Shown here: piece by piece, positions 1 through 51,860 of the stretch
Layout of the letters: every line of letters begins with the position of its first letter
Numbering within the stretch: position 1 is the stretch's first letter
Assembly: GCA_031292555.1 (NCBI GenBank)
Contig: JARLGV010000061.1
Span: 1-51,860, forward strand
From: Fimbriimonas sp.
Lineage (GTDB): Bacteria; Armatimonadota; Fimbriimonadia; Fimbriimonadales; Fimbriimonadaceae
DNA: 51,860 nucleotides
Reading direction: 5' to 3'
Position numbers and translations under genes: made by a program
The notes under the pieces: generated by a model
What the model saw: only the letters and a program-made list of their open reading frames with translations
What the model was told of the DNA's origin: nothing
Databases searched by the model: none

Positions 1-115
1 GGGTAGATCAAATACCCCCTTCCCAGAGCACTTGGCAGTTAGGTTGGCGAGAAGGGGCATGCAACTAGAGGCGATTTAGCCTGGATTTGAATCGAAATCA
101 CCTTCAAATTCTTGG

Positions 116-188
116 CGGCCTCGGAGGGACTCGAACCCCCGGCGCCCTCCTTAGGACGGAGGCGCTCTATCCCCTGAGCTACGAGGCC
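116..188 (-). tRNA. tRNA-Arg (anticodon CCU)
   Basis: On the minus strand the sequence folds into a complete cloverleaf: a 7-bp acceptor stem GGCCTCG/CGAGGCC, a D arm, an anticodon stem CCTCC/GGAGG around the loop GTCCTAA (anticodon CCU, reading AGG), and a T arm with loop TTCGAGT. The discriminator base is G, and the terminal A of CCA is not seen in the DNA. It is a single gene downstream of the GNAT gene on the same strand. Confidence 0.95.
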
Positions 189-276
189 GCGTGCTTGTGG
201 CGCTTCATTTTACTCTCTCGCTTCGCATCGCGTTGTACTTCGAACCTCTCAGACGCAATCGAAGCATACGCGGACG

Positions 277-298
277 GTGTGGCGAGGTCACGCCACAC
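277..298. terminator. Hairpin downstream of the GNAT gene
   Basis: A perfect 8-bp inverted repeat GTGTGGCG/CGCCACAC with a 6-nt loop lies just beyond the stop codon of the acetyltransferase (312) and before tRNA-Arg on the same strand. No strong T-tract follows, so termination is inferred from position and stem strength. Confidence 0.5.
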
Positions 299-311
299 GG
301 GTCCGACCTGT

Positions 312-758
312 CTACAGCGGCTTCCAGAGCCGATAGTCGGTGACGCCTTCGGGGAAGTCGGGGAGTTCGCCGTAGATCTGGTAGCCGCGCCGAAGATAGA
401 AACCGGGCGCTTGAAAGCTCCAGGTGCTCAATCTTGCACGGGTGCAACCGAGGCCGCGGCCAACCTGCTCGATCTCGTCGAGCAGCATGGACCCAAGGCC
501 CTGCCCTCGATAGACCTCGTCGACCCATACGATCTCGACTTCCAGCCACTTCCAGGTGACCCACGCCTTCGCCAAAATGCCGCCGACGACGACACCGCGT
601 ACGTCCTTGGCGAAGACATGGAGCGGGGCCGGATCGTTTGGCTGGAGTCGCCGGGCTGCAATCAGGGGATGGTGAGAATCGTTGAACGCCTGGAGGTTCT
701 CGATCAGACCCTCCGCTGCCGCATCGTCGACTCCTGAAACCACCGTTAAATCGTTCAC
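312..758 (-). CDS. GNAT-family N-acetyltransferase
   Basis: This 148-residue cytoplasmic protein is about the usual length for a single GNAT domain. Motif A, which binds the acetyl-CoA pyrophosphate, is visible as RGQGLGS at residues 84-90, after a beta-strand stretch and before a helix beginning MLLDEIE. The C-terminal part (APGFYLRRGY) matches the conserved motif-B region of GNAT enzymes. The acceptor substrate cannot be read from the sequence. It appears monocistronic: a hairpin follows it, and tRNA-Arg lies further downstream on the same strand. The start at 758 places the first beta strand close to the N-terminus, as expected. Family assignment is confident; function beyond acyl transfer is unknown. 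Confidence 0.88.
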   Translation of the reverse strand: MNDLTVVSGVDDAAAEGLIENLQAFNDSHHPLIAARRLQPNDPAPLHVFAKDVRGVVVGGILAKAWVTWKWLEVEIVWVDEVYRGQGLGSMLLDEIEQVGRGLGCTRARLSTWSFQAPGFYLRRGYQIYGELPDFPEGVTDYRLWKPL

Positions 759-1042
759 GGCGGAATTATGCCAGGAAGCACAATTTCGATCGCCCCATGG
801 GGGCCTACGGATGGCAAATTGACCAGCGAGGTCTCCACTTGACGACTCTCACGAAATCAATCACTTGCGCCAAAGCGACGTGGCACCGCTCCCCAAAGAT
901 CAATTTGCAGTGGCTCGCGCCCGGCTCAGTGTCGAGATCGCTGGTGAAGCCGACGAGATCTTCCACCAAGTGAGAGCACGAACGTGAAGAAACACTGGCC
1001 CGTCTTGGCACCCTCATTCTGCGGTACCGAAACGACGAGGCG

Positions 1043-1468
1043 CTATTTTTGGGAGTTGCGCGACGGTGCGGACGGTCGGTTTAAGGCCTTGGAGATTCCA
1101 CCTACAGACAGCGAGACGAAGAGCACGAGGACGCCGATGCTAATCAGCAGGCTCATGTAGTCGATCTGGGGCGGAGTTCGCTTGTTCGACCTCACGATGC
1201 TCCACGTCAGAAACGAGAAGAAAAGGATCATCCCGGCGGCCATGCGCTCCATTTCAGAGCCAATCGCTTCACCCTTCCCTACCGAGAGCATCAATGCGGA
1301 TATCGCAATCGGCAACAGGATACTGAACCGCGCGAAACCCTTACGAGACATCCACTGGCACGCTTGACCGGTCAGCCCAAACTTCGTTGCGACGCGTGGA
1401 GGGAGAAATTGGACGCACCATAGCGTCCACAGCGTGTTGAGAATTGCCGCTCCGATGATCCAGCCCAT
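1043..1468 (-). CDS. DUF1648-type membrane protein
   Basis: A 141-residue protein with about four hydrophobic segments (near residues 3-20, 46-62, 75-90 and 105-125). After the first segment comes LPPRVATKFGLTGQACQW (residues 22-39), which resembles the DUF1648 signature (LPxxVxxHFGxxGxPxxW) found in SdpI-like membrane proteins. Here the usual His is Lys and the Pro is Ala, so it is a divergent member. Its role is unknown; some relatives are immunity or transport-related proteins. It lies downstream of the histidine kinase on the same strand, separated by a stretch with two small hairpins, so co-transcription is uncertain. Confidence 0.65.
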   Translation of the reverse strand: MGWIIGAAILNTLWTLWCVQFLPPRVATKFGLTGQACQWMSRKGFARFSILLPIAISALMLSVGKGEAIGSEMERMAAGMILFFSFLTWSIVRSNKRTPPQIDYMSLLISIGVLVLFVSLSVGGISKALNRPSAPSRNSQK

Positions 1469-1567
1469 TGAATTCTGATACGAAATTGGATGGCATAGCG
1501 CCTCGCTTGGCTTCCGTCCGCGTCCTATGCACGAAGGAAGGTAGCTCGCGGGACAGGCCGTGGCGGC

Positions 1568-1606
1568 GGACTGAAGTCCACCGGACTTGGGCGGAATGAA
1601 TTCCGC
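1568..1606. repeat. Two small inverted repeats sharing a GA centre
   Basis: Two imperfectly spaced palindromes sit side by side: GGACT-GA-AGTCC (1568-1579) and GCGGAAT-GA-ATTCCGC (1591-1606). Both have perfect arms around the same central dinucleotide. They lie between the histidine kinase and the DUF1648-type gene and may act as a terminator or belong to a dispersed intergenic repeat family. No other copy was noticed in this window. Confidence 0.55.
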
Positions 1607-1634
1607 GCTCCTTGGGCGGAGGGATTGGCGTTTG

Positions 1635-2756
1635 TTAGGGGCTTAGGGTGAAGTAGAAGGTCGAGCCTTTGCCGGGGGCGCCGACGGCCCAGACGGCGCC
1701 TTTGTGTTTGGCCACGATTCGGGCGACGTTGGCGAGGCCCACCCCGGTGCCGGGGAACTCGACGTCGTTCACCAGGCGCTCGAACGGCTCGAAGATCTTG
1801 TTGACGAACTCCATATCGAAGCCGATGCCGTGGTCGCGCACGAAGAACGCCTCGCCGCAATCGGTTACCGCCTTGCCGACCTCGATCAGGCCGCCTTGAG
1901 GCGAGTACTGGATCGCGTTCGAAATCAGGTTGCCCAGCAGAAGCCGCAGCAGGCGTGGGTCGGCGACCGCGTACAAATCGTCCTGCACCTCGACACGGGC
2001 TGAGAAGCCGCCCTGCATCAGTTCGGTGACGACATCGCGCGCGATCGAAGACAGGTCAACCTCCTCGCACTGCGCCTGCATGCGCGAGAGCCGCGTCAGC
2101 TTGAGCAGTTCGTCGACGAGGACACCCAGTTTGTTCGCCGACTGCACTTGCCGATGGATCAGGTGGATCGCCTCATCAGGAAGAAACTGGCGGTAATCCT
2201 CCTCCAGAATGCGAGCCTTAGCCGTAATCGCTCGAAGCGGAGCACGCAGGTCATGTGCGACGTGGTAAGTAAAGGCCTCGAGCTCGGCGTTCGCCCGCTC
2301 CAATTCCGCGGTCCGCTCCAGTACCCGGCGGTCGAGATCGGCGTTCAAGCTCTCCATCTCTCGCTCGGCCTGAATGTCCACCGTCGTCTTCAAGTAGCGC
2401 AGGATCTTCCCAGTCTCGTCCCGCATAGGTTCGGAGGACGTGTGATGCCACCGGTACTCCCCGTCGAACCGGCGGAGCCGAAACTCGACTTCGTAAACGC
2501 ACCCCGAGGCGTAGGCCGTCATGCGCTTTTCCATCGCCGCCTGAAAGTCGTCCGGATGGATCACGTCGACCAAATGGACCGGCTTCAATGGGCTCAAGCC
2601 AGTGTAGGCAAACCACTTGGTGTTGTAGTAGAGGGGGACGCCATCTGCGCTCACGGCCCATGCGATCAGGGGTAGCGAGTCCAACAGAACGCGTAGCGAG
2701 CATGCATCGCCAGCGATCGTGCTCTCCTTAGTGTTCATGACTTCAGGGCTTCCCAT
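1635..2756 (-). CDS. PAS-domain sensor histidine kinase
   Basis: A 373-residue cytoplasmic sensor kinase with no membrane segment. The order is a PAS domain with PAC motif (about residues 20-130), a coiled-coil linker (about 132-160), a HisKA dimerisation domain with the phospho-accepting His at about 168 in HDLRAPLR (the phytochrome/bacteriophytochrome-type H-box), and a HATPase_c domain with N-box NLISNAIQYS and G-boxes DHGIGFD and GTGVGLA. The start at 2756 is chosen because GGAGG lies 10 nt upstream; an upstream ATG at 2801 would add 15 unlikely residues. No response regulator is adjacent, so it is an orphan kinase. It is transcribed divergently from the sigma-factor gene. The signal is unknown. 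Confidence 0.9.
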   Translation of the reverse strand: MGSPEVMNTKESTIAGDACSLRVLLDSLPLIAWAVSADGVPLYYNTKWFAYTGLSPLKPVHLVDVIHPDDFQAAMEKRMTAYASGCVYEVEFRLRRFDGEYRWHHTSSEPMRDETGKILRYLKTTVDIQAEREMESLNADLDRRVLERTAELERANAELEAFTYHVAHDLRAPLRAITAKARILEEDYRQFLPDEAIHLIHRQVQSANKLGVLVDELLKLTRLSRMQAQCEEVDLSSIARDVVTELMQGGFSARVEVQDDLYAVADPRLLRLLLGNLISNAIQYSPQGGLIEVGKAVTDCGEAFFVRDHGIGFDMEFVNKIFEPFERLVNDVEFPGTGVGLANVARIVAKHKGAVWAVGAPGKGSTFYFTLSP

Positions 2757-3107
2757 TGCGGGGCAGCCTCCACTACCAGTATAACTTATTGCGTGTTTCA
2801 CAGCAAAACAATCTTTATCGGGGTTTTAGAGAACCGGATAAAGTGGTCGTGAACTAAGGTGGTCAACCCAACCGGGAATAAACCGGACTATCCGAAGGTC
2901 TGGTTTGACGTCACGCACCCCGCGGATCTCGCCTGGATGGAATCAATGATCGGCTTTCGCAGAAACTCAAAACAGAGTGGCAGCAACCCGCCGACTGTCC
3001 ATGTGGGCGCCTTGGCAACGGGCGGCAGTCTGAGTCCCCATTCGATCGGCGATTCGGCGCCCGCCTATCCCTATGGTGGGAAGAATCGGGCAGAGGAACC
3101 AGACATA
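2757..3107. other. Divergent intergenic region (kinase / sigma factor)
   Basis: These 351 bases separate the kinase start (2756, leftward) from the preferred sigma-factor start (3108, rightward). The sigma reading frame is open back to a GTG at 2859, but the encoded 83 residues are low in recognisable structure and unlike any sigma-factor N-terminus, so I treat most of this as promoter/leader DNA. No clear promoter, riboswitch or operator was recognised. Confidence 0.4.
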
Positions 3108-3632
3108 TTGTCGAACCGGGAGCACCAAGAGCGCTTTGAACGGGAGGTCATGCGTCACTTCGACGCCGCCTATAACTTCGCCCTTTGGCTCGTGCGAAAC
3201 CCTCAGGATGCCGAAGATGCCACTCAGGCCGCGCTCTACAAGGCGTTTCGTGCCTATAGGCGGATGCGTGGTTCGGACGCCAAGCCGTGGCTATTGGCGA
3301 TCGTGCGGAACGAGTGCATGGACGTGATCCACTCGCGAACCGTCCGCTATCGATTCGAGTCGACTTCGGAGGATCACCTCGACCTAATGGAGTCCGGCGA
3401 GATCGACCCGGAGACCGCCTCAATGAGAGCGCTCGACAACCAAACCGTCCTTCAAGCGATTGAGCAGCTTTCGGCCGAGTTCAAGGAAGTAGTCATCCTC
3501 CGCGAGATCGAAGAGATGTCCTACCTGGAGATCGCCCAAGTCATCGACAAACCGGTCGGGACGGTCATGTCCCGCCTCGCCCGCGCCCGCGGACGCCTGC
3601 AAACGATTCTTTCCCTGGAGATGGCCCAATGA
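3108..3632 (+). CDS. ECF-type RNA polymerase sigma factor
   Basis: A group IV sigma-70 factor of 174 residues when started at the TTG at 3108. Region 2 is seen in RHFDAAYNFALWLVRNPQDAEDATQ followed by AYRRMRGSDAKPWLLAIVRN. Region 4 is the C-terminal HTH (LSAEFKEVVILREIEEMSYLEIAQVI...GTVMSRLARAR). The TTG is preferred because AGAGGA lies about 9 nt upstream and the conserved region then begins close to the N-terminus; a GTG at 2859 would add 83 atypical residues. Its stop overlaps the next gene's start in ATGA, so it is translationally coupled to the anti-sigma factor, the standard arrangement for a membrane-signalled regulon. The target promoters are unknown. Confidence 0.88.
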   Translation: MSNREHQERFEREVMRHFDAAYNFALWLVRNPQDAEDATQAALYKAFRAYRRMRGSDAKPWLLAIVRNECMDVIHSRTVRYRFESTSEDHLDLMESGEIDPETASMRALDNQTVLQAIEQLSAEFKEVVILREIEEMSYLEIAQVIDKPVGTVMSRLARARGRLQTILSLEMAQ

Positions 3633-4354
3633 ACCGCTGCGAATCGATGCGTCCGATCATCGACGCCTATCTTGACTCGGAGTTGTCGCCGACCTCGGCG
3701 GCCTCACTAGAGGCTCACCTTAGCCAATGCGAGAGCTGCCGTCGCGTCTTGGAGTCGCGAAAGCGGCTCAGCCGGGCGATCAAGAAGGCGGCCCCGAGGG
3801 TCGACGCGCCGGTCGGATTAGGCGCCCAGTACCGAAGCCGCCACCGGAGTCCGATCCGCCGGTACGGACCGTGGGGGCTCGCCCTTGCGTTCGCAATCTG
3901 CGGGGCTTCCACCGCCTGGTTCCTTGTACCTCGTCCCTCGGCCACCGACCGTCTGGTGGACGATTTGATCGCCAGTCATCAGGTTCCGGACGGGGCGACG
4001 TGCGAGCGGCTCGACACGTCGAGCCCGATGAAGATCGAGAAGTGGTTCCAATCGCGTGGCGTACGGTTTGAGCCCCAAGTATTGGATTTCGCCGGCGCCG
4101 GGTTCAAGCTCAAAGGCGGCAAGGTCAGCCAGTCGGAGGGCCGCAAGGTCGTCGCCCTAGTCTACGATCACGCCGGGATGCCTATCGACGTGTTCGTCAC
4201 CCCGTCCGCCTATGCGGACGCCATTCCCGTCGATAAGGGTGGCGTACATGTCCGGACTTGGGGCAGTTGCGGCCTCAATTATTGGGCGGTTGCGTCCGCA
4301 GATCCGTCGGTTCTTGTGGATTTGCGCGACCAGTTTCCATCTCGGGATCGTTAG
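3629..4354 (+). CDS. Anti-sigma factor with zinc-finger domain
   Basis: This 241-residue protein starts in a 4-bp ATGA overlap with the sigma factor. The N-terminus carries a ZAS/zf-HC2-like zinc site: an early Cys (NRC) and then HLSQCESC (Hx3Cx2C) near residues 30-37, the fold that clamps ECF sigma factors. A single transmembrane helix follows (about residues 83-100, LALAFAICGASTAWFLV), then an extracytoplasmic domain of about 140 residues with no recognised family. It would hold the sigma factor at the membrane and release it on an envelope signal. Region-2-like pairing of the two genes supports the call. Confidence 0.86.
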   Translation: MNRCESMRPIIDAYLDSELSPTSAASLEAHLSQCESCRRVLESRKRLSRAIKKAAPRVDAPVGLGAQYRSRHRSPIRRYGPWGLALAFAICGASTAWFLVPRPSATDRLVDDLIASHQVPDGATCERLDTSSPMKIEKWFQSRGVRFEPQVLDFAGAGFKLKGGKVSQSEGRKVVALVYDHAGMPIDVFVTPSAYADAIPVDKGGVHVRTWGSCGLNYWAVASADPSVLVDLRDQFPSRDR

Positions 4355-4497
4355 GTTTTGGTTTGCATAGGATCGACACGGAAGGGTGTCGCGGGCGTGG
4401 GTTCCACATCCAGGATGGTTCATGCACTGCGAGGGTTTCGTCCGCTTCGCGGGGGCCGCAGGCGGCCTCGGACTCTTGTCGCAATCGCGTCCCGACC

Positions 4498-4932
4498 CAT
4501 GGTAGCGGCACGGAGCCGCAACCATGGGCTAGCGTACTGGACCCGCTTCGGGGTCCCCGGAACGGGCCCGATGGTCGCCATCCGTCCCCATGGTAGCGGC
4601 ACGGAGCCGCAACCATGGGATCGCGTGCGGGACCCGCTTCGGGGGCCTCGGAACGAGCCCGATGGTCGCCATATGACCCAGCGTAGCGGCATGGAACCGC
4701 AACCATGGGATCGCGTGCGGGACCCGCTTCGGGGTTCCCGGAACGGGCCCGATGGTCGCCATCCGACCCCATGGTAGCGGCACGGAGCCGCAACCATGGG
4801 CCACGGTACGGGACCCGCTTCGGGGTCCCCGGGACGGGCCCTATGGTCGCCACCTGACCCCGGGTTGCGGCAGGGAGCCGCAACCATGGGATCGCGTGCG
4901 GGACCCGCTTCGGGGGCCCCGGAACGGCCGCC
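4498..4932. repeat. Five tandem 90-91 bp repeats with two hairpins per unit
   Basis: The 626 bases between the anti-sigma gene and the GH2 gene hold five direct repeats; equivalent positions are 4501, 4592, 4682, 4773 and 4863 (periods 91, 90, 91, 90), preceded by a degenerate half unit. Each unit has one hairpin with CCATGGT/ACCATGG and GCGGC/GCCGC arms around a 5-nt loop, and a second, GGGACCC-GCTTCG-GGGTCCC. The third copy has a damaged first arm. Overlapping open frames on both strands here arise from the repeat period and are not taken as genes. The array ends about 50 bp before the GH2 start. Confidence 0.85.
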
Positions 4933-4980
4933 AGACGGCACGGGGCGTCCAGTTCCGCCTACAATGGGTGAGAACTGCCA

Positions 4981-7734
4981 ATGAAGAAGCTACCGATTCT
5001 TGCTTTCTGCCTCTTCGGCCTGGCGTCCGTTTCGATGGCCGCCGACCACAACCCCCGTGAAAGGATCCGGCTGGATGCCGGTTGGAAGTTCCACCAAGGC
5101 GAGGTGCTTGGCCAAACGAGCGCGGTGATGACGGTTCCCATCAAGAACTGGCAGTACAGCGTCGAACAGAACGGCCCGGCCGGGGACCAGCAGACGGCAG
5201 GCTCGTTCATCGGGACTCCCGACGCCGGATGGATGGATGTGAAGACCGGCGAGGACGTATTCCACGGGCGGGTCGGGCATGTTTGGTACCGAACCACCCT
5301 TCCCCCCTTCTCCTCCAGGACCCCGCTTATCCACTTCGAGCGGATCGACGATAGCGGCACGATCTACCTGAACGGCAAACTCATCGCCACCCACAACGGC
5401 TGGGACGAGCCGTTCGACGTCGACCTGCGGCCGGCATGGCATGCAGATGGCCCCAACATTCTCATGGTTCTCGTGGAGAACACCGCCGGCGAAGGGGGGA
5501 TCACCCGACCGGCGACCCTCCAGAACGGACCGATCATCTACTCATCCGGTCCCATGCTCAGCAAGTACGACGACCGGTCGTGGTCCACGGTTCACCTACC
5601 GCACGACTACGTCGTCGCCGGTCGCTTCACGTCCGAGGGCGATGCCGGACACGGATCGCTCCCCACTCCGACCGCTTGGTACCGCAAGAAGTTCGACCTG
5701 CCCTCACGCTACGCCGGCAAGTCTATCTGGATCGACTTCGACGGGGTCTACCGGGACAGCATGGTTTGGTTCAACGGGCATTACCTCGGCAAGCACCCAA
5801 GCGGCTACACCAGTTTCCGATATGATGTCGCGAAGTTCGCCCGCTTCGGCGGAGCGAACGTGCTCTCCGTCCATGTCGACCCGAGCCGATTCGAGGGCTG
5901 GTGGTACGAGGGGGGTGGAATCTACCGGCATGTGTGGCTGAACGTCGCCGACCCGGTCCACGCCACTCCGTGGGGCGCGTACGTCAAGAGCGACCTGCCC
6001 GAGCCCGGCCCCGGGCATCCGGCGAAGAGCGCCCTCGTCACCGCGCGAGTCGCCGTCACCAACGAGTCCGGACACTCCGCACCGATCGCCGCGACCGCGA
6101 CGATCGTAGACGACACCGGCAAACCGGCCGGATCGGCCACCGCCAAGACGACGATTCCCGCCAACGGCGGCGCGGAGTTGGTCTATCTTTTCGAAGTTGC
6201 GAACCCGCGCCTTTGGTCGCTAGAGTCGCCTCACCTCTACCGGTTGGTCACCCAGATCAAGCAGCGCTCTCACACCATCGACTCGACCGCGACCACGTTC
6301 GGCATCCGCACGATCCGGTACGACAAAGACGGCGGATTCTTCCTGAACGGCAAGCACGTCAAGATGCAGGGCACATGCAACCACCAAGACTTCATCGGTG
6401 TGGGCATCGGAGTCTCCGACCAGCTTGAGGCGTGGCGCGTCAAGAAGCTAAAGGGGATGGGCAGCAATGCATGGCGCATGTCGCACAACCCGCCCACCCC
6501 TGAACTGCTCGACGCATGCGACCGGCTCGGCATGCTCGTCATGGACGAAAACCGTCACCTAGGCGATTCGAAGGACAACCTGGCCGAGGTCGCCTCGATG
6601 GTTTTGCGCGACCGAAACCACCCGAGCATCGTCATGTGGTCGATGTGCAACGAGCAATCTGAAGCGGGCTATCCGAACGGCCGCCGGATGTTCAAGGCGA
6701 TGCAAGCCACCGTCCTCCAGTACGACCGAACGCGTCCCGTGTCGTCCGCGATGAACAGCGGCTGGTTCGGAAACGGATTTACCGGCGTCGAGGACCTGAT
6801 GGGGGTCAACTACAACATCGACGTGTACGACAAGTTCCACTCGCTGCACCCCGACATCCCCATGTTTGGGAGCGAAACGGCCAGCACCGTGACAACGCGG
6901 GGAGAGTATAGCGACGACCGATCGAGGGTGGTGGTCAGCTCCTACAACATGACGGACGAAACCTGGAGCTCGATCGCGTCCCGTCCTTTCATGGCGGGCA
7001 GCTTCGTATGGACCGGCTTCGACTACAAGGGCGAACCGTCTCCCTACGGTTGGCCCTGCATCAACAGCCACTTCGGCATCATGGACATGTGCGGCTTCCC
7101 GAAGGATAACTACTACTACTATCAGTCCTGGTGGAAGGCGGACCCGATCGTTCACCTGCTTCCCCACTGGAATTGGTCCGGACGCGAGGGGAAGGAGATC
7201 AAGGTCGTGGCATTCAGCAACGCGGCGGTCGTGGAGCTTTACTTGAACGGCAAGAGCCTCGGCGCCAAGGACATGCCCCGTTTCGGGCACGTCGAGTGGA
7301 ACGTAAAATACGTCCCCGGCAGCCTCGTCGCTAAGGCGTACGACGCCCTCGGGAACCTGATCGCCACCGACCGGGACGAAACGACCGGCCCGCCGGCTGC
7401 GATCCGACTCACGACCGATCGGCATGTGCTCGACGCGGACGGCGAGGACGTTGCGGTGGTGTATGCCGACGTCGTCGACGCGAAAGGGCGAATCGTACCT
7501 ACTGCCTCGAACGCGGTGCGCTTCAATATCGCCGGCGTCGGCGAGGTCGCGGGGGTCGGCAACGGCGATCCGGGCGACCATGATCCAGACGTTTCGAATC
7601 TCCGCCGCGCATTCCACGGGCGTTGCGCCGCGGTGATCCGTGGTGGCGAACGAGCGGGTTGGATTCATCTCACCGCCGTTTCGCCGGGCGTCAAATCCGG
7701 CGTCCTCAACCTCAACGTGGGAGGAGTTCGCTGA
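4981..7734 (+). CDS. Secreted glycoside hydrolase family 2 (beta-galactosidase-like)
   Basis: A 917-residue retaining glycosidase with a signal peptide ending near AADHNP (about residue 20). A GH2 sugar-binding jelly-roll covers roughly residues 85-330, an Ig-like domain about 345-450, and the TIM barrel about 450-720. The acid/base is Glu558 in MCNEQSE and the nucleophile Glu632 in FGSETAS; both catalytic residues are present. The C-terminus carries DUF4982/GH2_C5-like Ig modules. An insertion in the N-terminal domain doubles part of the jelly-roll. Substrate cannot be fixed; beta-galactoside is the commonest activity in such proteins. TACAAT 15 nt upstream may be a -10 box. The next gene begins inside its stop codon. 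Confidence 0.9.
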   Translation: MKKLPILAFCLFGLASVSMAADHNPRERIRLDAGWKFHQGEVLGQTSAVMTVPIKNWQYSVEQNGPAGDQQTAGSFIGTPDAGWMDVKTGEDVFHGRVGHVWYRTTLPPFSSRTPLIHFERIDDSGTIYLNGKLIATHNGWDEPFDVDLRPAWHADGPNILMVLVENTAGEGGITRPATLQNGPIIYSSGPMLSKYDDRSWSTVHLPHDYVVAGRFTSEGDAGHGSLPTPTAWYRKKFDLPSRYAGKSIWIDFDGVYRDSMVWFNGHYLGKHPSGYTSFRYDVAKFARFGGANVLSVHVDPSRFEGWWYEGGGIYRHVWLNVADPVHATPWGAYVKSDLPEPGPGHPAKSALVTARVAVTNESGHSAPIAATATIVDDTGKPAGSATAKTTIPANGGAELVYLFEVANPRLWSLESPHLYRLVTQIKQRSHTIDSTATTFGIRTIRYDKDGGFFLNGKHVKMQGTCNHQDFIGVGIGVSDQLEAWRVKKLKGMGSNAWRMSHNPPTPELLDACDRLGMLVMDENRHLGDSKDNLAEVASMVLRDRNHPSIVMWSMCNEQSEAGYPNGRRMFKAMQATVLQYDRTRPVSSAMNSGWFGNGFTGVEDLMGVNYNIDVYDKFHSLHPDIPMFGSETASTVTTRGEYSDDRSRVVVSSYNMTDETWSSIASRPFMAGSFVWTGFDYKGEPSPYGWPCINSHFGIMDMCGFPKDNYYYYQSWWKADPIVHLLPHWNWSGREGKEIKVVAFSNAAVVELYLNGKSLGAKDMPRFGHVEWNVKYVPGSLVAKAYDALGNLIATDRDETTGPPAAIRLTTDRHVLDADGEDVAVVYADVVDAKGRIVPTASNAVRFNIAGVGEVAGVGNGDPGDHDPDVSNLRRAFHGRCAAVIRGGERAGWIHLTAVSPGVKSGVLNLNVGGVR

Positions 7735-8711
7735 TTCGGCTTTCGAGTCGCGTCGAGTTCGAGGTCCCGATCGTTCAGGCGCCCGTCGGGTCGGCGGCAG
7801 GCGCCGACCTGTGCTGTGCAGTGAGCGAAGCGGGCGGCCTCGGCGGGTTGGCGCTGACTTGGCGCGAGCCCGCCCAGACCGGGCAGCTTATTTCCGAGGT
7901 GCGCCGACGCACGGCACGACCGTTCTACGGCAACTTCGTGCTTCACTTCGAGCCGTCTGGTTTGGGGGCCGCGCTAGAGGCAGGCCTCCCGATCGTCACG
8001 TTCTCGTGGGGCGATCCTGACCCTTACATCGGCATGGTGCGAGACGCGGGGGCCCTTCTTGGGATCCAAGCGACTAGCAAGGAAGCGGCGATGCGAATGC
8101 TCGAACATGAGCCCGACTTTATGATCGTTCAAGGCATCGAGGCCGGAGGCCACGTCCAGAGCCATCGGCCATTGGACGATGCGTTGGCCGAGGTGCTCGC
8201 GATCGCAGGAAAAACCCCGCTATTCGCGGCTGGGGGCCTGGCTACCGGCGCCGATCTTGCCCGCGTGCTCAAACTGGGTGCAAGGGCCGGCATCTTCGGT
8301 TCGCGCTTCGTCGCATCCAAAGAGAGCGAGGCTCATCCCGGCTACAAGCAAGAACTGACCGAAGTGGGCGCCGACCAAACCGCGCTTACCGTATGCTTCG
8401 ATGGCGATTGGCCGGGCGCCATGCACCGCGTTCTGCGCAATTCGACCTTTACGCGCTGGGAATCCGCCGGCTGCCCGCCGAACGGGAGACGCCCGGGCGA
8501 ACGGGATGTGCTTGGGCGCACCGGTTCCGGGGTCGAGCTATTCCGGTACGACGATGCGATGCCGCGTCGCGACACGATTGGTGATTGGGAGGCGATGTGC
8601 CTTTACGCGGGAACGAGCATTAACGGCATCGGCTCGATCTTATCGGCAGCCGATCTCGTGCAGTCGATGTGGGCAGAAGCCCAAATCAGGCTCAACATTC
8701 CAACGAGCTAG
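7731..8711 (+). CDS. Nitronate monooxygenase-like flavoprotein
   Basis: A TIM-barrel FMN protein of the 2-nitropropane dioxygenase family. The N-terminus VEFEVPIVQAPVG and the segments IVQGIEAGGHVQSH and LFAAGGLATGADLARVLKLGARAGIFGSRF match the family's FMN phosphate-binding regions. The preferred start is CTG at 7731, inside the stop of the GH2 gene (CTGA overlap), with GGAGG 6 nt upstream. This gives 326 residues beginning right before the conserved strand. The frame is also open from a TTG at 7623, but those 36 residues look like shadow coding. It probably oxidises nitronates or a related electron-rich substrate; the link to the galactosidase is positional only. Confidence 0.82.
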   Translation: MIRLSSRVEFEVPIVQAPVGSAAGADLCCAVSEAGGLGGLALTWREPAQTGQLISEVRRRTARPFYGNFVLHFEPSGLGAALEAGLPIVTFSWGDPDPYIGMVRDAGALLGIQATSKEAAMRMLEHEPDFMIVQGIEAGGHVQSHRPLDDALAEVLAIAGKTPLFAAGGLATGADLARVLKLGARAGIFGSRFVASKESEAHPGYKQELTEVGADQTALTVCFDGDWPGAMHRVLRNSTFTRWESAGCPPNGRRPGERDVLGRTGSGVELFRYDDAMPRRDTIGDWEAMCLYAGTSINGIGSILSAADLVQSMWAEAQIRLNIPTS

Positions 8712-8854
8712 GCGTCGCGCTTACGAAGACGAGTCGTCTGTTGCTTCTTCCCGTCGACGCGCGGCGCCTTGAATTCGGGCGGAGCGGACGATTCGTGGAC
8801 TTCGCGGATCTTTGCCAGCGCTTCCTTGATCTCTTTCTTCGATTTGCGTTCCAC
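8708..8854 (-). CDS. Small basic hypothetical protein (48 aa)
   Basis: A short frame starting at GTG 8854, just downstream of the DUF1801 gene on the same strand, encodes a charged, mostly helical peptide (ERKSKKEIKEALAKI then a Lys/Arg-rich tail ending RLRKRDA). Its composition is protein-like and unlike the shadow frames around it. Its stop overlaps the stop of the convergent flavoprotein gene by 3 bases. There is no clear ribosome-binding site, so it may be translated by coupling, or it may be a frameshifted C-terminus of the DUF1801 gene. Function unknown. Confidence 0.4.
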   Translation of the reverse strand: MERKSKKEIKEALAKIREVHESSAPPEFKAPRVDGKKQQTTRLRKRDA

Positions 8855-8862
8855 GTCTAAGA

Positions 8863-9306
8863 CTACTCGGCTGCCGATCCATTCCGGCTTTTTTTCTTGC
8901 GATTGGCCCTCATCTCGGTCGCAATCCTCACGAATTCGGGCGACGCATCGATAATGTCGTGGATCGACGCTTCTGGCAGATCCGCGTAATTCTTGAACTT
9001 GATGCAGCTCTTGCCGGTCAGAAACTTCTTGAGGGGCGCCTCGTTTCGCTCCCGCAACTTCGCCGATCCGTAGAACGCCATCATGTGGAACGTCGTGAAT
9101 CCGCCGCTTCGCGGCCCCAGGGCGAACATAAACATGCCGCCCGGCATGGTGTAGGTCAGGAGCCCCCCAAACCACTTCCCTTCGTCCACCACCTCGACCA
9201 CATCCGGACATACCTGCATGATTAGGTTCCGGATCGCGTCGATGTTCGCCGCTTGCTCCTCCGTGCACTGCGATTGGTACTGTCGGTAACCTTCGTCGGT
9301 CAGCAT
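8863..9306 (-). CDS. DUF1801 domain protein
   Basis: A 147-residue protein of the YdhG-like/DUF1801 fold. The conserved core runs from IDAIRNLIMQVCPDVVEVVDEGKWFGGLLTY through FALGPRSGGFTTFHMMAF, ending with a KKFLTGKSCIKFKN segment (the Gxx.I+F motif of the family). The Lys/Arg-rich C-terminus is typical. Members are cytoplasmic and of undefined function; some are iron-chaperone-like. The ATG at 9306 fits the family N-terminus; a TTG at 9345 is an alternative that would nearly abut the upstream DUF3472 gene (stop 9358), suggesting an operon. Confidence 0.75.
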   Translation of the reverse strand: MLTDEGYRQYQSQCTEEQAANIDAIRNLIMQVCPDVVEVVDEGKWFGGLLTYTMPGGMFMFALGPRSGGFTTFHMMAFYGSAKLRERNEAPLKKFLTGKSCIKFKNYADLPEASIHDIIDASPEFVRIATEMRANRKKKSRNGSAAE

Positions 9307-9357
9307 AACCCCGACATGATCGCCTGAAAGGCGCTCCCTCGTCAATGACCCGCTCGA

Positions 9358-10224
9358 TCAGGGCAGGCTGGGCAGCTTTTCCAACTCGCGTACGATCCGG
9401 CCCGGTAGCTTCCGCTCCTTTACCGTGAGGATTCCCTTGCCTGGCTCGGCCTTGATCAGTTGCGAGTGAGGCCGCAGCGCCTTCGCAAAAACCGGTTCCA
9501 GGGCCGAATCGTCCCCCTCCGCGAGGTAGAACGAGTCGTTCAGAACGCCCCACTTGCCGTCTCCGCCGCCGTTCGTAACGTTCTCCATGTCGCGCGGACT
9601 GGTTCCTAGCCACATTCGATAGAGCGCCAGCTTCGGCTTTGACCGCTCCTCGCCCATCCAGTTTTCGAGGAAGCCGTTAAGCCCGCCGCCGAACGTGGTG
9701 ACCGAGACATGGCCGTCGTTCGGGTTGGAGATAGTCGCCTCATGTACCCAACGCCGGAGGATGTCGTCGTAGAAATACAGCTTCGTGAGGGTGTTCGCCT
9801 GGGTTGCGTCCTGCACCTTGGTCACGTAGTAGCGGTAAGTTTTGCCAAGCTTCCAATCGTAATCCAGGTGAGTGTGGGCGCCGGTGCCTTCGCCCCCGAA
9901 CCGGCTCCCCTGGGTGCGGCTCTCCTGCTCGACGATCGACGGATGCAGGGTCGGCGACGTGTCCCAGATCGAGAAGATCACGTTGTGACGGCCGCCTCCC
10001 TGGTCCTGGATGCCGGTATAGCCCCCTGCCGGGGCGCCGGGCCACCACGTGCAGCCGCAGTAGTAGATGAACTTGTTGGTCGACAGCACTTCGATCTCGC
10101 CGTACAGGCAGGTGAACTTCTTGTCGGTCGACGTCGGCTTCCACCAGAGGTGCTGGCCATAGGCGCATGTCGAGGCCACGCTTAAGGCGGCAAGGGTCGT
10201 TCCGATGGTCAGACAAGTTCTCAT
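9358..10224 (-). CDS. Secreted DUF3472 protein
   Basis: A 288-residue exported protein with a signal peptide (MRTCLTIGTTLAALSVASTCAYG). The core contains GGYTGIQDQ...GRHNVIFSIWD and W.GEGTGAHTHLDYDW-like segments, the hallmark of DUF3472, a beta-rich domain found in secreted proteins of polysaccharide degraders. It continues with a second beta-rich half (WVHEATISNPNDG, FGGGLNGFLENW). No catalytic residues are established for the family; a role in carbohydrate binding or hydrolysis is an inference from context. It lies between the CE2-like esterase and the DUF1801 gene, all leftward. Confidence 0.75.
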   Translation of the reverse strand: MRTCLTIGTTLAALSVASTCAYGQHLWWKPTSTDKKFTCLYGEIEVLSTNKFIYYCGCTWWPGAPAGGYTGIQDQGGGRHNVIFSIWDTSPTLHPSIVEQESRTQGSRFGGEGTGAHTHLDYDWKLGKTYRYYVTKVQDATQANTLTKLYFYDDILRRWVHEATISNPNDGHVSVTTFGGGLNGFLENWMGEERSKPKLALYRMWLGTSPRDMENVTNGGGDGKWGVLNDSFYLAEGDDSALEPVFAKALRPHSQLIKAEPGKGILTVKERKLPGRIVRELEKLPSLP

Positions 10225-10296
10225 TCGTTCAGTTCCAGGCAGGATCGCTGCTTCGAATCCTATTCGGCGCGGCTAACACCGGGCGAAAATCGTCGG

Positions 10297-11466
10297 CTAG
10301 CGTCCCCACACGTTCGGGAGGCGCTCGATGTGGCCGGCCAGTTCGCGCGCCATCTCCTCTTGCTCGTCGAAACGCGGATGCCCCGGCGTGCCCTTGCCGA
10401 CTCGTTTGAATGGGAAGTAGTGGACGCAGTCGGTCATGCGCGTCCGGCGAAACTCCTCGGCCACCTCTTGAATCGCCCGGTCCCACTCCATGTCGTGCAT
10501 GAGGATTGTGGTGATGAGCACGAACTGCGCCTTCGGGTAGTGCGAGCGCAGGCCGTCCAGCAGCCGCTTGTACGTCTCCTTCCAGATTGTGCGCTTCGTC
10601 GGGTCGGCAACCTCTCCTCCCCGGGCGTCGTTTTGGCCTACCGCGATGACCACGACATGGGGGATGAAGCGCAAGAAGTCCCAAGGCGTCTGTTGGCCGC
10701 CGATCGGGTTGAGCTTGTCCCACGTCGTTTCGAGCCCGATGGTGTTCGCCAGCTCCCCGCCGAACCATCCGGTGTGATCAAGGAGGGATAGACCGCCGAT
10801 CCCCTGGACGTTGGCATCCGCATGCAGTAGCCGGGCGGTGGTGGCGCCCAAACCCCAGTAGCCGTCATTGATGAAGTCGTTCGGGTTAGCGTAGTCGATC
10901 GTCGGGTCAGGCTGCCCTTCGTATCCGAAGGCGAGGGTCGCCGCCCCCGACGTCACCGAGTCTCCGAAGAACTCGATCCTCCGTCGCGATCGCGCCGGCG
11001 GATCCTCCAGCTTGGCCCCCTTGTCGAGCCACATCCCTTTGAACTTGGCGACTCCGCCATAGGTGTCTTGCCGGCGATAGACTTCCAGATTGTGGGTCCG
11101 GCTGGGGAGTCCGATCGCCGCGACGTAGGCTCGGTCCTGTCCGGACAAAAGCTGTATCGGAATTTCCGGTCCGTCGTCGATCCGCACGCCAAAGCTGTTG
11201 GCAGGCCCGTAGGTGTCCTCCTCGAACCGGAGTGCCAGCGATCGGCCGCTGAAGCGGGTCCGGAATCCGGTTGCCGAGTAGGCGAAGCTCGCCGCCTTCG
11301 GGTCCTCGAATCCGATCCGCCCGTAGAACTGGAGGTGCGGATTGTCTGCGGAAAACCACTCGGCGTTCGGGTCGGTTTTGCCCTGGTCGGTAGCAGCGTT
11401 CGCTCCGATCACAAGGAGAGCCGACAGGGCCGAGCCGAAGAGAAGCACCAAGTACCAGTTCATCAC
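10297..11466 (-). CDS. Secreted CE2-like SGNH carbohydrate esterase
   Basis: A 389-residue exported esterase. A signal peptide (about residues 1-25) precedes an N-terminal jelly-roll of about 120 residues and then an SGNH hydrolase domain. The nucleophile is Ser170 in FFGDSVTSG; block III is seen in VIAVGQNDA; the C-terminal GHPRFDEQ contains the likely catalytic His, with no conventional DxxH, as in CE2 enzymes. Members deacetylate xylan or glucomannan side chains. This fits the xylan/arabinan theme of the window. The gene is monocistronic or leads the DUF3472 gene, 72 bp downstream. Confidence 0.82.
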   Translation of the reverse strand: MMNWYLVLLFGSALSALLVIGANAATDQGKTDPNAEWFSADNPHLQFYGRIGFEDPKAASFAYSATGFRTRFSGRSLALRFEEDTYGPANSFGVRIDDGPEIPIQLLSGQDRAYVAAIGLPSRTHNLEVYRRQDTYGGVAKFKGMWLDKGAKLEDPPARSRRRIEFFGDSVTSGAATLAFGYEGQPDPTIDYANPNDFINDGYWGLGATTARLLHADANVQGIGGLSLLDHTGWFGGELANTIGLETTWDKLNPIGGQQTPWDFLRFIPHVVVIAVGQNDARGGEVADPTKRTIWKETYKRLLDGLRSHYPKAQFVLITTILMHDMEWDRAIQEVAEEFRRTRMTDCVHYFPFKRVGKGTPGHPRFDEQEEMARELAGHIERLPNVWGR

Positions 11467-11594
11467 ACCGGCTTCGAGTTTAGCCGCGCCAGGGGCCCGT
11501 TGGTCCGCCGATTAGGAGATTGTAGAAGCGTTGGCGATAGATACAGGTTCACTAGCCCGCGCGCGGGAGAAAGAGGTATATTTCAACACTGTCT

Positions 11595-11679
11595 GGGGAG
11601 TTGCCCGAGTGGCCAATGGGAACAGACTGTAAATCTGTCGGCGATGCCTTCGTAGGTTCGAATCCTACACTCCCCACCA
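11595..11679 (+). tRNA. tRNA-Tyr (anticodon GUA)
   Basis: The cloverleaf has acceptor GGGGAGT/ACTCCCC, an encoded ACCA end, an anticodon loop CTGTAAA (anticodon GUA) and the long variable arm typical of bacterial tRNA-Tyr. It lies 63 bp upstream of tRNA-Thr on the same strand, probably in one transcript. Confidence 0.96.
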
Positions 11680-11742
11680 TAGTGCCGAGTGATTCCGCGT
11701 GCCGTACAAGCGGGAAAGTTACCCGGTAGCATATACGCATAA

Positions 11743-11817
11743 GCCCCCGTAGCTCAGCGGCAGAGCACTTCTTTGGTAAAGAAGAGGTCAGAGGTTCGAT
11801 TCCACTCGGGGGCTCCA
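11743..11817 (+). tRNA. tRNA-Thr (anticodon GGU)
   Basis: Acceptor GCCCCCG/CGGGGGC, anticodon stem CTTCT/AGAAG with loop TTGGTAA (anticodon GGU), T loop TTCGATT and encoded CCA. The Tyr-Thr order is as in many bacterial tRNA-tuf clusters, but no tuf gene follows here. Confidence 0.96.
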
Positions 11818-11845
11818 GTTTCTCACAGTCCGAGCCATCGCTCCA

Positions 11846-12976
11846 CTATTTGCGAGTAACGTCGGCCTTCATCAGGACCACGGCATAGGGGTTCCACGTT
11901 GACATCGTGAAGTAGATTCGGACCCCGCGGTGGATAGCCCTAAAGTAGGATGGGATCATATAAGGACCGTATTCGCCACCCCAATCCCGTTCGCGCCCTG
12001 GATCGCTCATGCCGTCCTTCCCGCTTCCGATATGCATGAACTTGCCGTAGCCATCCTTGTGAGGATCGAAGAGGATCAATGGATCGCTCCAGGGGCCGAT
12101 GGGCGATGGGGACGTTCGAAGAACGATCCCACGCGGATGTCCGCTGTTGTAAGTCATCAACCACTGATGGAGTTGGGGCGACCAAGCAACCGACACCTCC
12201 CCGATCTCCTCGTGAACGAACAGAGGCTGGGCATCGGACTCGCTTCGGCTCCAGCCACTTCCACTCCAATACCGAATCGCCGAAGGGCGTTCCACATCGA
12301 AGAGTGGCAGACAGGCAAGCCTGGGGCTGCTTCGGCGGTATTCACGTCCGCTGGCGAAGAACAAAACCGCCTTGCCGCCCGTCTTCGGTAGGCCCGGAAC
12401 GTCCGACATGTTCACTACGACTGGCGACACGTTGATAAAGTGGTTGCGTGAAAGCTCGAATACTTGCTCCCATCGTTTTCCATCATCTGAGCGAGCGAGA
12501 ACGCTGCGGCCCATGATTTCTCCCCGGGGCCCTCGTGAATGGTCTGTCGTGTACACGGCATACATGTGCCCGTTGGCACTGAATCCGCCCGTCGGGACCT
12601 CGAATCCACCGAGCGATACACCTGGAATATGAACGGCCTCGTACTTTCCGTCTTCGGCCTTTATGAACTCGAGAGGCAGGCCGTCTTCCGGATTCCGATC
12701 CTCACAAAACGCGATCGCATCGCCATCGACAGGACGGTCCTGCGTGTTCGGGCCAACTGGCCAGGTATCTCCGAATAGGAATACGAGACGCCCCTTGTAT
12801 TCGAAGGAAGCTCCAAGGTCGGTTCCGCGAATGCCGGCCCGGGTCTCGGTCTGATTCTCGGCGGGACGTCCACGTTGCCGATCGGTTTCGCCGATGACCT
12901 GCGAGATCTTCTCGACATTGGCGACGTGAAGATCCGAAACTGAACCTCCCAGCAGGAAAAGGAAAATCGACAACAT
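11846..12976 (-). CDS. DUF4185 beta-propeller protein, exported
   Basis: A 376-residue protein with a short N-terminal hydrophobic segment (LSIFLFLLGGSVSDL). The body reads as a five-bladed propeller of the DUF4185 type: GTDLGASFEYKGRLVFLFGDTW, then VPTGGFSANGHMYAVYTTDHS, SVLARSDDGKRWE and EVSVAWSPQLHQWLMTYN, ending with MSTWNPYAVVLMKADV. The fold resembles GH43/GH32-type propellers, but no catalytic triad is established. Start at ATG 12976; the open frame extends further upstream only as a shadow of the next gene. It is the last gene of a leftward cluster with the AraR-like repressor, prepilin and small membrane protein, so it may bind or cut the same glycan. Confidence 0.78.
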   Translation of the reverse strand: MLSIFLFLLGGSVSDLHVANVEKISQVIGETDRQRGRPAENQTETRAGIRGTDLGASFEYKGRLVFLFGDTWPVGPNTQDRPVDGDAIAFCEDRNPEDGLPLEFIKAEDGKYEAVHIPGVSLGGFEVPTGGFSANGHMYAVYTTDHSRGPRGEIMGRSVLARSDDGKRWEQVFELSRNHFINVSPVVVNMSDVPGLPKTGGKAVLFFASGREYRRSSPRLACLPLFDVERPSAIRYWSGSGWSRSESDAQPLFVHEEIGEVSVAWSPQLHQWLMTYNSGHPRGIVLRTSPSPIGPWSDPLILFDPHKDGYGKFMHIGSGKDGMSDPGRERDWGGEYGPYMIPSYFRAIHRGVRIYFTMSTWNPYAVVLMKADVTRK

Positions 12977-13013
12977 GGGTTTTGGCCGGTCCACTCGGGC
13001 CGGCCGATGAGCA

Positions 13014-13214
13014 CTATTGAGTCGTGGAAGGCTTCTTTTGGAGCGCCGGATTCTGCCCCGCCGACATGAAGGCCTTTTTGACGGCGGGCGGCATCGACTC
13101 GACGCCTTGGGTTTGCGGCCCAGACGTCCCAATTCGAATCAGGAAGAACCCGATGACGATTGCCACAACTGCAACGATCGCCACTACGACCCCAGTAGGC
13201 AAGGAGTTTTTCAT
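13014..13214 (-). CDS. Small single-pass membrane protein, prepilin partner (module 1)
   Basis: A 66-residue protein with one strong N-terminal membrane helix (about residues 7-26, VVVAIVAVVAIVIGFFLI) followed by a polar tail of about 40 residues rich in Pro, Gln, Ala and Lys. No family recognised. It begins 15 bp after the prepilin gene. A run of nine G residues on its coding strand lies 4 nt before the ATG, where a ribosome-binding site is expected. Equivalent small genes follow each of the other three prepilin genes in this window, which supports it being real and a functional partner. Confidence 0.7.
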   Translation of the reverse strand: MKNSLPTGVVVAIVAVVAIVIGFFLIRIGTSGPQTQGVESMPPAVKKAFMSAGQNPALQKKPSTTQ

Positions 13215-13229
13215 TGTGCCCCCCCCCGA

Positions 13230-14075
13230 CTAGCCTCTACAAGCCGCAATCGGATCTTGCGCCTTATCGTCTTGAATCGTGTAGTCGCTTGGACAGGAGC
13301 TATACATTCGCTTGGATTTGGCATGGCCATCGCAATACGCGATGTTGTTCTGCCCGTTAAATGCTCCAGCCTTAAGTGGGTCGGTGATGTCCCAGCCGTA
13401 ATAGCCGATCGACATGTAGCCGCATGGGAGTTGTCCGTTCACTTCGAGGTCGTGATCTCCTACGTTCCAAAGGTCCGGGAACTTGGCGTTTATGAACAAA
13501 TAGGTTTGAGCAGGGACGGCAACTGAAGTTGCGCTCACATTCAGGCCATCGGGACGAATGGGCCCATAGTGGCCCCACCCGCCGGAATTATCCGTCCACT
13601 TATCGAATCCCGAGTTGCAGTTTGCCCATGCGCCGCGGTCCTCCGTGTTGATTGCCCCGTACGAGATATCGATTGAGTAAGAGTTGGCGCCGGTCTTCTT
13701 TGCAAGGCCGGCATCGTACAGTTTGGTCCACGCCCAGAACGGCCAATCTGTACTGGTCCAAGTGAAGCCATACGCCGGTGACTTGAAGATCTGCGCGTTC
13801 TTGATATACGGCATGATCATCAGATAGTAGAGTTCATCCTGGTAGCTGCCGTCTGGCTGCAGAGCGCCATAGTGGGCCGGCGAGTGGTAGGTGTCATCGT
13901 AGTCGTTCAGATAGAGGGCCTCCGCAGTTCCCATCTGCTTCAAGTTGGAAAGGTCGCTCGTCTTCTTTGCAGCCAACTTGGCTTGAGCAAAGACGGGGAA
14001 CAGAATGGCGGCAAGGATCGCGATGATCGCGATGACGACAAGAAGTTCAATTAGGGTGAAACCGCTTCGTTTCAT
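13230..14075 (-). CDS. Prepilin-type protein with DUF1559/PulG-like architecture (module 1)
   Basis: A 281-residue type II pseudopilin-like protein. The short basic leader MKRSG is followed by FTLIELLVV, the prepilin peptidase site (G at -1, F at +1, Glu at +5), and a hydrophobic helix ending FPVFAQAK. The beta-rich C-terminal domain ends with the prepilin-associated H-X9-DG motif, but the His is replaced by Phe (F...YCDGH, spacing kept). ATG 14075 is the start; the frame continues upstream only as a shadow of the repressor gene. It sits directly downstream of the AraR-like repressor and upstream of the small membrane protein. Likely displayed at the cell surface or periplasm; exact role unknown. 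Confidence 0.88.
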
Positions 14076-14101
14076 AGTATGTTCAACCGAGGCAAGGGTT
14101 C

Positions 14102-15232
14102 TTAGGTCGTGGCGCCACGAGGCGCGTAAAGAGATGAGTCTAGGACCGCCCGAGATGTCTCTGCGGGCTGAAATCGGGCGGAAACCCGGATAGGTCCCTT
14201 TGGGATAGGTGCGCCAACGATCAAGGATCGAAGGCGGTTGACTGCAGTGAGGCTCACGAGGTCCAATTGCTGAATGACACGATCCAACCGCCATGGCTGG
14301 CGGAAGAAGCTAGGACCAAAATCGTTATAGGTCGCGATTCCGAAATCGACTCCGACCTCCAGGCCAGCAACTCCACATGCCTCGACTAGGGCAACTGCCA
14401 GCCAGTCCTGGCTGCAGAACGCTGCCGTCGGCGGTTCCGCCATCGTCCGCATCGCGATGAGCGCGTCCGTTACGGCCTGGACCATTGTTTCATCGTTGCC
14501 ATCCAAGTGCACGGGAATCCACCGTTCGTAAGGTTTGGTATCGTATCCCAGCCATTCCACTGCCGCTCGATACCCATAGAACCGCTCTCGAATGCTAAGA
14601 GCGAACAGATTGTTGGTACCAAAGAAGGCAATGCGCTGGTGCCCGCGCTCGATCAGGTCGGCAATCGCTGTTTGGGTCGCCTGCACGTTGTCTGTAAGAA
14701 CGGTGATATCCTCGCAGCCTCGCGGCGCTCTATCAATGAGAACCAGAGGAAAGCCCGAGTCGGCAACCGCGCGAAACGCCCCGGCGTTTCCGTCGCCATC
14801 GCAGGGGTAGCAGATTATCCCGTCCACTTCGTTACGCAGTTTGTTTAGGTTATCGGCCTCCCGTTCGAGATCGTTCCGACCGGTGGCAACCACCAAGCGA
14901 GTTCCATCGTCCAACGCATGCTCGATGTGAGTCATGATCTCCGACTGAAGCCGGTTTGACGTGAAATCGGCCATGTAGGCGATCCGACCCACCGTCGTGA
15001 TTTGCGCCTTCTCCGCGACAACGGTTCCCCAACGTCGCTGGCGCACCAGCAGACCTTGGCGCTGCAATTCGCTCAAAGCTCGGTGAGCCGTGTTCCGTGA
15101 AACCCCCATGCGTGCGGCAAGCTCCTCCTCCGATTCGATACGAGATCCGGGGCTTAGCTCTCCGCTGTCGATCCGACCGCTCACTTCTGCGGCGATGGTT
15201 TGCCAGGTCGTCTTCTGCACGTCGCTTTGCAC
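14102..15232 (-). CDS. AraR-like GntR/LacI chimeric transcriptional repressor
   Basis: A 376-residue regulator with a GntR winged helix (residues about 10-75: [33 protein letters not shown]) joined to a LacI/GalR-type periplasmic-binding sensor domain (about 80-365: [52 protein letters not shown]). This is the architecture of Bacillus AraR, the arabinose repressor. GTG start at 15232. It heads a leftward cluster (prepilin, small membrane protein, DUF4185) and is divergent from a sugar ABC importer. A palindrome resembling the AraR box lies between them. The effector is probably a pentose or a short oligosaccharide, by inference. Confidence 0.88.
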
Positions 15233-15283
15233 TATACGACATTCAAGTGGGGATAGAAAGGGGTTAATTTCGTTTTGATCTTC

Positions 15284-15297
15284 TTTGTATGCACAAA
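15284..15297. promoter_or_regulatory. AraR-like operator palindrome
   Basis: TTTGT-ATGC-ACAAA is an inverted repeat with 5-bp arms that resembles the half-site pattern of the Bacillus AraR box (ATTTGT...ACAAAT). It lies between the divergent repressor and ABC importer genes and overlaps the -35 element of the importer promoter, the placement expected for repression. Assignment to the adjacent regulator is inferred. Confidence 0.6.
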
Positions 15298-15318
15298 ATG
15301 GCCATCAGTCTCTATAAT
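15290..15318 (+). promoter_or_regulatory. Sigma-70-type promoter of the ABC importer operon
   Basis: A perfect TATAAT (15313-15318) is preceded by TGCACA (15290-15295) at 17-bp spacing. The -35 is poor and is covered by the AraR-like palindrome. The binding-protein gene starts 68 bp downstream of the -10. Confidence 0.55.
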
Positions 15319-15386
15319 AGGGAACATAAGGCCATGCTCATGGGAGAACGCGCCAGCGTCTGGGATCGACAAATGGGGGTTGGGAG

Positions 15387-16733
15387 GTGACGATTCGCCT
15401 TCTTTGCCTGGCCGTAGTCGCGCTCCTCTTGGGCAGAATCGCACTGGTTGCCTCGTCCCCACGGGAGCGAGTGAGTAAGGGATCCGTCACCATCGAAATG
15501 TGCGTTTGGGGGATGCCATTTGAAAACGACCTCTACACCAAGGTTTACATTCCCGAATTCGAACGAGAGAATCCGAGCATAAAGGTCCGGTTTCACCACT
15601 TTGAGGATTACGGCAGCCGCGTCCTCTTAAGTCATGCAGGCGGGATCGCGCCTGACGTTGTTCGCGAGTTCAGCCAAACCGGCATGAACTGGACGCGGCG
15701 AGGGATGAATCTGCCCCTTGATAGGTACATCGACGGCCCAGACGGCATCGACCGTAAGGACTTCGTCCCACTGCTCTGGAACGATCTGCGCTTCAAAGGA
15801 GAGACATTTGCGATCCCCCAGGATATTAACATCCTGGGGCTGTTCTACAACAAAGACCTCTTCGATAAAGCCGCTTTACCTTATCCCAATGAGCACTGGA
15901 CGTGGGCCGATCTCAAGAACGCGGTGGACAAGCTGACCATCTTTCAGCCCGGTACAAGCGCACCGACCCAGAAGGGACTGGACATGGCATGGGGCGGCGA
16001 TTTCTTCCGTCCCTTTATGTACCAAAACGGGGGCCGGATGTGGGATGGGGACAAAGCGGTGTTCGATTCACCCGAAACCGCTGAAGCGCTGGGATTCTAC
16101 CGATCTCTCATGAAGACCTACAGCCTAACTCGGTCCGATGAAGGCCGTGGTGGGCTGGGAGCCGATAAGTTCTTTGGTGCGGGCCGGGTCGCGATGTATC
16201 TCGACGGAAGTTGGATGGTCCCGTCCGTCACGAAGAATTCTCCCAACATTCGATTTGGAGTTGCTCCCTTGCCGCGGGGCAAACTTGCCCTCTCCGTAAG
16301 CGGCAACTGCTCATGGGCCATCGACAGGGAGTCGAAACATCCGGACGAAGCATGGAAGCTGGTGAAGTTCCTCAGCAGCGACTGGGCCCTCAAGAAGTAC
16401 TGGCAGGCCCTTTGGGTAGCGCCGCCGGCACGGTGGTCGGCACTGCGAAGCAAGGAGTTCCACGAGATCACCGGCATTCAAGGCGGAGCCCCTGGGCTGC
16501 GAAATCCAGCCGAATGGCAGGACCGATGCGCTTGGATCGGAAAAGTGCTGGAGAATGGCTGGACCACTCTGGAGTATGCAAACCCCTATACAGATCGGAT
16601 GATGGTGCACTACAACGAGGCCGTGGATAAGGTCCTCATTCAAAACGAAGACCCGCTTCGAGCGCTTCGCCAAGCGGCTGCCGATGCCAATGCCGAAATC
16701 AAGCGATCCAAGGACAGCGAGGTACTGAACTGA
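15387..16733 (+). CDS. ABC transporter sugar-binding protein (family 1)
   Basis: A 448-residue extracellular solute-binding protein. The N-terminus is a hydrophobic signal/anchor (LLCLAVVALLLGRIALVA) without a lipobox Cys. The body shows family-1 features: VWGMPFENDLYTKVYIPEFERENPSIKV, the hinge segment AIPQDINILGLFYNKDLFDKA, and SGNCSWAIDRESKHPDEAWKLVKFLSS. Such proteins deliver oligosaccharides to MalF/MalG-type permeases. GTG start with a purine-rich GGGAG just upstream. First gene of a three-gene operon with two permeases; no ATPase gene is present, so a shared ATPase elsewhere is expected. Confidence 0.9.
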   Translation: MTIRLLCLAVVALLLGRIALVASSPRERVSKGSVTIEMCVWGMPFENDLYTKVYIPEFERENPSIKVRFHHFEDYGSRVLLSHAGGIAPDVVREFSQTGMNWTRRGMNLPLDRYIDGPDGIDRKDFVPLLWNDLRFKGETFAIPQDINILGLFYNKDLFDKAALPYPNEHWTWADLKNAVDKLTIFQPGTSAPTQKGLDMAWGGDFFRPFMYQNGGRMWDGDKAVFDSPETAEALGFYRSLMKTYSLTRSDEGRGGLGADKFFGAGRVAMYLDGSWMVPSVTKNSPNIRFGVAPLPRGKLALSVSGNCSWAIDRESKHPDEAWKLVKFLSSDWALKKYWQALWVAPPARWSALRSKEFHEITGIQGGAPGLRNPAEWQDRCAWIGKVLENGWTTLEYANPYTDRMMVHYNEAVDKVLIQNEDPLRALRQAAADANAEIKRSKDSEVLN

Positions 16734-17602
16734 AGAAACGAACATCTGCCGGGTGGGAGTTCGTTTCGCCTGCATTGCTGCTTGTCGGCATTTTCGTGGC
16801 CATACCAGCCGTTTGGGGGATCGGTCTTAGCTTCTTCCAATTCGATGCGATCGCCCCACCGAAGTTCTTGGGAACGAGCAACTACCAGCGTCTCCTGCAA
16901 GACCCAATGGTCGCGTTGACCCTTAAGAACACGGCCATATATGTGGCGTTGACGCTTCCCCTCGGTCTGGGATTGGCGCTGGCAATCGCCCTTGCGATCC
17001 ATGCGAAGTGGTTTCTTGGCAGCGGCACGGCTAGGGCTCTGTACTTCCTGCCCAACGTCACAAGCCTGGCAGCGGTGGCGTTTGTTTGGCAATGGCTGCT
17101 CAACCCCGACTATGGACTCGCAAACGCAGCGCTAAAGGCTGCGCATTTGCCGATTCTTGGTTGGCTCAGCGACCCGAAACTCGCGATGCCCTCAATTGCC
17201 GGCATCAGCATCTGGCAAGGGCTGGGGTTCACGGTATTGATCTATCTGTCAGGCTTGCGAAGTATCTCCGAGGAGGTCTACGAGGCCGCCCGCATCGACG
17301 GAGCCTCCGCGTGGCCGACCTTCCGCCACATCACCTGGCCACTGCTCACTCCGACTACGATGTTTCTGACGATCATGGGCGTCATCGGCGGGTTTCAAGT
17401 GTTTCAGAGCGTCTTTATCATGACCGGCGGTGGTCCCCTCGACGCCACGCGCGTGTTCCTCTTCTATCTCTGGCAGACCGCATTTCAGGGCCTCGAGTTG
17501 GGTTATGCGTCCGCTTTGGCGGTTATCCTCTTCATTATCGTCATGGCGCTGACATTGGCACAGTGGGTCTTTTACGGACGGAGGCTGCAGCAGTGGTCCT
17601 AA
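16730..17602 (+). CDS. Sugar ABC transporter permease (MalF/UgpA type)
   Basis: A 290-residue integral membrane protein with six predicted helices and the EAA loop that contacts the ATPase (EEVYEAARIDGASAWPTFRHITWPLL). The most likely start is CTG at 16730: it overlaps the binding-protein stop as CTGA, has GAGG 7 nt upstream, and restores the typical KKRTSAGWEFVSPALLL N-terminus. Conventional starts (TTG 16775) would remove the beginning of the first helix. It pairs with the next permease. Transport direction is import, by association with a binding protein. Confidence 0.88.
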   Translation: MKKRTSAGWEFVSPALLLVGIFVAIPAVWGIGLSFFQFDAIAPPKFLGTSNYQRLLQDPMVALTLKNTAIYVALTLPLGLGLALAIALAIHAKWFLGSGTARALYFLPNVTSLAAVAFVWQWLLNPDYGLANAALKAAHLPILGWLSDPKLAMPSIAGISIWQGLGFTVLIYLSGLRSISEEVYEAARIDGASAWPTFRHITWPLLTPTTMFLTIMGVIGGFQVFQSVFIMTGGGPLDATRVFLFYLWQTAFQGLELGYASALAVILFIIVMALTLAQWVFYGRRLQQWS

Positions 17603-18417
17603 GAAGGACAATCCGGCTCGCGGTATGGGCGTTAGTCATGCTGGGTGGTCTGGCCATGCTTGTTCCCTTCCTATGGATGGTGCTGACTTCGCTGAGAACC
17701 GACCAGGAAGCATTCGCGATTCCTCCGAAGTTGCTTACGAGCCCCCAGTGGCATAACTGGGCCGACGCATGGCATGTTGCGCCATTCGGCCGTTTCTTCT
17801 TCAATAGCGCGTTTGTCAGCACGTGTGTAACGATGGGCAGCTTGCTCTTCAACTCGATGGCTGCCTACGGGTTCGCAAAGCACCGATTCAAGGGGCGCGA
17901 CGCTGTTTTCGCCGGTCTCCTTGTGACCCTGATGATTCCGTTTCAGGTCACAATGATCCCAAGCTTCCTGCTTCTGAAGTCGCTTGCCTGGCTCGACAGC
18001 TATCCGGGCCTCATCGTGCCTGGTCTGGCGACCGCATTTGGGGTTTTCTTTCTGCGCCAGGCGATGATTGGGATCCCTGACGACTATCTCGATGCCGCTC
18101 GTCTGGACGGGGCCGGGGAGTTCGCTATCTATTGGTCAGTGGCGTTGCCGTTGGTGAAACCCTCAGTTGCGACCTTGGCCGTTTTCACATTCTTGGGTTC
18201 ATGGAATGACTTCTTAGGGCCGCTGATTGTGGTGAAAAGCGACGAGATGCGAACCCTCCCGTTGGCAATCTCGGCGCTCTCAGCCGGGCACTATGTGGCC
18301 AGCTGGCCACTGTTGATGGCGGGAGCCTCCTTCGTCATCATCCCGGTACTCATCGTTTATCTCCTCGCTCAAAGATATTTCGTCGAGGGAATCGCTCTGG
18401 GGGGCCTCAAGGGATAG
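17593..18417 (+). CDS. Sugar ABC transporter permease (MalG type)
   Basis: A 274-residue six-helix permease. The EAA loop is DYLDAARLDGAGEFAIYWSVALPL, followed by the MalG-type ending FLGSWNDFLGPLIV and a C-terminal RYFVEGIALGGLKG. The GTG at 17593 is chosen: GGAGG lies 8 nt upstream and the start overlaps the previous permease by 10 bp; the open frame extends far upstream only as a shadow. It forms the heterodimeric membrane channel with the preceding permease and closes the operon. Confidence 0.9.
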   Translation: MVLRRTIRLAVWALVMLGGLAMLVPFLWMVLTSLRTDQEAFAIPPKLLTSPQWHNWADAWHVAPFGRFFFNSAFVSTCVTMGSLLFNSMAAYGFAKHRFKGRDAVFAGLLVTLMIPFQVTMIPSFLLLKSLAWLDSYPGLIVPGLATAFGVFFLRQAMIGIPDDYLDAARLDGAGEFAIYWSVALPLVKPSVATLAVFTFLGSWNDFLGPLIVVKSDEMRTLPLAISALSAGHYVASWPLLMAGASFVIIPVLIVYLLAQRYFVEGIALGGLKG

Positions 18418-18746
18418 CGACAGCATGCCCTACGAGCAGTTGTTAGCACGTCTGTAGTTGAAATGGAGCATCTTGGCATTTCTGATCTGCTCAACTGGCT
18501 CAGGCCCGGTCACGCGAACATTCAGCAAAACAACGATGTCCAGCGACCGTAGCATTTGACCTATTTGGCATTCGCGAATAGTGAATAGCAAAACTGCCAT
18601 TCTGACCGTCATCTCCGCGGTAGCGAACTTCGGAGACAGGCATCGATGACCCAGGATATGTCGGCCAACGTACAACGCATTTCCCCTGACGGAGCTGGGC
18701 CCATGCCATTGGTCCAATTCGGCACTACGCCAGTAGACTATGAAAC
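18418..18746. other. Intergenic region after the ABC operon
   Basis: These 329 bases contain frames on both strands but none has recognisable composition or a ribosome-binding site. No strong hairpin or promoter was seen. It ends at the start of the cupin gene. Confidence 0.4.
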
Positions 18747-19196
18747 ATGCACCTTGCTATGCGCTCCCTCGGCATCTTGGCTTCCGCCTTCTGCTTTGCC
18801 GCCTGCTCGGCGGGCCAAGACGGGGCAAAGCACTCCGCTCCTGCTACGGTCAAAGTCGAGCAAATCCTCAAGAGCAAGAAATCCTGGAACGGGCAGAGCC
18901 TTCCCGCCTACGGTGAAAAGAAGGCCGAAGTCACGCTGCTGAAGATCACTATACCGGCTGGACAACGTCTCAAGCCCCACCTTCATCCGGTCATCAACGC
19001 CGCCTACCTCCTCGAAGGGCGCCTAAAGGTCGTCACCGAGAAGCACGACACGAGGATCTTCAAGGCCGGCGATGGCCTCGTCGAAGTCGTGAATACCGTT
19101 CATTTCGGCGAGAGCCTCGGCCCCGGACCGGCGGTCCTCATCGTGTTCTACGCCGGCCATCCCGACGTGCCGATCACGATCGTCAAAGGGAAATAG
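18747..19196 (+). CDS. Exported cupin-domain protein
   Basis: A 149-residue protein with an N-terminal signal whose FAAC (Cys about residue 20) could serve as a lipobox. The cupin barrel follows: PAGQRLKPHLHPVINAAYLLEGRLKVV corresponds to cupin motif 1 (G...HxH...E...G) and FKAGDGLVEVVNTVHFGES to motif 2 (G...P/V..H). Metal-binding His residues are present. Similar small periplasmic cupins occur widely without a defined reaction. An internal ATG (18759) is an alternative start. It converges with the next gene, 18 bp away. Confidence 0.78.
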   Translation: MHLAMRSLGILASAFCFAACSAGQDGAKHSAPATVKVEQILKSKKSWNGQSLPAYGEKKAEVTLLKITIPAGQRLKPHLHPVINAAYLLEGRLKVVTEKHDTRIFKAGDGLVEVVNTVHFGESLGPGPAVLIVFYAGHPDVPITIVKGK

Positions 19197-19214
19197 CAGG
19201 AATCACCGGACGGC

Positions 19215-19586
19215 TCAGAGCTTGAGTTTATAGAGCCTGGGCGACCATTTCCCACAGTTCATGCCGGCTGAGGCGCAAACGATTGCCGAACGGCGATTCT
19301 CGGACATGGTCATCGTGTACCCGGTTCGCGTCCCGGTGCAGGGATTGATCGGCAGACTCCCGCCAAGGTCCTTCGCGTAATCGGTCATCACGTTATTGTA
19401 AGTCCCTGCCTTGACGCCATGAACCTGCACGGTATTCGCAAGAGCTCTTGCGTTGGCGTCCGCTTGCACTCGCATCGCTTTGAAGTTCGGCGCAGCATGG
19501 CCGCCTTTGCCTTGGCCGGCGGCCGCCACGCAGAGACAGCAACATAGGGCTAAGGACGCAGCTTGTCCAATCAGTTTCTTTCGCAT
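19215..19586 (-). CDS. Secreted hypothetical protein with pilin-like tail
   Basis: A 123-residue protein with a Sec signal peptide containing a CCCLC cluster, cleaved near AAAGQG. The mature part has a helical segment (FKAMRVQADANARALANTVQ) and a C-terminal half (NNVMTDYAKDLGGSLPINPCTGTRTGYTM) that recalls the globular end of type IV pilins, with NPCTG and three further Cys that could pair. The prepilin helix itself is absent. Function unknown; resemblance to pilins is weak and visual only. No operon partner. Confidence 0.55.
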   Translation of the reverse strand: MRKKLIGQAASLALCCCLCVAAAGQGKGGHAAPNFKAMRVQADANARALANTVQVHGVKAGTYNNVMTDYAKDLGGSLPINPCTGTRTGYTMTMSENRRSAIVCASAGMNCGKWSPRLYKLKL

Positions 19587-19761
19587 TTTTCCTCCGGCAC
19601 TTTTCTTGAGAATGGTCTTCCGTTACCGTCCCATTATCCTCGATAAATCCCCAAATCAGTAGGACAAGTTGTGCGTGCGATCGTTTGGCGGTTGGGCCCG
19701 ACCGTGCCACCATTCAGTGCAGGAGTGCCAGGGCATCCGTGTCCGGCACTCATGCATAACG

Positions 19762-21990
19762 CTATTCCAAATCGGGATGATAGAACGGCGAGGATTTGAC
19801 CACGGACAGCCAGTCGACACGGTCGTCCAGAAGCCAGGTGCAGAGGGCTTCCAGGGCTTGTTTGCGCTTGCCTTCGGGCCAGATCGGAAGGTAATGCGGC
19901 ACCTGCTTCAACGCGCCGTTCGCCAGGTTCATGGCAATTTGGTCGCCTACCTCGATCGTAACCTCCTGCCCCACTCGGCATTTTGCGGATTCATCCGCGG
20001 GGATGGTCCAGTTGCCCATGCCGCCCGAGTCGTTGCGATACTGAAGATATTTGCCTGACCCGCCCAGTTGTACGACCTTGGCCGTCCCCGAGCGAGTCGC
20101 GTTCTTGAGTCCGCGCACCAGCATCTCTCGGAACGGGCGAAAGGCCATCAAAGGCGACGACGTGAATTCCACTGTGATGGCCCCACCAGCCTTGAGTGCC
20201 TCGTTGACGTCGGAGGATGCCATCGTGTCGCCCCATCGCTTCATATACTCTTCGCCTTTGGCAAGCACGCGCCGGTCCAACGGCATCGTCCAAAGAGGCA
20301 CGAAGAGACGGTCGCCCGGAAACCAAGGCTCAGGTTCGACGAATAGCAGAATCTGCCCGAAGTCGTCGGCCGTCGTGGTATCGCCCAAGAGAATTCGGTC
20401 GGCGATCGCCACGCCGAACGATCCAGCAATGGTTGAGCGAATGTCGGAATCCTTGACATAGAAGGCGGCGGTGTCGAGCGCCTGCTTACAAGCGACTTGC
20501 AGGCTGGGAAGCGCGTCGCGGGGGCTCCACTTCACCAGGCAATGTCCCATCTGCATCGCGCTTGCCGCTTCGAAGAGGTCCATCGTGCTGTTCGTCCTCG
20601 CGTGCGACATCTCATCGATGCGTTTGATCATGAGTTGAACGATTTCCGATCCGTGAGAAGCGCGCAAGGACTCGCCGCTCACCGGCCTGTTCGGGTTCCG
20701 GATGCCCAAACCTGAAGAGAGGCTTCTGACATCGTCGGCAGGCCCCGTCAGATGTTGGGCGGCGTTGAGCCAGTTCCGGTAGTCCGACTTGTCGTCGGCA
20801 AGCCCCTGTAGCCAACGCTCCGGTTCGGACAGGCCTTTGAACTTGTTCCACAGATCCCGAAGCTTGGGAACGTCGGCCCCGGTTCCAGAGTAGTAGGCTT
20901 GGACCGAAGAGGGCCAGATCCTGATGAGAATGGTTTGGGCAGCCATCTTGACTGTACACGGGCTGGCAGAGCCGATCGAGCCGCGGGAGGCGATGGACCG
21001 GCAGTACCGCTCATCGTTTTCGAGGACGTCCATGATCGCGGGTACTGCGTCTCCGCCTTCCGCAATCAGCGCCAGGCAGATCGGATCCTGACCAAACTCC
21101 GGTCCGCCAGGAACCATCACCTGCCTGGCGTCGACGGTATCCAGCGCGTCGATGAGCGCCGCGATTCGGGCCGGCTTGTCCAATCGATGAATCGCCGCCA
21201 GGTCCACCGGCTCCCTCTTCGGCCGCTCTACCCGCCGCAGCAAGTCGCTATGTAAAGCAATCGCTCTCTTGATATGCACGTCTCGGGAGTCCACAATGAA
21301 CCGCTGAGTTTTCTGCGGTTGCTTCTGCTGGACACTCAAAGACCGCACGAGTGCTGCCGACGCCCCTTCACCCTCTTCATCTCTACGATTCGCCAAGGCA
21401 TCAACCGCGACGAGTTCGCACCCTTGGGTGATCGTGTCACGAAGTTGCTCAAAGGTCAACTGGCCTGACCTCTCCTGGGTCATCCTCTTGTATACGCGTC
21501 CGGCCAGATCCGCCCGGCCCAAAACAAGCAGTACCCCTGGAGTCGCCGGTCCAATTTGTGATCCGGGTCCAAACCAGCTCCGCTTCGAAGTAGGTGCCAT
21601 CAACAAGGATATGGTTCTGTCCAGATCAGCCGGATAGGAATGACCCCGCATCACGACGTCGATTCCATCGAGGCAAGTCAGCCGGCGCCCGTCGGAGGAG
21701 ATCCAACCGTACGAGCCAGTTGTGAGTGCCGGAAATGACCCGGGGTCGCCCGGCATATCGACCCGTGCAAAACGTCCGCCCCTTGGATCTCCCAACCCGT
21801 TACCAAGCAGGATCTGTGCGGCAGAAACGTATTCAGGGTCGATGTCGGTCTTGGGCGGCGACCAATCCACGTGGATGACCTGAGGAACGACCGCGGAATC
21901 GCGCCGAGCCAACCTCACGCTGTGCCGGGCACTCACCGCTATACATCCGATGGCGGTCAGACAAACAAAGAGCAGAAAAACCGACTTCAA
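19762..21990 (-). CDS. Large exported hypothetical protein (about 742 aa)
   Basis: I do not recognise this family. Started at TTG 21990, with GGAGG 5 nt upstream, it begins LKSVFLLFVCLTAIGC, a signal sequence with a weak lipobox (Cys about residue 16). Residues of about 40-130 look beta-rich (VIHVDWSPPKTDIDP, GDPRGGRFARVD). The middle (about 240-550) is helical and could be HEAT-like, with DAVPAIMDVLENDE and MAAQTILIRIWP. The C-terminal part has WTIPADESAKCRVGQEVTIEVGDQIA, beta again. An ATG-started form at 22002 is also possible. It is monocistronic, with no neighbour pointing to a function. Confidence 0.7.
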   Translation of the reverse strand: MKSVFLLFVCLTAIGCIAVSARHSVRLARRDSAVVPQVIHVDWSPPKTDIDPEYVSAAQILLGNGLGDPRGGRFARVDMPGDPGSFPALTTGSYGWISSDGRRLTCLDGIDVVMRGHSYPADLDRTISLLMAPTSKRSWFGPGSQIGPATPGVLLVLGRADLAGRVYKRMTQERSGQLTFEQLRDTITQGCELVAVDALANRRDEEGEGASAALVRSLSVQQKQPQKTQRFIVDSRDVHIKRAIALHSDLLRRVERPKREPVDLAAIHRLDKPARIAALIDALDTVDARQVMVPGGPEFGQDPICLALIAEGGDAVPAIMDVLENDERYCRSIASRGSIGSASPCTVKMAAQTILIRIWPSSVQAYYSGTGADVPKLRDLWNKFKGLSEPERWLQGLADDKSDYRNWLNAAQHLTGPADDVRSLSSGLGIRNPNRPVSGESLRASHGSEIVQLMIKRIDEMSHARTNSTMDLFEAASAMQMGHCLVKWSPRDALPSLQVACKQALDTAAFYVKDSDIRSTIAGSFGVAIADRILLGDTTTADDFGQILLFVEPEPWFPGDRLFVPLWTMPLDRRVLAKGEEYMKRWGDTMASSDVNEALKAGGAITVEFTSSPLMAFRPFREMLVRGLKNATRSGTAKVVQLGGSGKYLQYRNDSGGMGNWTIPADESAKCRVGQEVTIEVGDQIAMNLANGALKQVPHYLPIWPEGKRKQALEALCTWLLDDRVDWLSVVKSSPFYHPDLE

Positions 21991-22133
21991 TTCAGCCTCC
22001 ATATAGAGGTGTCCGCAGGTTTGCGTATCGTTCACATTTCGGAGGAAATGAGTTGGGGAATGCACAAGTCAGGTCGACCCTCCGTTGACCCAATTTATGG
22101 TTAAATTGCTTGGTCTTACGATCGGAGGTAACG

Positions 22134-24263
22134 ATGCCCCATCCCGCTTTCGCTAGCCGTTTACGCCCGGTGCTCGCCGGCTCCGTCTTCGTGGTTGCCG
22201 CCACTGCGACTGCGCAGTTCGGGCCGGCCGGACCTCCACCGCCATTTGACGATCACGCCGAGACGATGAAGCAATTGGGGCTAAGGACGGTTCGTCCGGG
22301 TCCGAATCCGAACAACCAGTCCACGTTTGACGAAGCGATTGCGAACCCATACAAGGACTCCATGCCGGACCTTATGAAGCTGAACGACGGCAAAAGGGTC
22401 GTCACCCCGGCTCAATGGTCCAGACGTCGAGCCGAACTGGTTGAGCTATTCGATCGCGAGGTCTACGGACGAGTGCCCAAGAAGACTCCCAAGATCGTTT
22501 GGGAGGTCACCGGGATCACTCCGGGCGAGAGCGGAGGCATTCCGACCGTGACCAAAACCCTGATCGGCCACGTCGACAATCGGACGTATCCGAAGGTCCG
22601 AGTCGATATTCAGGCGAGCTATACCGTGCCGGCTCACGCGAGCGCCACCATACCGATGATCGTCGAATTCGGTTTTGGCGGCGGCTTTGGCGGATTCCGG
22701 CCCAATCCAAAGCTCAAGCCTTGGACCGACCAAGCGATCGAGCGAGGTTGGGGATACGGAACGATCGTGCCGAACTCGATCCAACCGGACAACAACCATC
22801 TCGAAATGGGGATCATCGGCCTCTGCAACAAGGGCAAACCCCGTAAGCCGGACGACTGGGGCGCTCTTCGAGCGTGGGGCTGGGGATTGAGCCGCTTAAT
22901 CGACTACTTTCAGCAGGACAAGGGCTCTCACGTAGATCCAACGAAAGTCGGCATCGAAGGGGTTTCGCGCTACGGAAAGGCTGCTTTGGTCGCCGAGGCT
23001 TTCGATCCGCGCGTCGCGGTCGGCTTCATCGGTTCGTCGGGCGAAGGCGGCGCCAAACTCCACCGGCATATTTTCGGCGAAGCGGTAGAAAACCTGGCGG
23101 GCGGCGAGTTCTACTGGATGGCCGGCAACTTCATCAAGTACGGTTGCTCCGATCCTCCCAAGACGGCGGCCGATCTGCCGGTCGACTCGCATGAACTGAT
23201 CGCCCTCTGCGCGCCTCGTCCTTGCTTTATCAGTTACGGTCTCGTTGAGAAAGGAGATGCCAAATGGGTCGACGCGCACGGCAGTTTCATGGCCGGCGTG
23301 CTTGCCGGCCCCGCATATAGAGTCCTTGGTAAGGGCGATTTCGGCACTCCCGGGGACTACCTTTCTGATCCAATGCCACCGGCAAACCAACTGATCGGCG
23401 GCGAGTTGGCATGGAGGCAGCATGACGGCGGTCATGAGGTCACCCCGAATTGGCCATCCTTCTTCGATTGGATCGGTCGCTACATTTCCGCGCCACCGCT
23501 GCCCACCGACCGGAGTCCCATGCCGATCAGGGCAGACGTACCGTCCTCGAGAACCGACACGAACTCGATGATCGCCCACTTCCAACTCCTGCAGAAAGCG
23601 TCAAAGGGCGGCATCGACGTGTACTTCGAGGGGGATTCGATCGTCCGACGCTGGGGGACGAGCGATGCCCCGTGGAAACCGATGCTGGACAACTGGCGGG
23701 CTAACTTCTACGGCTGGAACGCCGCCGATTTCGGCTGGGGCGCCGACGGCACCCAAAACATCTTGTGGCGGCTCAAGAACGGCGAACTCGACGGAGTTCA
23801 GCCGAAAGTGATCGTCTTGCTGGCCGGAACCAACAACATCTCGGCCGGCCAGTCACCCGACGAAATCGCCCAAGGTATCAAGGCGATCGTACAGACGTGC
23901 CAATCGAAGGCCCCTAACGTGGTCATCGTTGTTACAGCAGTGTTTCCGCGTCGTGATAATCCCGCTCTCTGGCAGAAGATCGAAGCGCTTAACCGCCGGA
24001 CCCAGGCGATCTGCGACGGCAAGCGAATCCGGTACTTAGATGTAAACGAACGATTCGGCGATAAGAATGGCCAACCGTTCGACGGAATGACTGTCGACGG
24101 GCTCCATCCGACCCCGGTGGGTTACCAGGTCTGGGCCGATGGGCTCAAACCAATCCTCACCGAACTCCTTGGTCCACGGGCCAGTACCGACCACGCACCT
24201 CCGCCGACCGGCGATCCGAGCCAAACACCGCCACCAAATACTCTTCGGCGTGGAGCGGGATAG
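22134..24263 (+). CDS. CE15 glucuronoyl esterase-like / SGNH hydrolase fusion, secreted
   Basis: A 709-residue bifunctional-looking esterase with a signal peptide (cleavage near ATATAQ). The N-terminal alpha/beta-hydrolase (about residues 40-455) has nucleophile Ser278 in GVSRYGK, the CE15 pattern, plus GEGGAKLHRH and the His-bearing HDGGHEVTPNWPSF. CE15 enzymes cut glucuronate-lignin esters. The C-terminal SGNH domain (about 480-690) has Ser502 in FEGDSIVRRWG, the GTNN block and DGLHPTPVGY with the Asp/His pair; it resembles PAF-acetylhydrolase-type deacetylases. The tail is Pro-rich. GGAGG upstream of ATG 22134 decides the start. Two different ester bonds of hemicellulose could be removed by one protein. 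Confidence 0.85.
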   Translation: MPHPAFASRLRPVLAGSVFVVAATATAQFGPAGPPPPFDDHAETMKQLGLRTVRPGPNPNNQSTFDEAIANPYKDSMPDLMKLNDGKRVVTPAQWSRRRAELVELFDREVYGRVPKKTPKIVWEVTGITPGESGGIPTVTKTLIGHVDNRTYPKVRVDIQASYTVPAHASATIPMIVEFGFGGGFGGFRPNPKLKPWTDQAIERGWGYGTIVPNSIQPDNNHLEMGIIGLCNKGKPRKPDDWGALRAWGWGLSRLIDYFQQDKGSHVDPTKVGIEGVSRYGKAALVAEAFDPRVAVGFIGSSGEGGAKLHRHIFGEAVENLAGGEFYWMAGNFIKYGCSDPPKTAADLPVDSHELIALCAPRPCFISYGLVEKGDAKWVDAHGSFMAGVLAGPAYRVLGKGDFGTPGDYLSDPMPPANQLIGGELAWRQHDGGHEVTPNWPSFFDWIGRYISAPPLPTDRSPMPIRADVPSSRTDTNSMIAHFQLLQKASKGGIDVYFEGDSIVRRWGTSDAPWKPMLDNWRANFYGWNAADFGWGADGTQNILWRLKNGELDGVQPKVIVLLAGTNNISAGQSPDEIAQGIKAIVQTCQSKAPNVVIVVTAVFPRRDNPALWQKIEALNRRTQAICDGKRIRYLDVNERFGDKNGQPFDGMTVDGLHPTPVGYQVWADGLKPILTELLGPRASTDHAPPPTGDPSQTPPPNTLRRGAG

Positions 24264-24421
24264 ATCCAAGACGGACTACGTAACCACACGGATCTAGATT
24301 CCTCAGGTCCATTGCACCCAAAAGGGCTGACCGGGCCGGTTCATTGGAAACTCTCTCATGGTCGCAGGCCCCAATAGCAGCAGTTCTCCCGCATCTTGCT
24401 GATGCAACACGTCCTTGTTGC

Positions 24422-25690
24422 ATGCGTCTACAAAGCAAGACTGCCATGCGTAATGGGGGAGAGGAAAGGAAGCTTGCCAAAGACGTCGAGCGCTTAACTC
24501 AGTTGTATGAGGCGCTCCTCTTGGTCTCGCACGTCGTAGTGCAGGCGACGAACGCCAAGGGTCTCTTTGACGATGTCTGCCGGATAATCGTCGACCGCGG
24601 GAAATTCGAACTTGCCTGGATCGGGATGTTTGACGAAGTTTCGAAGGACATCGTGCCGGTGGCGGAATCCGGAGACCGATTCGACTATGTCAAAGCGATT
24701 CGGGTCTCCGGAGCCGACGTACCGGAAGGCCATGGTCCGTCTGGAATTTCGTTTCGTCTGAACAAGAACTGCATCACCAACGATTTCCTGGAGAATCCGA
24801 TCACCAAACTCTGGTGGGATTATGCCAAGAAGAGCGGATTTAGAGCCTCCGCAACGTTTCCGATTCGAATAAAGGGCGTTCCGGTGGGAGTCCTCAACGT
24901 GTATTCGAATTTGGCTGGCTACTTCCAGTCCAAGGAGATCGGGCTACTTGAAGAGGCAGCAGGAGATATCTCCCTAGCGCTAGAGAAGTTTGCAGCAGAG
25001 GAAGACAGAAGGTCGGCGACCGCGAACCTGGAGCGATATCGAGCCATCGTGGATTCGTCCAGTGATTCAATCATCAGTCGAGATCTCGACAACAACATCG
25101 TCACATGGAACCGGGAAGCAGAACGCCTGCTCGGATGGCGGGCAGACGAAATCATAGGCAAGAGCCTTGACCTTATCATTCCGGAAAGTCGCCGGGGAGA
25201 ATTTATCCGCTGCCAAGAGATGTTTCGCCAGTACGGGTCGGCGGTCAGAGAGTTGGAAACGATTCGCGTCGCCAAAGATGGTACGCCGGTCAGAGTCTAT
25301 TTGATCGCCAGTCCCATCTTCGATGAAGCAGGCAAACTAGCAGGATCTGCGGCCTCGCTCAGGGAAATCTCCCACCGGCGAGCGCTTGACGAAGAGATCG
25401 GCCGATTCTTCTCCTCGTGGGCCGACCTACTGTGCGTAGTCAATGATGAAGGCTACATCGAGCGTCTCAGCGACTCGTGGACGCAAGCTTTGGGATGGTC
25501 GACCGATGAACTGAGGTGTCAACCGCTCCTAGAGTTCATCACGCCTTACGATAGGCAGCATTTCTCGAACGAATTGCAGTTGATTCGTTGCGCCCAGGCC
25601 GACGGGCACGCATTTGATGCCGGTTTCCAGCATCGAGACGATTCCATTCGCATCCTTTCATGGCGCGCTTCATCGATTGAGAATGGTTAA
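24422..25690 (+). pseudogene. Hybrid histidine kinase, N-terminal half (GAF-PAS-PAS) ended by in-frame TAA
   Basis: This stretch encodes a GAF domain (about 30-180; ELAWIGMFDE, ATFPIRIKGVPVGVLNVYS), a first PAS with PAC (about 200-315; RYRAIVDSSSDSIISRD) and most of a second PAS (about 325-420). It stops at TAA 25688, in the middle of the last PAS strand: IENG-stop-VYASVRDVTDL. Reading continues in the same frame into a kinase core downstream, so the two parts were one gene. A single base change (AAA to TAA) would explain it. The start is uncertain (ATG 24422 or 24446). If translated alone, it would be a sensor with no output. Confidence 0.8.
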
Positions 25691-25702
25691 GTCTACGCCT
25701 CG

Positions 25703-26932
25703 GTGAGGGACGTAACCGATCTTAGGCGTGCCCAAAGCGAGATACTAGAATTGAACGCCGCCCTCGAACAACATGCGCTCGAACTCGAGGAGGCAACACT
25801 CGAAGCCGAGCGGGCGAATGGGGCCAAAAGCGAGTTCCTTTCGCGAATGAGCCACGAACTCCGAACCCCGCTGAACGCCATATTGGGATTTGCTCAAATC
25901 CTCGGGATGCAAACAACTGACCCGGGCATCCTCGATTCTGCAGCCGCAATCCTGGAGGCTGGCCACCATCTGCTTGGGCTCGTCAACGAAATCTTGGATA
26001 TTGCCAGAATAGAATCGGGACGGCTCGATTGCAGCCTCGAATCGACATCTGTCCAAAGCTGCGTCCGTGGCGCGGTCGACTTGGTTCGTCAGGACGCTCT
26101 CAGTCGCAAGATCGAAATCAGAGTGGATAGAGCAATTGACACTTACTATGTCCTTGCAGATCGCAAGCGTCTCGTCCAGATCTTCGCGAACCTGCTTTCG
26201 AACGCCGTGAAGTACAACAAAGATGCGGGGTCCGTAACCGTTCAATGTGGGAAATGTGATGCTGGAACATGCCGAATCCGAGTAAGAGACACTGGTCGCG
26301 GGCTTCCCCAAAACGCGGAGGAATGGCTATTCAAACCGTTCGAACGCGGACCCGATCGTGCGGTCCCAGGTACCGGTCTCGGGTTGGCCCTTTCCCGCAG
26401 CTTGGCTGGTTTGATGGGAGGCAATCTAGTTTGCGAAACAAGCGATTCGTCGGGCACCGCATTTATCGTCGAGATGACGACGGCGCCGAGACCCGCCGAT
26501 GAGAACTTGCACTCGGACACACTTCATCGGGCTCATTCCAACGCGCTACCGGATCCACTCGATATCGTACTGATCGAAGATGACCCGGCAAGTGCCCGTC
26601 TATTGAAGAAGTTCTTTGCTCCGTTCGAGACCGTCAACCTGCGGATTTCCGACTCGGGCGACGACGGACTAAGGTCGATCCAGGCTAAACGACCCGATGC
26701 GATCCTTCTCGATCTGAATCTGCCCGACCTTTCAGGGATCGAGATACTCAAACAGATGCAGGCATCCAACGATACATGCGACATTCCCGTCATCGTCTTG
26801 ACTGCCGATGCAACCGACGCCATGATGGAGATCGCGTTACGGGAAGGGGCGGCCGGCTACCTCACAAAGCCGATTGCTTTTGAGGCTCTGACGTCAGTAT
26901 TGCGACGCGAAACAACGCGGAGTAAGCCTTGA
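25703..26932 (+). pseudogene. Hybrid histidine kinase, C-terminal half (HisKA-HATPase-receiver)
   Basis: The downstream half of the split kinase, in the same frame. It contains a coiled coil, HisKA with SEFLSRMSHELRTPLNAILGF (phospho-His), HATPase_c with NLLSNAVKYN, RDTGRGLP and GTGLGLA, and a C-terminal receiver (IEDDPASA, phospho-Asp in LLDLNLPDLSG, Lys in YLTKPI). All catalytic residues are intact. A GTG at 25703 could start a 409-residue soluble kinase without sensors, but no ribosome-binding site is visible, so it may not be translated efficiently. Read-through or a reversion would give a protein of about 830 residues. Confidence 0.8.
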
Positions 26933-26940
26933 TGCGGCGA

Positions 26941-26985
26941 CGGCACAATCGGATCGTAGCAATACGCCACGATCCGATTGTGCCG
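26941..26985. terminator. Bidirectional terminator with perfect 17-bp stem
   Basis: CGGCACAATCGGATCGT (26941-26957) is perfectly repeated in inverse orientation at 26969-26985, with an 11-nt loop. It lies exactly between the convergent ends of the split kinase (26932) and the small membrane protein (26991). Confidence 0.85.
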
Positions 26986-26990
26986 TTCAC

Positions 26991-27212
26991 CTAGGTCTTA
27001 GATACGCCGGATGGCGCCGAAGGCGCCTGGGGCGCTCCACGCGGTTGCTTCAGCTTTAGGCCCCCGGGAGGCGAGAAAGGAACTGGCTTGATGACCATGT
27101 TCGAAATGTCGCCTGAGGACGAGCGGAAGTACATCATGCCGAAGACTATCGCCGCGATTACGGCGACCAGCACCACGACAATCACAATCGGCTTAGAGAT
27201 CTCGGATTTCAT
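26991..27212 (-). CDS. Small single-pass membrane protein, prepilin partner (module 2)
   Basis: A 73-residue protein with an N-terminal basic/polar start (MKSEISKP), one membrane helix (about residues 9-28, IVIVVVLVAVIAAIVFGMMY) and a tail of about 40 residues rich in Pro, Ser, Gly, Gln and Ala. No family recognised. It begins 7 bp after the stop of the prepilin gene and is clearly coupled to it. Architecture matches the partner in module 1 rather than the lipoprotein versions in modules 3 and 4. Confidence 0.72.
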   Translation of the reverse strand: MKSEISKPIVIVVVLVAVIAAIVFGMMYFRSSSGDISNMVIKPVPFSPPGGLKLKQPRGAPQAPSAPSGVSKT

Positions 27213-27219
27213 CGTCCGA

Positions 27220-28086
27220 TCACTTCGTAGCGTCCCACCAGGTTCCCCAATAGTGGATCATGGTATCCGATAGGTAGAAGGTCGACCAAGCGTTGTTCGG
27301 CGTGTAATTGCCGACGCTCGAGTTGCTCGCCCACCACTGATACGTTTGTGCCCCACAATCGGCGGTCTGGAACTGCATGCCCTTCTTGATTGCCGCGTGC
27401 CCATCCATGAAACCGCTTGCAAATCCACCCGCGTGCCAGTTTGTAGCAGCGCGACCGATACCCACCGTAGTCGCATCGCCACTGTCGTATTGGTTCGGGC
27501 TGTTGTTCGTTGAATAGCAGCTTCCCTGGGTACCGTCGAAGGCAAAGCCTCCGCCGTTAGTGTTGCTAACCGGGTCAAACACCGAGATCAATTGCATCAG
27601 GGCCGAAGTCTGCTCGGTACCGGTGTAAGTGCGCGGAATCGGCAACCCGGTTACCGCATCCGAACCGTACATCAAACCGTTGTTATTCCAAGACAATGTC
27701 TGTTCGGTTTCCCAGTCGCCCCAATACCCGGTCGACGGCATCGTCCGTCCGCCAACGATCGTCGGGATTCCTCCCGCGGCATCCCAGACGATATCGATGC
27801 TCTTCGTGTACGGGTAGAGCTTCTGAACGGCATAGCTTCCGCCAATAGGGTCGTCCCAATTTCCGTCCTGCCACGACAGGAAACAGGTGTCATCGCTGTC
27901 GTTGGCATACATCACGCCGGCGAGGACGTTCTGTTTCAAGTTGGAAATAGTCACCGTCTGCTTCGCTGCCCGTTTAGCTTGGGCAAAGACGGGGAAGAGT
28001 ATCGCGGCAAGTATGGCGATAATGGCAATAACAACAAGTAGCTCGATCAGAGTGAAAGCTCTGCGATTCGGACTGAGATATGACAC
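27220..28086 (-). CDS. Prepilin-type protein with H-X9-DG motif (module 2)
   Basis: A 288-residue pseudopilin-like protein. The leader [10 protein letters not shown] precedes [12 protein letters not shown] (Ala rather than Gly at -1; Glu at +5), and the helix ends [14 protein letters not shown]. The C-terminal domain contains the complete H-X9-DG motif (NWH then nine residues, then DGH). The GTG at 28086 is preferred: GGAGG lies 9 nt upstream; upstream ATG codons lack a site. It forms a two-gene unit with the small membrane protein, with its own promoter. No enzyme or transporter gene is attached. Probably cell-envelope displayed; partner and substrate unknown. Confidence 0.87.
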
Positions 28087-28147
28087 TGGAATTCGCCTCC
28101 TCATAGCCAAATAGGCATAGGGCAATATTGGTCCCTAACAGTTGAAG

Positions 28148-28176
28148 ATTATATCGTACAAACTTAAACGAATCAC
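28148..28176 (-). promoter_or_regulatory. Promoter of prepilin module 2
   Basis: On the minus strand a perfect TATAAT (28153-28148) is preceded by a weak GTGATT at 17-bp spacing, about 60 bp upstream of the prepilin start. Called on the -10 box. Confidence 0.45.
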
Positions 28177-28225
28177 ACTTGAACCAGAATTATTCACGTG
28201 GATATTCTCAAGGTTGCCTCGCGTC

Positions 28226-29512
28226 TCATGCCAGCAATGCCCGATCCAGATCCCGAGCGATGTCGCGCTCGTCCTCAAGGCCGATGCTCAGCCGAATCCC
28301 GCCCGGGCTGATTCCCGCTTTCACCTGTACATCCAACGGGATAGCGCTGTGCGTCATCGATGCAGGATGCTCCACTAACGTTCTTATCTGGCCCAAGCTG
28401 ACCGCCAACGTAATGCTTAACGAGTTCACGGCCAGGTAATTCATGGTCCTGATCGCCTTTCGATAGGCGACCTCAGGCGTTCCCGCCATTTCAAAGTAGA
28501 TCATCGAGCCCGGTGCAAAGTTCCCATCGATATCCAACATTTGGGTCATGGCAAGCGACCGTTGTGGGTAGGAATCCAGGCCAGGGTAAATCACTTGATC
28601 AATGCCCGGCTGGAGTTCCAAGAACTCGGCAACGTACTTTGCCGTCTTCTGCTGGCGCTCCATACGCAGCGCAAGGGTGGGAATCCCGTAGACCAAGATA
28701 TGCCACGACGGATGAGGCGAAATCGAACCGCCGAAATCCTTGCGGAACACGAGGAGGTCCGTCTCGCTCGCGTGGGGCCCGACCACGACTCCGCCCATAT
28801 CCGCCCCGAAACCGCCCAGGTTCTTCGTTAAGCTGTGAACAACGAAGTCGACACCCATCGTTAACGGCCGCTGACAATAGGGAGTAGCGAAAGTGTTGTC
28901 GACTACTACTTTGACTGCCTCCTCGGCAGGCCGAACCGCATTGATCTCGCGAACGACCTCCACGACCATCCGGAGGTCCACTAATTCGAGGGTCGGATTC
29001 GAAGGCGTTTCAAAGTAGAGGATGCGCGTTTCTGGGGCAACTGCGTCTAGAATTTGCTCGCGCGTCGAGAATTCGCAGAACGAATGCCTGATGCCAAACC
29101 GGGTGAGCCAGTGCGTAATCAGGGAGTAGGTGCATCCATAGATCTTTGGGCTCGTCACTAGATGATCGCCCGCCTTAAGGTGGACACCCAGGATCGCAGA
29201 AATTGCAGCCATGCCACTGGCAAAGGCGACCGCCGCTTCACCTTTCTCCGCGAACGCAAGCGTCTCTTCGAGAAGCCCTCGGCAGGGCTCATCGAGCCGT
29301 TCGTAGATGTAGATCGGTTTCGTCGTATTGCGATCCAGATCAGGGTTGGCAAACTGCTGAAACCCTTGGGCGCCTCGTTCGACGCTGCGAAGACGGAACG
29401 CGGCCGACGTGGAAACCGGCGGGAGGATGTGATCTTGGAAGTCCCACTTCTCGCTGCGAAACCTCCCATGTATTAGTATCGAACGCTCGTGGTAGTCGCG
29501 ATGCTCCGCCAT
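28226..29512 (-). CDS. Trans-sulfuration-family PLP enzyme
   Basis: A 428-residue fold-type I PLP enzyme of the cystathionine gamma-synthase/methionine gamma-lyase group. The PLP lysine is Lys230 in VVHSLTKNLGG; SNPTLELVDL and VVVDNTFATPYCQRPL (Asp for the pyridine nitrogen) are conserved. It carries an N-terminal segment with IYIYERLDEP in place of the more usual Y.R..NPT, suggesting a divergent subgroup. It would act on O-acyl-homoserine, cystathionine or methionine in sulfur amino-acid metabolism; which one cannot be decided. ATG 29512 has GAGGAG 6 nt upstream. No SAM riboswitch was recognised in the leader. Confidence 0.85.
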   Translation of the reverse strand: MAEHRDYHERSILIHGRFRSEKWDFQDHILPPVSTSAAFRLRSVERGAQGFQQFANPDLDRNTTKPIYIYERLDEPCRGLLEETLAFAEKGEAAVAFASGMAAISAILGVHLKAGDHLVTSPKIYGCTYSLITHWLTRFGIRHSFCEFSTREQILDAVAPETRILYFETPSNPTLELVDLRMVVEVVREINAVRPAEEAVKVVVDNTFATPYCQRPLTMGVDFVVHSLTKNLGGFGADMGGVVVGPHASETDLLVFRKDFGGSISPHPSWHILVYGIPTLALRMERQQKTAKYVAEFLELQPGIDQVIYPGLDSYPQRSLAMTQMLDIDGNFAPGSMIYFEMAGTPEVAYRKAIRTMNYLAVNSLSITLAVSLGQIRTLVEHPASMTHSAIPLDVQVKAGISPGGIRLSIGLEDERDIARDLDRALLA

Positions 29513-29630
29513 TGGATGCTCCTCTCCCGTCTCCGTCAAACCACTTGATCGGCTGCCGTTATCTGATAGGACGCCCGAACGGCCCAATTGTTGGAAGCCA
29601 GGCTGACGATGGACGCCCCCGGGGCTCGAT

Positions 29631-30716
29631 TCAGGAAACTCGACGCATGACGACGGTGACTTCACTGCGGTTGTGGTAAAGCTGCCTGGCGCCTAAGATC
29701 GAGAATCCTTCTGCAAGCCGGTCTAGATTTTCATGGAGCATCTCCAAGACCCGTTTCGAATCGGCCGCCGTCGGCCCAGCCTTAGGCATCTTAAGAGTCA
29801 TCACGGCGACGCCGTCAGGGGTCAGGCGCTCCGCGAAACCTAGCATGATCTCGATCGAATCCCTCGCGTCCATCTTCATATCGTTCACGATCGCCGAGAA
29901 CCGCTTGGTCCCAGGCGAATACTCCTGGATCCGCCTCCGGAAATAGTTGATCGCCCGATTGGACTTGAGCTTCGGATCCAGATAACCAGGATCAACGGCA
30001 TCGACTTTGAGCCCTTGCTCAGCCAGTACTCGGCTCCAACCGCCTGGCGATGCACCTATGTCAAGCGCCAAACCCCGATTCGGAAACGTGAACCCAAACA
30101 CGCTCATCGCCTCAAGCAGTTTGAATTCGGCGCGACTGACTTGGTCCTCTTCGCGTTTGAATCTGTGCCTTCCTCCCGGCCAGTCGCTTCGATTCTCCGC
30201 TGCCAAAGACAGGCCGACATAGGCCCTAGCAGGTGTGCTTATGATAGAAACGACGTGGTGCGGATGACGGCAATCCATTCTTGCCCCGCTCGATCCCTCG
30301 AGTTGGAGGGACATGGACTCGTTTAGCACGACTTTCCGATAGGGGAGTTTGCCTTCGCCGAGAACGCGGGATTGGACCGAGAAAGTACGTTCAGAATCCA
30401 AACGCGGCGCCAAATCGTGACCGAGAGCGAGGATCGTCTCCAAGTCAGATTCATCCCCTTTGAGTTCGACCTCGTAATCCACCGGGCAGAGGTGCCGAAT
30501 GAACACTGATCCGAAACTGGTCACCTTCTGCGAAAACCGGACGAAATCGAGTTCCGTTCGAACGAGCAAGATGCTTCCTTGCACCGCGTCGCCTGTATCC
30601 AGCCAAATGCCAGGAAATTCGACATGGCCGATACGGCGCAACTCCTCAAATGCGAGACCGTCCGACTCGGCATCGCAAGTAACCAAAACCCGATGGCCCG
30701 CGTTCGTACTCAGCAA
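29631..30716 (-). CDS. RlmM-like SAM-dependent rRNA 2'-O-methyltransferase
   Basis: A 361-residue protein with an N-terminal THUMP-like region (about 1-170) and a C-terminal RrmJ/FtsJ Rossmann fold. Motif I is LALDIGASPGGWS (residues 217-228). The K-D-K-E catalytic tetrad of RNA ribose methyltransferases is complete: Lys199 (SRAEFKLLEA), Asp279 (VNDMKMD), Lys309 (MTLKMP) and Glu352 (RSEVTVVM). This layout matches RlmM, which methylates 23S rRNA C2498, though orthology is not shown. Located upstream of the trans-sulfuration gene on the same strand, with 118 bp between them; functional linkage is unlikely. Confidence 0.85.
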   Translation of the reverse strand: MLSTNAGHRVLVTCDAESDGLAFEELRRIGHVEFPGIWLDTGDAVQGSILLVRTELDFVRFSQKVTSFGSVFIRHLCPVDYEVELKGDESDLETILALGHDLAPRLDSERTFSVQSRVLGEGKLPYRKVVLNESMSLQLEGSSGARMDCRHPHHVVSIISTPARAYVGLSLAAENRSDWPGGRHRFKREEDQVSRAEFKLLEAMSVFGFTFPNRGLALDIGASPGGWSRVLAEQGLKVDAVDPGYLDPKLKSNRAINYFRRRIQEYSPGTKRFSAIVNDMKMDARDSIEIMLGFAERLTPDGVAVMTLKMPKAGPTAADSKRVLEMLHENLDRLAEGFSILGARQLYHNRSEVTVVMRRVS

Positions 30717-30790
30717 CGGATCATTCTACTGTTCGAACGAGCGATGAGACACGCTCATCGCTCGCATCGAGATGGTCGTCGACTCGACCA

Positions 30791-31042
30791 CTAGCTTTTG
30801 CCGATTGATGTTCCCGATCCGGCTTCAGGCGCAGCTTGGGGCGCCGTTGTTGTCCCGCCACCTCCGTGTTCCCTGGCGTACCGAGCACGATCCTCCGCCA
30901 TGTGTTTCCAAGCGTCCGCGGGCATGGGTCCGCCCTTGAACAACTTGGACTGCTCAGAAGACAGCTTGGGATTGGACGGGGGGCCACATCCAACGCCGGC
31001 AAGACTCACAACTCCAACTAGAACCAATAACTTGAGCTTCAT
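30791..31042 (-). CDS. Small lipoprotein, prepilin partner (module 3)
   Basis: An 83-residue predicted lipoprotein. The signal MKLKLLVLVGVVSLAGVGC ends in a lipobox with Cys19. The mature part has a short helix (SSEQSKLFKGGPMPADAWKH) and a Gly/Thr/Ala/Pro-rich tail (GGGGTTTAPQAAPEAGS). No family recognised. It lies 81 bp downstream of the module 3 prepilin with a 9-bp hairpin in between, and its ATG is preceded by a purine-rich GGGAGGGGTGGAGAACA leader. Confidence 0.72.
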   Translation of the reverse strand: MKLKLLVLVGVVSLAGVGCGPPSNPKLSSEQSKLFKGGPMPADAWKHMAEDRARYAREHGGGGTTTAPQAAPEAGSGTSIGKS

Positions 31043-31085
31043 TGTTCTCCACCCCTCCCTGGCCGCATCGACGTGGCCCGGGGGG

Positions 31086-31107
31086 GGTGCGGCCTTACGG
31101 CCGCACC
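31086..31107. terminator. Intercistronic hairpin in prepilin module 3
   Basis: GGTGCGGCC-TTAC-GGCCGCACC forms a 9-bp perfect stem with a 4-nt loop, between the prepilin (stop 31124) and lipoprotein (start 31042) genes. An eight-base G/C homopolymer (31080-31087) overlaps its edge. It could be a partial terminator or processing site lowering expression of the lipoprotein. Confidence 0.6.
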
Positions 31108-31123
31108 TGGTTCGGTGGTTTCG

Positions 31124-32014
31124 CTATCGAAGCGAGTTCCACATGTTGTTGAGAGGCTGATTGACTGGATCCGGGTCCGTCGCAACGGGATTAAGGGTCT
31201 TCGAGTGCCCATCGGCGAACGAGAAGTTCGCGTGATTGGCATTGGTCAGACTGATCGCGCCGCGCGGTCCCTTCGGGAACGGATTGCTCGAACTCTCCAG
31301 CGGTCGCGTTCCATCGGGAATCTGCACCGGAGCAGCCCAGTTCCAGTTTCCGCTGTCTTGAGTGCACTGAATGCAGAACTCGGGGCTACCGAAGAACGAC
31401 GACGTATTGCCGTCGCCGCCTTGAGCGATCGCATCGTAGTCGAACTTGTCAGCCAACATGATCGTCTCGCCGGGTTTTGTTACCTGGGTGCTGGAGATCG
31501 TGTCGGCAGTGAACCAAGAGCCCGGGCAGGCATCTGGCTGAACCATTGGCACGAATAGCCCGGAAGGAACGCAGTGACCGGTGCAGCCACAAGACTGCGT
31601 GACCAATGAGTTCTGAGGGTGATAGTAGGCATTGACTCCGAATGAGATCGGAATGCCGGCCCACCCGTTCAGCCAATCCCGAGGCGGTTGCCATCCGGTC
31701 AGGTCGCCCTTATCGTACTGCGAAGAGTCGAATGGGCTGCGGAATACCCCGTTGTTTTTGACATAAGGGAACACGACGGTTGCCCAAGTGGCATTCCAGT
31801 CGGCTCGAATGGCAAATGGATAGTTGTCATCCACGTCGCCCGCGTACATGATGACGCCGAGGGTAAGTTCCTTCGTGCCCGATAGGTCGGTTGTGTTCTT
31901 CGCCGCCGATTTGGCCTGAGCGAACACTGGGAACAGAATCGATGCGAGTATCGCGATGATTGCGATGACAACAAGCAGTTCAATTAAGGTGAATGCATTT
32001 GATGATTTGCGCAC
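31124..32014 (-). CDS. Prepilin-type protein (module 3)
   Basis: A 296-residue pseudopilin-like protein. Leader MRKSSNA is followed by FTLIELLVV (Ala at -1, Glu at +5), then [14 protein letters not shown]. The C-terminal domain has a cluster of Cys (CGCTGHC and CIQCTQ) and a degenerate DG motif: His lies seven rather than ten residues before the Asp (NHANFSFADGH). GTG start at 32014 with GAAGG upstream. Divergent from a LacI-family gene with operator-like palindromes in between, so expression is probably under that regulator. Confidence 0.87.
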   Translation of the reverse strand: MRKSSNAFTLIELLVVIAIIAILASILFPVFAQAKSAAKNTTDLSGTKELTLGVIMYAGDVDDNYPFAIRADWNATWATVVFPYVKNNGVFRSPFDSSQYDKGDLTGWQPPRDWLNGWAGIPISFGVNAYYHPQNSLVTQSCGCTGHCVPSGLFVPMVQPDACPGSWFTADTISSTQVTKPGETIMLADKFDYDAIAQGGDGNTSSFFGSPEFCIQCTQDSGNWNWAAPVQIPDGTRPLESSSNPFPKGPRGAISLTNANHANFSFADGHSKTLNPVATDPDPVNQPLNNMWNSLR

Positions 32015-32026
32015 GTTAACCTTCTT

Positions 32027-32044
32027 GAGCGCTCAGTAGCGCTC
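32027..32044. promoter_or_regulatory. Inverted repeat upstream of prepilin module 3
   Basis: GAGCGC-TCAGTA-GCGCTC is a perfect 6-bp inverted repeat with a 6-nt spacer, 13 bp upstream of the prepilin start in the divergent LacI/prepilin region. It may be an operator. Confidence 0.45.
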
Positions 32045-32072
32045 GAAAGGTATGATACAGTTGATTCAGCGC

Positions 32073-32100
32073 TTGATCAAACGGATTCAGGACATATTGT
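32073..32100 (+). promoter_or_regulatory. LacI-gene promoter overlapped by an operator-like palindrome
   Basis: TTGATC (32073-32078) and TATTGT (32095-32100) at 16-bp spacing form a plausible promoter. The -35 is part of the perfect palindrome TTGATCAA (32073-32080), a layout that suggests autoregulation by the LacI-family protein. Its regulator is inferred from position. Confidence 0.45.
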
Positions 32101-32128
32101 AAAATCTATCGTTTTCGGAGGTAGATCC

Positions 32129-33151
32129 ATGAGTGAGAAAGTACATCTCTGGACAAAGAACAAGTCGGCTACTCTGAAAGATGTTGCACTAGATGTCGGC
32201 GTCAGTGAATCGCTCGTGTCGTTTGTTCTCAACGGTTCCCGGTCCGGCGCCCGGGTTTCTGAGGAGACTCGAATGCTGATCGTCGAAGCCGGAAGCCGGC
32301 TCGGCTACCGACCCAACGCGCTGGCGCGGTCGTTGAACACGGGTCGTACGGAGCGACTCGGCGTCTATTCCAGTCGCGCCAGGATCGACGCCAGAAACAT
32401 GTTCTTTGCAGATCTCATCGGAGGAATCTCGGAACGAGCCAGAGAGACGGGGATGAACGTAGTCATCCACGCATCGGGAGACGGCACCAAGAAATTGCTT
32501 GACTTGGTCTCGAATCGAGCGATCGACGGCCTCCTGGTCTATGCCGCCCACAACGATCCGATCCTGCGATTCCTGGGGCAGTTGGTCGTACCAGCGGTGG
32601 CGCTCGCCGACAAAATCGAGTCACTCCCTTCCGCAGTTGTAGATGACAAAGGCGGAGGAACACTTCAGGCACAGCACTTGTGGCAGTTGGGCCATCGTCA
32701 TGTTTTGCTCAAGCAGTCAAACATGACGCCATCCTCGGCTAGAGATAGGATGCTTGGATTTGCAGAGACGGCCGAAGGGCTGGGTATGACGCTAAGTTGG
32801 AGCTACGAAGAGCCGCTAGTCCCCGAGGGCGTCAACTCGGACGACGTGGCACTCCTCACCCGAAGGCAGAATCGTGCAACCGCACTGGTCGGCTGGCATG
32901 ATGCCACCGCCGAAGCGGCATGCCACAAACTGACCTCGTTGGGCATCTCGATACCGGGCGACGTCGCCGTTGTCGGGTTCGACGGGTTCACAAAGATGTT
33001 TGCGCCGAAATACGAACTCACGACGATCTGTGCCCATTGGGACCGGGTGGGTTATTCGGCTGCGAAAACACTGACCGACATGATTGAGGGCAAAAGAGCT
33101 CCCGAGGTGACGGTCCAGCCGGTTGACTTCGTGCGTGGAAAGACGACCTAG
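32129..33151 (+). CDS. LacI-family transcriptional regulator
   Basis: A 340-residue regulator. The N-terminal LacI HTH is at about residues 14-36 (TLKDVALDVGVSESLVSFVLNG) with the hinge helix RPNALARSLNTG, followed by the periplasmic-binding-like effector domain (RTERLGVYS, IDGLLVYAAH, LGHRHVLLKQ, DVAVVGFDGF). GGAGG precedes the ATG. It is divergent from prepilin module 3 and converges on the barrel/propeller glycosidase gene, 25 bp away, suggesting it controls one or both. The effector is probably a sugar. Confidence 0.9.
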   Translation: MSEKVHLWTKNKSATLKDVALDVGVSESLVSFVLNGSRSGARVSEETRMLIVEAGSRLGYRPNALARSLNTGRTERLGVYSSRARIDARNMFFADLIGGISERARETGMNVVIHASGDGTKKLLDLVSNRAIDGLLVYAAHNDPILRFLGQLVVPAVALADKIESLPSAVVDDKGGGTLQAQHLWQLGHRHVLLKQSNMTPSSARDRMLGFAETAEGLGMTLSWSYEEPLVPEGVNSDDVALLTRRQNRATALVGWHDATAEAACHKLTSLGISIPGDVAVVGFDGFTKMFAPKYELTTICAHWDRVGYSAAKTLTDMIEGKRAPEVTVQPVDFVRGKTT

Positions 33152-33175
33152 TCGCCGCACATGCACCTAGTTTCG

Positions 33176-35650
33176 CTAGAAGCCGAGTCCGGTCCCGCGT
33201 TTGACTGCCAGACCGATCTGTTCGAGACCGCCATGCCGCCCGTTGTACCAGAGCATCCACCGGTTTGACGATTTGTCGAAGATCGCGAACGGTTTATAGC
33301 AAGCGTCGGCGTCCCAACCTTCTACAGTCGGACTGACGATCGGATTGTCCTTGAGACGTTCCCAGTGTGAGATGCCGTCCCGCGATCGGGCGATTCCGAT
33401 TTGGGCATGATCGATATCCCGAAAGCCAATGTAGAACATCACGTACCATCCTTGATGCCGCAGCACCTGGCATGCAGTGACCTTGTATTGCTCCCACCGA
33501 CTCGATGGATCCGCCTCAAAGATGGGGTTTGCTTCCTTCTTCCAGTGGACTCCGTCTGAACTGACCGCGTAGCCGATCGCATCCGGTTCGTACTGTTCCC
33601 CGCCCGAATACCACATTCGATACAGATGCGCCGACTCGTCCCACAAGACGCTTGGGCACATGACCGCGACCTTCTCCCAAGGTCGATCAGGTTCCATAAC
33701 CGGTTTCTCGCGCCGTTCCCATTGAACTCCATCCGTACTTGTCGCGAAGCCGATCGACGAGCGACCATCGAATTGGCCCGTGTACCATATTTGATAAACG
33801 CCAGCTCGTTTGACCACGCTCGGGCGATTGATATCGTCCTCCCAACCGGTCGAAGACGGACCAATCAGAATTCGGGGCTCACCCCAATGGACACCGTCCT
33901 TGCTCTCGGTAACGGCCACGCTCTTCTTCGGCCGCCACGAGAAGTACATCTTGTACACGCCTTTGTCTTTCAGCATGCAAACGTCGAAACACGTCCCTAG
34001 CGAGCCGCCCAGTACAGGTCCGCCGGTATGCTTTTCCCAGCGCGAAGGCAGTTTTGCCGTCGCGGTTCTAGCCGACAAAGCCGCGTTCATGTCGCCCAAA
34101 TCCGGTCTATGAGCGATTCGACGCCCATTCATGAACAGCGAGAGTCCGCTTCCAAGGTGATAGTGACTCCCGTCGGAGTCCCAGACGACCGCGATCGATT
34201 GACCGTGGTAAGGGACATGATCCAGGCAGAACCACTTCCAAGTGCCGGCCGGCACCAGCGGCTTTACGACGATAGTGTCGTCGTATCGGGGCCGCAAACC
34301 CACAAGTCCCGATATCACTAGATCGGCAAACCCCGAGTGGTTGTAGCTTATGCTGCGCGGTAGATCGACGATCCAGTTACCGGAGTCGGCGTCCAGATCC
34401 TCCGCGATCCAGGGTCTGCCATTCTTCTGTTGAGACCTTGCGTATCCAGTTAGTAGTTCGAAATACGAATGCTTTGTCACGACGCTTTGTACGGCGCCGT
34501 CCAAGACGTTTGCCATCGCGACCAATGTTTGGGTCGTGGCATAGGGCCACGACGGTCCGTTCCACAGGCAATCGTGATCTTCGGGATGCATGAACCCTCT
34601 CGCCCGGCGTTCGACGGTCGTCGGGCCGAACGGGGCGGCAAACCCCTGCGGGTCGAAGAGCTGCTTCCAGGCTGAAACGAACCCGGCGTCCGGCAGGTTG
34701 AAATACCAAGGCGTAAAGCCGATTTCCTCGCGCACTCCCCGTGTTTCGATCGGAGTCGAAGACGCCGGCACGGCGGCCGTCTCGAAGAAACCGTCCTGCG
34801 TGTTCCACAGGTGAGCTTGAACGAGGTACTTGAGCTCGGCCGCCTTACCACCAAATTCCACGGCCAGATCGTGTTCCCCGCATCGGGTCGCCATCTCTGC
34901 AATTGCCGTTGCATCACCATACATATAGGAGTTGATCGACGGACGGTACCCGGAGCCCCCGAGTGAGAACTCCATGCCATCGTTGCCATCGTCTTGCCGG
35001 AAAAGCCCATTTGAATCTCGATGGGATCTCTCCCACGCACGATAGTTCGCGACGAGGTTGGGCAGGAGGTCGCGTGCCAGCCGAAAGTCTCCGGTTGCTC
35101 TTGTCACCGCCAACACTGCGTCGGCACACCAGAAGCTGTAGTGCCGTGGCTGAGCTTCCGGCAACATCCAGAACCTCGCATAGTCGTCCGCGTAACGACG
35201 GTCCCATAGCCAGCGACCTTCATAGAGATGGTGCCCGGCCGCGCATGAAATCGTGTTATAGATGCTAGCCCACGGCACGGGAGGAAGAAACTCGGTCACG
35301 ACCCAACCGGCCGGAGTCTGGGTCAGGTGCTTTCGATAGGTCCACCACCGAAAGTAGTAGGTTTCCTCAAGTTGCTTGTCTGGACAATCGAACAAAGGTA
35401 TGTTTCGTTCCAGAAACGACCAGGAGGCTTGATTCGAAATCGCCAGGGACTCGCTCGGCACGTCTTCCCGGTTGAAGCGATCGACATATGGCTTGAAAGC
35501 AGACGGGGATAGGATTCCTTCATTCATCGAATCGCTCACCATGACGGGAGTGGTTGTAGCCGCGAGGTTTACGAACGAACAGGCGGCGCAGACGACCAGG
35601 CAAACGATCCGCTTAATGCTCCGAGGTTGATCATAACCTCCAAATCTCAC
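33176..35650 (-). CDS. Glycosidase fusion: MGH1/GH63-like alpha/alpha barrel plus beta-propeller, secreted
   Basis: An exported protein of about 824 residues with a signal-like segment (IKRIVCLVVCAACSFVNLAA). The N-terminal half (about 50-520) is an (alpha/alpha)6 barrel of the MGH1/GH63-like type, with DGMEFSLGGSGYRPSINSYMYGD and HDCLWNGPSWPYATTQ, regions that hold the catalytic acids in relatives. The C-terminal third (about 565-820) has four repeats of the type DGVHWGEPRILI, DGVQWERREKPVM and DGVHWKKEANPIF, a GH43/GH32-like propeller. The exact start is uncertain; GTG 35650 is used. The order of domains suggests two activities or a catalytic plus binding unit. Its substrate cannot be assigned. 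Confidence 0.78.
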   Translation of the reverse strand: MRFGGYDQPRSIKRIVCLVVCAACSFVNLAATTTPVMVSDSMNEGILSPSAFKPYVDRFNREDVPSESLAISNQASWSFLERNIPLFDCPDKQLEETYYFRWWTYRKHLTQTPAGWVVTEFLPPVPWASIYNTISCAAGHHLYEGRWLWDRRYADDYARFWMLPEAQPRHYSFWCADAVLAVTRATGDFRLARDLLPNLVANYRAWERSHRDSNGLFRQDDGNDGMEFSLGGSGYRPSINSYMYGDATAIAEMATRCGEHDLAVEFGGKAAELKYLVQAHLWNTQDGFFETAAVPASSTPIETRGVREEIGFTPWYFNLPDAGFVSAWKQLFDPQGFAAPFGPTTVERRARGFMHPEDHDCLWNGPSWPYATTQTLVAMANVLDGAVQSVVTKHSYFELLTGYARSQQKNGRPWIAEDLDADSGNWIVDLPRSISYNHSGFADLVISGLVGLRPRYDDTIVVKPLVPAGTWKWFCLDHVPYHGQSIAVVWDSDGSHYHLGSGLSLFMNGRRIAHRPDLGDMNAALSARTATAKLPSRWEKHTGGPVLGGSLGTCFDVCMLKDKGVYKMYFSWRPKKSVAVTESKDGVHWGEPRILIGPSSTGWEDDINRPSVVKRAGVYQIWYTGQFDGRSSIGFATSTDGVQWERREKPVMEPDRPWEKVAVMCPSVLWDESAHLYRMWYSGGEQYEPDAIGYAVSSDGVHWKKEANPIFEADPSSRWEQYKVTACQVLRHQGWYVMFYIGFRDIDHAQIGIARSRDGISHWERLKDNPIVSPTVEGWDADACYKPFAIFDKSSNRWMLWYNGRHGGLEQIGLAVKRGTGLGF

Positions 35651-36026
35651 GCCATGCCTCCTTCGTCGCGCAACATCCGCAAAAGAGCATGGCACGAATC
35701 CTCCTCAAACCAAGAGTGAAGCACTTCCAGTTGTCGATAACGGCAAATCTGGCAAAACCCATGGGTGAAGATCGCCTTTGTTAGGAACAACCGAGGAGGA
35801 TGTGCAACGGCATGGTCGGCATGCCCCAACCCGGCTGCTTCATCCGAATCGCACAGATTGTCGCCACTCGATCTGACCGAGTAGCGAGCCTTCAATACTC
35901 GGCCAATACTCGGCCAATATTCTGTTCGATCCACTCGTGATTGGAGGAGCCACTTGGTCGACCGCGTCCCTCTCAAATATGGGCGATGGTTTTCAAACAT
36001 ATCGGATTATGATATAGTGGTCATCC
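35651..36026. other. Divergent intergenic region with short tandem repeat
   Basis: These 376 bases between the barrel/propeller gene and the antiporter gene hold two exact tandem copies of AATACTCGGCC (35894-35915) followed by a partial third (AATAT). Just before the antiporter ATG is TATGATATAG, an AT-rich -10-like stretch. A leftward open frame across the region has no recognisable product. Confidence 0.45.
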
Positions 36027-37361
36027 ATGAAAGACGAGGCACTGCTTGTAACATTACTTGCCCAACTCATCGTGATCGTAATGATCGCGCGAGTGGCAGG
36101 ACAAGTAGGTCGACGGCTTGGCCACCCCATTGTCGTCGGAGAGATCCTTGCCGGACTCTTTCTGGGCCCATCGTTCCTAGGGAAGGCCTTTCCAAAGGCA
36201 TTCGATGTGCTGTTTCCACCGGCCGGCCATCCAGGATCGACCAACCAGGTCATCTATCTGATGAGTCAAATCGGCTTGGTCTTCCTAATGTTCCTGATCG
36301 GACTGGAATTTGATTTCGGCAACGTCAAGAAGCACTACCGAAGTGCGGGACTGGTTTCCATTTCGGGCATCATATTGCCGTTTGCGCTTGGAGTGGGCTT
36401 CGGCATGTGGCTGCATCCGCAGTTTCCCCAAACCAATGAAACCGCATTCTGTCTCTTTATAGGCACGGCGGTCTCGATTACAGCGATACCAATTCTGGGT
36501 CGGATGCTCATAGAGTTCAACTTGACGAGGACAGATGTCGGAGTCTTGACCATCACGGCAGCTGCAATCGACGACGCAATGGGATGGATCGGCCTTGCAG
36601 TTGTCAGTGCGATCGTGAGTTCCAAAGTCAACCCAATGGCAACGACCCAAATGGTCGTCTTGACTGCCCTGCTCGCCGTTTTCCTTATGAAGATTTTGCG
36701 CCCGTTGGCGATCCGGGCCATCCAGAAGGAGTTCACGACTCGAGGAGGGCATATGAGCCTCAACGGGTTGGCAATTCTCATCGTGGCGATCTTGGGTTGT
36801 GCGACGATTACCAACAAGATCGGGATCTCGTCGCTCTTCGGACCCTTCATGCTCGGCGCCGTGCTTTACGATCAGGTTGAGTTCCGCGAGTCGGTCTTCC
36901 ACCACATGAAGCACTTCGTCACCGCGTTCTTCCTACCTATCTTCTTCACGTTTACCGGACTGCATACCGACATGGGGACATTGGGGAGCGGAATCATGTG
37001 GATAGCTCTCGGACTTCTTCTGTTCGTATCGTTCTTTGGAAAGCTGGTCGGTTGTTTCTTTGCCGCCAAGCTAAGTGGGTTCAAGAATAGGCAGGCGGCT
37101 GCCATCGGCGTGATGATGAATACGCGCGCCCTGATGGGCCTAATCGCGGCCAACATCGGACGCGAGATGGGCGCCATTACGCCGCCCGTCTATTGCATGC
37201 TGGTGCTCATGTGCGTGCTCAGCACGATCATGGCCTCTCCGCTTCTACGCAGGTTGATAAAGGGCACCGAACTTGAGGAGCCATACAGCATCTCGGAATA
37301 CGTACAAAGCCGACGGAACATGGGTCTTGGCGTCCGCGAACTAGATGAAGTGGTAGCCTAG
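36027..37361 (+). CDS. CPA2-type cation:proton antiporter
   Basis: A 444-residue membrane protein with about 12 hydrophobic segments and the Na_H_Exchanger fold. The N-terminus HPIVVGEILAGLFLGPSFLG is the conserved CPA2 segment. FLIGLEFDFGNVK and AAAIDDAMGW (the central helix-5 acidic residues) are conserved. The C-terminus ends soon after the last helix, so the RCK/TrkA-N domain of KefB-type transporters is missing. It would exchange Na+ or K+ for H+ across the inner membrane. Monocistronic. Confidence 0.9.
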   Translation: MKDEALLVTLLAQLIVIVMIARVAGQVGRRLGHPIVVGEILAGLFLGPSFLGKAFPKAFDVLFPPAGHPGSTNQVIYLMSQIGLVFLMFLIGLEFDFGNVKKHYRSAGLVSISGIILPFALGVGFGMWLHPQFPQTNETAFCLFIGTAVSITAIPILGRMLIEFNLTRTDVGVLTITAAAIDDAMGWIGLAVVSAIVSSKVNPMATTQMVVLTALLAVFLMKILRPLAIRAIQKEFTTRGGHMSLNGLAILIVAILGCATITNKIGISSLFGPFMLGAVLYDQVEFRESVFHHMKHFVTAFFLPIFFTFTGLHTDMGTLGSGIMWIALGLLLFVSFFGKLVGCFFAAKLSGFKNRQAAAIGVMMNTRALMGLIAANIGREMGAITPPVYCMLVLMCVLSTIMASPLLRRLIKGTELEEPYSISEYVQSRRNMGLGVRELDEVVA

Positions 37362-37537
37362 TCGGCCCGCCAAACACACGCAAATCCTGGGTAGCACTGG
37401 CATCGCGATCGAGTGCAAAAATGGTCCGACGCACTGCCCGTGCCCCGGATCGTTCGACCCAATTCTCCGAGCAACCGGATGATGTCACGGATTTCTGTCA
37501 CTAGGCGACCCTGCCCCCCGGTGATACCCTTACAGCC

Positions 37538-37816
37538 ATGGACGCAAAGACTTTTGTTTCTCAGAAGCATGACGAGGCGATCGAGGAATTGAAGGCCCTC
37601 GAAGCCGAATATATCCCTCGCCGCGACGCTGCTCAGTCGAAGATCAACCTCGCCAAGAAGTGGCTGGACGAACTCTCTTTGGACAAGGAAGAGATTCCGG
37701 TGGCTGTGGCTCCGGCCCAGGCCCCTTCGTCCGTTGCAGATCTGACCAAGACTCCGGCCAACAACTGGGTATCCGCTCGCGATTTGAATCCCCAAGCACG
37801 CTTGAACTCGCCGTAG
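37538..37816 (+). CDS. Small coiled-coil hypothetical protein
   Basis: A 92-residue soluble protein with no recognised family. The first half (DEAIEELKALEAEYIPRRDAAQSKI) is a predicted amphipathic coiled coil; the second half is Ala/Pro-rich (VAVAPAQAPSSV) and ends NPQARLNSP. The sequence TGATACCCT shortly before ATG may be a -10 element, consistent with a very short leader. Its composition and start context support it being a real gene. Function unknown. Confidence 0.55.
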   Translation: MDAKTFVSQKHDEAIEELKALEAEYIPRRDAAQSKINLAKKWLDELSLDKEEIPVAVAPAQAPSSVADLTKTPANNWVSARDLNPQARLNSP

Positions 37817-37952
37817 GGCCGAGTGCCCGCTCTTGCGGCGTACCATGGCGCAAGGCCAGCAGACTCGAGCAGCGACTTTGGCTGTCAGGCACGACAACGG
37901 AGACGTCCACTTGCCTGGCAGCCTTTTTGTGCGCCTCGCTGGCAATGGAAAC

Positions 37953-39020
37953 TTACTTCGTAGGCGGCAGGCCAGCGGAAGCGACCGATGGCCATCCTTC
38001 CTTGTCCCACCGTATCGGCTCGATCCTAAGCTTGGGCATGCCGTTCGCCTCTGCATCGTAGGAGTGGTAGACCAACAGGTCCTTTCTCCCATCCCGCATG
38101 ATCGAGTTGCCACCGGGCCCATGCCATCGGCCGTGGGTGGCGAGAACGGAAGTCCCTCCGTCGTCTAGCATGGGCTTCCCCTCCCGATCCGCATAGGGCC
38201 CGGAAATGCTCTTGGACCGGCCCACTCGAATGTTATAGGTGCTGTTCACCCCTCGGCAGCAGAAGTCGAACGATGCGAACAGGTAGAACCACCCACCGTG
38301 CCGAATGATGCATGGCGCCTCGATGGCCCCCGGGCGGGGTCGGCTCGCGATGGAAATCGGAACCAATTCCAAGTCTCTCGGCTTGCCGGTTGCCGGATCG
38401 ATCGGCACGATTTTGATTCCGCTCCAAAAGCTCCCAAATGCCATCCAAGGCTGCCCCTTCTCATCGAGGCAGATGCTTGGATCGATCGCGTTGAAATTGT
38501 CGGTCGAATAGCTTTGGACCGCCGGCCCTTCGTCTTCCCAGCGATAGCCTGGCTTCGTTGGATCCAGAGTCGTATTGGTTGCCAAGCCGATGGCGGAACG
38601 GTTATGTCCAAAGGTCGAGACTGCGTAGTAGAGGTGCCATCGGTGATTGAAGTAGGAGATATCGGGAGCCCAGTAGTGATCTCGCGATCCAGGAATCGTC
38701 GGTCCTGTCCACGAAACCGCGCGATCGAACACACGAGTCGGCATCGACCACCTCTTTCCGTCGGCTGACGTTCGGAAGGCGATTCCAGGGCCGGTGCAAA
38801 AGAGGTAGTAGTTGTGCCCTTCCATTGCCATCGCCGGATCATGAGCGCCGACGCCGCTCCCCTCCAGGTCTTCGAAGCGAGGAGGAATTTGAGCAGATTG
38901 AGTTGCCGCATCGGCAGTACACCCACACTCGTCACTAGATTCTGGTCGCCCATCAGAAATACCGGGGGTAGATTGCATCATCGTCACTCCCAAGGCCGCG
39001 ATTATCGCCACTGTGCGCAT
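37953..39020 (-). CDS. Secreted GH43 arabinanase-like glycosidase
   Basis: A 355-residue exported five-bladed propeller. All three GH43 acidic residues are visible: the base in GVGAHDPAM, the pKa modulator in NAIDPSI and the acid in GAIEAPCI. ISYFNHRWHLYYAVSTFG and MAFGSFWSGIKI match the endo-alpha-1,5-L-arabinanase subgroup (GH43_4/5/6). The signal peptide begins at ATG 39020 (MRTVAIIAALGV). It is divergent from the prepilin-transporter-GH51 operon. It probably releases arabino-oligosaccharides outside the cell for that operon to import. Confidence 0.88.
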   Translation of the reverse strand: MRTVAIIAALGVTMMQSTPGISDGRPESSDECGCTADAATQSAQIPPRFEDLEGSGVGAHDPAMAMEGHNYYLFCTGPGIAFRTSADGKRWSMPTRVFDRAVSWTGPTIPGSRDHYWAPDISYFNHRWHLYYAVSTFGHNRSAIGLATNTTLDPTKPGYRWEDEGPAVQSYSTDNFNAIDPSICLDEKGQPWMAFGSFWSGIKIVPIDPATGKPRDLELVPISIASRPRPGAIEAPCIIRHGGWFYLFASFDFCCRGVNSTYNIRVGRSKSISGPYADREGKPMLDDGGTSVLATHGRWHGPGGNSIMRDGRKDLLVYHSYDAEANGMPKLRIEPIRWDKEGWPSVASAGLPPTK

Positions 39021-39022
39021 CG

Positions 39023-39034
39023 ATAGATATTCTA
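39023..39034 (-). promoter_or_regulatory. Operator-like 12-mer upstream of GH43
   Basis: TAGAATATCTAT, read on the minus strand, lies directly upstream of the GH43 ATG. The same 12 bases occur on the plus strand at 39131-39142 in the shared divergent region. A paired operator is a reasonable inference. Confidence 0.45.
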
Positions 39035-39131
39035 CATCGTGAATAACCCTAACGAGCACTTACTTTCAAGGTCGCATTCTCGTCTGATTTGGCGATTTCT
39101 GCTCGTTTTTAGAACCTGGTAGTCGATTGAT

Positions 39132-39145
39132 AGAATATCTATTCT
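39132..39145 (+). promoter_or_regulatory. Operator-like palindrome in the GH43/prepilin region
   Basis: AGAATA-TC-TATTCT is a perfect 6-bp inverted repeat with a 2-nt centre. It shares its first part with the 12-mer next to GH43. It lies about 180 bp upstream of the module 4 prepilin. The regulator is unknown; the nearest candidates are the LacI (32 kb) and AraR-like (15 kb) proteins. Confidence 0.5.
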
Positions 39146-39322
39146 CATTTGGCTATTCCCGGTTGTATGATATGCGTGTCGCTGAGAGTTGCGCGCCAGC
39201 CAGGTGCTGGATGGCAGGCAGACTTGAAGACGGAATTGACTCATATGCATCGATAGGGGCGGCGACGCGGAAGTATCCGCGTTGCCTCGAAGCCAATGTT
39301 CCCTCGCCGAAGAGGACTAAAA

Positions 39323-40174
39323 ATGATCAAACTCAAAGCATTTACGCTCATCGAGCTTCTCGTTGTCATCGCCATTATTGCGATCCTCGCTTCCATTCTG
39401 TTCCCGGTTTTCGCCCAGGCCAAAGCGGCCGCCAAGAAGACTGCGTGTCTGTCTAACTTCAAGCAGTTGGGCCTCGCCCAAAACATGTACTTGAACGACT
39501 ACGACGACACGATGGTCTACACGGGTGATAACGGCGGATTCTGGGCCTGGTACCCGAGTGAGAACTGTTATGGCGGCAGCAGCGTCTGCCCTCAGGGCTT
39601 CATGGACCCCGGTGCATTTCAGAACTGGGGCGCTGAGATCTACCCCTATGTCAAGAACCTCGGAATCTACGTCTGCCCAACCGCACCGAAGGTAACGGGC
39701 GTTCCCTACGGGTTCAGCAACGTGGCAGGGGCCGGAAACACGACCTACGACCTGAATGGCGCTGTGGTCGGCGTATCGGCGACTTCGATGAGTGCCCCGG
39801 CTTCGACGATCGTGCTACAGAGCGCCGACGGCGCAAGCATCGACGCCTACATGCAGCCGACGATCTTCAACGTGACATCGAACAGCAACAACACGCTGAT
39901 CACGGTGAACGGATCCCCGCTGTGCAACGGCATCGACATCAGCTGGATGGGCGAGGTCCATGGTAAGGGAGACAACTACTCCTTCGCCGACGGCCACGCG
40001 AAGTTCTTGGCTCGCACCGGCGTCACGTTCAAGATGTTCGGCATCAGCAGCGACGTCTACGATTGGCAAAACAACGGCTCAACCGTTCCGAATACGACCG
40101 GTCTGACCGATACCAGCGTCAACCCCAATTTCTGGGAGACCTGGGGTACCTGCGACCTCTCGGCGATCAAATAA
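39323..40174 (+). CDS. Prepilin-type protein with H-X9-DG motif (module 4)
   Basis: A 283-residue pseudopilin-like protein, first gene of the arabinan import operon. Leader MIKLKA precedes FTLIELLVV (Ala at -1, Glu at +5) and the helix ends [14 protein letters not shown]. Its C-terminal domain has the complete H-X9-DG motif ([14 protein letters not shown]). ATG 39323 has AGAGGA upstream. It is the only prepilin here placed in front of a complete binding protein, permease and glycosidase set. This makes a role in envelope passage or binding of arabino-oligosaccharides plausible, but not shown. Confidence 0.88.
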
Positions 40175-40190
40175 TCTCACCTAAAGGAGA

Positions 40191-40213
40191 GCCGGTCGGC
40201 TAGACCGACCGGC
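40191..40213. terminator. Hairpin between module 4 prepilin and lipoprotein
   Basis: GCCGGTCGG-CTAGA-CCGACCGGC is a perfect 9-bp stem with a 5-nt loop, 17 bp after the prepilin stop. Followed by AAAATT rather than a T-tract. It could attenuate the downstream genes or stabilise the prepilin mRNA. Confidence 0.6.
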
Positions 40214-40285
40214 CAAAATTCGTCGACGCTCCAGCCCGACGCGGACGCGTCTGTGATCGGCAGGAGCGCAAAATAGGATGCCCAT

Positions 40286-40522
40286 ATGGATAACACTCGC
40301 TTAATCGGCCGAATCGGCAAATTCATTCTCGTCCTCATATCGCTCACAGTCGCCTCCCAGGTCCTGGTTGGCTGCAACACCGACGAAAAACCATCCAAGA
40401 TGGTTGAGATGCGCCAGCAGATGCAGCAGCAGCGGCAAGCGATGGGCGGTCGCGCCGGCGGTACCGCACCGGGCGCACCCGCAGGCCAAGGGGTTCCGGC
40501 TCCCGCAAAGTCCGGACAATGA
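40286..40522 (+). CDS. Small lipoprotein, prepilin partner (module 4)
   Basis: A 78-residue predicted lipoprotein. The signal contains a hydrophobic stretch ending VLVGC (lipobox Cys30). The mature part has a Met/Gln-rich helix (KMVEMRQQMQQQRQ) and a Gly/Ala/Pro tail. No family recognised. It sits between the prepilin and the binding-protein gene. It is the fourth example of a small anchored protein following a prepilin in this window. Confidence 0.72.
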   Translation: MDNTRLIGRIGKFILVLISLTVASQVLVGCNTDEKPSKMVEMRQQMQQQRQAMGGRAGGTAPGAPAGQGVPAPAKSGQ

Positions 40523-40633
40523 TCGTGATTGGCTCCTTTCGATGAAGACGGAGCGTGACTTGAACGAGATCGCTTCTCTCCGGTTCGGGAACGTTCCGTC
40601 GGACGCGCTGCAACTCCAAGGGACCAGAGGACC

Positions 40634-41917
40634 ATGCGCATAAATTTCCTATCGGTTCTCTTTGTGATCTGCCTCGTGCTTACGGGCGTCAAGCTCTTTA
40701 GCGGAGGAGGCTCGCTCGTCAGCCGAAAGACTGAAGTCAGCTTCTGGAACGGTTGGACCGGTCCGGACGGCATCGCTATGCTGGAGGTCATCCGCCAGTT
40801 CAACGAAGAGAACCCCGACATCGAGGTGTCCATGCAACGCATGGCATGGGACACCTATTACAACAAGCTGATGGTCTCGGCCATGAGCGGTCGGGGCCCT
40901 CAAGTCTTTGTGATCCACGCAAGCACCCTTCCCAGGATGGTCCGAGCCGGGTATGTCGGGGACGTGTCAGATCTCTTTGGCCCATCCACCGGCATCTCGC
41001 CGTCTGATTTCGAATCGAAGGTGCTAGACCAAGTCAAGTTCGGCAATCAGATGGTCGGAGTTCCGCTCGACATCCATCCGCAAGGTCTCTACTGCAACCG
41101 AGACCTCTTTGTTGCCGCCGGTCTGACCAATCCCGATGGATCGCCGAAGCCGCCGACTACAAAGGATGAGTTCATTGCCGACATCCGCAAGCTCCAGAAG
41201 ATCGGCCCAACCGGAGACCATGACGTCTGGGGGTTCTCGTGGACTTTCTGGCGGAACAACTTCATGGCCCTCGTTCCCCAGTTTCATGGCCGCTACTTCG
41301 ACGAGAACGGCAAGCCCGATCTGATCAACCCCGGCAACGTCGCGGCGTTGACGTTCATGGGCGACCTGATGAACCACCTCAAGCTGACTCCCCCGGCGGA
41401 GAGCAACGCCGGCTGGACGGGGTTCCGGCAGAAAAAGGTGGCGATGCTGTTCGAAGGCGTCTATATGGTCGGCGACCTGCAGTCCCTGACCGACTTTCAC
41501 TACTTCGGCGCGCAGGTGCCCAAGATCGGGGACCAGCCCGGCACGGTTGGAGACTCGCACTGCCTATGCATTCGCGCCGATCTCTCGCCGAAGGAGCGAG
41601 AGGCGTCCGAGCGGTTCATTAAGTACCTATCGAAGCACAGTCTCGCGTGGGCCAAAGCGGGCCAGGTGCCGGCTCGAATCAGCATCCGCAATTCCGAGGA
41701 GTTCAAGAAACTCCAGGTCCAGTACGCCTACTCCAAAGAGGTCCCGTATATGGTCTATCCGCCGCGGACCCCCCTGCTGTTCGAGTTGATCCAAGAAATC
41801 GACCAAGCGGTCGAGCGGGTTTTGCGTGGCGACATGCCGCCCAAGAAAGCGCTTGAGATCGCCAACGGCAACGTCGCTTCCGCTATTGAGCGCGATAAGC
41901 AGGAGAACAAGACGTGA
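40634..41917 (+). CDS. ABC transporter sugar-binding protein (family 1), arabinan operon
   Basis: A 427-residue solute-binding protein with an N-terminal hydrophobic signal/anchor lacking a lipobox Cys. The family-1 fold is shown by SFWNGWTGPDGIAMLEVIRQFNEENPDIEV, the segment VPLDIHPQGLYCNRDLF and DSHCLCIRADLSPKEREASERFIKYLS. AGAGGA precedes ATG 40634. Given the GH43 and GH51 neighbours, arabino-oligosaccharides are the likely ligand. It overlaps the following permease by 4 bp (GTGA). Confidence 0.9.
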   Translation: MRINFLSVLFVICLVLTGVKLFSGGGSLVSRKTEVSFWNGWTGPDGIAMLEVIRQFNEENPDIEVSMQRMAWDTYYNKLMVSAMSGRGPQVFVIHASTLPRMVRAGYVGDVSDLFGPSTGISPSDFESKVLDQVKFGNQMVGVPLDIHPQGLYCNRDLFVAAGLTNPDGSPKPPTTKDEFIADIRKLQKIGPTGDHDVWGFSWTFWRNNFMALVPQFHGRYFDENGKPDLINPGNVAALTFMGDLMNHLKLTPPAESNAGWTGFRQKKVAMLFEGVYMVGDLQSLTDFHYFGAQVPKIGDQPGTVGDSHCLCIRADLSPKEREASERFIKYLSKHSLAWAKAGQVPARISIRNSEEFKKLQVQYAYSKEVPYMVYPPRTPLLFELIQEIDQAVERVLRGDMPPKKALEIANGNVASAIERDKQENKT

Positions 41918-42789
41918 AGAGCCTGCGCACCCAGACCCGGCTGGCGAACCTATTCGTGATTCCTTACGGGATGTCGTTCGTGGTGTTCATCATATGCCCG
42001 ATCGTATTTGCCGCTGTCCTTGCCTTCACGCAGCTCGATTTGACGTCGCGGCAACACGTGCATTTCGTTGGGTTTGACAACTTCCGGGAAGCGCTCAAGG
42101 ACCCATATTTCGTTCAAGCCACCCAGGTCACCTGTCTGTACTCGGTGCTGATCGTGCCAGCGTTCGTGATCTTGTCGTTCGGGCTCGCGCTCGGACTTCA
42201 AGGCATGGCGTTTGGGCGGAACACCGTTCGCGGAATGCTCTTTCTGCCAGGCATGTTCAATGTCGTCGTTGCCTCGATAATCTGGCGCTGGTTCTACGAC
42301 GGGGAATTCGGCTTCTTCAACTACCTGCTCAAGCGCGAAGGACTCACGCCCATCCATTGGCTGGGCGAGAAGACCCTTGCCCTCCCCAGCATCGTGGTGA
42401 TGAGCCTGTGGTGGGGCCTTGGAGGCGCAACCATCATCCTGCTTGCCGCCCTGGAGCAGGTTCCGATTCACCTGTACGAGGCCGCGATGATCGACGGGGC
42501 CACCAGCCGCAAGCTGCTGACGAAGATTACGATTCCGCAGATGCGACCAGTGCTTCTATTCATCGTCGTGACGAGCACGATCGGGGCGTTTCAGGTGTTT
42601 GGCCAGACGTTCATGATGACCAATGGCGGCCCGGATCGCTCCACGACCGGACTCGTCCAACTCATCTACGACACTGCCTTCAACAAATACCGGCTCGGCT
42701 ATGCGGCCTCGATCAGTTGGCTCCTGTTCTTCATGATCTCGGTCATCATCATCGCTCAAGCTCTTCTCTTGCGGAGGTCGATCGATTGA
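41914..42789 (+). CDS. Sugar ABC transporter permease (MalF/UgpA type), arabinan operon
   Basis: A 291-residue six-helix permease with the EAA loop IHLYEAAMIDGATSRKLLTKITIPQM and the typical N-terminus NLFVIPYGMSFVVFIICPIVFA. It starts at GTG in a GTGA overlap with the binding protein and ends in a TTGA overlap with the next permease, so the three are translationally coupled. Together with that permease it forms the importer channel. No ATPase gene is in the operon. Confidence 0.9.
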   Translation: MKSLRTQTRLANLFVIPYGMSFVVFIICPIVFAAVLAFTQLDLTSRQHVHFVGFDNFREALKDPYFVQATQVTCLYSVLIVPAFVILSFGLALGLQGMAFGRNTVRGMLFLPGMFNVVVASIIWRWFYDGEFGFFNYLLKREGLTPIHWLGEKTLALPSIVVMSLWWGLGGATIILLAALEQVPIHLYEAAMIDGATSRKLLTKITIPQMRPVLLFIVVTSTIGAFQVFGQTFMMTNGGPDRSTTGLVQLIYDTAFNKYRLGYAASISWLLFFMISVIIIAQALLLRRSID

Positions 42790-43607
42790 AGAACCGAGGT
42801 CGAATCGTTGCCTTCGTGATGATGCTGATCGCGATCGTGTTCCTCGCGCCCGCCGTCTTGATGGTCTTTACTGCCTTCAAGGCCCCCGACGAGGTCCTCA
42901 ACCCGAGTTCGGCGATTCCACACCACTGGACGGTCGAGAACTTCGCGCGTACCCTCAAGTATTCCGAAGAGGCGCCGTTCGCCCAGTGGCTTCTGAATAG
43001 CCTGCTTATCTCGACCTCCGTCACGTTTCTGGTTCTCTTCGTGTCGTCGATGTGCGCGTTCGCCATCGCTCGGCTGAAGATCAAAAACGGTTCCCGCATC
43101 CTCATCGTCATCGTCGCCTCGATGATGATTCCGGGTCAGCTATTCCTCATACCGGTCTACTTGATGCTGGGCTGGTTCCACTGGCTGGATACGCCGCTGG
43201 CACTGATTGTGCCCGCTACCGCCGGCGGATTCGGCGTCTTCATGCTGACCCAATTCATGCGCGCGATCCCTCCGTCTCTGGAAGAGGCGGCGCTGATCGA
43301 CGGCTGCTCGCTGTGGGGGGTCTATTCGCAGATCTGCCTGCCGTTGTGCACTCCTGCGCTTGCCACCCTTGGCATCTTTACTTTCATCGGCTCATGGAAC
43401 GACTTCCTGGGCCCCCTGGTGTTCATGGACTCCGTTCGGAACTACACGCTGCCCGTCGGAATCGCCCTGTACCAGTCTTCTTACTACACGGAATACGGCA
43501 AGACCCTCGCCACGAGCGTTCTCGGAACGGCTCCCTTGGTGATCGTCTACGCCATCTTCCAAAAACGAATCATTTCGAGCATGGCCACCACCGGCCTTAA
43601 GGACTGA
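42786..43607 (+). CDS. Sugar ABC transporter permease (MalG type), arabinan operon
   Basis: A 273-residue six-helix permease starting at TTG 42786 in a TTGA overlap with the previous gene; the frame extends upstream only as shadow. EAA loop: PSLEEAALIDGCSLWGVYSQICLPL; then FIGSWNDFLGPLVFM as in MalG-type subunits. The C-terminus ends SMATTGLKD. It is the second half of the importer. Confidence 0.9.
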   Translation: MKNRGRIVAFVMMLIAIVFLAPAVLMVFTAFKAPDEVLNPSSAIPHHWTVENFARTLKYSEEAPFAQWLLNSLLISTSVTFLVLFVSSMCAFAIARLKIKNGSRILIVIVASMMIPGQLFLIPVYLMLGWFHWLDTPLALIVPATAGGFGVFMLTQFMRAIPPSLEEAALIDGCSLWGVYSQICLPLCTPALATLGIFTFIGSWNDFLGPLVFMDSVRNYTLPVGIALYQSSYYTEYGKTLATSVLGTAPLVIVYAIFQKRIISSMATTGLKD

Positions 43608-43619
43608 ATCCGCACTTCA

Positions 43620-45110
43620 ATGACTACAACCATCCATCTCCACACTCGCTTCCAAGTCGGCCCGGTCGACCCAAGAGTTTTCGGCGGCTTCCTCGAGCAC
43701 CTCGGAAGAGCCGTCTATCAGGGCGTGTACCAGCCTGGGAGCAAGCATGCCGATTCCAAGGGTTGGCGCACCGACGTGATCGAAGCCCTCGACCGTCTGC
43801 AGTTCACGGCCATGCGCTACCCAGGCGGAAACTTCGTCAGTGGATACCACTGGATGGACGGCGTCGGTCCTCGAAACGAAAGGCCGACGGTGCGCGATCT
43901 GGCTTGGTCGAGTCTGGAGATCAACGAAGTCGGCACCAACGAGTTCATGGATCTCTCCCGCAAACTCAACTGGACTCCGATGCTCGCCGTCAACCTCGGA
44001 ACCGGAACGCCGGAAGAGGCGCGCAATTGGGTGGAGTACTGCAACATCCCGTGCGGGAGCAAGTACGCCGATCTGCGCATCGGGCACGGCTTCGAGCATC
44101 CTCACCAGGTCAAGTTGTGGTGCCTCGGGAACGAGATGGACGGCCCTTGGCAGATCGGCCATGTGCCGGCCGACGCGTACGCCATTCGTGCTCAGCAGGC
44201 GGCCCGGATGATGAAGATGACCGATCCCGATCTCGAGTTGGTCGTATGCGGCTCATGCGCGCCGGACCTTCCCACCTACCTCCACTGGGACCGGACGGTG
44301 CTCGAGCACGTGCGCGACGACGTCGACTACATCAGCCTGCACCGATACGTCGGGAACGAGAAGGACGATACACCGGACTTTCTCGCCGTAACCAAGAGCA
44401 TCGACGAACAAATTGAGGAGACGGCCGCCCTCTGCCGGTTTGTTCAACGGGCACGCAAGACCCGCAAGCGGATCAACCTCAGCTTCGACGAGTGGAACGT
44501 CTGGTACCGAGCTCGCAGCGGAGACGACGTCGACGGCCGCGGCAAGCTCGCCCCCCATCTGCTGGAGGAGCATTACAACCTCGAGGATGCCGTCGTCGTG
44601 ATGGGCTTCCTCAACAGCTTCGTCCGGCATGCCGACGTGGTCAAGATCGCCAACCTGGCGCAGATCGTCAACGTGATCGCGCCGATTCTCACTCGGGGAG
44701 ACGAGATGCTGATCCAGTCGATCTTCTATCCGATCGAGATGATGACGAAGCGTCGTACCGGGACATCGCTTCAGGTGGCCGTCGAGGGTCCGACTTACGA
44801 GTCCAAGTCCTATGGGAAGACCCAGTTCATCGACTCCAGTGCGATCATGAACGGCAACACGATCAGCGTCTTCGCCGCCAATCGGGACATCGAAAAGGTG
44901 ACGACGGTAAGGATCAAGGTCGCCGACGTAGCGATCGAGTCGCTGATCGACGCAGAGATCCTCGTCGGGCAAGGCCCCAAAGACGCCAACACCTTCGAGG
45001 CCCCAAACCGGGTTCAGAGTCAGCCTTTCGATAAGGTGTGCATCAAGAACGGCGTCGCCGAGTTCGAAATGCCGCCCCTATCGATGTTCGCCGGCACCTT
45101 CCAGATATAG
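43620..45110 (+). CDS. GH51 alpha-L-arabinofuranosidase
   Basis: A 496-residue cytoplasmic (no signal peptide) retaining glycosidase, family 51. The acid/base is Glu172 in WCLGNEMDGP and the nucleophile Glu291 in LSFDEWNVWY; RYPGGNFVSGYHW and the C-terminal beta-sandwich (from about 380) are also typical. Length fits the family. It follows the permeases by 12 bp, so the operon imports arabino-oligosaccharides and hydrolyses terminal arabinofuranosyl residues inside. Downstream arabinose metabolism genes are not in the window. Confidence 0.94.
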   Translation: MTTTIHLHTRFQVGPVDPRVFGGFLEHLGRAVYQGVYQPGSKHADSKGWRTDVIEALDRLQFTAMRYPGGNFVSGYHWMDGVGPRNERPTVRDLAWSSLEINEVGTNEFMDLSRKLNWTPMLAVNLGTGTPEEARNWVEYCNIPCGSKYADLRIGHGFEHPHQVKLWCLGNEMDGPWQIGHVPADAYAIRAQQAARMMKMTDPDLELVVCGSCAPDLPTYLHWDRTVLEHVRDDVDYISLHRYVGNEKDDTPDFLAVTKSIDEQIEETAALCRFVQRARKTRKRINLSFDEWNVWYRARSGDDVDGRGKLAPHLLEEHYNLEDAVVVMGFLNSFVRHADVVKIANLAQIVNVIAPILTRGDEMLIQSIFYPIEMMTKRRTGTSLQVAVEGPTYESKSYGKTQFIDSSAIMNGNTISVFAANRDIEKVTTVRIKVADVAIESLIDAEILVGQGPKDANTFEAPNRVQSQPFDKVCIKNGVAEFEMPPLSMFAGTFQI

Positions 45111-45114
45111 CTTC

Positions 45115-45144
45115 GTGCGTCCCGTCCCTCGGGATGGGACACAC
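45115..45144 (+). terminator. Terminator of the arabinan operon
   Basis: An inverted repeat starts 5 bp after the GH51 stop: GTG, GTCCC and TCCC arms pair with GGGA, GGGAC and CAC around a short loop, with one mismatch and one wobble. No long T-run follows. Confidence 0.65.
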
Positions 45145-45286
45145 AAGGTCCGCGAATCAGTGCGGAAACATTCCTGGCCATGACTTCGCTTTGGCGAATC
45201 GGGACAGCCAAGTCCTCAGCCCAGAGTCCCATGTTTACGGCAGACTTCTGAATCTCCGGCGTCAGCGCGACGTATCATGGATTGTC

Positions 45287-46021
45287 ATGGCCGAGCGGCG
45301 ATTTAGCGAGAAGGAGGTGGGCGCCATTATCCAGCAGGCGACTGCACTTCAACTGGAGGGCGCCGAGGTGTCGAAGGGCGCGACGCTCGTGCAGATCCAG
45401 CAGGCTGCCGCCGAACTTGGAATCTCACCCGAGCTTGTCAGCCAAGCCGCCCTCCAGGTTGACGCCTGCCAAGACACGACCGGATTTCAGTTCTTCGGCG
45501 CCCCACTCTGCAACCGAATCTCACTCATCGCAGAGGGCGCCCTCGCCGAGGACGACCTACCGGGCCTAACCCAAGCAATCCGGTCGGCAACCGGCCGAGT
45601 CGGCTTTGCGAAGCAAGTCGGAACGATGTTCGAATGGAGCAGCAGTTCCGATTACCCGTTGCACATCGCCTTTACGCCGAAGGATCGCAAGACGTCTATC
45701 GACATCACCGCCAGGTTCGACTCCTATGCCCTGCTGTGCCTATTGCTTCCAATGCTAATCTCGATGGTCGCTTGGCTAGTTCCGTCGGTGAAGCTTGGAG
45801 GCATGGGCATACTGCTCTGGGGCCTCGGCCAGCTTGCGACATACCTGGTTGGCAGGACGCTTGTCCAACGAATTGCCCGGAAGAAATTGGCAGCACTGAG
45901 ACAAACGGCCGACACCATCTCTTCCCTCGTTAGCAAGAATTCGCAGGCCTTGGAGCCGGTCCCGATATCGAGCATCGGAGCGGTGGAAGACGCAGCGGTT
46001 AACCGCTCTGTCACTCATTAG
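45287..46021 (+). CDS. Two-helix membrane protein with conserved N-terminal helical domain
   Basis: A 244-residue protein. The N-terminal part (RRFSEKEVGAIIQQATALQLEG then LVQIQQAAAELGISPELVSQAAL, residues about 3-60) is a short helical module I have seen at the start of many uncharacterised bacterial membrane proteins. A soluble middle region follows, then two membrane helices (about 155-175 and 180-200, LLCLLLPMLISMVAWLV and GMGILLWGLGQLATYLV) and a cytoplasmic tail. ATG 45287 is used. Function unknown. Independent transcription is likely. Confidence 0.65.
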   Translation: MAERRFSEKEVGAIIQQATALQLEGAEVSKGATLVQIQQAAAELGISPELVSQAALQVDACQDTTGFQFFGAPLCNRISLIAEGALAEDDLPGLTQAIRSATGRVGFAKQVGTMFEWSSSSDYPLHIAFTPKDRKTSIDITARFDSYALLCLLLPMLISMVAWLVPSVKLGGMGILLWGLGQLATYLVGRTLVQRIARKKLAALRQTADTISSLVSKNSQALEPVPISSIGAVEDAAVNRSVTH

Positions 46022-46100
46022 GCGATTTGCGTAGTTTGATGGCATCCGAAAGCACCCGGCATCGCCGTTACGCGCATGGCATACTGACCGTCTGAAAGCC

Positions 46101-47630
46101 GTGGCACCATCGCTGCTCGCTCTTTTGATTTCGGCATCCCAGGCATGGTCGTCGTCGACGCCTATCCAGCCCTGGGATCAGTTTCAGGCGGGCGATCCGT
46201 ACATTCCGTTCGCCAAACTTTCGCCTGACCATAAGTTGCTGCTCTCGATGTACGACGACGATCCTCGGGTTTGGGACGTCAAGACCGGGATGTTGCTGTT
46301 CGTGATCCCTGGCCCAGGAAAGGTACTTCCGGCGGCGTTTTCGGCAGACAACTCTCGGCTTGCGATCGCCGACTTTAAGCGGATCATGGTGTGGAATGTA
46401 AGGACCGGAAAACCGGTTTGCCAACTCCATCTCAATCTGGAGGAGGAAGGATGCGAAGATGTCGGCATTTCGCCCGATGGATCGCGTGTCTACTGCCTTA
46501 CTTCCAGCAATGTGTTGGTCTTTGACAGCACGACCGGCAAACTCGATCGGACTTTGAACCGCCGCTCTTGGCGGAGGCTCGCCAAGGATTCCGGCGACGG
46601 GCTGGAGGGCCCCACACCGTCTCGAGACCGCAAGCGCGAAATCGACATCGAAAATCGAGATGTCGTGATCCGCCGTGCGCACGGCGGGCGGCCGATCCGT
46701 CGGATCAGGACCGGACAAGCTCGCCTTACTGGAACGTGGTTCATCAACGACGACTCCGAGGTACTGACCACCGCGCGAGGAGACGGAGCCAATGTCTGGG
46801 ATGGAAAGACAGGGCGGTTCAAGCGCCCGTTCGGCGAGCCCTTTGCCAGCATGGAGCACTTAGTATTCAAAAACGGCGCTATGGAGACAGTTTCTCCAGC
46901 CGGCGAAGCGACCTTATGGAGCCTTCGGCCGCTTCGGAGGTTAGGTACTGCCCCGGGGGCGTCGCCAGAGACCACTCTCGACTCGGTTGTTTCACCAGAC
47001 GGAACCCGTACACTTAAGTTCGGGCAGCCGGCCGAACTTGAAGTATTGGGCAAAGACGGGGCAAAGTTCGACCTGTCCGATGCGGACGATGGTGTGTTCT
47101 CTCATGATGGAGAGCTTCTGGTCACCCAGGCCGTCGGGCAGAATTCTAAGGTTCGCGATGGACGAGATGGCCACCCGATATGCGAACTGATGCCCAAGTC
47201 CGCCCAATTGGGCCCAGTGTGCTTTACGCCAGACGGCACCCGAATCGCGGCAGGAGGGTCGGACGGCAGGCTTTCGATCTGGAGTGCCGCCTCGGGACGA
47301 CTGCTTCAAGCAGGTCCCAAAATCGGCAGCGAGATCTGGTCCATCTGCTATGCCCCTGACGGTCGAATCTACGGAATAGTCGATGAGACGGTCGTGGTCG
47401 TCGATCCGGTCACTTTGAAACCGTTGCTGAAGCTCGCTCAATACGAAGATGGGTCTTGGATCGTGCTGACGCCAGACGGCAAGTTCGACTCCAGCACAGG
47501 GTCACACCCAAAATTCGGGCATCTCGTCGTTCCAACCGTTTGCGGCCCGTCGCTGATTCCGTTCTCGAAGCTGGATCCGACGAGGTTCTATACGCATGGG
47601 TTAGCCGCCAGCGTTTTGGGAACCAACTAG
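46101..47630 (+). CDS. Exported WD40-type beta-propeller protein
   Basis: A 509-residue protein starting at GTG 46101 with a short signal peptide (SLLALLISASQAWS). The body has recurring WD40 blade signatures: DDDPRVWDVKTGMLLF, FSADNSRLAIADFKRIMVWNVRTGKPV, ISPDGSRVYCLTSSNVLVFDSTTGKL and FTPDGTRIAAGGSDGRLSIWSAASGRLL. It ends with TPDGKFDSSTGSHPKFGHLVVP, a C-terminal motif found in bacterial WD40 proteins. It is a protein-interaction scaffold with no visible catalytic domain. Convergent with the possible BrxA-like gene across a hairpin. Confidence 0.82.
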   Translation: MAPSLLALLISASQAWSSSTPIQPWDQFQAGDPYIPFAKLSPDHKLLLSMYDDDPRVWDVKTGMLLFVIPGPGKVLPAAFSADNSRLAIADFKRIMVWNVRTGKPVCQLHLNLEEEGCEDVGISPDGSRVYCLTSSNVLVFDSTTGKLDRTLNRRSWRRLAKDSGDGLEGPTPSRDRKREIDIENRDVVIRRAHGGRPIRRIRTGQARLTGTWFINDDSEVLTTARGDGANVWDGKTGRFKRPFGEPFASMEHLVFKNGAMETVSPAGEATLWSLRPLRRLGTAPGASPETTLDSVVSPDGTRTLKFGQPAELEVLGKDGAKFDLSDADDGVFSHDGELLVTQAVGQNSKVRDGRDGHPICELMPKSAQLGPVCFTPDGTRIAAGGSDGRLSIWSAASGRLLQAGPKIGSEIWSICYAPDGRIYGIVDETVVVVDPVTLKPLLKLAQYEDGSWIVLTPDGKFDSSTGSHPKFGHLVVPTVCGPSLIPFSKLDPTRFYTHGLAASVLGTN

Positions 47631-47640
47631 GTCCAGATCC

Positions 47641-47661
47641 GGAGTGCGGCACAGGCACTCC
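47641..47661. terminator. Hairpin between convergent WD40 and BrxA-like genes
   Basis: GGAGTGC (47641-47647) and GCACTCC (47655-47661) form a perfect 7-bp inverted repeat with a 7-nt loop, located 11 bp after the WD40 gene stop. Confidence 0.55.
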
Positions 47662-47738
47662 TGTAGTGCTGGGATCCATTTCGTGCCTGCAGAGTGGCCT
47701 GAGATCTTAAGTCAGCCATGTTGCTCTAGAGGAATGAA

Positions 47739-48458
47739 TCAGAAAAGAAAGGACTCATATGCGATGGGTGTCACCGCTTCAAGTTCAGCCGCGTCGAAGT
47801 CCAATAGACGAACCCAGTCAGAAGACAAGAGGTTCTGACCACGAAGCCCTCGGAGATAGCCGATGAGCAAAGCGAAAGCTAAGATATGGAAGTCGGCCGG
47901 TGCCTTGGCCCTGACAATCGGCTTTTCTCCCTTAATGTGCCCCGACTGCCGCCAAGTCGATGCAATGTTCTGCGATGTTGACTGAAGGGTGGTCTCTGCA
48001 TATTTCGAAGCGAAGCCTGAAAGAAGGCTCTTGTACAGCTGTTCCTTGGTGAGGGTGCTTCCTATCGGTGTATCCGTGACCGTGTCCACAGATGCCCTGA
48101 GGACCGTGTCGCGACTTAGTGCAAGCAGAATCGCGAGCACTGGCCTAGACGTAGTAGTATTTCTCCAGAGAAGCTCAAAAGCGTAAAACAATTGCTGCTT
48201 CGGGTTGAAGGAGTAAAGAATGATGAGCTTCGTGGCCGAGTTCTTGCGTCCGCTGCGCGTGGCTTTTCCGAGCACATTGTCTTCAAGGATCGCGTGGCGA
48301 ACATCGGTCGGGCTCACGACCAGATCAATACTTCCCATCACAGCTTCGAGTTCAGAGAGCATCATAGTGCGGCTCGTGTGAACGCCTCTTAGCCCTTCAT
48401 CGAAGCCATACTCCGCAAGGTCCAGCTTTTCCTCCTTACCCGAGGTGAAGTTTTGCAT
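47739..48458 (-). CDS. Possible BrxA/DUF1819-like protein
   Basis: A 239-residue all-helical protein. The arrangement SRTMMLSELEAVM, then AILEDNVLGKATRSGRKNSATKL, PVLAILLALSRDTVLRASV, STSQNIASTWRQSGHIKG and FALLIGYLRGLRGQNLLSSDWVRLLD resembles BrxA/DUF1819 proteins, which are DNA-binding components of BREX and related phage-defence loci. This is a resemblance from memory, not an alignment. It ends abruptly after AYESFLF, earlier than I would expect. It is divergent from the SNF2 cassette, with a short overlapping frame at its start. No PglZ, PglX or BrxC is present here. Confidence 0.5.
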   Translation of the reverse strand: MQNFTSGKEEKLDLAEYGFDEGLRGVHTSRTMMLSELEAVMGSIDLVVSPTDVRHAILEDNVLGKATRSGRKNSATKLIILYSFNPKQQLFYAFELLWRNTTTSRPVLAILLALSRDTVLRASVDTVTDTPIGSTLTKEQLYKSLLSGFASKYAETTLQSTSQNIASTWRQSGHIKGEKPIVRAKAPADFHILAFALLIGYLRGLRGQNLLSSDWVRLLDFDAAELEAVTPIAYESFLF

Positions 48459-48717
48459 TTCCTTTACGCTTATGAAGCTCCAGGTACTTAATGTGTCTCA
48501 TCACGTCCTCTTTGGGACACAAGAGGCATCGTCGAAACTCTGACCACCAAGTATTCGCCCGTTGCACGCGACTCTTGAGCCATTTGTATCGGAGAACTCT
48601 CTGACCATTTCCCACATTTCGCTCACCCCAACCGCTCTCTGTTACAAGGGGCTGCCTGCTCCGCGTATCAGCATCTTCAACGAACAATTTCCTGGTTGAA
48701 GATGATCTTGAATTCAC
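48436..48717 (-). CDS. Questionable small protein upstream of the BrxA-like gene
   Basis: A 93-residue frame starting at GTG 48717 and overlapping the start of the BrxA-like gene by 23 bp. It is basic, with a CLLC pair and two His further on. It would leave only 43 bp to the divergent 191-residue gene, which is short for two promoters. I cannot recognise it and composition is only moderately protein-like. The stretch 48459-48760 otherwise holds promoter DNA for the two divergent transcripts. Confidence 0.25.
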   Translation of the reverse strand: MNSRSSSTRKLFVEDADTRSRQPLVTESGWGERNVGNGQRVLRYKWLKSRVQRANTWWSEFRRCLLCPKEDVMRHIKYLELHKRKGNAKLHLG

Positions 48718-48760
48718 AACGACCTAGTACGCTAGTATCTCAGCCGGAACTAATTGCAGC

Positions 48761-49336
48761 ATGCCTCAACCTGATCGAACCTTGATTGGCTACCTGGCCG
48801 AATACGTATCCACCTCGGGAGGGCACTATGGCGGCCTATTGGTTGTCAACGAAAAAGGCCTTCCACGTGAATTTCGTCACACGGATGGGATCCGGCCAAC
48901 GCGGCTCCAACAGATTCTTTACGGTGACACGCTGGATTCATGCCTTGGGACCGATTCTATGGGACCCGCCCTCCTTGCGGCTTTGCAAAAGCGACCATCA
49001 ATTCTGCTGGTCGACGAAAAGAGCCGGCTGATCTTTGGTGAATTTGTGCTTGCTCATCGTCCCGCCGCCTTGATTGTTTGCGGCCCTAGTCTTGATCTGT
49101 TGACTTTCATGAATCAGATTGCGCCCTCTGGAGACCTGGTTGACGCTGTTCCTTTGACGCACAAGGGGGTCACAAACAGTCATATCGTCGCCTACGTCGA
49201 CGAAGGTGACGAGGGGGGCGGTCGTGCAGCACTTCTCCTTGCGCAGGGTCTTATGAATCTCCGGTCTCCGTTTGATCGGATTCGGTCAGTATTGGCACAA
49301 GTTGCAGAAATAGAGGAAGGCAAGGGCAAGAAGTGA
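48761..49336 (+). CDS. Uncharacterised protein, first gene of the SNF2 cassette
   Basis: A 191-residue soluble protein. The start GGHYGGLLVVNEKGLPREFRHTDGIRPTRLQQILYGDTL is a compact motif block (G-G-L-L-V-N...G-P-EF...T...P...LQ..LYG) that I associate with uncharacterised proteins next to SNF2-type helicases, from memory. The rest has alternating beta/alpha segments (RPSILLVDEKS, PAALIVCGPS, NSHIVAYVDEGDEGGGRAALLLA). No catalytic motif is evident. It overlaps the helicase start by 4 bp (GTGA), so the two are made together and probably act together. Confidence 0.7.
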   Translation: MPQPDRTLIGYLAEYVSTSGGHYGGLLVVNEKGLPREFRHTDGIRPTRLQQILYGDTLDSCLGTDSMGPALLAALQKRPSILLVDEKSRLIFGEFVLAHRPAALIVCGPSLDLLTFMNQIAPSGDLVDAVPLTHKGVTNSHIVAYVDEGDEGGGRAALLLAQGLMNLRSPFDRIRSVLAQVAEIEEGKGKK

Positions 49337-51060
49337 GTGTTCCAACGCTGCCGGGTGGAGGCATTCGGCGCGCCATCATAAACCGGCTTCGTCCGGTTCA
49401 GGTCAAGCCTGTACGAGTTCGTCCGATCGCTTGCGAGAAAATCCCACGCGTCGAGGCAAACTCGGTGTCTCTGGAAAATCGGCCAGAAGTCAGCTTCGAC
49501 GTTTGTATCTTTCCATACCCGCAGATTCGCGGAAAGATATTTCGGATCGCCGAAAGAATTCAAAGCCAACCGCCGGACGTTAGGAAACCTGCCTTGCCGG
49601 GCATTGAAGGCTCAGGCAGTGGCGACCGGAACAAAGTGGAACGTCGCCTTTCCATTGAGTTTCTTTACGATCTTCTCTACCCGGCGGTGGACGAAGACGT
49701 AACGCTCATCCCGGGATTTGCTGACCTTCATGCCTACCAGCGTGATGGCGTGAAGTTCCTTGTCGATAGAAACGAAGCGTTACTTGCTGATGACATGGGC
49801 TTGGGAAAGACGGCACAGTGCGCGATAGCGATTGCTATCCTTCGTAAGCAAGAGCGCCTTCGACGTGCACTAGTCATTTGTCCGCGCTCGGTGATTCAGC
49901 AATGGAAAGCCGAAGCCAAAAGATGGGGCGGACTCACAGCCACGATCGTTGAAGGAGCCGTTCACAAACGAACGTTGAAATGGAGACATGAGTCTGGCCT
50001 GCTTCTCACGACACCACATCTCGCATTGAAGGACGAAGAACTGCTTAAACAGGAGCACTTTGATCTAGTCGTTTGTGATGATATCGCGATGTTGAAAAAC
50101 CCGGGCCAGATAACCACCGCAATTCGAGAGATTCCGACCGATCGATCGTGGTGCTTAAACGGCACGCCGCTTGAGAACCGTCCCGAAGACCTCCTCAATA
50201 CAATGGAGTTTGTGTGTCCAGGATTGTTTACATACAGTGAACGGCTCCAGGCGCCCAGCAAGACTGTGATTGATGAGCGAATCAAGCCCTACTTTCTTCG
50301 TCGCCGAAAGGAAGACCACTTGGATTTGCCTGCAAAGGTTCCGATTGGACCGCTCGAAATTGAGCTGGAGGGAGAGCAGTTGCGGGCATATCGCGAGGCT
50401 GAACAGCGAGAATGGGCTGCTCTGCAAGAGTCTGGGATCAACACATCCCGAATGCACATTTTCGGGGTCATTGCTGCACTGATCCGACTTTGTAATTATC
50501 ATCCGCCGAGTGGAAAGTGCGCAAAACTGGATCGTTTGGCTGACGACTTGGAGACCGTTCTGTCGGACCCGACCAATAAAGCAGTTGTCTTCTCTCACGA
50601 TGTCAAAGCCCTCGAATTTCTCGTCAGGAAGCTCCATAGCTATGAGCCAGTACTTTATTTTGGCGGGCTAACCTCTACCCAACGCGCCACGGCATTATCC
50701 GATTTTGCTGGATCGAAGCGTCTCCTTCTCGGCTCGGTCAAGGCTTGCGGACGCGGGCTCAACTTACAGCACGCCAGTTACGTCTTTCATTTCGACCGAA
50801 CTTGGAATCCAGTTGACGAACTTCAGGCTGAGGACCGTTGCTGGCGGCAGGGCCAAACGAAAACCGTTTTTGTCACACGCTTTTTAGTCAAGGACACCAT
50901 TGAGGAGCGGATCGACAAGGTTCTGAAGCGAAAGTCGGGCATGTTCGATGAGTACATTAACGACATCGCTGTCGGGCCAGAAGAATCAGATGCTCTTGCC
51001 TCGCAAAAGTGGTCACTGGAGGACTTCATGGAGGTCTTAAAACCTCAAGGTGCAACGTAG
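49333..51060 (+). CDS. SNF2-family helicase-like ATPase with atypical motif II
   Basis: A 575-residue protein. The N-terminal 125 residues are unrecognised. The SNF2 core follows: motif I LADDMGLGKTAQ (Lys159), motif Ia VICPRSVIQQW, motif II VVCDDIAMLKNP (Asp249-Asp250, where DEAH/DEAQ is usual), motif III LNGTPLENRPEDL, motif V CGRGLNLQ and motif VI AEDRCWRQGQTK. Such ATPases translocate on double-stranded DNA to remodel protein-DNA complexes and occur in defence systems such as DISARM. GTG start overlapping the 191-residue gene. It lacks an N-terminal nuclease or methylase. Its partners are the flanking small genes. Confidence 0.88.
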   Translation: MSVPTLPGGGIRRAIINRLRPVQVKPVRVRPIACEKIPRVEANSVSLENRPEVSFDVCIFPYPQIRGKIFRIAERIQSQPPDVRKPALPGIEGSGSGDRNKVERRLSIEFLYDLLYPAVDEDVTLIPGFADLHAYQRDGVKFLVDRNEALLADDMGLGKTAQCAIAIAILRKQERLRRALVICPRSVIQQWKAEAKRWGGLTATIVEGAVHKRTLKWRHESGLLLTTPHLALKDEELLKQEHFDLVVCDDIAMLKNPGQITTAIREIPTDRSWCLNGTPLENRPEDLLNTMEFVCPGLFTYSERLQAPSKTVIDERIKPYFLRRRKEDHLDLPAKVPIGPLEIELEGEQLRAYREAEQREWAALQESGINTSRMHIFGVIAALIRLCNYHPPSGKCAKLDRLADDLETVLSDPTNKAVVFSHDVKALEFLVRKLHSYEPVLYFGGLTSTQRATALSDFAGSKRLLLGSVKACGRGLNLQHASYVFHFDRTWNPVDELQAEDRCWRQGQTKTVFVTRFLVKDTIEERIDKVLKRKSGMFDEYINDIAVGPEESDALASQKWSLEDFMEVLKPQGAT

Positions 51061-51061
51061 G

Positions 51062-51373
51062 ATGACGTTAGATCAGCAATTCGCAGACGATATGATTCGC
51101 CTCAGTGACACTGCCGCCAAACGCGGATACCATCCTCGCTATTTCCTTCAGATGATAGAAACGCGCGGCGCAGTAGCCGCGGCACGGATACTACTGAAGG
51201 GCGAGTCGGTCCAATCCGGTCTCTTCAGGCTCGCAGAACTTGGTTTGCTCCAACATAGCATGGAGAACATTATGCTGAACCCAAAGTACGTCGAGCTATT
51301 CACAACAACCGAGAAGCGAGTGGCAGGAGCAAGACTTGAGGCACTCGGTTTTACACCTGGTCTCTGGGAGTAG
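51062..51373 (+). CDS. Small conserved protein of the SNF2 cassette
   Basis: A 103-residue helical protein. RGYHPRYFLQMIETRGAVAAARILL, FRLAELGLLQHSMENIML and KYVELFTTTEKRVAGARLEALG form a pattern (GY.P..FL.M....G...A..LL...GL..L...LL..S.E......LF...E...A..RL) seen in small proteins and C-terminal domains next to restriction and mobile genes. Function not established. It begins 2 bp after the helicase stop (GTG at 51050 would overlap), so it belongs to the same operon. Confidence 0.72.
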   Translation: MTLDQQFADDMIRLSDTAAKRGYHPRYFLQMIETRGAVAAARILLKGESVQSGLFRLAELGLLQHSMENIMLNPKYVELFTTTEKRVAGARLEALGFTPGLWE

Positions 51374-51471
51374 AGTGTTGCCTTTTGGCCCCGTTGTTTC
51401 GCCATATGTAGGGATTGGGAAGGCTTATTCCTGCAGGTCTTAGGTCCTTGAAATGCAAAGCAAGCTGAACG

Positions 51472-51669
51472 ATGAAGAAAGCACACGACCTTAGCCGAGA
51501 GGAACTCTACGATCTCGTGTGGAGCGAGACGATGGCAACGCTTGCGCCGAAACTCGGGATTAGCGATGTAGGTCTTAAGAAGCGGTGTGCGAACCGTCCA
51601 AAACAAGCTCCATTGGGCGGTGAGTGGCATGACAGCAGCAGAGATCATCGCAGCTCGGGCAGACGCTGA
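51472..51669 (+). pseudogene. Truncated gene with SREELYDLVWSE domain
   Basis: The N-terminus LSREELYDLVWSETMATLAPKLGISDVGLKKRC closely follows a widespread HTH-like domain (SREELY.LVW..PM..LA...G.SDVGL.K.C), which normally continues into a P..GYW motif and a longer protein. Here the pattern breaks down after Arg-Cys, and the frame ends with a low-information stretch. It is probably a deletion or frameshift remnant. It sits beyond the SNF2 operon at the island's edge. Confidence 0.5.
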
Positions 51670-51797
51670 AAAGCCGTTATGGAATAACGAACGAGTTCAG
51701 CAAGCCGAGTTTCCGTTAGAGCCTCGGTGCGACGCTCAAAAATGAGGTCGATCAGATTTGATACAAGGCTGTCCTGTTGTCCAGTTCCTGCGTCCAT
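51645..51797 (-). CDS. Short hypothetical protein (50 aa)
   Basis: A short frame on the minus strand, ATG 51797 to TGA 51645. It encodes a strongly helical, protein-like peptide (DSLVSNLIDLIFERRTEALTETRLAELVRYSITAFQRLPELR, in segments). It overlaps the broken gene on the opposite strand. There is no clear ribosome-binding site. It could be a small gene or the relic of a longer one truncated together with its neighbour. From 51798 to the window end (63 bases) nothing further is seen. Confidence 0.3.
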   Translation of the reverse strand: MDAGTGQQDSLVSNLIDLIFERRTEALTETRLAELVRYSITAFQRLPELR

Positions 51798-51860
51798 TCC
51801 ATGTCTATTCTAGGACGCATTCACTGGAGGAACCTGTTCGATCTGTCCATTTTGAAAATA

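Follow-up and report, generated by a model that had tools for sequence, protein, structure and literature searches.

The window, by which we mean the whole stretch of DNA that was analysed (51 860 nucleotides), is one complete contig of a 6.46 Mb Fimbriimonas genome. Near its end lies a small cassette that an earlier note on this DNA had described, and whose open reading frames (ORFs) were verified in the window at the positions given there. On the forward strand a gene for a 191-aa protein (48761–49336) is followed by a gene for a 575-aa SNF2-family ATPase with a GTG start (49333–51060) and by a co-oriented 103-aa ORF to which no function is assigned (51062–51373). The TGA stop codon of the 191-aa gene, at 49334–49336, and the SNF2 start at 49333 give a 4-nt overlap; the ATG of the 103-aa ORF, at 51062, follows the SNF2 stop at 51060 with 1 nt between. 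A 239-aa gene lies divergently on the reverse strand (47739–48458), and a truncated 65-aa ORF, the remnant of a gene, lies on the forward strand at the contig end (51472–51669). It had been called a broken gene and is one: the ORF breaks off, no frame carries its continuation, and it has no family match in Pfam, NCBIfam, PHROGs or PADLOC. Promoter and terminator scans gave hits at chance level only, and Rfam gave no match.

All of these genes fall in a low-GC segment (47739–51860). From 47.7 kb to the contig end GC is 52.5%, as against 58.4% before it, which is below that of every upstream 3.6-kb interval (minimum 0.5475), and GC3 is 0.53–0.61 in the segment as against 0.78–0.81 in the sugar-transport and arabinofuranosidase genes. 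The segment is therefore probably of foreign origin, acquired horizontally. Its last 119 bp (51742–51860) recur without a mismatch at the end of contig C129; if this overlap is an assembly-graph join, C129, reversed, would continue the window. Read in that direction, C129 carries a small ORF, a PIN-domain gene and a degenerate 3′ fragment of a tRNA-Thr gene, and then high-GC chromosome, so that the join would put a PIN-type toxin gene next after the window. An origin of the segment by attachment-site integration was considered and rejected: the tRNA-Thr fragment is degenerate, and since it is inverted relative to the window's own tRNA-Thr there is no clean repeat pair.

The divergent 239-aa gene, previously flagged as possibly BrxA-like, is a real brxA. 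PADLOC assigns it to BrxA at 6.1e-61 over residues 10–228; the Pfam BrxA model gives E = 0.077, below its cut-off, and Pfam alone would miss it. Plasmid relatives share 33–35% identity with it, and some of them belong to brxA-brxB-brxC-methylase operons. The window's own genome has no match anywhere to PglZ (PF08665) and none to BrxC/PglY or BrxD (PF10923), so this brxA is an orphan. With no Drm set in the cassette either, the earlier judgement that this is not a recognisable BREX or DISARM system was borne out. Among 201 genomes sampled from the phylum, BrxA is found in seven others, and in none does it adjoin the 191-aa/SNF2 pair. BrxA and the pair are therefore island neighbors rather than one system, and the idea of BrxA as a component is dropped. 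The 103-aa ORF leaves the unit as well: its homologues lie at unrelated loci (in genomes G038 and G029 and in Rhizobium and Streptomyces plasmids), it was not found beside the pair in the other genomes that have the pair, and it is not part of the conserved unit. What had been proposed as a coupled three-gene operon thus comes down to its first two genes.

The SNF2 protein has a two-RecA-lobe dsDNA translocase core (Pfam SNF2-rel_dom, 8.8e-35; Helicase_C, 5.6e-17) behind a variable N-terminal region of ~130 aa, and its motifs I, II and VI are intact (DDMGLGKT, VVCDDIAMLKN and QAEDRCWRQGQ). In the subclade of the window motif II reads DD, not DE. The best PADLOC scores are to ZorD and DpdE, and the ZorD alignment, of residues 130–542 to profile positions 442–885, takes in the helicase core only. 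RapA and Rad54 are built on comparable SNF2 cores.

We searched 291 Armatimonadota genomes with the 191-aa query and then with alignments of its relatives; all distribution figures refer to that phylum. The family is carried by 42 of the 291 genomes, in three arrangements. Type A (12 loci) is the form found in the window, a 191-aa gene and a SNF2 gene. Type B (14 loci, from 8 families) is a five-gene operon of constant order, encoding a 250–280-aa protein that is a probable coiled coil, an ATPase of ~370 aa, another of ~410 aa, the relative of the 191-aa protein and SNF2. In G051 both type-B ATPases match PF10923 in Pfam (4.4e-9 and 5.7e-17); they are remote BrxC/D proteins. Type C (18 loci) has a 191-aa relative without SNF2; its partner, where it can be read, is an uncharacterised 270–310-aa protein encoded next downstream. 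Nothing was found to support a derivation of this partner from an SNF2 N-terminus that became a separate protein. Contig scans for relatives of the 191-aa protein returned only that of G017, an Armatimonadota metagenome-assembled genome of the same genus that carries a family member. No member of the family turned up in viral contigs or plasmids, nor did phages or plasmids yield a relative of the five-gene ATPase.

In a maximum-likelihood tree of the 42 members, family clades match operon type. The tree splits into B, C, near-A and far-A, and for none of the four does it contradict a single origin; support is 100/100 for B, 97/91 for C, 93/86 for far-A and only 66/72 for near-A. With a midpoint root, SNF2 is present on both sides of the deepest split, so its coupling to the family is plausibly ancestral and was lost in C. 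The junction from the 191-aa gene to SNF2 was measured at 25 loci of types A and B, from 14 families, and is −44 to +24 nt throughout, with start codons chosen as the nearest. Adjacency with so tight a junction at 25 of 25 loci excludes chance, and the pairing is solid. Pairwise distances of the two proteins also correlate (r = 0.91, Mantel p = 2e-4; r = 0.88 in the five-gene clade alone), which shows co-inheritance, that is a shared history, and does not by itself prove contact between the proteins.

The 191-aa protein belongs to an uncatalogued family, with no match in Pfam, NCBIfam, PHROGs, PADLOC or the sequences of the PDB. Structure prediction, proposed earlier as a check, gave an AlphaFold2 model with a pLDDT of 89.8 and a pTM of 0.87 from an alignment of 29 relatives. 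Foldseek matches this model to Endonuclease V (EndoV) at E = 1.1e-6 and probability 1.00. VIA gives Z = 10.8 for EndoV (160 residues, about 3.8 Å rmsd), 10.5 for the Archaeoglobus fulgidus structure 2qh9, which has no assigned function (146 residues, likewise at about 3.8 Å), and 9.6 for the PIWI domain of AfAgo. A separate model of the type-B relatives, built on 13 of their sequences (pLDDT 85.7), matches EndoV at E = 2e-6 in Foldseek, with Z of 10.6 for 2qh9, 10.5 for EndoV, 9.7 for PIWI and 9.3 for the C-terminal half of UvrC. The two alignments behind these models are almost disjoint, with one type-B relative among the 29 in the first. Chance best matches typically reach a Z of 7–8, which the observed values exceed, though without a wide margin; for this reason the fold call puts its main weight on the Foldseek E-values and on the uniform list of EndoV, PIWI and UvrC matches. 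The models thus predict an Endonuclease V/PIWI RNase H-like fold for the family in both clades. The RNase H-like domain uses up the whole 191-aa chain, and there is no MID domain with its pocket for the 5′ end of a guide.

EndoV requires an Asp in strand 1, and genuine EndoV proteins of the same phylum retain the catalytic D/E/D in 23–24 of 25 sequences. The 191-aa family conserves neither the EndoV set of Asp (β1), Glu and Asp (β4) nor the PYIPG motif. At the candidate β1 Asp columns every type A and type C member has Y or F (column 11) and A, T, L, G or V (column 13); in type B, three members carry an Asp in column 13. Two other acidic residues, D65 and D85, are kept in all six members of the window's subclade. 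Nearly all members of types A and C have an acidic residue at the D65 position and type B does not; D85 is conserved in that subclade only and gone from most other clades. D85 lines up with the β4 Asp of EndoV in a weak local profile alignment; end to end the family does not match the EndoV profile significantly, and the local match reaches E = 0.0066 one-to-one. Pfam finds PF04493 neither in the 191-aa protein nor elsewhere in its genome. Across the 42 aligned members only P35, E37, P170 and R173 are invariant, a set that is not a known metal site, and G24, G33, F38 and L53 are strongly conserved. The earlier observation that the protein has no catalytic motif therefore stands as far as the canonical set is concerned. 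Because the first catalytic Asp is missing and the canonical two-metal site is not conserved, we read the protein as a disarmed nucleic-acid reader, predicted to be catalytically dead. To judge by these alignments, the family would be a pseudo-nuclease that binds nucleic acid or protein; a rebuilt active site is a live alternative to this reading.

Copies of the module were also compared in their surroundings. Module GC is lower than that of the flanks in all 10 loci compared. The G017 locus adjoins a PLD-SNF2 helicase and a type IIG-like methylase, type I-C cas genes adjoin the five-gene operon of G155, and a methylase lies alongside the G051 locus. The G042 pair is flanked by dapF/aroA, and the G116 and G139 pairs by ftsH/tilS/folK. 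PADLOC scans of the flanks placed defence genes at a minority of loci; IetA matches in these scans are probably FtsH-type AAA proteins. Type B is over-represented in genomes with BrxA (3 of 7, hypergeometric p about 0.002–0.007), an enrichment that comes from small numbers and assumed sample sizes and could follow genome size. Within one genus, type C occupies a single conserved site close to galT, and there looks vertical and non-defensive. The G042 pair begins 0.2 kb past a tRNA-Ala gene; no repeat of this gene was found there, and the synteny needed to recognise an empty site in relatives of G042 is not kept. The earlier note had proposed a genome search for co-occurrence with SNF2 and for enrichment of defence genes, and had named mainly housekeeping surroundings as the outcome that would count against a defence system. 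Co-occurrence was confirmed; the adverse outcome was seen in part, since the surroundings are housekeeping at G042, G116 and G139, and defence genes lie beside the copies in the window, G017, G155 and G051.

Several known systems share a part of this architecture. Endonuclease V (PF04493) and 2qh9 have the same fold over nearly the whole 191-aa chain, but at about 10% identity; the signature residues of EndoV are absent from the family, which in clades A and B is linked to SNF2. With the PIWI modules of Argonautes, chiefly those that are short or inactive (AfAgo, SPARTA and SPARDA), and with pPIWI-RE the 191-aa protein shares the fold class, the loss of catalytic residues and an operon with other enzymes, and its domain scores Z = 9.6–9.7 to AfAgo, slightly under EndoV. 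It differs from these in having no MID domain, SNF2 instead of DinG, and no nuclease gene in the operon. The closest concept in the literature is pPIWI-RE with its DinG helicase; pPIWI-RE is coupled to that helicase and a nuclease (PMC3702460). The two ATPases of the five-gene operon are remotely related to BREX BrxD and to the BrxC/D family (PF10923), but their scores fall far short of the BrxD equivalog cut-off (43 as against 350 bits), and the operon has no PglZ, methylase, BrxA, BrxB or BrxL. A 2026 survey of BREX (PMC12839542) treats SNF2 helicases and BREX-related systems; it has no description of the five-gene operon, and its main text does not mention RNase H, PIWI or Armatimonadota.

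ZorD of Zorya, DrmD of DISARM, DpdE of Dpd and BrxHII of BREX type 3 have the SNF2 core in common with the cassette protein, but the latter is about half their length, with no Mrr-like nuclease or other fused domain, and it stands without any of their partner genes. Thus there is no ZorA, ZorB or ZorC among the cassette genes, and the DrmD similarity is generic to SNF2, with no other Drm protein among them. The two-gene logic of a small protein and an SF2 motor is like that of Hachiman HamAB, in which HamA is reported to be a nuclease effector (PMC12278908); unlike HamA, the 191-aa protein lacks a conserved catalytic site, and its fold is predicted to be of the EndoV/PIWI type. No description of the pair or of the operon was found in full-text searches of openly available papers. 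The earlier suggestion of a small SNF2-based system not yet described has survived testing. New beyond that note are the five-gene version with BrxC/D-type ATPases and the assignment of the 191-aa protein to the Endonuclease V/PIWI fold.

Our best explanation, which taken as a whole could as easily be wrong as right, is a two-subunit machine of the 191-aa protein and SNF2 that acts on incoming or aberrant DNA without cutting it. In such a complex the 191-aa subunit would recognise or grip a nucleic-acid feature or nucleoprotein target and would dock the SNF2 motor. This motor, an ATP-driven dsDNA translocase, would work where the reader sits, pumping along phage, plasmid or other mobile DNA and displacing replication or transcription complexes. 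Obstruction rather than cutting is proposed because the unit contains neither nuclease nor methylase. In the five-gene form the two BrxC/D-like ATPases and the coiled-coil protein would, as in BREX, contribute one more stage driven by ATP. Defence is a likely role, though not a proven one. In its favor count the patchy spread over many families, the low GC of the modules, the defence genes beside several copies, the BrxC/D-like ATPases of type B and the over-representation of type B in genomes with BrxA; against it count the housekeeping flanks of other loci, the minority of loci with defence genes in the flank scans, the fixed place of type C near galT, and the negative searches of plasmids and viral contigs. 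We set defence or other action against mobile DNA at about one half, and repair or transcription maintenance at about one quarter. A further step would be to see here an undescribed class of systems against foreign DNA, in which a guide- or structure-reading disarmed protein of EndoV/PIWI fold loads SNF2, in two-gene and five-gene forms, at 26 Armatimonadota loci. This we propose tentatively, expecting it somewhat more to fail than to hold.

The alternative that survives best, although we think it unlikely, is a module for DNA repair or transcription maintenance with no part in defence, whose reader finds damage, R-loops or a stalled polymerase and whose SNF2 clears them in the manner of RapA and Rad54. 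Those two proteins use such SNF2 cores, some pairs have housekeeping surroundings, clade C is apparently vertical, and the fold groups with repair enzymes (Endonuclease V and the C-terminal half of UvrC). It fits poorly with the patchy spread of 12 pairs and 14 five-gene operons over 291 genomes, the low GC of the modules, the BrxC/D-like ATPases of the larger form and the several copies that adjoin defence genes. Improbable, in our estimate, is an active nuclease with a rebuilt site, which would make the pair a nuclease–translocase effector on the logic of Hachiman HamAB. It could draw on D65 and D85 in six of six members of the window's subclade, with D85 weakly aligned to the β4 Asp of EndoV, and on the invariant Glu37 and Arg173, which have no explanation so far. 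Yet neither β1 candidate is acidic in types A and C, most other clades have lost D85, the five-gene clade has no D65, and the invariant P35, E37, P170 and R173 match no known metal site. That the cassette is decayed BREX debris without present function (orphan brxA, SNF2 helicase, small ORFs and a broken gene) is less probable again. The genome does lack PglZ and BrxC/D, and close by there is a broken ORF as well as a degenerate tRNA fragment. But neither the 191-aa ORF nor the SNF2 ORF is damaged, no motif is missing, and the pair recurs in 11 other genomes without brxA alongside and is therefore not a BREX fragment; the description fits brxA itself, and perhaps the 3′ end too.

We place the 191-aa/SNF2 pair among the SNF2-centred, DNA-acting modules, with a fair chance that it is a new class of system. 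Since none of the curated databases tested contains the family, annotation pipelines and defence finders are blind to it. RNA interference, the prokaryotic Argonautes and inosine repair all depend on the PIWI/Endonuclease V fold; if our reading is true, a small disarmed branch of it is tied to a motor of the chromatin-remodeller type, linking the fold to bacterial SNF2 translocases. With the five-gene operon, the range of BREX-type ATPases would come to include a system without methylase, PglZ or nuclease, which would bear on the still open mechanism by which BREX-like machines halt phage without cutting.

In the SNF2 ATPase that directly follows the 191-aa gene (49333-51060, + strand), motif II reads V[VI]CDD[IV]xMLKN, as in all members of its subclade (6/6), so that Asp replaces the usual catalytic Glu; DE is kept in the motif II of other clades. 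The end of the window (51742-51860) overlaps exactly, over 119 bp, with the end of C129, another contig of the same genome. On the strength of this overlap, C129 would put next to the cassette a PIN-domain gene preceded by a small ORF, and also a degenerate, inverted tRNA-Thr 3′ fragment.

Elsewhere in Armatimonadota, the 191+SNF2 pair of locus L004 (genome G017) is divergent from a large defence-like operon (2906-18641) that encodes a PLD-SNF2 helicase, type IIG-like methylase, DUF3800-like, DUF262/HEC-05-like, sigma-70-like, Z1-type helicase and NsnC-like proteins. At L005 (G042, 14748-15587) a tRNA-Ala gene lies ~0.2 kb upstream of the start of the pair; an att-like repeat was sought there and none was found.

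Clade C of the 191 family has, in place of SNF2, a partner family of 270-310-aa proteins without known domains; the f8 and f26 partners are homologous to each other (E 6.5e-7). Its loci include L042-L050 (genus g47, near galT), L043/L044/L049/L107, and L053, which adjoins flhB-flhA-flhF-fliA-type genes. Inheritance of this clade looks vertical.

A five-gene operon (L093 of G051, 6454-11893; further copies at L094-L105 and L055) encodes a coiled-coil protein, two BrxC/D-like ATPases, an EndoV/PIWI-like protein and SNF2, and is carried by 14 Armatimonadota genomes from eight families. In L097 (G155, 6547-19900) it is immediately adjoined by type I-C CRISPR-Cas genes, with cas3, cas7, cas8c and cas4 called by PADLOC and cas5 and cas1 identified by eye. 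The copy at L101 (G195) is interrupted at 3410-4745 by the insertion of an apparent toxin-antitoxin set (antitoxin, PIN and RelE-like, assigned by eye), which separates ATPase from 191 relative. The five-gene operon is probably a separate, undescribed system and probably the better experimental target.
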